From a virus, in IMG/VR virus record IMGVR_UViG_3300013006_000092, positions 1 through 31,378 of that record: 31,378 nucleotides of DNA; one strand, given 5' to 3'. A model generated the notes under the pieces. It saw nothing but the letters and a program-made list of their open reading frames with translations. It made no database searches and was not told the DNA's origin. Shown here piece by piece: positions 1 through 31,378 of this stretch. How positions within the stretch are numbered: the first letter of the stretch is position 1; every line of letters starts with the position of its first letter. The position numbers were made by a program, and so were the translations under genes.

Positions 1-2
1 GC

Positions 3-593
3 GCCGCTCAAGGTATGCCGCCAAAACCGATGCCGAACATGGGTGGCAAGGGTAATCCCCAAATGCCGGGCCAACAAATGCCGCAGCCATATCAGCCGCA
101 GCCATATCAAGGGCAGCAGCTTGATTTTTATAAACAAATGTTAAGCGGACAAAATCCGCAGCCGGGCCAGCAGATTCCTTTTTCTCCGGGTCAAAGTATT
201 CCGCAACAACCCCAAGGGCCGATGCTTCAGCAACAACAGCAAATGAACCAAGCAAGGATGCAGGAACTTCTGAACCCGTCAAGACTAACGCCGGAACAAA
301 CACAGCAACAAGTGCAGCAAGCGCAACAACAAATGCCGAGCATGGGTGGTAAAGGTGGTCCGCAACAACTGCCGCAGGGTATGGGTGGTTACATGCAACA
401 GATGGCTATGAATAAGTACGCTATGCAGCCCCAGTTCAACCCGTATAACAATATGGACATGGGACAGCTTCGGGCTCTGCAACAAGCAACGCCATACGGT
501 AGTGGAGCCCAAGGAGATATTGCGCGAGCAATGATTGGCCTAAATCCAGCTGCTGGCATGAAGCAAGGTGGTATTGCTAGTTTGGCGCAATAA
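3..593 (+). CDS. Gln/Pro/Met-rich virion-associated protein, 5'-truncated
   Basis: Low-complexity protein dominated by Gln, Pro, Met and Gly, with repeated PQPYQ, GQQ and GGKG strings. The reading frame is open back to the window edge. The first ATG (position 15) has only a 'caaggt' immediately before it, too close for a ribosome site, so the true start probably lies to the left. The C-terminus is more ordered and ends in a short GMKQGGIASLAQ tail. Similar A/Q-x-GG-I/A/L segments occur in three other proteins of this window (15835, 17682, 19608), suggesting a shared virion context. I do not recognise a catalytic domain. It lies 3 bp upstream of the head-tail connector gene, so a minor head or portal-associated role is plausible but inferred. 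Confidence 0.6.
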   Translation, partial: AAQGMPPKPMPNMGGKGNPQMPGQQMPQPYQPQPYQGQQLDFYKQMLSGQNPQPGQQIPFSPGQSIPQQPQGPMLQQQQQMNQARMQELLNPSRLTPEQTQQQVQQAQQQMPSMGGKGGPQQLPQGMGGYMQQMAMNKYAMQPQFNPYNNMDMGQLRALQQATPYGSGAQGDIARAMIGLNPAAGMKQGGIASLAQ

Positions 594-596
594 AAA

Positions 597-1325
597 ATGA
601 CTACATCCGGCACTAGCACATTTAATCTAAACCTCAATGAGCTTGTTGAAGAAGCCTTTGAGCGTTGCGGTTCGGAATTAAGAACTGGTTATGATTTGCG
701 AACTGCTCGCCGTAGTCTTAATTTGCTTACTATTGAGTGGGCTAATCGTGGAATTAATCTTTGGACTATTGAGCAGGGCAGCATTCCACTTACTCAAGGA
801 ACCATTGTATACGACCTGCCTGTTGATACTATTGACTTGCTTGACCACGTTGTTAGGACCGGCACTGGACAAAACCAAACCGACATCAACATCACTAGAA
901 TCTCCGAGTCAACCTATTCAACAATCCCGAACAAGAATGCCCAAGGCCGACCGATTCAGGTCTGGATAAACCGCCAATCCGGTGCTACATATCCAACTAC
1001 GGGCGTTAACGCCCCCAAAATCAACGTCTGGCCAACTGCTAACGTAGATAACACTTATACGTTCATTTACTGGCGCCTGCGCCGTATCCAAGATGCCGGT
1101 ACCGGCGGTACTGCAACACAAGACATCCCGTTTCGTTTCCTGCCCTGCATGGTTGCGGGCCTTGCGTATTACTTGGCTATGAAACTCCCTGATGCTGCGC
1201 CGCGGATTGAGATGCTCAAAGCCGTTTATGAAGAACAGTTTCAATTAGCTGCTGATGAAGACCGGGAAAAAGCTTCTCTACGCTTAGCCCCGCGTGTTGG
1301 GTATGTTGGTGGCGGGGGCTGGTAA
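597..1325 (+). CDS. Head-tail connector / adaptor protein (P22 gp4 / T7 gp11-like)
   Basis: A 242-residue protein that resembles the phage connector family joining portal to tail (P22 gp4 accessory factor, T7 tail tube gp11). The N-terminal helical region contains a pattern of the type LVEEAFERCG...LRTARRSLN followed by WANRG-INLW, and then YDLP, which is characteristic of the family. A central beta region includes VWPTA and IYWRLRRIQD. The C-terminal helix (residues about 180-225) carries AYYLAMKLP and YEEQFQLA. Size matches the usual 200-250 residues. It starts 3 bp after the upstream stop without a strong ribosome site, so translation is probably coupled, and its stop overlaps the next start (TAATG). 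Family assignment is from pattern recognition; which adaptor position it occupies is uncertain. Confidence 0.7.
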   Translation: MTTSGTSTFNLNLNELVEEAFERCGSELRTGYDLRTARRSLNLLTIEWANRGINLWTIEQGSIPLTQGTIVYDLPVDTIDLLDHVVRTGTGQNQTDINITRISESTYSTIPNKNAQGRPIQVWINRQSGATYPTTGVNAPKINVWPTANVDNTYTFIYWRLRRIQDAGTGGTATQDIPFRFLPCMVAGLAYYLAMKLPDAAPRIEMLKAVYEEQFQLAADEDREKASLRLAPRVGYVGGGGW

Positions 1326-1699
1326 TGTCCTCTAAGTTTTCGTCTGGTAAAAATGCAATTGCGGAGTGTGACCGATGTGGGTTTCGGTACAAGCTTAAAC
1401 AGCTAAAACGCTTGGTTATTAAGACCAAAAACATTAATATTCTGGTGTGCCCTACTTGCTGGGAACCTGACCAACCGCAGTTATCTTTAGGTTTATATCC
1501 GGTCAACGACCCGCAAGCAGTACGAAATCCGAGGCCCGATACTAGCTACTACAATGACGTTGACGGATACCTTGGCAGCAGACAGATTCAGTGGGGCTGG
1601 GCGCCCGTTGGTGGTTCAAGAGCAAATGATGACTTTTTAACTCCTAACAACTTAGCGCTTCAAATTGCACTGGGTACCGTAACTGTAGTAACAACTTAA
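1325..1699 (+). CDS. Small CxxC-CxxC zinc-ribbon-like phage protein
   Basis: A 124-residue protein with two CxxC knuckles, C15/C18 (ECDRCGFRY) and C42/C45 (VCPTCWEP), separated by 23 residues. This arrangement fits a single structural zinc site. The middle has a DPQAVRNPRPD segment, and the C-terminal half is acidic/aromatic, then hydrophobic. The start codon shares one base with the upstream connector stop (TAATG), so the two are translationally coupled and probably act in the same particle or assembly step. I recognise the type as a recurrent phage protein in this position but know no established function. Zinc binding is inferred from cysteine spacing. Confidence 0.65.
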   Translation: MSSKFSSGKNAIAECDRCGFRYKLKQLKRLVIKTKNINILVCPTCWEPDQPQLSLGLYPVNDPQAVRNPRPDTSYYNDVDGYLGSRQIQWGWAPVGGSRANDDFLTPNNLALQIALGTVTVVTT

Positions 1700-1708
1700 G
1701 GAACAATC

Positions 1709-1879
1709 ATGGACAAGAAAGAAGTTAAGCAAATCGCGGATACCGAAGTTAAGGCCCACGAAAAGCGCATGCACGCTAAGGGTTTTAAGAAGGGTGGCAA
1801 GACCAATCTGGATATGAAGAAGTATGGCCGTGGTATGGCTAAGGTTATGAACCAACGTACTTCCTCGCGGGGGCGCTAA
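1709..1879 (+). CDS. Small basic hypothetical protein (56 aa)
   Basis: Short gene starting ATG at 1709 and ending TAA at 1877-1879, preceded by TAAGGA (1697-1702) at good ribosome-site distance. The translation begins MDKKEVKQIADTEVKAHEKR and continues to an NQRTSSRGR end. It is strongly basic (Lys/Arg about one third) with a KKGGK motif also present near the start of the next gene. It sits in a 9-bp gap after the CxxC gene and 1 bp before the next ATG, filling what would otherwise be an unexplained gap in a packed operon. Basic charge would suit nucleic-acid or head interior contact, but no function can be assigned. Confidence 0.7.
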   Translation: MDKKEVKQIADTEVKAHEKRMHAKGFKKGGKTNLDMKKYGRGMAKVMNQRTSSRGR

Positions 1880-1880
1880 C

Positions 1881-2147
1881 ATGGCTAAGTTCAGTATGAA
1901 AAAAGGTGGCAAGGAAGTCGGCTCTGCCGAAGTCTACGCTGAACCACACACTATGACCGGCACCCCGGGCGTTGATATTAGCAATAGTGGGTACAGCACC
2001 CGCACCGGTAGCGAAGCTAATGAAATCAATATGTCTGTTGGCAACATCAACCGTAACGCCGCACCCGGCCCCAAAACTTCTGGCATTGAAATCCGTGGTT
2101 GTGGTGCAGCTACTAAGGGCACCAAGGCCCGTGGCCCGATGGCTTAA
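1881..2147 (+). CDS. Small hypothetical virion-region protein (88 aa)
   Basis: An 88-residue protein beginning MAKFSMKKGGKEVGSAEVYA, rich in Gly, Thr, Ser and Asn, and ending in a basic KGTKARGPMA tail. It shares the KKGGK string with the preceding 56-residue protein, hinting that the pair interact or derive from a common motif. There are no predicted membrane segments or catalytic motifs. It begins 1 bp after the previous stop and ends 2 bp before the next adaptor gene, so it is translated as part of the connector operon. The frame is supported by the tight spacing on both sides and by composition like that of its neighbours. The function is unknown. Confidence 0.65.
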   Translation: MAKFSMKKGGKEVGSAEVYAEPHTMTGTPGVDISNSGYSTRTGSEANEINMSVGNINRNAAPGPKTSGIEIRGCGAATKGTKARGPMA

Positions 2148-2149
2148 AT

Positions 2150-2833
2150 ATGAACTATACGCAGCTTGTTTCTCAGATTAACGCGTACACCGAAAACCAA
2201 TTCGGTAATGACTCCACAGGTTCGCCTGAGGTAAATACGTTTATCAAACAAGCTGAGCTGCGTGTTTACAACACAGTTCAATTTCCGTCACTACGCAAAA
2301 ACGTAACGGGTATTACTCAAGTAAACAACATGTATCTTTCGGCACCAACAGATTTTTTAGCTGTGTATTCTATAGCGGCTGTTGATGACGATAGCAACTA
2401 TCAGTATTTGCTTAACAAAGACGTAAACTTTATTCGTGCGGCTTACCCAAACGCCACTGATTCAGGGTTTCCTGAATACTACGCATTATTTGGCCCAACC
2501 ACGACAAACGCGATAAGCCCCACAATTACAACGGAATTATCTTTTATTCTTGGCCCTACACCAGATGCGCAATATACCGTTGAGCTTCACTACTATTACT
2601 ACCCAGAATCTATTGTTACTGCAACTACTACTTGGCTCGGTGATAACTTTGATGCCGTTCTCCTTTATGGCTCTTTGTTGGAAGCGTACACCTACATGAA
2701 GGGCGAACAGGATGTGTTGGCCCAGTACCAAAAACGCTATGATGATGCCCTTATGATGGCCAAGCGTCTGGGTGATGGTATGGAACGTGGCGATGCTTAC
2801 CGTGATGGTCAGTACAAGCAGAAGGTGGTGTAA
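2150..2833 (+). CDS. Phage head-tail adaptor protein (gp6/SU10-adaptor-like)
   Basis: A 227-residue protein that looks like the adaptor ring between portal and tail. It starts with an alpha-helical MNYTQLVSQINAYTEN segment and continues with VNTFIKQAELRVYNTVQFPSLR, typical of the helical bundle of these adaptors. A beta-rich middle (YLSAPTDFLAVYSI, VELHYYYYPESI) follows, then a C-terminal helix containing LLYGSLLEAYTYMKGE and RYDDALMMAKRLGD. The order helices, beta domain, C-terminal helices matches the SU10-like and gp6-like adaptor families. It follows the upstream TAA by 2 bp and overlaps the next gene by one base (TAATG). With the 597 connector it makes two adaptor-type proteins in this operon. 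Which one contacts the portal cannot be told from sequence. Confidence 0.65.
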   Translation: MNYTQLVSQINAYTENQFGNDSTGSPEVNTFIKQAELRVYNTVQFPSLRKNVTGITQVNNMYLSAPTDFLAVYSIAAVDDDSNYQYLLNKDVNFIRAAYPNATDSGFPEYYALFGPTTTNAISPTITTELSFILGPTPDAQYTVELHYYYYPESIVTATTTWLGDNFDAVLLYGSLLEAYTYMKGEQDVLAQYQKRYDDALMMAKRLGDGMERGDAYRDGQYKQKVV

Positions 2834-3249
2834 TGGCTTTTAGCGGAAACTACACTTGCGATTCGTTTAAATCTGGGTTGTTAGCCGGTAGCTTCGACTT
2901 GGCTCCGCCCACCGCTGATGTATACAAAATTGCTTTATACACCGAAAACGCCACGCTTAATGATGCTACCGCAGCTTATACTTCTAGCAACGAAGTTGTT
3001 GCAACTGGGTACACCGCAGGTGGTCAGGCTATCACCCCGTCTGTAGGAATTCTCGATGGAATTTCATATTTATCTTTTACGAACCCTGTATGGACCGGCG
3101 CTATTACTGCGCGTGGTGCATTGGTGTACAAAGTGGGTGGCGCAGCTTTGTTTGTGCTTGATTTTGGCTCAAATAAAACTTCAACCGTCACATTTACTGT
3201 GCAGTTCCCAGCCGCTACAAATACGTCGGCAATCGTTCGTATCTCTTAA
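2833..3249 (+). CDS. Conserved minor virion protein (138 aa)
   Basis: A 138-residue all-beta protein. Recognisable features are an N-terminal SFKSGLLAG segment, KIALYTENATL, an EVVATGYTAGG turn, SFTNPVWTGAITARGALVYK and LDFGSNKTSTVTFTVQFP. This pattern recurs in many environmental tailed phages beside adaptor and fibre genes. I regard it as a structural protein, perhaps decoration or baseplate-like, without a proven role. It is coupled to the upstream adaptor by a one-base overlap. Its TAA stop is embedded in TTAAGGAG, which is also the ribosome site of the next gene, 3259. There are no catalytic motifs or signal peptide. Confidence 0.65.
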   Translation: MAFSGNYTCDSFKSGLLAGSFDLAPPTADVYKIALYTENATLNDATAAYTSSNEVVATGYTAGGQAITPSVGILDGISYLSFTNPVWTGAITARGALVYKVGGAALFVLDFGSNKTSTVTFTVQFPAATNTSAIVRIS

Positions 3250-3258
3250 GGAGTAGTT

Positions 3259-4056
3259 ATGCAAAACGAAAATGCTGCCAGCGTAGATGTTATTAGTGCT
3301 GGTATTCAAATGAACAAAGTGGCCGGTGAAAATATGTCAGCCAAAGGCCGTTTTATTGTTGAGTGTTTTGACAAAGACGGTAATTTGAAGTGGCTCGAAG
3401 ACAACGAAAACCTAGTTGTTAACGCTGGCATTCAAGATATGAACTACCGATATTTTACCGGCTCTTCTTATACTGCTGCTTGGTATATTGGCCTGTACGG
3501 TACGGCTGCTTCGGTTAACCCGGTTGCTACTGACACGATGGCAACCAGCACGTTCTCTGCTACTGGCTCGTCTATTTCTGGCACCACGCTGACTATTGGT
3601 ACTGTTACTTCTGGTACCGTAGCGGCTGGACAACTTATTAGCGGCACAAACGTGCTTGCTGGAACTTATATTCTTTCAAACATTAGTGGTAGCGGTAGTG
3701 GCTCCACTTGGACTGTTTCGCTTTCACAGACGGTTGCTTCTACCACCATTAGTGCTGCGACTGCGCGGACTTGGGCTGAAAATACCACCTATAGCAACGC
3801 CACTCGACCCGCTGCAACTTTTGGTTATGCCACCGTAGCCAATCCGTCTGTGATTAGTAACAGCGCTTCTGTGGCCGTGTTTAACATCAACGGTACTACT
3901 ACTATTGGTGGGGCGTTTTTGACCAATAACAGCACCAAAGGTGGCGTTACTGGAATTATGTTTTCAGCATCTGATTTCCAATCTCCGGGCGACCGCTCGG
4001 TTGTATCGGGGGACACGCTGAACGTTACCTACCAATTTAGCTTAACTGCCACTTAA
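3259..4056 (+). CDS. Fibre-like virion protein with inserted beta repeat module
   Basis: A 265-residue protein. Residues about 28-95 ([19 protein letters not shown], then [27 protein letters not shown]) and the C-terminal part ([30 protein letters not shown]) resemble a widespread phage structural protein usually near 200 residues. Between them, at residues about 99-169, lies a Thr/Ser/Gly-rich segment with [21 protein letters not shown] and [14 protein letters not shown]. It resembles a beta module found in unrelated phage fibres and interrupts the expected continuity of TDTMA... with WAENTTYS. A good ribosome site (TTAAGGAG) precedes the ATG. A tail-fibre or decoration role is inferred. Confidence 0.6.
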
Positions 4057-4066
4057 GGAGTAACAA

Positions 4067-4246
4067 ATGGCTACTAAATTTAAGAAGGGCGAAGTTGTTA
4101 CTGCCAAGGCCGTTATTCCTAGCGGCCCGGTTGAAGCCTTGCGTATGGATGAAGGTGGTAATTTCTTCTACCAAATCACTTGGACTGACCTTGATGGTGC
4201 AGAACAATCTCGCTGGTTTGCGGAAGACCAACTGACTGTTGAATAA
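4067..4246 (+). CDS. Small hypothetical protein (59 aa)
   Basis: Gene of 59 codons from ATG 4067 to TAA 4246, with TTAAGGAG ending 6 bases before the start. The product begins MATKFKKGEVVTAKAVIPSG and ends RWFAEDQLTVE. The sequence suggests a compact SH3-like beta barrel (GEVV...VEALRMDEGGNFFYQITWTD...SRWFAEDQL), since such small barrels usually begin with a KGxxV strand and end with a short E-x-x-L turn. That fold is my inference. The gene fills the gap between the 3259 and 4266 genes and is coupled to the upstream stop. The role is unknown, perhaps a small accessory to the fibres. Confidence 0.7.
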   Translation: MATKFKKGEVVTAKAVIPSGPVEALRMDEGGNFFYQITWTDLDGAEQSRWFAEDQLTVE

Positions 4247-4265
4247 AAGACGGGAGAGTCGTTAA

Positions 4266-5345
4266 ATGTTTAGCGGCTACTCCTTTTCAGAAACACCGTT
4301 TTCGTCTGTAGGTATTGTATACGTACGAACTATATTAGAAGCTGCTTCTGGTGTTGATGCAACATCATCTTTACGCCTTTTGCCGGGGTCTATTGCAGAA
4401 ACAGCTTCAGGTGTTGATGCGACTTCTAGTTCATTCGTAGTTAATTCTACGGCTGCTGAAACAGCTTCAGGTGTTGATGCGACTTCTAGTTCATTCGTAG
4501 TTAATTCTACGGCTGCTGAAACAGCTTCAGGTGTTGATGCCACCTCATCCACCAAAACATTATCAAGCACAGTTACTGAGACAGCTTCAGGCGTTGATGC
4601 GACCTCATCCCTAAGAATTCTTCCGGGGTCTATTGCAGAAACTGCTTCATGTGTTGATGCGACTTCAAGTTCGTTTGTAGTTAATTCTACATCTGCCGAA
4701 ACAGCTTCTGGCCTAGATATAGTTTCCAGCATATTTGTAAGTAATATTTCGGTTATTGAAGCCGCTTCTGGCCTAGATACAGTTTCCAGTCTATTTGTAA
4801 GTAATATTTCGGTTATTGAAGCCGCTTCAGGTATAGACACGACCTCATCTTTGCGGGTTCTTCCGGGGTCAATTTTAGAGTCTAGTAGTGCTGTAGATAG
4901 TACCGAGTCTTCGCGGGTACTTAGTCCTGTTATATATGAGTCTAGCAGCGCGTTTGATGCTGTACTAAGTAGGTTTCTTTGGGAACTTATTGATGACAGC
5001 CAAACCGTCACATGGCAGTTAATTAATAGCGCTAATTACTTATACTCAAATGTAGCAACCTTTGCAGGTTTAACTTTTTCCGGCGACTCATTTGCCGGTA
5101 CAGGTTCTACACAAACACTTCCACCCCCGGCTTGGCAGAATATAAATTCTTCGCAAATAGTTACATGGACACTAATAAATGATGCCAACTATATTTATTA
5201 CACCAGCGCAACTTTTTCTGGCGGGCCTTTTTCTGATGATTCGTTCTCCGGCTCTGGATATGCGGCGGGTGTCCCATCCCCATTTTGGCAAAACATAGAC
5301 TCGTCACAAACGCAAGTCTGGAATATAATCCCAACAAATGCTTAA
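4266..5345 (+). CDS. Tandem 20-residue-repeat fibre-like protein
   Basis: A 359-residue protein. After a short head containing FSGYSFSETPFSSVG, residues about 25-235 are built from roughly eleven 20-residue repeats of the type ETASGVDATSSxxxxxxxxA. The C-terminal third contains three copies of a WQxInsSQxxxWxLIxxANY type unit with intervening FSGxxFSxxSFxGxG loops that echo the N-terminal head. The repeats suggest an extended fibre or stalk. No enzymatic motif is visible. A GGGAGA ribosome site precedes the ATG. Two neighbouring repeats are identical at the DNA level, so copy number has probably changed recently. The protein family is not one I can name. Confidence 0.6.
   Translation: MFSGYSFSETPFSSVGIVYVRTILEAASGVDATSSLRLLPGSIAETASGVDATSSSFVVNSTAAETASGVDATSSSFVVNSTAAETASGVDATSSTKTLSSTVTETASGVDATSSLRILPGSIAETASCVDATSSSFVVNSTSAETASGLDIVSSIFVSNISVIEAASGLDTVSSLFVSNISVIEAASGIDTTSSLRVLPGSILESSSAVDSTESSRVLSPVIYESSSAFDAVLSRFLWELIDDSQTVTWQLINSANYLYSNVATFAGLTFSGDSFAGTGSTQTLPPPAWQNINSSQIVTWTLINDANYIYYTSATFSGGPFSDDSFSGSGYAAGVPSPFWQNIDSSQTQVWNIIPTNA
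4338..4977 (+). repeat. 60-bp tandem coding repeats (about 11 copies)
   Basis: In-frame direct repeats with a 60-bp period, each encoding 20 residues. Copies 4398-4457 and 4458-4517 are identical and the identity runs on into the next copy to about 4540. A second, younger pair sits around 4704-4823 with the shared string gtaatatttcggttattgaa. Outer copies are more diverged. The unbroken frame means copy-number changes would lengthen or shorten the fibre without disrupting it. There are no unique spacers between copies, so this is not a CRISPR array. Confidence 0.9.
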
Positions 5346-5354
5346 GGAGCAATC

Positions 5355-6806
5355 ATGGCGCTCGTAGTCAAAGACAGAGTTAAAGAAACAACTACCACAA
5401 CCGGTACAGGTACCATAACTCTTGCCGGTGCGTCTACCGGCTATCAATCTTTTTCCGCTATTGGTGATGGCAACACTACGTACTACACAATATCTAACCC
5501 CGGCGTTAACGAATGGGAAGTTGGTATTGGTACATATACGGCTTCTGGTACTACGTTGTCGCGTACCACCATTCTTTCTTCTTCTAACAGCGGTAGCGCC
5601 GTTAGTTTCAGCGCTGGCACAAAAGATGTTTTTGTTGTTTACCCGGCTGGCAAAGCTATTTATCTCGACGCAAGCGGTAATTCTGTCGCCCTTGGTACTC
5701 CCGCAAGCACAACAACTTTAACTAACTGTACTGGCTTGCCAATATCTACCGGTGTTTCTGGTCTTGGTACAGGTGTTGCAACAGCGCTTGGTAACAACGT
5801 CAATACGACTGGGGGTACAGTAACCCAATCTGGCACTTTGGCCGCAAGTGCTTTGCTACTTGGTGGTGGCTCTGCAACGGCTATCACATCTACGACAACC
5901 GGCACTGGCGTTGTTACGGCGCTGGGGGTTAATACTGGCTCTGCTGGGGCTTTTGTAGTTAATGGTGGAGCATTAGGCACGCCATCGTCTGGAACACTAA
6001 GCAGTTGTTCGGGTCTGCCAATATCTACTGGCGTGTCTGGTCTTGGCACAAACGTAGCAACATTCCTTGCCACCCCATCAAGCGCCAACCTTATTTCGGC
6101 GATGACCGATGAAACAGGTAGCGGATTGTTGGTATTTGGTACGTCCCCAACAATGTCAAACGTCACCCTATCCGCCGGTACTGCGTCTCTGGCACCGGTA
6201 GCAATGACCTCTGGCACTAACCTTACAAGCCCAGTCGCTGGCACCATTGAGTATGACGGCACGAACTACTACGTCACGCCTACAACCGGTACCACGGAAC
6301 TGCGCGGTATTATTCCTTCGACGCAGCAGTTTGTTCTGTCTTCTAACGGTTCGGCGTTTGGCGCGGCAATCGGTAACTTCTTTGGTTCCAACAGCGCAAT
6401 TCAACTTGCCGCTACTACAACTTACTTTATTGAAGCCTACTGCTACTTCTTGAAGACTACGGCAGGTACGGCAACTTGGGCGGCTTTGTTTTCTTCTGCG
6501 CCTACGGTAGCCCATGCAACTTTGGAATACACGCCGGTTACGGGTTTCACAACCAGCATCATTACTGGCGCGATGGTTGTCGCTGAAGCAACCGCAAACG
6601 CGGTGGCAAACATGGCATTTGGTGCAACTGCCTCATTGACCACTGCTGTATATCACGTTGCAAAGTTTAGGGTTTTTGTTACTACCAACGCCGCTGCAAA
6701 CCTGCGGTTTAACCTTACGCAAAGCGCGGGCACTGCAACTCCACAGGCTGGTAGTTGGTACACCGTCAGAAAAGTAGCAACCAATTCAGGCAACTTCGTT
6801 GCTTAA
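5355..6806 (+). CDS. Tail fibre protein with GTPSSGTL repeat modules
   Basis: A 483-residue, Thr/Ser/Gly/Ala-rich protein. Residues about 1-105 form a conserved beta head (VKDRVKETTTTTGTGTITLA, YYTISNPGVNEWEVGIG, TLSRTTILSSSNSG) seen at the N-terminus of many phage fibres, probably the virion attachment part. The middle carries GTPSSGTL-xxCxGLPISTGVSGLGT units shared with the next gene. The last 150 residues (from about SNGSAFGAAIGNFFGSNS, then TTTYFIEAYCYFLKTT) look like a globular jelly-roll tip of the sort that trimerises or binds receptor. Its start is preceded by TTAAGGAG overlapping the upstream stop. A fibre role is well supported by composition, position and modules; the receptor is unknown. 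Confidence 0.75.
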   Translation: MALVVKDRVKETTTTTGTGTITLAGASTGYQSFSAIGDGNTTYYTISNPGVNEWEVGIGTYTASGTTLSRTTILSSSNSGSAVSFSAGTKDVFVVYPAGKAIYLDASGNSVALGTPASTTTLTNCTGLPISTGVSGLGTGVATALGNNVNTTGGTVTQSGTLAASALLLGGGSATAITSTTTGTGVVTALGVNTGSAGAFVVNGGALGTPSSGTLSSCSGLPISTGVSGLGTNVATFLATPSSANLISAMTDETGSGLLVFGTSPTMSNVTLSAGTASLAPVAMTSGTNLTSPVAGTIEYDGTNYYVTPTTGTTELRGIIPSTQQFVLSSNGSAFGAAIGNFFGSNSAIQLAATTTYFIEAYCYFLKTTAGTATWAALFSSAPTVAHATLEYTPVTGFTTSIITGAMVVAEATANAVANMAFGATASLTTAVYHVAKFRVFVTTNAAANLRFNLTQSAGTATPQAGSWYTVRKVATNSGNFVA

Positions 6807-6815
6807 GGAAAAATT

Positions 6816-9740
6816 ATGGCAAGCACATACTCAACACTTAAATTAGAGTTAATAGCCGTAGGCGAAACCGGCAGCACTGGAAACTGGGGCACCACCACAA
6901 ACAATAATTTGGGGGACACAACCAGCACTACGCGTGGTATTGAGCAAGCCATTGGTGGCTTTTCCGCCGTAACGTTAACGACCACGTCAACTACTCTTGC
7001 CTATACAAACACCACGGCCAACCAAGATTTTAGGTCGTTATTTCTTAGTTTTTCTGGTTCACCCGGTGCGGCGTCTACAGTAATTATTCCGTCCACTTCA
7101 ATCCAAAAACTGTACATTATTAAAAATAGTATTAGTGGTGGATATTCTTTAACTGTTAAGTATGCGGCGTCAACTGGTACTGTGGTGCCAAACGGTAGCA
7201 CCGCTATCCTATATGCTAACGGCACAGACGTTATTCCGGGGCAAGACTATATTCCTGCGCTTACTTTAGGCTCTGCGCTTCCAGTAACATCTGGCGGCAC
7301 TGGGGTAACAACCAGCACTGGTACGGGTAGTGTTGTTTTATCTGCGGCTCCCACGCTTACGTCGCCATCTTTGTCGGCAGAAACATTTAGCACTTCTGCA
7401 TCTGTAACTGCTGGCACTAACGCCCAAGGCCAAGGTGCTTTGACAAGTGACTATAACGTCATCACAACCGCCGCCGCAAACCCGTCTGGTGTAACTCTAC
7501 CTGCTGCAACTACTGGTCGTCGTGTAGTTGTGGTTAATAAGGGCGCAAACCCAATCAATGTATACCCAGCCACTAGCGCGTATATCGACGGTAATGCGAT
7601 TAATACCTCGATTCAAATTATTGCAAACGGGGTAATGATTTTTAATGCCTCCAGCGCAACGCAGTGGTATTCGTCATATAACTTAATGACACCATCTTTT
7701 GTCGGCGCGGTTAATTCTTTTAGTGCTGGTTCAACCGGGCTTACCCCAAGTACTGCAACCACTGGTGCAGTCACCCTTTCCGGTACTTTAGCTACTAGCA
7801 ACGGTGGTACGGGTTTATCCGGGGCCACCCCTTTTACTGCTAATGGTGCGGTATACGCATCTTCTACATCGGCGCTAACGACTGGTACGCTGCCTGTTGC
7901 TTCTGGCGGTACTGGCATCACTTCTTTTGGCACTGGGGTTGCTACGTTCCTTGGGACTCCTTCTAGCGCAAACCTTGCCGCCGCCGTTACTGACGAGACT
8001 GGTACCGGTTCTTTGGTGTTTGCTACATCTCCTTCTTTAACCACGCCGTCTCTGTCTGGCGAAACTTTTAGTACTGCCGCAACTGTAACCGCCGGTACAA
8101 ACGCCCAAGGCCAAGGCGCTGTAACTAATGACTACAACGTCATCACAACTGCTGCTTCAAATCCATCTGGTGTAACGCTGCCAACAGCCACCACTGGCCG
8201 TCGAATTGTTATTGTCAATAAAGGCGCTAACGCAGTTAACGTATATCCGGCATCGAGCGGGTTTATTGACGCACTTGCTATTAATACCTCGATTCAAATT
8301 GCTGTTAACGGGGTTATGATTTTTAATGCCTCCAGCGCAACGCAGTGGTACTCATCTTATAACTTGTACACCAGCGCTACCGCCGCAGCGGGCGTTACAT
8401 CATTTAGTGCGGGTACCACCGGATTTTCCCCAAGTAGTGCAACCACTGGCGCTATTACCCTTTCCGGTACTTTAAACGTAGCCAATGGCGGCACTGGGGT
8501 AACAACTAGTACAGGTTCTGGTAGCGTAGTTTTATCTAGTAGTCCGACTCTTGTAACACCCGCTTTAGGCACGCCATCGTCTGGAACACTAACTTCTTGT
8601 ACTGGCCTGCCAGTATCTACTGGCATTTCTGGTCTTGGTACTGGGATTGCAACGTTCTTGACCACTCCATCAAGCGCAAACTTAGCTACCGCCGTAACTG
8701 ACGAGACGGGTTCGGGAGCATTGGTGTTTGCGACCAGCCCGACTCTTGTAACACCCGCTTTAGGCACCCCGTCGTCTGGAACGCTAACTAATGCTACCGG
8801 GCTTCCCATTTCTACTGGCGTGTCTGGTCTTGGTACTGGGGTTGCTACATTCTTGGCCACCCCATCAAGTGCAAACTTAGCTGCTGCAGTAACTGATGAA
8901 ACGGGTTCGGGAGCATTGGTATTTGCGACCAGCCCAACCCTTGTAACGCCCGCACTTGGCACACCATCCTCTGGAACTCTGACTAGCTGTACCGGTTTGC
9001 CGCTTTCTACTGGCGTAACGGGCACGTTGCCCGTGGCCAATGGTGGTACTGGCCAGACTACTTATACTGATGGCCAACTTTTGATTGGTAACAGCACTGG
9101 TAACACCCTTGCCAAAGCAACGCTTACCGCTGGCACCGGTATTTCTGTTACTAACGGCGCAGGTAGCGTCACAATTGCTGCTACTTCAACCGCACCGCTT
9201 TCCAATATGCAACTCTTTACGGCACCCGGCACATGGACTTGTCCGCCGACTACTACTGCTGTCAAAGTTACATTGGTTGCGGGCGGTGGCGGGGGGGGTG
9301 GGGGCGTTGGCATTCCTCCGTCTGCTCCCGGCGGTTCTGGCGGCGGCGGGGGTGGAGCAACCGGATACTATCCAGTCAGTACACCACAAACTGTCACAGT
9401 AGGCACAGCAGGAACGGCTGGCCCGTCGGGAGGTAGCGGTGGTGCAGGTGGACCAAGTTCGTTTGGTTCACTTATTAGTGCAACAGGCGGAGGGGCTGGA
9501 TTGGGTGGAGGTTCTCCAGCACCAACAAGGCAAGGCGCTGGCGGCACAGGGTCTGGTGGCCAAGCTAATTTCACAGGCGGCACAAGCGGTAACAATTATG
9601 GGGGCGGCCCAGTAGTTCAAGATAGCGGCATAGTTTGTGGCCAAGGAGGTGGTTTTGGAACTGGCCCTACCAGTCCATATAGTCCGGGCTCTCCCGGAAA
9701 CGTTGGTTATAGAGGTTATGTGTTAGTGGAGTACAACTAA
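6816..9740 (+). CDS. Large tail fibre / adhesin with glycine-rich tip
   Basis: A 974-residue fibre. The N-terminus (residues 1-50, STLKLELIAVGETGSTGNWG then IEQAIGG) is a virion-anchor type sequence recurrent in phage fibres. The shaft contains two copies of a ~107-residue domain (TAGTNAQGQGA...NPSGVTLP...NGVMIFNASSATQWYSSYNL) and several 65-residue GTPSSGTL/TDETGSGALVFATSP units. From residue about 800 it carries FTAPGTWTCPP, then a glycine-rich region with polyglycine runs, ending GYRGYVLVEYN. This order, a beta strand pair, glycine-rich core and closing V-L-V-E-Y strand, is that of glycine-rich phage adhesin domains. A TTAAGGA ribosome site overlaps the previous stop. It is probably the main receptor-binding fibre. 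Confidence 0.8.
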   Translation: MASTYSTLKLELIAVGETGSTGNWGTTTNNNLGDTTSTTRGIEQAIGGFSAVTLTTTSTTLAYTNTTANQDFRSLFLSFSGSPGAASTVIIPSTSIQKLYIIKNSISGGYSLTVKYAASTGTVVPNGSTAILYANGTDVIPGQDYIPALTLGSALPVTSGGTGVTTSTGTGSVVLSAAPTLTSPSLSAETFSTSASVTAGTNAQGQGALTSDYNVITTAAANPSGVTLPAATTGRRVVVVNKGANPINVYPATSAYIDGNAINTSIQIIANGVMIFNASSATQWYSSYNLMTPSFVGAVNSFSAGSTGLTPSTATTGAVTLSGTLATSNGGTGLSGATPFTANGAVYASSTSALTTGTLPVASGGTGITSFGTGVATFLGTPSSANLAAAVTDETGTGSLVFATSPSLTTPSLSGETFSTAATVTAGTNAQGQGAVTNDYNVITTAASNPSGVTLPTATTGRRIVIVNKGANAVNVYPASSGFIDALAINTSIQIAVNGVMIFNASSATQWYSSYNLYTSATAAAGVTSFSAGTTGFSPSSATTGAITLSGTLNVANGGTGVTTSTGSGSVVLSSSPTLVTPALGTPSSGTLTSCTGLPVSTGISGLGTGIATFLTTPSSANLATAVTDETGSGALVFATSPTLVTPALGTPSSGTLTNATGLPISTGVSGLGTGVATFLATPSSANLAAAVTDETGSGALVFATSPTLVTPALGTPSSGTLTSCTGLPLSTGVTGTLPVANGGTGQTTYTDGQLLIGNSTGNTLAKATLTAGTGISVTNGAGSVTIAATSTAPLSNMQLFTAPGTWTCPPTTTAVKVTLVAGGGGGGGGVGIPPSAPGGSGGGGGGATGYYPVSTPQTVTVGTAGTAGPSGGSGGAGGPSSFGSLISATGGGAGLGGGSPAPTRQGAGGTGSGGQANFTGGTSGNNYGGGPVVQDSGIVCGQGGGFGTGPTSPYSPGSPGNVGYRGYVLVEYN
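7368..7688 (+). repeat. Fibre domain duplication, copy 1
   Basis: Encodes SLSAETFSTSASVTAGTNAQ through YNLM. The second copy lies exactly 681 bp (227 codons) downstream at 8049-8369 and shares long identical runs, for example the stretch around tttaatgcctccagcgcaac. The preserved offset and identity show an intragenic duplication within the 6816 fibre gene. Confidence 0.85.
8049..8369 (+). repeat. Fibre domain duplication, copy 2
   Basis: Second copy of the 7368-7688 segment, encoding SLSGETFSTAATVTAGTNAQ through YNLY. Substitutions are mostly conservative at protein level (VVVV to IVIV, for example), while the NGVMIFNASSATQWYSSYNL end is invariant, which indicates structural constraint on that segment. 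Confidence 0.85.
8542..9010 (+). repeat. 65-codon tandem repeats in fibre shaft (2.4 copies)
   Basis: Three starts of an about 195-bp unit, near 8545, 8740 and 8935, each encoding TLVTPALGTPSSGTLTxxTGLPxSTG, then SGLGTGxATFLxTPSSANLA and TDETGSGALVFATSP; the last copy is partial. A diverged relative of the same unit is in the neighbouring 5355 gene around 5967-6165, where a 25-base block (ggcacgccatcgtctggaac...) is identical to that at about 8569. Confidence 0.85.
9291..9304 (+). repeat. Guanine homopolymer tracts in adhesin tip
   Basis: Eight G (9291-9298), a T, then five G (9300-9304), encoding polyglycine in the tip domain of the 6816 fibre. Such tracts are prone to replication slippage, which here would shift the reading frame of the last ~150 codons. 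Confidence 0.85.
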
Positions 9741-9741
9741 A

Positions 9742-9957
9742 ATGAAAGCCCTTATTTCTCCAAATGAAAAAGTTTATTTACCCGACGGCACTACTGGTGA
9801 ACGAGTTGCTTGGGTATGTGCAGAAGAATATTCTAGTGCGCCTCCATTATTTTGGGTGGATTGTGCAGATGATGTAGTACCGGACATTTGGTATTACGAC
9901 CCACAAGACCAACAAATCAAGCTACGTCCGGATATCACTGATGAACCGCAACCTTGA
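9742..9957 (+). CDS. Small fibre-associated protein (71 aa)
   Basis: A 71-residue acidic, Trp-rich protein (MKALISPNEKVYL, GERVAWVCAEEYSSAPPLFW, DDVVPDIWYYDPQDQQIK). Proteins of this pattern, with a start like MKALISPxE and a PLFWVDC-DDVV-xxWYYDP core, commonly sit directly downstream of phage fibre genes. A chaperone or capping role for the fibre is plausible but unproven. GGAG at 9728-9731 lies ten bases before the ATG, inside the end of the fibre gene. Its 3' end overlaps the next gene by 17 bp, indicating translational coupling to the oxygenase cassette. Confidence 0.65.
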   Translation: MKALISPNEKVYLPDGTTGERVAWVCAEEYSSAPPLFWVDCADDVVPDIWYYDPQDQQIKLRPDITDEPQP

Positions 9958-10579
9958 AATAAATTTTCTCGATTATCTTCAAACTGAAGAAAAGCACGGC
10001 CAAACAATTTGGCCATTTCACCTAGATAAAATTGAACCGTGGGCGTATTCAAATGCGGCTTTTACACCAGCTCAATGTAAGACCATCATTGAGATTGGTA
10101 AGAATCAAACGCTTGATACCGCAATTACTGGCGGAGGGAACAATCCAGCTAAAGACGATAAAATTCGTAAAAGCCGTACGTCGTGGATTTCCCCTGCTGG
10201 CGGTAATGAATGGATTTTTCAACGCATGACAGATGTGGTCATGCACTTAAACAAGCAATTTTTTAATTTTGAACTTTGGGGATTTGGTGAGGGTTTTCAG
10301 TTTACGGAATACCAATCACCCGGAGGGCATTACAAGCCGCACATTGACTGTATGTATAATGGGCGCATACGCAAATTATCGGTGGTTTGCCAGTTGACTG
10401 ACCCTGCTGAATATGAGGGTGGTGAGTTAATAGTAAACAATGGTGACGAAATAATTTTGCCAAAAGACCAAGGCACGGTACTTGTTTTTCCGTCTTATTC
10501 ACTGCACGGAGTTAAACCTGTAACCAGTGGCGCTCGTTATAGCCTTGTTGCTTGGCTTACCGGCCCAGCCTTCAAATAG
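9941..10579 (+). CDS. 2-oxoglutarate/Fe(II)-dependent oxygenase (prolyl-4-hydroxylase type)
   Basis: A 212-residue member of the 2OG-Fe(II) dioxygenase superfamily, which uses iron, oxygen and 2-oxoglutarate to hydroxylate a substrate. The iron-binding facial triad is visible as H134-x-D136 (GGHYKPHIDCM) and H189 (FPSYSLHGVKPV). The 2-oxoglutarate-binding basic residue is R199 (SGARYSLVAW), ten residues after the second His as in the P4Hc/PiuC group. The EYEGGELIVN segment before the second His is also typical. It is probably a complete, active enzyme of usual length for the family. The start overlaps the upstream fibre-associated gene by 17 bp. The substrate is unknown; position suggests a virion fibre, host surface or nucleotide target. 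Confidence 0.85.
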   Translation: MNRNLEINFLDYLQTEEKHGQTIWPFHLDKIEPWAYSNAAFTPAQCKTIIEIGKNQTLDTAITGGGNNPAKDDKIRKSRTSWISPAGGNEWIFQRMTDVVMHLNKQFFNFELWGFGEGFQFTEYQSPGGHYKPHIDCMYNGRIRKLSVVCQLTDPAEYEGGELIVNNGDEIILPKDQGTVLVFPSYSLHGVKPVTSGARYSLVAWLTGPAFK

Positions 10580-10588
10580 GAAAAGATA

Positions 10589-11185
10589 ATGCTTGCTGAA
10601 ATGACAGTTGGACAAAAAATCAACTTATCAGAAACTGCATTTATTGAGCGCCGTGAAGATGGGTACTGGAACGAAAAGAACTTGAAGGTTGTGCAGACTC
10701 CCGGTGCTATAGAAGCCTCCGTAGAACGCGGCCTGTTTCACCCTAAGGCGCATCAAGAGATTTTGAAGTTTGTGCAGTCTGAAGCGTTCTTGGTTGAACA
10801 AGACCCCACTGAGTTTCGCCGTCGCGGTGCGCATAATGTGCCGTTCTTTGTTCATATTCACCAACAACTCAAAGATGCTGCGTCGGAGATTTTTGGTGAG
10901 CCGGTCAAACCGTCATATGTTTACTTGAGTTTGTATAACGAGAATGGCGTGTGTCCGTTTCATACAGACCGTCCGCAGTGCAAGTACACCATCGACTACT
11001 GCATTGACCAAGACGTGGAGTGGCCGATATGGGTGGATGACAAGCCGTACATCCTGCAACCTAATGATGCGCTGTGCTACTCAGGAACTGATAGCCCACA
11101 CTGGCGTGAAAAAATAAAGGGTAAGTATTGCTGGCTGGCGTTTTTTCATTTTGTGCCAGAAGCGTTTGTTGGGCCTGTTAGCTGA
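10589..11185 (+). CDS. 2OG-Fe(II) oxygenase-like protein
   Basis: A 198-residue second putative 2OG-Fe(II) oxygenase, unrelated in detail to its neighbour. The C-terminal half carries H125-x-D127 (CPFHTDRPQCKYT) and a distal H171 in a TDSPHWRE context, preceded by an LQPNDALCYSG strand of the kind that leads into the second iron His in this fold. A basic residue for 2-oxoglutarate would be R173 or one of the lysines in KIKGKYCW. The N-terminal ~90 residues have no recognised motif. AGGAAAAG precedes the ATG, and the stop overlaps the methyltransferase start (TGATG). The assignment is weaker than for the upstream gene but the triad spacing is right. Confidence 0.7.
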   Translation: MLAEMTVGQKINLSETAFIERREDGYWNEKNLKVVQTPGAIEASVERGLFHPKAHQEILKFVQSEAFLVEQDPTEFRRRGAHNVPFFVHIHQQLKDAASEIFGEPVKPSYVYLSLYNENGVCPFHTDRPQCKYTIDYCIDQDVEWPIWVDDKPYILQPNDALCYSGTDSPHWREKIKGKYCWLAFFHFVPEAFVGPVS

Positions 11186-11763
11186 TGTACCAGTACACAC
11201 AAGACTGGTTTAGTGAAAACATACCGGCATGGGAAAAGCTCATGCCAAACAAAGTTGTAGCGGCGTTAGAAGTCGGTTCACACGAGGGTCGCTCAGCGGT
11301 TTGGATATTGCAAAATTTGCTTATTCAAGAAGGTACTCTGGTTTGCATAGATACGTGGGGGAATGAGCCTTATCTTGGCAACAATATGGATGGCGTCTAT
11401 GAGCGGTTTCAGCATAACGTATCAATGGCCGCAGTCCCCACGCAGACTATAGTAGAAATACGCAAAGACTCAGTTAGAGGTATGGCTGAATTAATGAACC
11501 AAGGGCATTTTAATGCTTTTGACTTCATCTATATAGATGCCTGTCATCGTGCCGTGAGTACTCTGACAGATGCGTGCATGGCATTTCAACTGCTGGCTAA
11601 AGATGGCGTCATGGTGTTTGATGACTATCTGCTTGGGGCGGTAGAAAACACCCACGTAGATAAGAAATTAGCCATTGATTCATTTGTTAACACCGTCCGT
11701 GATTTTGCTGTTGTGGTTATGAACAACCGGCAAGTTGCGGTCAAAAAGACACGGCACATATAG
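11185..11763 (+). CDS. Class I SAM-dependent methyltransferase (Methyltransf_24-like)
   Basis: A 192-residue Rossmann-fold methyltransferase. Motif I is A-L-E-V-G-S-H-E-G-R-S (residues 27-37), and the acidic residue ending strand 2 is D56 in LVCIDTWGN. The DFIYIDACH segment (D113-H121) matches the D-x-x-H signature of the Methyltransf_24 group. The following AFQLLAKDGVMVFDDYLLG is the usual strand 4-5 region. Many members of this group act on small molecules or sugars rather than DNA, and no DNA-methylase NPPY/DPPY motif is present. One-base overlaps on both sides (TGATG, TAGTG) tie it to the flanking oxygenases. The substrate is unknown. Confidence 0.8.
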   Translation: MYQYTQDWFSENIPAWEKLMPNKVVAALEVGSHEGRSAVWILQNLLIQEGTLVCIDTWGNEPYLGNNMDGVYERFQHNVSMAAVPTQTIVEIRKDSVRGMAELMNQGHFNAFDFIYIDACHRAVSTLTDACMAFQLLAKDGVMVFDDYLLGAVENTHVDKKLAIDSFVNTVRDFAVVVMNNRQVAVKKTRHI

Positions 11764-12389
11764 TGATAGAGCAATTACATGAGCTGGTATATCGTTACAG
11801 AAACGGCGCTTTAAGTGACCATATAACTCTGTTGGAAAAAACACAACAAGGGCTTGAATCTGGTTGGAATGACCAAACGAACGGAAAAGGTTGGAACTAC
11901 AAACTGGAAAACAGCTCAGCCGGTACGCAACTGTATGACGCATGCCTTGGAGTGGCCCGGCAGTTGTTCAAAAAGTTTGATATAGCGTCTAGCAATAGTA
12001 CTGAATTGTGGGCGTATGTTACTCATGGTGGTAGGCCCGTTCAAGGCCCAGTTCATAACCACTTAAGGACAGCTACTATCAACATGGTTTATTACTTGAA
12101 AGTGCCAAAAGAACCATTCCCGATGGGGCGGTTGTTGTTATTCAAAGAACCAGATGTAATTGCGGTAACGCCAAATGAAAGTGATTTATTGATATTTCCG
12201 GGGTCTATGCCACACATGCCTATAAGCAACGTAAGCCAAGACTTTAGGGTAGCGTTGAACTTAGAAATACGATGCGTTCAGCCAGAGGAATACGTTTTTT
12301 CATCTATAGATTTTGTGGGAAAATGGGTTGATGGTACAATAAAAACCACAATAAAACATGAGGCACGCTTCTGTAATGTAGGAGTTTAG
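11763..12389 (+). CDS. Putative 2OG-Fe(II) oxygenase-like protein (third of cassette)
   Basis: A 208-residue protein starting with GTG at 11763, which overlaps the methyltransferase stop (TAGTG). It resembles the 2OG-Fe(II) family in which the first iron ligand pair is not HxD. H98-N-H100 is followed by TINMVYYLKVPKEPFPMGRLL, the usual SGVYYL-like strand, and then DLLIFPGSMPH151, an LxxFPSxxxH-type signature. R162 lies 11 residues later in FRVALNLEI. The absence of a canonical Asp/Glu between the first and second His leaves iron binding and activity uncertain, so it could be a degenerate or altered-ligand oxygenase. Its position in the same translationally coupled block supports a joint modification role. 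Confidence 0.65.
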   Translation: MIEQLHELVYRYRNGALSDHITLLEKTQQGLESGWNDQTNGKGWNYKLENSSAGTQLYDACLGVARQLFKKFDIASSNSTELWAYVTHGGRPVQGPVHNHLRTATINMVYYLKVPKEPFPMGRLLLFKEPDVIAVTPNESDLLIFPGSMPHMPISNVSQDFRVALNLEIRCVQPEEYVFSSIDFVGKWVDGTIKTTIKHEARFCNVGV

Positions 12390-12390
12390 T

Positions 12391-12759
12391 ATGGACCCAG
12401 TAACTATTCTTGCTGCACTTGGCCCGCTTGCTGTAGACCTTGGTAAGTCGCTTATTAGTAAGTTCATTGCGCCAGACCAGTTTAAACCCGCAACAATTGA
12501 GCAGTACGCCAAGATGAAGGAAATCGACCTTGAGATGTTTAAGGCGATGAATGACGCTGGCGGTGCTAATGCTTCCTATCCGTGGGTTGAGGCAGTTGTT
12601 CGATTGATGCGCCCTACTGTAGCAATTCTTGTGCTTGGCACTTGGGCGTACATGACCATGTCTAATATTTCTAACCCCGCCGTTGATAACTTCGCCGCTG
12701 CCATCGGGTTCTACCTGTTTGGTGACCGTACGTTGTTCTACTCGCGGAAAGCTAAATGA
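12391..12759 (+). CDS. Holin (3-TM-type phage holin)
   Basis: A 122-residue small membrane protein with a hydrophobic N-terminus (PVTILAALGPLAVDLGKSLI), a central acidic/charged helix (KMKEIDLEMFKAMNDAGG), and a second hydrophobic stretch RPTVAILVLGTWAYMTMSN. A third, weaker hydrophobic segment, FAAAIGFYLFGDRTLF, precedes a basic tail. This matches holins that pore the inner membrane to release endolysin. The order holin then endolysin, with an ATGA overlap between their ends (12756-12759), supports the call. AGGAG (12380-12384) is six bases before the start. The number of true membrane passes and the topology cannot be proven here. Confidence 0.75.
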   Translation: MDPVTILAALGPLAVDLGKSLISKFIAPDQFKPATIEQYAKMKEIDLEMFKAMNDAGGANASYPWVEAVVRLMRPTVAILVLGTWAYMTMSNISNPAVDNFAAAIGFYLFGDRTLFYSRKAK

Positions 12760-13175
12760 TTGCATCCAGAAACATTGATGACCTGCTGCCTGTAGTTAAA
12801 GAAAAGGTTAAAAAGTTTGTTGCGCTTTGTAAGGGTGACGGCATCGAACTGCTCATCACATCTACTTACCGCGACATTGAAAGCCAAAACGCACTGTACG
12901 CTCAGGGCCGCACCGAGCCGGGCAAGATTGTTACCAACGCCAAAGGTGGTCAATCTTTTCATAACTACCGATGTGCTGTAGATGTAGTACCGCTGGTAAA
13001 TGGTAAACCTGATTGGGACGGCACACATCCTGTCTGGGTAAAAATTGGTAACTATGGCAAGTTAGCTGGGTTAGAATGGGCTGGGGAGTGGACCCGGTTT
13101 AAAGAATTAGCCCACTTCCAATACACTGGTGGGTTGACGTTGGCTGACCTGCGTGCCGGTAAAGAGGTTAAATAA
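12756..13175 (+). CDS. Endolysin, M15-family peptidase (L-Ala-D-Glu type)
   Basis: A 139-residue peptidase predicted to cut peptidoglycan cross-links. The zinc site is H69 and D76 in QSFHNYRCAVDVV (SxHxxxxAxD signature of M15/VanY-like enzymes) and H120 in ELAHFQY, with E117 as probable catalytic base. The upstream TSTYRDIESQNALYAQGR (residues 35-52) carries the Arg typical of the M15C group. Length is normal for a compact phage L-alanyl-D-glutamate or related endopeptidase. There is no signal peptide, consistent with release through the holin encoded just upstream. The exact bond cleaved is inferred from family only. The stop overlaps the following gene by one base. Confidence 0.85.
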   Translation: MIASRNIDDLLPVVKEKVKKFVALCKGDGIELLITSTYRDIESQNALYAQGRTEPGKIVTNAKGGQSFHNYRCAVDVVPLVNGKPDWDGTHPVWVKIGNYGKLAGLEWAGEWTRFKELAHFQYTGGLTLADLRAGKEVK

Positions 13176-15139
13176 TGCCATTACAGAAACTTATTTTTAA
13201 ACCGGGTATTAACCGCGACCAAACAGACTACTCATCTGAAGGTGGTTGGTACGACTGCGACAAAATTAGGTTTCGTTCTGGGTTTCCAGAAAAAATTGGT
13301 GGTTGGACGGTAAGTAACTACACATCGTATCTTGGGGCGTGCCGCTCCCTGCTGCCGTATGTTGTAGATAATTCAACCCCACTAACTGCCGTTGGTACTA
13401 GCAAAAAGATTTATATACAGCAGGGTACTACTCTATATGACATTACCCCCGCCCGTGTCACTTATACCCACTCAACAGTACCATCAACGGATAACTGTTT
13501 CACAACCGGCACACTTGGTTCAACGACAGTAACCGTAACTATCACGGGACACAGTCTGGCTGTTGGAGATTATGTTGGTTTTGTAGGCGCAGTAGGATTT
13601 GCTGGTATATCGTCTGGGGATTTAAATACTGGGTTTCAAGTATTAAGTACGCCAACTGCTAATACATTTACTATCCAAGTTGCAACTGGGTGTACATCAG
13701 CATCTACTACTGGCGGTGGTACCGCTATTACTTATTATGCTTATATTTACCCCGGTAACGATACCGTTACTGCTGGCCTTTACTGGGGCACGGGCACTTG
13801 GGGGCGTGGTACTTGGGGTTCTAGCGGTACACCAGTTTACCTACCTGCGCGGTTTATTTCCGAAGACCAACAGTTAAACATACTGTATTTTGTTGTGCGC
13901 GATGCTACTGGTGCAGAGCTATATGGTTCTGGCACAAATCCTAATTTGTTTTATTGGGCTTATGACAGTGCGTACACTACCCGCGCAATTAATATGATTG
14001 ACTATCCGGGGCTTACTACACCACAAAAGGACGCTATCCCCCGACAAACCGGACAAATTCTTTTCGCTCCTAGTGGGCATTTGCTTGCTTTAAGTTGCAC
14101 CCAATATCTAACTGGAACTTATGACTCGCTATTAATTCGTTGGTCTAACGTAAGCGCCAATGATGGCCCGCAACCTTGGATTTGGAATCCAACAACCACA
14201 AACAATGCGGGTGACTTACGGGTGCAAGCTGGTACACGAATTATATGTGGTGTTAGGTCGCGTCAAGAAGTTCTTATTTTTACAGACTTTTCGCTTAATT
14301 CTTTGCAGTTCACCGGTACCAGCGAAGTTTTTGCGCTCCAAGAGCTAGACAACAATATCAGCATTATGGGTCCGAACGTAGTAACTGTTGTTAATAACGC
14401 TGCATATTGGATGGGTGTAGACCGGTTCTATATTTATACTGGTCGTGTTGATACACTGCCTTGCACCTTGCGGCAATACATTTTCCAAGACATCAATCAA
14501 GACCTATCGTCTCTTTTCTTCGCTGGTGGTAATGCTGAATACAACGAAATCATTTGGTTCTACGCTAGTGCGGACTCTAATGAAATTGACAGATATGTTA
14601 TCTATAACTATTTAGAACAGATTTGGTATTTTGGCACGTTGAACAGAACTGCATGGACTGACGCTGGGTATGTGGTTAACCCAATTGCCGCTGGGGGTGG
14701 GTGGTTGTATCGACATGAAGATGGTATTAACGATGGGCAACCGCAGGGTGCAAGCGCGCTACCAATAGATGCCTATATCCAATCAGCCGATTTTGACGTT
14801 GGTGATGGCGACAAATTTATGTTGCTGCGCCGGGTTATTCCGGATATTAATTTTAGAAATTCAACCTCTGGTAGCACTGCTACTGCGTATATAACTGTTG
14901 GGGTGCGTAACTTCCCCGGTGCTGCCAGCTCTACCACAAACCAAGAAAACCAAACCACTACTGATGATGTAGTAACAACAACTGCTACATTTGACCAATA
15001 CACCAACCAAGTGTTTATCCGTGCGCGTGGCCGTCAAATGAATTTTAGAATTGAGTCAAATACTCTTGGTACTCAGTGGCAGTTGGGTATGCCGCGTATT
15101 GATGCTCGTGAAGATGGCTCTCGCGGCGGGAGTTTTTAA
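13175..15139 (+). CDS. Tail nozzle/stabilisation-like structural protein
   Basis: A 654-residue all-beta protein starting MPLQKLIFKPGINRDQTDYS, then EGGWYDCDKIRFRSGFPEKIGGW, a hallmark N-terminus of large phage tail proteins near nozzle or hub genes. Residues about 100-190 hold a beta insert with TVTVTITGHSLAVGDYVGF. Later segments (IICGVRSRQEVLIFTDFSLN, VVNNAAYWMGVDRFYIYTGR) repeat Trp/Tyr/Asp motifs that look like blades of a beta-propeller, as in the tail nozzle proteins of podoviruses (P22 gp10, T7 gp12). The homology is inferred by architecture, not shown. It directly follows the lysis pair by a one-base overlap. Confidence 0.6.
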   Translation: MPLQKLIFKPGINRDQTDYSSEGGWYDCDKIRFRSGFPEKIGGWTVSNYTSYLGACRSLLPYVVDNSTPLTAVGTSKKIYIQQGTTLYDITPARVTYTHSTVPSTDNCFTTGTLGSTTVTVTITGHSLAVGDYVGFVGAVGFAGISSGDLNTGFQVLSTPTANTFTIQVATGCTSASTTGGGTAITYYAYIYPGNDTVTAGLYWGTGTWGRGTWGSSGTPVYLPARFISEDQQLNILYFVVRDATGAELYGSGTNPNLFYWAYDSAYTTRAINMIDYPGLTTPQKDAIPRQTGQILFAPSGHLLALSCTQYLTGTYDSLLIRWSNVSANDGPQPWIWNPTTTNNAGDLRVQAGTRIICGVRSRQEVLIFTDFSLNSLQFTGTSEVFALQELDNNISIMGPNVVTVVNNAAYWMGVDRFYIYTGRVDTLPCTLRQYIFQDINQDLSSLFFAGGNAEYNEIIWFYASADSNEIDRYVIYNYLEQIWYFGTLNRTAWTDAGYVVNPIAAGGGWLYRHEDGINDGQPQGASALPIDAYIQSADFDVGDGDKFMLLRRVIPDINFRNSTSGSTATAYITVGVRNFPGAASSTTNQENQTTTDDVVTTTATFDQYTNQVFIRARGRQMNFRIESNTLGTQWQLGMPRIDAREDGSRGGSF

Positions 15140-15141
15140 CA

Positions 15142-15795
15142 ATGGCAATGATTTTATTTAGGGCACCAGCTCTACCCCTGCCAGAAAATAGATACAACCA
15201 AGTACAGCAAAATCAGTACATGAGAGCGTTGGCGCTTTATTTTCAACGCTTAGATTCAACAACTCCGCTGCAAGCGGATTATTTTTTAGCACAGCAGGGT
15301 AACGGCACAACAGGCTATTTTAAAGGCCGTGGCGACCAACTAATTAACCCATACGGTGCGTGGAAAAGTTTAGTAACTCAGACTGCTACCGCTAATACGG
15401 CTACAGCAGTTGCTTTGGAAGTTGTGGATTACGAAAACTCCACATCAATTGCTTCGTCTTCACGGATGACCGTGACTTACCCGGGGCTGTATAACCTTCA
15501 ATGGTCTGCTCAAATTCTTAACTCTGATTCTGTGGCGCGAAGCCTTAGCGTTTGGTTGAAAAAGAATAACGCTGATGTAGCTGGTTCCACGAGGAACACT
15601 TTAGTACAGGTTGGACAGGCAAATGGTGCGTGGAATTATTACATTCAATTAGCCGAGAACGATTATGTTGAACTTTATTGGTCTACCAATAACGCATTGG
15701 TAACGCTGCAAACATACGCTGCACAAACAACACCAACTCGCCCAACTACGGCGTCAGTGATTGCCACGCTTTCTTTTGTATCGGCGGTACCATAA
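15142..15795 (+). CDS. Tail fibre / decoration protein (jelly-roll-like C-terminus)
   Basis: A 217-residue protein. An N-terminal helical segment (ENRYNQVQQNQYMRALALYFQRLD) recurs in phage fibre and tail appendage proteins. The C-terminal half (residues about 75-215) has strands WKSLVTQTATANTATAV, SSRMTVTYPGLYNLQWSAQI, SLSVWLKKNNADVAGSTRN and NYYIQLAENDYVELYWST that look like a TNF/C1q-type jelly roll, the fold often used as receptor-binding or trimerising tip. It begins 2 bp after the previous stop. A receptor or stabilising role is inferred. No enzymatic signature is present. A 39-bp gap follows it, the largest in the + strand operon. Confidence 0.6.
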   Translation: MAMILFRAPALPLPENRYNQVQQNQYMRALALYFQRLDSTTPLQADYFLAQQGNGTTGYFKGRGDQLINPYGAWKSLVTQTATANTATAVALEVVDYENSTSIASSSRMTVTYPGLYNLQWSAQILNSDSVARSLSVWLKKNNADVAGSTRNTLVQVGQANGAWNYYIQLAENDYVELYWSTNNALVTLQTYAAQTTPTRPTTASVIATLSFVSAVP

Positions 15796-15834
15796 GTACT
15801 AGCAAAAGCCAACCTAATACTGGATAATACGGCT

Positions 15835-17241
15835 ATGAACCAAAACTACCAAATGCAACCCGTAGCTAGTGGCCTTGCCGGTCTTGGACGCGGCGGTGAC
15901 TCTATGCTTGTTCACATGCAACCCCGTGAGGTTGCTGGCCTTCAGTCTTTGGCTATGGCGCATGGTGGCTCACTGACTATTAACCCGCATACCGGCCTAC
16001 CTGAAGCTGGCTTTCTTGGAGACATCCTTGGGGTTATAGCGCCGATTGCTTTAGGCGCGTTCCTCGGTCCCGGTGCATTTGGTATTTCGGGTCTTGGCCT
16101 GACTGGGCTTCAAGCTGGTCTTGCTACCGGTGCGCTTGGCTGGGCGTTAACAGGCGACCCGCTTAAGGGTCTATCTTATGGTCTGGGGGCCGCATCTGGG
16201 GTTGGTCTTGCAGATAGTATTGCAAATGCAGGGGTTACTAAAGCAGCAACATCTTCTGCGCTACCAGAAACGTTGATGGATACGGCAAAGAGCCTCACTC
16301 CGGTTGAAGCAGTGTCGTCTTCAATGATTAATAATCCGGGGTCAGCTTTATCTGCCGTGTCTGGGGCAAACCCCGCCCTATCTTCTTCAGTTCTTAACCC
16401 CTCTACTGCCTCTGCGTTTGGTGTTCCTAATGCTGCTGCGCAGCCGCTTACTACTACTGCAGCTTATGGTATGCCTAGTGCAAATCAGTTAGCCGCTGGT
16501 ATTACTAACACAGCCGGAAAAAGTGCGATTGATTTGGCGGCAACTGAAGTCGCTGAAAGCGCGCCGTCGTTTAGTCAAGGTGTCAAAAACATCATGGCTG
16601 ACCCTTGGAAATTCATTAAAAATAATCCGGGGACCGTTGCAGGCGTGGCACTGCCGTTGCTTGGCGCTAAAGGGCCGACTGGGTTCCCGAAGCAAAAAGA
16701 AGAAAAGTCAGATTACAAAGGTCCGTACAAATTAGTGCGGGATGTTAGCTTTCCGACTGACCGTGACCCCAATGACTCTTCTGAGTATATGTACTTTAAG
16801 AATCCACGTATTTTAGCTGCTGGTGAATATGCTGCTGGCGGGCAAGTAGATACATACAATCCGGATAACCCCGGAGCCGCTACCAACCTTAGCCGTGACG
16901 GATATGGCCTTGCGTCGTTCAAAATGCAAAACCCTGACCCGCAACCATTTCAAATTGCACAACAGCCATCGCCTATGGCTTACGCACGAGGCGGTTATCT
17001 TGATGGTCCGGGCGATGGTATGAGCGACTCTATTCCCGCAACTATTGCTGGTAAACAACCGGCCCGTTTAGCTGATGGTGAATTTGTGGTGCCCGCCGAT
17101 GTGGTGTCGCATCTTGGTAATGGTTCCACTAAAGCTGGTGCCCAACGTCTTTATGCAATGATGGACAAGGTCCGCAAAGCCCGCACGGGGACTGCTAAAC
17201 AAGGTCGTCAAATCAACCCGCATAAGTTTCTTCCGGCATAA
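15835..17241 (+). CDS. Hydrophobic internal/ejection-type virion protein
   Basis: A 468-residue protein. The N-terminus contains AMAHGGSLTINPHTGLPEAG, then a long Gly/Ala/Leu-rich hydrophobic region (residues about 61-130, with ILGVIAPIALGAFLGPG and GLATGALGWALTG) that could form membrane-inserting helices. The C-terminus (about residues 390-468) holds the phage-recurrent string DGMSDSIPATI, then ADGEFVVPADVVSHLGNGS and AQRLYAMMDKVR. Such proteins are usually annotated as structural and sit beside ejection proteins. Membrane insertion or channel formation during DNA entry is inferred from hydrophobicity. The ribosome site is weak (GGA upstream in ggataatacggct). Confidence 0.65.
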   Translation: MNQNYQMQPVASGLAGLGRGGDSMLVHMQPREVAGLQSLAMAHGGSLTINPHTGLPEAGFLGDILGVIAPIALGAFLGPGAFGISGLGLTGLQAGLATGALGWALTGDPLKGLSYGLGAASGVGLADSIANAGVTKAATSSALPETLMDTAKSLTPVEAVSSSMINNPGSALSAVSGANPALSSSVLNPSTASAFGVPNAAAQPLTTTAAYGMPSANQLAAGITNTAGKSAIDLAATEVAESAPSFSQGVKNIMADPWKFIKNNPGTVAGVALPLLGAKGPTGFPKQKEEKSDYKGPYKLVRDVSFPTDRDPNDSSEYMYFKNPRILAAGEYAAGGQVDTYNPDNPGAATNLSRDGYGLASFKMQNPDPQPFQIAQQPSPMAYARGGYLDGPGDGMSDSIPATIAGKQPARLADGEFVVPADVVSHLGNGSTKAGAQRLYAMMDKVRKARTGTAKQGRQINPHKFLPA

Positions 17242-17250
17242 AGGACAAAA

Positions 17251-17679
17251 GTGAAAATCTCGTATGTCCCGCTTGAGCATTTGAATTTTTGTTGGCCCAA
17301 AGTAGAGAGTTATATTGATGGGGCAGCTAAATACACTTACGGACGGTTTACTGTAGACGATATTAAAACTTGTATTACGGACTATAACCACTTGCTGTGG
17401 GTTGCATACGAAGATTTAGATACAGTGTATGGCGCAGTAGTTACTGAGTTTCTTCACTATCCTAGGAAAAAGATGTTAGCCATGCACTTTGCTGGTGGCG
17501 TCAAACTAAACAAGTGGAAAGAACCGATGTTGCATACGCTGCAATGCTTTGCCCGAGATACTGATTGTGAAGGAATAGAAGTGACTGGGCGTGCAGGGTG
17601 GCTTAAAATATTTAAAAGAGACGGGATTAAACAGAATCATGTGACATTTGAGTTGCCAGTAGCGCAGCCGGAGGAATAA
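17251..17679 (+). CDS. GNAT-like / T7 gp13-like virion protein
   Basis: A 142-residue protein with GTG start (17251) preceded by AAAGGA at suitable distance; no in-frame ATG lies nearby that would retain the N-terminal KISYVPLEHLNFCWPKVE. The order of elements, an N-terminal helix, a strand WVAYEDLDTVYGAVVTEFLHYPRKKMLAMHF, then helices and a WLKIFKRDGIK motif, resembles the acetyltransferase-fold small internal proteins of podoviruses (gp13-like). An acetyl-CoA pyrophosphate loop (QxxGxG/A) is not obvious, so catalytic activity is doubtful. Its position between the hydrophobic protein and the Gln-rich protein fits an internal virion or assembly function. This family link is inferred. Confidence 0.55.
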   Translation: MKISYVPLEHLNFCWPKVESYIDGAAKYTYGRFTVDDIKTCITDYNHLLWVAYEDLDTVYGAVVTEFLHYPRKKMLAMHFAGGVKLNKWKEPMLHTLQCFARDTDCEGIEVTGRAGWLKIFKRDGIKQNHVTFELPVAQPEE

Positions 17680-17681
17680 AA

Positions 17682-19604
17682 ATGGGTAAAAAAGGCGGGT
17701 CTGCTCCTAGTAGCCAGACCGTAACACAAACTAATATCCCCAAGTATCTTGAACCCTACGTTAAAGACGTAGCTGAACGCGCGCAGGCTGCGTCTAATCA
17801 AGATTACGTTCCATATTCCGGCCAACGCATTGCTGGCTTTACTGACCAGCAAAAAAATCTGCAGAATCAAATTGCAAACATGCAGACTCCGGGGCAGTTT
17901 GCTCAAGCAACCCAAGGCGCTCAGGCTGGCATGGGGATGGGGTATGCTGCGGGGCTAGCTGGCTTAAATCAAGCTTTTGGATACCAACCGGGGCAGTTTA
18001 GGGCCGACCAAGTACAGTCGCCTGAGCTTCAGTATTTCCAAATGAATCAACCGGGTGATGTTCAAGCCCAACAGCTTCAGAATTTTTCCATGCGCGGAGC
18101 GCAGGGTTCGTATAACCCCAACCTGCAAAACTATCAAATGCAGCGGCCTGAGGATGTTCAAGCCCAACAACTGCAAAATTATTCTATGCAGGGGGCGCAA
18201 GACAATACTAACTACATGGCGCAGCTTGAGAAGTACCAGATGCAAACCCCCCAGCAGGTAGCTGCTGAACGAGCTGCGTCTAGTGAATTTGGCGGAGCAG
18301 ATGCGTCGAAGTATATGTCGCCGTTCCAACAACAAGTTTCGGATATTGCAGCTCGTGAAGTTCAACGTCGCGCTGATATTGATAAAAGCCAAGGCGCTAT
18401 GTCGTCTATTGGTCGCGGTACGTTTGGCGGGTCTAGACAAGCTCTTCTTCAAGCAGAAGCTGACCGCAACACACAACAACAGATTGGCGATATTTACGCC
18501 AAGGGCCAGCAGTCTGCGTACGAAAATGCCCAGTCCCAGTTTGAGCGCGACCAAGCTCGCCGTATGGCAGCACAGCAACTTAATGTTCAGTCTGGGCTTC
18601 AAGCTGGATTAGCCAACCAACAAGCCGGTCTTACTGCAGGTCAAGCAAACCTTAATGCGCTTCTTGGTGTGCAGAGCCTAGGCACCACGTCCAATCTGCA
18701 AAACCGTTTGGCTAATCTTAGCAATCAACAACAAGCAAACGTACAGAATCTTGCGTCTCAACTGCAGACCCAAGGGCTTTCATCACAACAAGCATTACAG
18801 GCGGCGCTTGCTAATCAACAAGCTGGTCTATCCACCAACCAACAGAACCTTGCCGCTAATCTGCAAACACAACAACTTGGCACACAGACTGGCTTGCAGA
18901 TGGCTTTGGCTAATCTCAGTAATGAACAGCAGGCTAATGTGCAGAACCTTGCATCTCAACTGCAGACTCAAGGATTGTCTTCGGACCAAGCGCTACGCGC
19001 CGCTCTTGCTAACCAGCAAACGGGTTTGACTACAAACCAACAAAACCTACAAGCAGCTCTGGGTGTGCAAAGTCTTGGGGCCAATCAAAACCTAACGGCA
19101 CAGCAGCTTAATCAAGCAGCTAATCTGCAGGCACAACAAAACTCTGAACAAGCAAGACAATACGCCGCTGGGCTTGGTAGTCAGATTGGTCTTGCTGGTA
19201 TGCAACAGGGACTTGCCGGTTCACAACTGCTGGGTAACTTAGGCCTTAACCAACAAAACGCGGACATCGCCCGCTACGGCCTACAGACTTCCACTGCTGC
19301 TCAGCAACAAGCCTTAAACCAGCAGTACATGGATACACGCTATCAAGATTTTCTTAACCAACGCCAGTATCCGTGGGACCAGCTATATAACTATAGTGGC
19401 ATTATCCGTGGTTTACCGCAGCAACCCGGACAAACATCTACGATGTACCAACAACCACCCAGTCTAGCCGCGCAGTTAATTGGTGGAGCTGGCTCGCTCG
19501 CTACCGCAGCTAAAGCTCTTGGGGCCTTCGCCCGTGGCGGTGCGGTTAGAAATAAATATTCTGAAGGTTTAGCTGCTGTACGACTCAAAGAACTGGTGGG
19601 ATAA
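17682..19604 (+). CDS. Gln-rich helical repeat virion protein (probable internal protein)
   Basis: A 640-residue protein very rich in Gln, Asn, Ala and Leu. Residues about 110-190 contain a QAQQLQNFSMxGAQ-type repeat, and residues about 200-260 are a charged region ending SRQALLQAEADRNTQQQ. From about 300 to 500 come hendecad-like helical repeats, including two copies of a 66-residue unit with QQANVQNLASQLQTQGLSS (about 18709 and 18907). The ending holds LAAQLIGGAGSLATAAKAL and a FARGGAVRNKYSEGL tail. The start is preceded by a strong GGAGG. The organisation suggests an extended coiled coil or scaffold-like internal protein, such as an ejection protein, but the family is not certain. Confidence 0.6.
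   Translation: MGKKGGSAPSSQTVTQTNIPKYLEPYVKDVAERAQAASNQDYVPYSGQRIAGFTDQQKNLQNQIANMQTPGQFAQATQGAQAGMGMGYAAGLAGLNQAFGYQPGQFRADQVQSPELQYFQMNQPGDVQAQQLQNFSMRGAQGSYNPNLQNYQMQRPEDVQAQQLQNYSMQGAQDNTNYMAQLEKYQMQTPQQVAAERAASSEFGGADASKYMSPFQQQVSDIAAREVQRRADIDKSQGAMSSIGRGTFGGSRQALLQAEADRNTQQQIGDIYAKGQQSAYENAQSQFERDQARRMAAQQLNVQSGLQAGLANQQAGLTAGQANLNALLGVQSLGTTSNLQNRLANLSNQQQANVQNLASQLQTQGLSSQQALQAALANQQAGLSTNQQNLAANLQTQQLGTQTGLQMALANLSNEQQANVQNLASQLQTQGLSSDQALRAALANQQTGLTTNQQNLQAALGVQSLGANQNLTAQQLNQAANLQAQQNSEQARQYAAGLGSQIGLAGMQQGLAGSQLLGNLGLNQQNADIARYGLQTSTAAQQQALNQQYMDTRYQDFLNQRQYPWDQLYNYSGIIRGLPQQPGQTSTMYQQPPSLAAQLIGGAGSLATAAKALGAFARGGAVRNKYSEGLAAVRLKELVG
18709..19060 (+). repeat. 198-bp coding repeat (66 residues)
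   Basis: The unit beginning near 18709 (ggctaatcttagcaatcaac) recurs at about 18907 (ggctaatctcagtaatgaac), 198 bp apart, in the same frame, with mainly synonymous changes. It encodes LANLSNxQQANVQNLASQLQ followed by related Gln/Ala/Leu helices. The second copy is incomplete at its end. Confidence 0.75.
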
Positions 19605-19607
19605 ATC

Positions 19608-21317
19608 ATGAATCAAATTCAACTTTATGAACACCTTAAGTTTGCTCCCCAAGACTTATTGGTAAAGTACGCACAGAACCCTAGCGCAGAGGTCCCGCAG
19701 TTTTTGGCTATGGCAGCGTTGCAATTCCAAAAAGAAATGAAAGAAGGCGGTAACCAAGCGCAGCCTCCGCAGGGTACGGTAAAAGATGCCCTCATCCAGC
19801 AGGTTATGCAGGGCCAACCACAGCAACAACAAATGCCGCTCCCACAGCAAACGCAACCCCAGCAACCTGTGATGCACGCCGCTCACGGCGGCTTAGCTGA
19901 ACTTCATGTACCAGACCACATGTTCCAAGAACACAATATGGCAGGCGGTGGTATCGTTGCATTTGATGGCGGCGGCGGTGTTAACGAAGAACAACTGCAA
20001 AGTAATTTAGAATTCTTAAACCAACAATATGCGGCGTTGCCTGCCGACAGCCCGCAAAAAGCGCAAATAGCCGCTGCTATTGACCAGATTGACCGCCAAC
20101 TAAACGCGCAGGAAGATTCGGGCGTTGCCGCGCTTCCAACCAAAGCTCCCACCAAGGCTGAAGGCTACTCCGGCCTGAACCTACCTGCCCCTACAACAGG
20201 GCAGCAAGAAGCTATCTCACAAATAAATGCGCTTAATGCTGGTATTCCGGCATTGGTAAGAGCGGGTGAGATTTCTGAAGAAGACGGAAAGAAAATTAGA
20301 GAGGCTGCTATAAAAGAACGCCGTGATATTTTTGGCCCTGTAGAAGAAGAAGTCTCGGGTATGCTTGCAGATACTAAGGCGCGAATTGATAAGCGGTATC
20401 AAAATTCAGAATTGTGGTCGGCGTTTAAAGGCTTTGCCAGAATGGCTAGCACTAAGTCCCCGCATTTAGGTGTCGCGTTTGGTGAGGGCCTTAGCGAATT
20501 TGGTGATGCTTACGATAAGTCACAGGCTGCAGAAGAAGCGGCTCGTAATGCCTATACCTCAATGAGTATGAACTACAAAATGGCCGAAGCAGCACGAAAA
20601 GTTGGTGATTTGGACGCGGCCGACGCAAGGCTTAAAGACGCCAAGGCCGATAAACGTGACGTGGCTAAGCTCAACATTCAAGCAGTTACTGCTCAAGGCA
20701 ACCTTATTGGTGAGTCAGCAAAAGCTGCTCGCGGTATTACTGAAGAAAAGCTTAAGTTTTACACTGCGGTTACTGACCGGATTAAGGTTAACCAAGGCGA
20801 CAAATTTGACCGCATGTTTGCAATTCTTAAGAAAGACCCCGCATCTAAAGGTTTGTCCGATTCCAGAATCGCCCTTGCAGCCGCTATGGCCTTAGAACCA
20901 AGTTCGTTTGCTGGCGGTAAGGCGGGCACTAACTTAGCGGGCGCGGGCAAGTCGGCTACTGATTTAATGCAGTTTGGTGGTACGCCAACCTCAGACCTTT
21001 ACCGTACGGCTGTAACTAAAGCAGGTGCCGCTGGTTCGGATACACGATTGGCAGTAGAAGGCGGGAAAGAAATAAAAGATACAAACGGCAAAACCATGAC
21101 CGAAAAAGCTTACTATACGTGGAAAGCCGAACAACTTAAAAAACAAATTATTGCTGAAGCAAGAAATACGTATGGGGTGGATGAAGTGCAGGCCGGTGGT
21201 GGTTTTGCTAGACAAATGTTCACACCTTGGCTTGGCGGCGATGTAACCCAACAATCTGCTGGAACACAAAGCACACAGGGTGCAAATCGTCCTCCGCTAA
21301 GCCAGTTTGTACGATAA
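19608..21317 (+). CDS. Gln-rich virion-associated protein (569 aa)
   Basis: The N-terminal ~48 residues (MNQIQLYEHLKFAPQDLLVK, then PQFLAMAALQFQKEMKE) form a helical module recurrent in phage ejection-region genes. It is followed by a Gln/Pro linker, then AHGGLAELHVPDHM and NMAGGGIVAFDGGGG motifs. Residues about 170-340 are alpha-helical and charged, with IDKRYQNSELWSAFKGFARMA and YDKSQAAEEAARNAY in sequence. The C-terminal region has KAYYTWKAEQLKKQ and a polar tail. It is Ala/Lys/Glu-rich with no catalytic motif. It lies between the 640-residue repeat protein and the giant protein, with short gaps, so a co-ejected virion protein is the best guess. The family is not named with confidence. Confidence 0.6.
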   Translation: MNQIQLYEHLKFAPQDLLVKYAQNPSAEVPQFLAMAALQFQKEMKEGGNQAQPPQGTVKDALIQQVMQGQPQQQQMPLPQQTQPQQPVMHAAHGGLAELHVPDHMFQEHNMAGGGIVAFDGGGGVNEEQLQSNLEFLNQQYAALPADSPQKAQIAAAIDQIDRQLNAQEDSGVAALPTKAPTKAEGYSGLNLPAPTTGQQEAISQINALNAGIPALVRAGEISEEDGKKIREAAIKERRDIFGPVEEEVSGMLADTKARIDKRYQNSELWSAFKGFARMASTKSPHLGVAFGEGLSEFGDAYDKSQAAEEAARNAYTSMSMNYKMAEAARKVGDLDAADARLKDAKADKRDVAKLNIQAVTAQGNLIGESAKAARGITEEKLKFYTAVTDRIKVNQGDKFDRMFAILKKDPASKGLSDSRIALAAAMALEPSSFAGGKAGTNLAGAGKSATDLMQFGGTPTSDLYRTAVTKAGAAGSDTRLAVEGGKEIKDTNGKTMTEKAYYTWKAEQLKKQIIAEARNTYGVDEVQAGGGFARQMFTPWLGGDVTQQSAGTQSTQGANRPPLSQFVR

Positions 21318-21332
21318 AAGTAGGAAGACAAT

Positions 21333-24300
21333 ATGGTGTTCGATATTAAAGGCGCGCAAGCAGCCGGATACACCCCTGCCGAAATTGCGGATTTTTTAGC
21401 CGGCCAAAAAAACTTTGATGTTGCTGGCGCTAGAAAAAATGGATATTCAGATATGGAGATTTCTGAATTCCTATCCACAATGGGGGCGGCTGAGCCTACG
21501 GCCACAGCTACAGCTACATCTAAACCACAGGGTCCCCCCGTTTCAGAACAAGAACGCGCTCGCTTATCGTCAATGTATGAAGCGGCTACACCAGAACAAC
21601 GACAAAAGATGTTGGATAGGACTGACTACATTGGGCAGTTCGCTAATTTTCTTGATGAGCAATACAAAGCAAAAGACGCAGAAATTGCTAAGTTAGGTAC
21701 GGCAGTTAAAAAAGAATATCAAATTACTGACCCCCGCAGAGAAGCTAGAATTAAAGAAGCTATGCGGCAGGGTGCCGATTTGAAAACTGCGGAAAACCTT
21801 GCTGGTCAAGCAGCTATTGAGGGGTTACCCCCAGAACAACCCGTTGCACAGGCAAAGCCGTCTGATTTTGACTTTGATTTAAAAGCCCAATACAAAGATG
21901 CTCCAGCATTAGTCCGCGGTGCAGTTAAAGGATATTACGGATATAAACAAGGTGTGCTTGGTTTGGAGCAAGCCGCAGCCGATTTAATTGGTGCGGACGA
22001 GTTTTCTGAATCTTTGCGGCGTAACGCCAAACAAGCTATGGAGACCCAAGAAATTATTGGGGAAGCCCCTGCCACATCTGTTGCCCGTAATTTTGAAGGT
22101 GCGGTATCCAGTATTGCACAAAATATTCCAACATTACTTTTAGGTGCTGTAACGGGTGGGGAGTCTCTTGTTTTGGGAAGCATGATGGCCCAAAGCTTCG
22201 GCCAAGAATATACCTACGGTAGAGATAAAGGTCTTGATAAAACAGACGCTGCTGCGCGCGGTGCTTTGTTTGCAATTGCTGACGGCGTTGGAGAAAGGTT
22301 AGGTTTGCCTAATTTTATGAAGAACCTTAAAGGTTCCTTGGCAAACAAAAGTTTTAACGAAGCCACCGATGCAATTTCTGAATACATTCTTAAGCAAATT
22401 CCCGGTGAAGAACTTACGACTGGGCTTCAGTTCCTTACGGACAAATACCCAAACTTTGGGCTTAATCCCAAAGCTACATTTTCAGATTATCTTTCTCAAG
22501 CTACAGATACTTTAGTCCAGACAATTATGCAGGGCGGCATGATGTTGGGTGGGGTTAAAGCCACTCAGCTCGCAACAACTGGCCAGCTTAAAGAATCCGG
22601 TGCCGCAGAAGCGGCTAGGGCAGAAGGGGCTAAGGAACAAGCTCTTCGTAAATGGGAAGAACAGGGATTTACACGGCCTAAGTTTGCTGAACAAACGCAA
22701 CGCCAAGAACCGTTTGTTGGTGAGGAACCGCCGCCAGCACCCAAAGCTGCTGCAAAACCCGCCGCTAAGCCAGTAGAACCAGCCGCTCCTGAAGATGAGA
22801 TTCTTACACCGCAGACTATTGACTACGCAAAGATTGATGCTGACCTGCGGAAGAAAGGTTTATTACCTACCGAAGAATCGTCTGAAGATTTGGATGAGGA
22901 TGAGATTAATGAACGGCTTAGACTCTCTGCAGAACTGGAAAGCAAGCAGGAAGAAATAGACCCAGAAACGGGACTGCCGGTTTACACTCCAGCCCCGCGC
23001 GTCCGCAAGTTGGGCAAAACTCGTACTGAGTCTGAGCAGGCTAAGCTTGAACTTACCCAAGCAAAACGAAACCTTAGCAAGTTTGAAGCGGAAGTTCGTG
23101 GCGTAGAAAGCTTGTTAGGAGAGGCTGACCCTACAAATGTTGAACGCGTTCAAGAGCTTAGAAATACTGTAGCCCAAGCCCAGCAACGATACGACGCCGT
23201 TGAAGAAAAAAACAAGGCTAAGCAAGAACAACAAGCTGCTGCTGAAGGTAAATCACCGCCGCCTGTTGAGCCAGTTGGCCCGTCAAATGACAAGCTTCTC
23301 GAAGACTTAGGCAAGTTAAAAGATGACCTATTAACTTCGTCCGGCAAACCGCCCATGCCGAATACTCCGGCACGGAAAAAATACGATGAAGTCCAAAGTG
23401 CTTACGACGAAATAGAACAACGCAAAGCGCAAAACGAAGAAATTTCAGCGAAGCCCGGTGCAGACGTTGTTCGTTTAACAAAACTGCTGGGGCCTAAATT
23501 ATATGGCTCGTTAGAGAATCTACCTAAAGTTACAGTTAAAGAACTGTTTCAGAATTCGTTTGATGGTATTAAACCTCTTCTGGAATCGGGCGCCATTTCC
23601 GAAGGAAAAATTAATATTGGTGTGAATGAAGGAAATAGAACCATTGAAATGGTTGATAACGGCACGGGTATGGCGCCAAACATACTTGCCACTAAGTTTT
23701 TAGAAATTGCCGGTACTCAAAAAGAAACCGAAAGTGCGTCCGGTGGTTTGGGTATTGCGAAGATGCAGTTTTTATTTGGCAATAAAAATATTAAAGTCAT
23801 TACTGTCCGTGATGGAAAAATAAGCACGCTAGAGACTACTGGGCCTGATTTAGAAAAAGCGCTTAGCAATCCGGATGTTGCTCCCAAAATTACGGTTGAA
23901 CCGTGGGATGAAGCTGTAGCTAAAAACGAACAACTACAAAATTTATTTCCAGACAATTCTGGCACGTATGTAAAAATTGGGGTTCCGGAAACATTTCATA
24001 ATCCTGATACCGGTAAGGATGAGCCTATAGAACTTGATAATTGGGCGCATAGTTACCCCTCCCTGCGCACTAGCCCGTTATTTAGAAATGTTGATGTTAA
24101 TTTTCATACACTGCGCGATAAAGCTACTCTTTTTGGTGCTTTAACTGACCCCTCTAATAATTATTCATACTCAGAATCAATACCAGTAGGCAAGAACTTC
24201 CCTATTGATGAGCATTCACCCCTTACTACAGTTAAATTTGGTTGGGGTGACGCGGTTATGTATGTAACGCGAGAGCCGGAACAATATGAATGGAACCAAA

Positions 24301-27300
24301 GTAGAGTACATGTTTTATCTAATGGTATCTATCAATTTACACAAAAAATAGACAAAGGCCCTAAATATAATTTTTATCTTGACGTTCACCCTAAAGTTAG
24401 GGCAGAGGACCCCGGTTACCCATTTGACCTAAATCGTCAACGATTTTCTCCGGCGGTTGCTGGTGATTTTGATAAAATTTTTAATTATGTAAAACAGCTA
24501 TACGACGTTTCAGACCTTCAAAATAACACTACAAATTACGGCACGGTTAGATATTTAGAACCTTCTGGGCCAACCCAGCCGGAAACACTTTCGCCCCCAT
24601 TACCTGCTATGGAAGTACCCACGAATTTACTTCGTCCGGGCGACTCAATGGCTGTAATAAACGGTAAGTTGGAAATTAATGGGCGCCCAGTACCTGAAAT
24701 AACCAGCGCGGAAGCGTCTAGTTTTAAGATTGACTTAAATACGCTAGTTATTCCACAGGACCAACTTCGTACTGATGCGCCGATTCTTAACGATAATCTT
24801 TTAATTAAAGACAAACAAATTCCGTTTACTGAACTGATGGAATCTGAGTTTGGCCCTAGGTTTTATGACTATATGCGGGAATTGGGCGAAGCTTTTATGG
24901 AGCTTCGTGATGTAGTAGCTAAAGAAATGGGGTACGATAAATACAATTCTTATAAAGAAGTATCACTTGATAAAGAAGTGATAGGCATTAGTTTTGATAT
25001 AGAGTATCGTGGTGTCAGTACAAGAGTGCCTTTTTGGGGTATGTATTTAAACCCCGCCGCTGTTTCGTATGGGAATAAACTTTTTAGTGCCAGCGTTTCA
25101 CCGGAACGAGCAGCTTCTGCTATGTTTGGTACTATGGTCCATGAACTTGCGCACCATGAAGTACGTAGCCATAATGAAGAATTTCCCGCAGAAATGCAAA
25201 AGATTTCTGCATTTTTAGCCGTTCCCAACAATACAGATTTTGATTTAGAGGCATTTCTTAAAAATTTGAGAGAGCTTGTTGCGCTTAATTCTGACATTCA
25301 GTCAGAAATGGAACGAGTGTTTAATGAAGGAGTAAGTAATGACAATTTATCCCCTATTGGAAATCGCCTCAAAGAAGCTGGCTCCTACCAAACCACAGCT
25401 AGAGGCCCTGCTTCAGACTTGGGAAGTGATGGGTATACAGCAAGGAGCTACGAAAAACTACCTGAAGGACCTGCGGAAGGCGAGGGAAGTACTGGCAAAC
25501 AGCCGGGACGTAAGCGAGTTCCTAAGCAAGCTAAAGTAACTCCTCCCGAACCATATCAAGCCTCCTCCAGAAGTGGCCGTGGATTCTTCTCGCGTATATC
25601 TAAGAACTACACACAGTATCCGAAATGGAATGATGTAAGGCGGGAAGTATCTGCCCTCCTTCGTACTGCCCCCAGTAAAACTCGCCGTGCGGTTCTTGGT
25701 GCCCTGCCTAACTATCAGGTGATTGACCTTGCCGGTATGGAGTTTGATGTACTTGATGTGGAAAAAGGTAGACGTGGGTTCCGTACAAAGCTGCCACAGT
25801 TTGATGTACTTACCGCTAAGATTGGCGAGCTTGAAGCGCTGCGCAAGCGTATCGAAACCTCCGGGGCTAAAATTCTAGAGCGCAGTAAGTTGATGTATGC
25901 AAACAAACAGTTTGCTGAAGCCGTAGCGCTCGAAGAAAAAATTGAGTTGGAAGCCACCGCGTCAGAAGTTGACCCAGATACGGATACTTCAAATGCCTAT
26001 CTAAATGGTCTTTGGGGTAAGTTAGGCAGATTGCCCGGTGGCGAACAGGCAAAGCAAATTTACCGCGACCGCCTCAAGTTCTATAAGGTTATGTTTAATA
26101 ACGTCCGTACGTACATGGAAGGTGAAATGTATCGTACCTACCGGATGGCGGGTGAATCAGAAACGGCAGCAAAAACAAAAGCTAGAAGTTACGTAGAAAA
26201 GATTATGCCCGTAATTAAAGGGCCGTATTTCCACATGTTCCGCGTGGGTCAGTTTTGGTATCAGTACAACTTGCCTGATGTTGGTAAGGGCTTTGAGATG
26301 TTTGAGAGCGAGGCTGAGCGCAACGCTGAACTGGATATTGCCAAGGATGCCTATAGGGAAAAACTTAAAGAACAGGGTGTGAAAGAAAGCGAGATTGAAG
26401 CTAAGGTTGACGAAGCTTTCTTTGATGCTGGCAATGGGTTTAGCGAAGTATTTAATGACGCGATTGGTATGAAGATTGCGATGGACCGCGTCAAGGATAT
26501 TGTCAGTAATAGTATTGATAAACAGTTAGAAAAGGTAAGCGCCAATCCGGATGCCGAAGCAGATGAGGCTCTGAACAAAGCTAAGACCGCTATTACTAAC
26601 GAGCTTCAACAATTAATCCTGCAGCTTGCGCCTACTGGTAGCCTTCGTAAGATGTTTGCCCGTCGTAAGTTACGCGCCGGTGCCAACCCAGATATGCAGC
26701 GGTCTTTTGCGGATTCGGTGCTGAAGGTGTCTAACTTCTTCCCGAAGGTTGTATACGCAAAAGATATGTACGCAGCCCTGCGTTCGGCTAGAGAGTACGT
26801 AAAGTCGTCAACTTCCTCGGCAGAAGAGAAGGCTGTTGCTAAGGACTACATCAAGGAAATGGAGCTTAGGACGGACCAAGTTATGTCGCCGCCAAATCGT
26901 CCGCTTCCGGTACGGTTGTTTCAAACTCTTAATTTCTATCAGTATCTATCGTCTGTTGCTTCTTCAGTGTTTAACTTTGTAGGCGGCAATATACAAGCCG
27001 CATCTATCTTGTTTGGTGAGTATCCGGTATTAGGTATTCCCAAACTTATTCAATATAATTTTAAGCATCGTGCGGCTGTAGCAAAACAAGCACCGAACGG
27101 GTTGTTTTCTATTGGTATCGAATTTAACAAGAAACTAGACCCTGACATTAAAAAAGCTAGAGACCGCATGGTTGCGGAAAACGTGTTCAACGTATCCCAG
27201 ATGTACGATGTGGCCACAACTGCTAATACTCCCAGCGACAAACAACAAGGGATTATCACAACTGGATTAAACGCAATTGCTGTTCCGTTCCATTTAAGTG

Positions 27301-28637
27301 AGCGACTCATGCGTGAGTCCGGTGCCTTAGCTCACTTTGACTTGTCGCATGAAAAATATCTGGACAAGAAAAACGCGGACGGGTCCAAAACGTTTGATGA
27401 AGAAGAAGCATTTGAACGCGCATATCAAGACGCCGTTAATTTTACCCGCCGTGCTTTTGGTGAACCTTCGACTCTGCAACGTGGTCGCTATTTTAAAGAC
27501 TGGCGCGCCCTGCCCCTTCAGTTTAAGAGCTTTGTAGTACAACAGACCATATTCCAATATCAACTACTCACAAAGTCGTTAAACCTCTCTGCCAAAAAAG
27601 AACGTGCGCGTATTGTAAAAGACCTCGGTGAAGACGCCGCTAAAGAATTTGATAAACAATCCGCTGAGATGCGTTGGCAGGCTATTCGTACTCTTTCTGC
27701 GATTGTTCTTCTGTCCTACGCCTTTACTGGATTGAAAGGCACGCCGTTCTGGTGGCTTATCTCCAAGATGATTGGGCTTATCCACGCGTTGTATTCAGAT
27801 AATGACGAAGAAGTGCCATTTGACGCGGATAACTTCCTGATGAATTGGCTAGAAGAACATGTGCCTGAGCTTGGTGGGGCTACGATTGGCCGTGGCTGGG
27901 TAGCCGAAAAGCTAAATATCGCCACTGAAGGTAGGCTTGTTTATGACATCCCGTCATTGTGGGTATCTGAAGAAGGCGGCTCCGCCGCAAAAACCAACGT
28001 AGATGCAGTTAAGAATTTTATGCTGGGTATGTTGGGTCCCACTGCTAGCTACTTTCAAGACTGGGCCGCAGCTATTGATTTGTGGAGTCAGGGTAAATAC
28101 GAACGCGGTATAGAGATAGTTCTTCCTGCCGGTGTTCGTTCTTTGATGGTAGCTATCCGCGTTGCAAACGAAGGTGAAAAGACTAGGTCTGGCAAACAGC
28201 TTATTTCCAAGGATGAAGTTACCGAGGCAGATATTCTTTACAAAGCTTTTGGGTTTGAGCCTGAAGATTGGAAACGCAAAAAGTCTACAATCTTTGAGAT
28301 AAAGTCTAAAGATATTGCTATTCGTGACCGCCGCCAAGAAATCCTTGACCAAGCATGGATGGCCTATCAAGAAACTGACCCAGAAATCAAAAAAGAATTA
28401 ATGGATAAGGTTTTTAAACGCAAGGCTGACTTCAACGCGTTGTATGGTAGTTCACCTGCATATCGTCTACCCAACGATGCTATCCGGAAGACAATTAAAT
28501 CTAGAGCCAAACAGCAAGCAATAGCTCAACGTCAAGGCGGCATTAATGTGGACCGCAAAGCATACCCGATGTTGGAAGGAATGGGTAAGTACGGAAGATT
28601 CCCGTCCGAGTTGGGCGAGGAAGAAGACGAAGACTAA
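21333..28637 (+). CDS. Giant multidomain ejection/polyvalent-type protein with GHKL ATPase and HExxH metallopeptidase
   Basis: A 2434-residue protein with modules in this order. Residues 3-49 hold a duplicated FDxxGAxxxGYxxxEIxxFL motif. Residues about 190-420 are an Ala/Gly-rich hydrophobic region, followed by an acidic/Pro-rich linker to about 690. A GHKL ATPase (Hsp90 fold) follows: E737-LFQN741-SFD744, D775NGTG779, G804GLG807. A zincin-like peptidase comes next: H1270ELAH1274, with H1280 in RSHNEEF as possible third ligand. A linker runs from about 1330 to 1410. The C-terminal 1000 residues contain coiled-coil and membrane-like segments (YQYLSSVASSVFNFVGGN; LSAIVLLSYAFTGLKGT) and resemble large phage ejection and polyvalent proteins. 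AGGAAG precedes the ATG. It is the last gene of the + operon. Delivery into the host cell is inferred, not shown. Confidence 0.75.
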   Translation: MVFDIKGAQAAGYTPAEIADFLAGQKNFDVAGARKNGYSDMEISEFLSTMGAAEPTATATATSKPQGPPVSEQERARLSSMYEAATPEQRQKMLDRTDYIGQFANFLDEQYKAKDAEIAKLGTAVKKEYQITDPRREARIKEAMRQGADLKTAENLAGQAAIEGLPPEQPVAQAKPSDFDFDLKAQYKDAPALVRGAVKGYYGYKQGVLGLEQAAADLIGADEFSESLRRNAKQAMETQEIIGEAPATSVARNFEGAVSSIAQNIPTLLLGAVTGGESLVLGSMMAQSFGQEYTYGRDKGLDKTDAAARGALFAIADGVGERLGLPNFMKNLKGSLANKSFNEATDAISEYILKQIPGEELTTGLQFLTDKYPNFGLNPKATFSDYLSQATDTLVQTIMQGGMMLGGVKATQLATTGQLKESGAAEAARAEGAKEQALRKWEEQGFTRPKFAEQTQRQEPFVGEEPPPAPKAAAKPAAKPVEPAAPEDEILTPQTIDYAKIDADLRKKGLLPTEESSEDLDEDEINERLRLSAELESKQEEIDPETGLPVYTPAPRVRKLGKTRTESEQAKLELTQAKRNLSKFEAEVRGVESLLGEADPTNVERVQELRNTVAQAQQRYDAVEEKNKAKQEQQAAAEGKSPPPVEPVGPSNDKLLEDLGKLKDDLLTSSGKPPMPNTPARKKYDEVQSAYDEIEQRKAQNEEISAKPGADVVRLTKLLGPKLYGSLENLPKVTVKELFQNSFDGIKPLLESGAISEGKINIGVNEGNRTIEMVDNGTGMAPNILATKFLEIAGTQKETESASGGLGIAKMQFLFGNKNIKVITVRDGKISTLETTGPDLEKALSNPDVAPKITVEPWDEAVAKNEQLQNLFPDNSGTYVKIGVPETFHNPDTGKDEPIELDNWAHSYPSLRTSPLFRNVDVNFHTLRDKATLFGALTDPSNNYSYSESIPVGKNFPIDEHSPLTTVKFGWGDAVMYVTREPEQYEWNQSRVHVLSNGIYQFTQKIDKGPKYNFYLDVHPKVRAEDPGYPFDLNRQRFSPAVAGDFDKIFNYVKQLYDVSDLQNNTTNYGTVRYLEPSGPTQPETLSPPLPAMEVPTNLLRPGDSMAVINGKLEINGRPVPEITSAEASSFKIDLNTLVIPQDQLRTDAPILNDNLLIKDKQIPFTELMESEFGPRFYDYMRELGEAFMELRDVVAKEMGYDKYNSYKEVSLDKEVIGISFDIEYRGVSTRVPFWGMYLNPAAVSYGNKLFSASVSPERAASAMFGTMVHELAHHEVRSHNEEFPAEMQKISAFLAVPNNTDFDLEAFLKNLRELVALNSDIQSEMERVFNEGVSNDNLSPIGNRLKEAGSYQTTARGPASDLGSDGYTARSYEKLPEGPAEGEGSTGKQPGRKRVPKQAKVTPPEPYQASSRSGRGFFSRISKNYTQYPKWNDVRREVSALLRTAPSKTRRAVLGALPNYQVIDLAGMEFDVLDVEKGRRGFRTKLPQFDVLTAKIGELEALRKRIETSGAKILERSKLMYANKQFAEAVALEEKIELEATASEVDPDTDTSNAYLNGLWGKLGRLPGGEQAKQIYRDRLKFYKVMFNNVRTYMEGEMYRTYRMAGESETAAKTKARSYVEKIMPVIKGPYFHMFRVGQFWYQYNLPDVGKGFEMFESEAERNAELDIAKDAYREKLKEQGVKESEIEAKVDEAFFDAGNGFSEVFNDAIGMKIAMDRVKDIVSNSIDKQLEKVSANPDAEADEALNKAKTAITNELQQLILQLAPTGSLRKMFARRKLRAGANPDMQRSFADSVLKVSNFFPKVVYAKDMYAALRSAREYVKSSTSSAEEKAVAKDYIKEMELRTDQVMSPPNRPLPVRLFQTLNFYQYLSSVASSVFNFVGGNIQAASILFGEYPVLGIPKLIQYNFKHRAAVAKQAPNGLFSIGIEFNKKLDPDIKKARDRMVAENVFNVSQMYDVATTANTPSDKQQGIITTGLNAIAVPFHLSERLMRESGALAHFDLSHEKYLDKKNADGSKTFDEEEAFERAYQDAVNFTRRAFGEPSTLQRGRYFKDWRALPLQFKSFVVQQTIFQYQLLTKSLNLSAKKERARIVKDLGEDAAKEFDKQSAEMRWQAIRTLSAIVLLSYAFTGLKGTPFWWLISKMIGLIHALYSDNDEEVPFDADNFLMNWLEEHVPELGGATIGRGWVAEKLNIATEGRLVYDIPSLWVSEEGGSAAKTNVDAVKNFMLGMLGPTASYFQDWAAAIDLWSQGKYERGIEIVLPAGVRSLMVAIRVANEGEKTRSGKQLISKDEVTEADILYKAFGFEPEDWKRKKSTIFEIKSKDIAIRDRRQEILDQAWMAYQETDPEIKKELMDKVFKRKADFNALYGSSPAYRLPNDAIRKTIKSRAKQQAIAQRQGGINVDRKAYPMLEGMGKYGRFPSELGEEEDED
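25327..25332 (+). promoter_or_regulatory. Consensus Shine-Dalgarno (AAGGAG) internal to the giant gene
   Basis: AAGGAG followed by six bases and an ATG (25339) out of frame with the giant protein. It matches the strong sites used by true genes elsewhere in this window (for example TTAAGGAG before 3259, 4067 and 5355), which is the main argument for translation of the nested ORF. Confidence 0.5.
25339..25539 (+). CDS. Candidate overprinted small gene inside the giant gene (66 aa)
   Basis: A 66-codon frame in a different phase from the giant ORF, starting ATG 25339 and stopping TAA 25537-25539. A perfect AAGGAG (25327-25332) sits six bases before the ATG. The product has an ordinary globular, helix-rich composition (KPQLEALLQTWEVMGI, TKNYLKDLRKAREVLANS, FLSKLK) with CTG, CAG, GAG and AAG-rich codons. 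The host frame here encodes a low-complexity Gly/Pro/Glu/Lys linker, which is what is expected when one frame is constrained by another. No homologue is recognised. A chance ORF, or a legacy of a gene fusion, remains possible. Confidence 0.45.
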   Translation: MTIYPLLEIASKKLAPTKPQLEALLQTWEVMGIQQGATKNYLKDLRKAREVLANSRDVSEFLSKLK

Positions 28638-28638
28638 G

Positions 28639-28663
28639 AAAAAGCCCCGCATTGCGCGGGGCT
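28639..28663 (-). terminator. Intrinsic terminator for minus-strand transcript
   Basis: An 8-bp perfect GC-rich stem, agccccgc (28643-28650) and gcggggct (28656-28663), with loop attgc. Read on the − strand, the hairpin is followed by TTTTT (complement of 28639-28643). On the + strand it is followed by aaaaa, with no U-tract. It therefore suits termination of the primase operon, just past the 28731-28910 gene. It could also weakly hinder + strand transcripts. Confidence 0.8.
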
Positions 28664-28678
28664 AAAAATCCAAAGAGA

Positions 28679-28693
28679 CACCCATTGCGGGTG
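28679..28693. other. Short hairpin CACCC-ATTGC-GGGTG
   Basis: Perfect 5-bp stem with the same ATTGC loop as the adjacent terminator, 15 bp away. There is no adjacent T-tract, so it is not a terminator alone. It may be a diverged partial duplicate or an RNA 3'-end structure. Confidence 0.4.
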
Positions 28694-28730
28694 CGGGCAG
28701 TATACAACACTTTTTAATTAGTGCAAGACT

Positions 28731-28910
28731 TTACTCCATCCGCCATACGCGGACCCCCCGCACTCCGTCTTCAACTACCGCCTGCATAGTTACCTTGTAG
28801 CCTAAACGCTTACAAGCTTTTTTGACTTGGCGTTTTGCTTCTAATACATCGAGGCAAGGGACAAAGAACGAAGAATACGGGTGGAACTTAGCCCAATCAA
28901 TCTCAAACAT
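28731..28910 (-). CDS. Small hypothetical protein downstream of primase-helicase
   Basis: A protein of 59 residues if started at ATG 28910 (MFEIDWAKFHPYSSFFVPCL...). Upstream in-frame starts are ATG 28928 and GTG 28937. I prefer 28910 because it gives the smallest overlap with the primase stop (an 8-bp ATGTTTGA overlap) and the sequence reads as a complete beginning. None of the starts has a strong ribosome site, so coupling to the primase is likely. The product is basic with aromatic residues and a final GVRGVRVWRME strand; a small nucleic-acid or cofactor-binding fold is conceivable but no function is known. The terminator lies 68 bp beyond its stop. Confidence 0.6.
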   Translation of the reverse strand: MFEIDWAKFHPYSSFFVPCLDVLEAKRQVKKACKRLGYKVTMQAVVEDGVRGVRVWRME

Positions 28911-31377
28911 TATCTGGTGCAGTCTCATACGGTTCACTACGCAGTTTATCTACCGACACAATTCTATTGACATACGCATCGGTATCGACAAACTCACCAT
29001 TGTCACAGTTAAATTCGTAGGCCCACACAGGCGGGGAGGCAATCATCGTGCCTTTTGCCATGCGCTTCTTGACCTTATCCATGAACACGCCGTCTTCCTT
29101 CAACTTAAGCAACAATTCTTTCATGTTAGTTTGTTGCTTACCACAGAAGTTTTGAAGTGACTTAGCTGTGATGTAAAGACGTTTAGTGTCCGGCTCGATA
29201 CGAACCATAAGTTCAAGCCTAGGTTCCCTAATCGGTAGCTGCTCCATGCCGGTGCGCTTGTCGGTGTTGTTGTTAACTACCAAGACGTTGTTGCGGTGGG
29301 CATTAAGGAACTCACCAATCACGCTAGATTGATTAGACAACGGTGGTGCGATTTGCAGTTTGAGATTCTTGAGATATTCAATTACCCACTTCATGATTCG
29401 CTTGGCGTCAATGCTAGTCAAATTAAGATGGTTGGCAACAACTAAACCAGCGATGTTAGCTGAGGCTACCGCCGACCAATACCGTTCTCTGCTTTGTAAT
29501 CCTGCGGTCTTATCAATTTCTTTTTGGATATGCTTGGCTAGTTCAGATACATCTTCTACGTGCCCTGCCAAGTACGTGAAGTAAATGTCCGCAGCAGTGC
29601 CGTAGTTGTCGTTTAGTTTGCCAAAAAGCGCGTCCGCTTCTTCTTTTGAGAAGAGGTTTGTCGGATGAATTTCGTACTCCATAGTACGCATCATTTCCCC
29701 ATCAGGTGATTCCTTAAGCAGATGCAGCTTGTCATAGAACGACGCGTTAGATGTGGACACCGTGATGTTTGCCCAAGTCAGGTTGATACGCTCTGTGTTT
29801 TCTGAGGAGCGCAGACGGCCACGGTTCTTTCCGTTAGACGCAGCATAGGCAAAGTTAGAGAAATCCTCTGGCGATACGTTGGTAATTTCGTCGCACGTAA
29901 ACGCAAGATTGTTCATCATTGCCATACGATTTAGCTTGAAGTTTGTTGTGTCGTTGAAGGTACACATCAAATCGGTGGGGTGCCCAACAAGCGAGTTAAT
30001 GGCTTTAAGGATTGTGGTCTTACCCGTACCAGAGTCATCGCTGATTAGGTTAATAACGGCACCGCGAACGCCCATAAATTTAAGGATAGGTGAACCAAAG
30101 CACGAGCTAAACGCAAACGCATGCGGCTCAAGTCCGGGACGGTTGTATGTATCTATAACGCTACGCCATTCCTGCAGGGTGCCCTTGGGTTCCATCATCG
30201 ACGCAACGTACTCCATAGAAGACGCGGGAGGGCTGTGCTTAATCGTGTCTGCGCCAATCTCTCGGTTGCCAACTACAAACCTACTATCTTCCTCAATCCA
30301 GCCAAATTGCAGCTTCATTTTTTCTGCTTCCTTTTCAGTTATTAGTTTGTTACAGCAAGACACGATGTAGAACATAACAAGTTCCATTTGCGCTGCCGTT
30401 CCAACAATCCCCCTAAACGCTAGCCGTTCTTTTAGCTTGTTGGTTTGTGCCATATCTGACATAGGAACTGTGAATTCCACGATGCCATCAAGCGGAGTTT
30501 CAAGCCGCATGTACGCGCACATGCCCTTATCTGGGTCGCTCATACGCTTCAAGACAAAAAGGTTATGGGGGTAAACTTGTGTAGGACCTTCGTCTTCTTC
30601 GTCACGTGTCCATTTATAAATACCGCCGGTTTCTCCTACTACGAACGGATAGGGTAATTCTGGTATCTCATGGGATACGGTATGTACTAACTCGCCAACC
30701 GTTTCTTTAACAAGCATTTCTCTCTTATTAGATACCTTAATCTCAGCACCTAACTTAAGCGGAGTGCCTATCTTCTTGTGCGCACATCCGCGACAACCTC
30801 CGGGGTTTTCTTCCTCAAACTTCCTACATGAAGTCCAGTGTTGTACTTGGTCTGCTTTCTTTTCTGTGTTTTCAGGGGTGTAGTCTGCGTGTCCCTCTGA
30901 AACTGTGTGAATGGCTTGTTCTGCGTCCACACAGAATTTGGCTATAGATAAAGCATAGAACCATTGATTGTAGGAAATAGTGTCTCTATTACGAATGATG
31001 TGTTCTAGTTGTGCGCACCCTGTACCCTGCTCATTTTTTTGAAGGATAGTTGAGAACCGATACTGGGTGTTTGGGTCTACATCAGTTGTGGGTCGGTTAA
31101 ACCCACTGTGCGTTACCACACCCCCTGCGTCTTTTAGGATAGCCGCGAATGCGTCTATGTGTATATTCGATGCCATGTGCAGCACCGATACAGGTAGGGG
31201 TGGGTCTGTCTTAAAGTTAAGTGTATTTGGAACACGCAGGATTCTAGCTGCGTCCGCCGTAATAGCATGGTCTACGTTTAGCTTGTGCTTGGCACAAAGG
31301 GATTTAAGTTGCTCGGCTATCGGCTTCCATGCTGAACGGGGTAGCGTTTCATGTAACGTCCAATACACGTGGACACC
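28903..31377 (-). CDS. Primase-helicase (AEP-type primase + P-loop helicase), 5'-truncated at window edge
   Basis: The frame stays open to the window's end and the visible N-terminus reads GVHVYWTL, the AEP primase sHx motif. The GTG at 31368 is therefore internal and the gene continues outside. A further primase signature, ADAARILRVPNTLNFK, follows. Next is a Cys/His cluster (SCRKFEEENPGGCRGCAHKK, near 30781-30835), suggesting a zinc site. The helicase part has a Walker A motif (SDDSGTGKTTI, about 30010-30045) and a Walker B segment (LAFTCDEIT, about 29884-29905), of the DUF927/SF3-like type. It would prime and unwind phage DNA. It is encoded opposite to the virion genes. Confidence 0.8.
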   Translation of the reverse strand, partial: GVHVYWTLHETLPRSAWKPIAEQLKSLCAKHKLNVDHAITADAARILRVPNTLNFKTDPPLPVSVLHMASNIHIDAFAAILKDAGGVVTHSGFNRPTTDVDPNTQYRFSTILQKNEQGTGCAQLEHIIRNRDTISYNQWFYALSIAKFCVDAEQAIHTVSEGHADYTPENTEKKADQVQHWTSCRKFEEENPGGCRGCAHKKIGTPLKLGAEIKVSNKREMLVKETVGELVHTVSHEIPELPYPFVVGETGGIYKWTRDEEDEGPTQVYPHNLFVLKRMSDPDKGMCAYMRLETPLDGIVEFTVPMSDMAQTNKLKERLAFRGIVGTAAQMELVMFYIVSCCNKLITEKEAEKMKLQFGWIEEDSRFVVGNREIGADTIKHSPPASSMEYVASMMEPKGTLQEWRSVIDTYNRPGLEPHAFAFSSCFGSPILKFMGVRGAVINLISDDSGTGKTTILKAINSLVGHPTDLMCTFNDTTNFKLNRMAMMNNLAFTCDEITNVSPEDFSNFAYAASNGKNRGRLRSSENTERINLTWANITVSTSNASFYDKLHLLKESPDGEMMRTMEYEIHPTNLFSKEEADALFGKLNDNYGTAADIYFTYLAGHVEDVSELAKHIQKEIDKTAGLQSRERYWSAVASANIAGLVVANHLNLTSIDAKRIMKWVIEYLKNLKLQIAPPLSNQSSVIGEFLNAHRNNVLVVNNNTDKRTGMEQLPIREPRLELMVRIEPDTKRLYITAKSLQNFCGKQQTNMKELLLKLKEDGVFMDKVKKRMAKGTMIASPPVWAYEFNCDNGEFVDTDAYVNRIVSVDKLRSEPYETAPDNV

Positions 31378-31378
31378 A

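Follow-up and report, generated by a model that had tools for sequence, protein, structure and literature searches.

The window analysed here, a 31,378-base virus record from IMG/VR (IMGVR_UViG_3300013006_000092), carries as the last gene of its structural operon an ORF for a 2434-aa polyvalent-type protein (Table 1) in which two unrelated enzymatic domains, a GHKL ATPase and a zincin metallopeptidase, are joined in one very large polypeptide. The initial annotation had placed an ATPase and then a peptidase inside one frame, and this was borne out: the GHKL signatures KELFQNSFD (residues 736–744), DNGTG (775) and GGLG (804) were all located, as was H1270ELAH with its downstream H1280, which is the sole HExxH of the protein. 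In a PHROGs search residues 1744–2409 matched phrog_10089, labelled “DarB-like antirestriction” (E 1.8e-29), and the N-terminal region resembled the N-terminus of a 2792-aa protein from podovirus ctEw122, the gene for which lies between tail-tube/M23-peptidase genes and a tail fiber gene and which occupies an internal-core/ejection-protein position. The ejection-protein-like membrane segments that had also been proposed were not convincing in the window protein, where no 19-residue window reached a Kyte-Doolittle value of 1.6 (best 1.57, residues 2260–2278); a window of ≥1.6 was, however, present on the C-terminal side in 28 out of 55 family members.

Table 1. Features of the giant protein gene in the window, and gene-split junctions in four related loci (coordinates of the respective locus).
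Feature	Position	Strand	Evidence
Polyvalent-type protein, 2434 aa, last gene of structural operon	21333..28637	+	ORF; phrog_10089 match
N-terminal region, residues 175–410	21855..22562	+	Resembles N-terminus of podovirus ctEw122 2792-aa protein, E 6e-7
Exchangeable GHKL+zincin cassette	23286..25487	+	92% DNA identity to L003; amino-acid profile
GHKL (Bergerat) ATP-binding domain, residues about 715–880	23475..23972	+	Pfam, AF2, Foldseek
N-box K736-E-L-F-Q-N-S-F-D744 (catalytic Glu E737, N741, D744)	23538..23564	+	K736, E737, Q740, N741, D744 70/70
G1 box D775NGTGM780	23655..23672	+	D775, G779, M780 70/70; G777 69/70
G2/lid G804-G-L-G-I-A-K810	23742..23762	+	G804, G807, A809, K810 70/70; G805 69/70
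G877-T878 motif	23961..23966	+	30/30 and 29/30
Middle/transducer domain, invariant R1035 (PFDLNRQRF), approximate boundaries	24045..24557	+	Conservation; Foldseek to Hsp90
Zincin domain, residues about 1155–1345	24795..25367	+	AF2 pLDDT 89, pTM 0.88; WLM/YgjP similarity
Active-site motif H1270-E-L-A-H1274-x5-H1280-xxx-F1284	25140..25184	+	H1270, E1271, H1274, H1280, F1284 70/70
C-terminal scaffold, residues 1528–2425, Lastavirus/LPD39-type	25914..28607	+	Profile search
Gene-split junction, L036	11244–11248		
Gene-split junction, L037	11091–11100		
Gene-split junction, L038	11088–11097		
Gene-split junction, L098	11172–11202		

In the ATPase half, all the motifs of the GHKL superfamily were present (N-box E/N/D, DxGxG, glycine-rich lid and GT). 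The last of these, G877-T878, was absent from the initial annotation and is probably the fourth GHKL (Thr) motif. Pfam HATPase_c_3 matched residues 734–842 with an E-value of 2.6e-5, scoring 24.7 bits on the whole protein and 25.8 bits on the module alone against a cut-off of 25. An AlphaFold2 model of residues 701–1350 built from 26 alignment rows (pLDDT 82.9, pTM 0.67) matched HtpG/Hsp90/TRAP1, MORC2, MORC4 and gyrase in a Foldseek comparison with the PDB, with a best E of 6.9e-15, confirming the Bergerat fold expected from the motifs. The alignment to Hsp90 extended over ~420 columns, corresponding to the N-domain plus middle domain; Hsp90 outranked MORC among the PDB matches, with MORC2 with DNA and MORC4 also ranking high. 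The model thus predicts an ATPase of the Hsp90/MORC-type N+middle fold, and R1035 may, by analogy, match the catalytic Arg of the Hsp90/MORC middle domain. While Hsp90 (HtpG, TRAP1) and MORC resemble the module in this arrangement (E about 1e-11 to 7e-15), they share 11–15% identity with it, and the module is fused to a protease and a phage scaffold. The Hsp90 C-terminal dimerisation domain was not found in the Foldseek comparison, the chain running on into the zincin, and no DNA-binding domain was recognised in the window protein. Against viral models, the first Foldseek match was the BFVD entry A0A516L4L2_1, which alone among the structure-library matches covered the module from end to end (662 columns at 29% identity, E 5.6e-52); Hsp90-like proteins, rIIA and topoisomerases came next. 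T4 rIIA is likewise a phage GHKL ATPase and weakly similar to the module, but it is stand-alone, has another C-terminal region and lacks a zincin; the similarity was of superfamily grade (E 1e-3 to 5e-5) and did not reach beyond the GHKL part, and a scan of 20 window proteins gave no rIIB neighbour.

The zincin half was modelled confidently when taken alone (AF2, 40 alignment rows), giving three strands, the HExxH helix and a second helix. The active-site fold anticipated in the initial annotation was supported in so far as the model is confident, but not by a solved structure, since Foldseek against the PDB returned nothing significant for the zincin alone (best E 0.6); zinc peptidases were among the top matches (E 0.6–5.6), including three Wss1 entries in the top 40 (E 3.0–5.6). 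In a profile search of PDB chains, proabylysin (0.027) and Wss1 (0.034) scored best, both aligned over the HExxH motif region. Pfam WLM was sub-threshold in the window protein (residues 1264–1325, 17.6 bits against a cut-off of 26), with the best score among family members at E 1.3e-6. The WLM/Wss1 and YgjP metallopeptidases have the HExxHx5HxxxF motif in common with the zincin, which differs from them in an additional conserved GVSxD...YRGV...NP block and shows no significant fold match. The MPTase-PolyVal zincins are also HExxH peptidases within phage polyvalent proteins, but their third ligand is a Glu from the second helix (PMC5512222), whereas the module has an invariant His1280 six residues past HExxH (HExxHx5H), a pattern that also sets it apart from the LHELLHAAT motifs occurring elsewhere in some of the carrier proteins. 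H1280 would be the candidate third zinc ligand, and judged by its sequence pattern the zincin appears WLM/Wss1-like and unlike the MPTase already known from polyvalent proteins, with its Glu ligand.

Two close carriers of the module, L002 and L003, were found in a first scan and three further carriers, with 36–40% identity, in a module scan; alignment scans yielded 32 loci and then 143 related stretches, the best 80 of which were retained. Loci were picked by either of two peptide patterns, TM[VQI]HE[LF]AH or [SA]GG[LF]GxAK..., so that conservation inside these stretches is partly selected for; E737, N741, D744, D775, R1035, H1280 and F1284 lie outside both. The 20 modules picked by the GHKL pattern alone still aligned to H1270/E1271/H1274/H1280, and KExxQNxxD was present in 5/5 modules picked by the zincin pattern alone. 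GHKL and zincin occurred together, in the same ORF and the same order, at 119 of the 120 loci examined, and the ATPase-peptidase order was kept in every homologue having both. The exception was a bacterial MAG protein in which GHKL only was detectable, either a more distant bacterial relative or a remnant (L044, 5277–13727, a 2817-aa Acidobacteria protein in which GHKL is accompanied by the motif HETTHx5E).

Removal of near-duplicates left 70 modules, all with GHKL followed by zincin, 55 of them in complete ORFs of 1590–3391 aa (median 2859). E737, N741, D744, D775, G779, M780, G804, G807, A809 and K810 were conserved in all 70, as were R1035, H1270, E1271, H1274, H1280, F1284 and the middle-domain residues Q1001, F1002, Y1029 and P1030, with G777 and G805 in 69; a few members had one extra residue before the Phe of the HExxHx5HxxxF site, its His/Glu/Phe positions being otherwise 70/70. 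Free variation of the catalytic residues among homologues is thereby ruled out, and conservation of the module is far beyond chance. Some complete carriers also contained NUDIX, ART-PolyVal or lysozyme domains. The 3391-aa carrier in L106 (5209–15381), for example, has LPD38, a NUDIX hydrolase and a weak match to ART-PolyVal in addition to GHKL-zincin.

No full module match was found by tblastn in 50,697 cultured-phage records, which gave one weak GHKL fragment (E 0.07), and a divergent family member gave rIIA-level GHKL matches only in cultured phages. The plasmid matches were confined to the GHKL part and were to ATP-binding proteins of a generic kind. The GHKL-zincin pair looks phage-specific because the matches in bacterial genomes were confined to one full-module contig, L043, and a few of GHKL only, in 4 of the 297 genomes from a different phylum. 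On that contig, from a Deltaproteobacteria MAG, a 2080-aa frame (3–6242) joins GHKL-zincin to a helix-turn-helix and ends in a polypeptide deformylase domain (E 4e-36). PADLOC gave no match for the window module and weak REase matches only for its relatives.

The GHKL-zincin pair moves between scaffolds as one cassette and is separable from the scaffold. The cassette of the window is 92% identical in DNA to that of L003, whereas synonymous sites are saturated in the flanking coding sequence to either side of it. Among 50 carriers compared, module identity was 0.94 and scaffold identity 0.32 for L002/L003, with the opposite disagreement in L015/L010 (module 0.66, scaffold 0.94). Divergence was correlated more closely between GHKL and zincin (rho 0.72) than between zincin and scaffold (rho 0.49), although shared phylogeny may be part of all rho values. 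In close relatives dN/dS was 0.15–0.17 for the ATPase and 0.44–0.55 for the zincin, indicating constraint on both parts that is weaker for the zincin. Recent import of the module was considered from its GC content (41% vs 46–47%) and rejected: module GC was lower than that of the rest of the ORF in 55/55 carriers, and the difference is therefore one of amino-acid composition. In L036, L037, L038 and L098, which belong to two divergent groups, the ORF ends 106–123 residues past the zincin, about ten bases or less from the start of the following gene; this following gene gave a scaffold match in L036, L038 and L098 but not in L037, the junction DNA of which nearly equals that of L038.

The C-terminal ~900 residues are probably a scaffold that builds the protein into the virion. 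A profile of the window scaffold found the C-termini of giant proteins from Vibrio phage douglas (5.8e-126), PE002 (1.5e-123), Microcystis phage Mwe-JY07 (1.8e-120) and Klebsiella phage SopranoGao (gp06, 4.7e-112), and in these ~55–62 kb phages too the giant gene lies downstream of virion-protein genes. No Pfam LPD domain scored in the window protein itself, the scaffold of which is homologous to LPD39 proteins; LPD39 scored in 7/18 GHKL-zincin carriers and LPD38 in others. The “DarB-like” giants of Lastavirus, PEp14 and Vibrio phage douglas (PLxRFG proteins, LPD39) have a C-terminal scaffold of ~870 residues in common with the window protein (E 1e-112 to 1e-126) but neither GHKL nor HExxHx5H, their cargo being of the methylase/helicase or pyrophosphatase/methylase type. 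The slot in phages with the common scaffold is filled by SLT, Eco57I methylase and SNF2 helicase or by pyrophosphatase and methylase, and the GHKL-zincin module was absent from cultured phages with this scaffold. A minority of GHKL-zincin proteins have instead the LPD38 scaffold of the Bcep22-like DarB-like protein JC1 gp69, which differs in its methylase/helicase cargo and in a scaffold unlike that of the window protein; the JC1 gp69 C-terminus found L022/L068, L106, L111, L063 and L069 (E 2.5e-24 to 1.5e-12). The same module therefore rides on at least two unrelated C-terminal scaffolds, of the Lastavirus/LPD39 and Bcep22/LPD38 types. JC1 gp69 is a virion protein by MS, with 51 unique peptides (PMC9144972). 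A direct transfer of this proteomics to the window scaffold was rejected, since a profile of the window type fails to match JC1 gp69 (E 0.1); by position and homology the window-type protein would likewise be packaged in the virion, the JC1 proteomics covering the other scaffold type.

By architecture the 2434-aa protein is a polyvalent protein carrying previously undescribed cargo, and the pairing of an Hsp90-fold ATPase with an HExxH peptidase within a single phage protein of polyvalent type, as put forward in the initial annotation, was upheld by motifs, order and the LPD39-related scaffold. Known polyvalent-protein cargo includes methylases, helicases, ADP-ribosyltransferases and zincins, and GHKL, HATPase, gyrase and Hsp90 go unmentioned in the founding survey of these proteins (Iyer et al. 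2017, PMC5512222). Among the open-licence papers searched, only one joins “polyvalent protein” with GHKL, and it treats topoisomerases and rIIA separately (PMC7824862); none was found to describe the GHKL-zincin pairing, and an earlier account elsewhere is possible.

The reading that best fits these data, to which we assign a probability of about 0.5, is that the module is polyvalent-protein cargo acting as an ATP-gated protease after injection. The giant protein would enter the cell together with the phage DNA; the GHKL N-domain would bind ATP, dimerise and close over the middle domain, by analogy with the GHL class (Hsp90, MORC, MutL, gyrase), and the ATPase cycle would clamp a substrate or present it to the fused zinc protease of WLM/Wss1-like type, so that a host or DNA-bound protein would be cleaved early in infection. 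The gating by ATP is suggested by the fusion and co-inheritance of the two domains. Three points favour this reading: the module is exchanged without regard to the scaffold, the slot holds known anti-restriction cargo in relatives, and a coexisting separate zincin could do any self-processing. More tentatively, the module may represent a new class of virion-delivered effector, an ATP-gated clamp protease that phages trade as a sealed cassette and in which an Hsp90/MORC-type dimerising ATPase feeds a Wss1-like zincin; host defence proteins or proteins bound to DNA would be stripped or destroyed by it as the phage DNA enters. Both active sites are invariant across the about 70 distinct sequences from uncultured phages that hold this cargo, which predicts a virion-delivered ATP-dependent protease; if this is true, a regulated protease would join the anti-host arsenal and a natural ATP-gated zincin would become available for study.

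The main rival is a self-processing or ejection machine, in which the zincin would cut the giant protein into its mature pieces, either inside the head or during entry, with the Hsp90-like domain serving as an intramolecular chaperone for its unfolding or refolding during ejection. Autoprocessing by zincins has been proposed as a common theme of polyvalent proteins (Iyer et al., PMC5512222), and the natural gene split 106–123 residues past the zincin falls where a processing cut would be expected, although simple modularity would explain it just as well. However, the module moves between scaffolds that are 32% alike and between unrelated scaffold types, and it is wholly absent from cultured relatives with the same scaffold. 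In addition, a further HExxH outside the module, mostly LHELLHAAT or LHEVLHAAT, was present in 34/55 carriers, where chance alone would give about 0.006 per C-terminal part; this second zincin-like motif lies before or after the module (e.g. L109, L116, L029, L009, L039), is missing from the window protein and could do the processing where it occurs. A separate second zincin in over half of the carriers argues against a purely self-processing role, which we regard as rather improbable.

With MORC and Wss1 among the relatives, a MORC/MutL-like clamp on incoming DNA could act with a Wss1/SPRTN-like protease to remove bound or crosslinked proteins such as restriction complexes or nucleoid proteins. 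The high Foldseek ranks of MORC2 with DNA and MORC4, the alignment of the zincin motif to Wss1 and the DNA-protecting DarB-type cargo held in the same slot by scaffold relatives are consistent with such clearing, but it is unlikely given that no DNA-binding domain was recognised in the window protein, Hsp90 ranked above MORC, WLM fell below its curated cut-off and the Wss1 fold match was not significant. It is more doubtful still that the ATPase acts like T4 rIIA as a membrane or exclusion-suppressing factor against host exclusion, with the zincin as accessory: the named phage GHKL proteins that come closest in sequence and in structure include rIIA families, yet the likeness is confined to the GHKL part, the zincin is invariant in relatives, and rIIA is a separate protein and not within a giant late-operon protein. 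There is equally little probability that the module comprises two independent enzymes which merely travel together and have separate targets. Polyvalent proteins often join unrelated activities (PMC5512222), and the higher dN/dS of the zincin agrees with this, but the constant order at all but one of the loci is unlike typical polyvalent shuffling, and GHKL and zincin identities correlate.

Some minor observations concern the genes around the giant gene. A primase/helicase-like gene convergent with it (28903–31377, minus strand) is 96% identical to L003, the adjoining scaffold being ~32% identical. The upstream gene for a 640-aa product (17682–19604) contains internal direct repeats at a spacing of ~198 bases, which showed up off the diagonal in the comparison with L002, and in the structural region an adjacent gene pair (9941–11185) matched PHROGs labelled 2OG-Fe(II) oxygenase and “ferrochelatase”.
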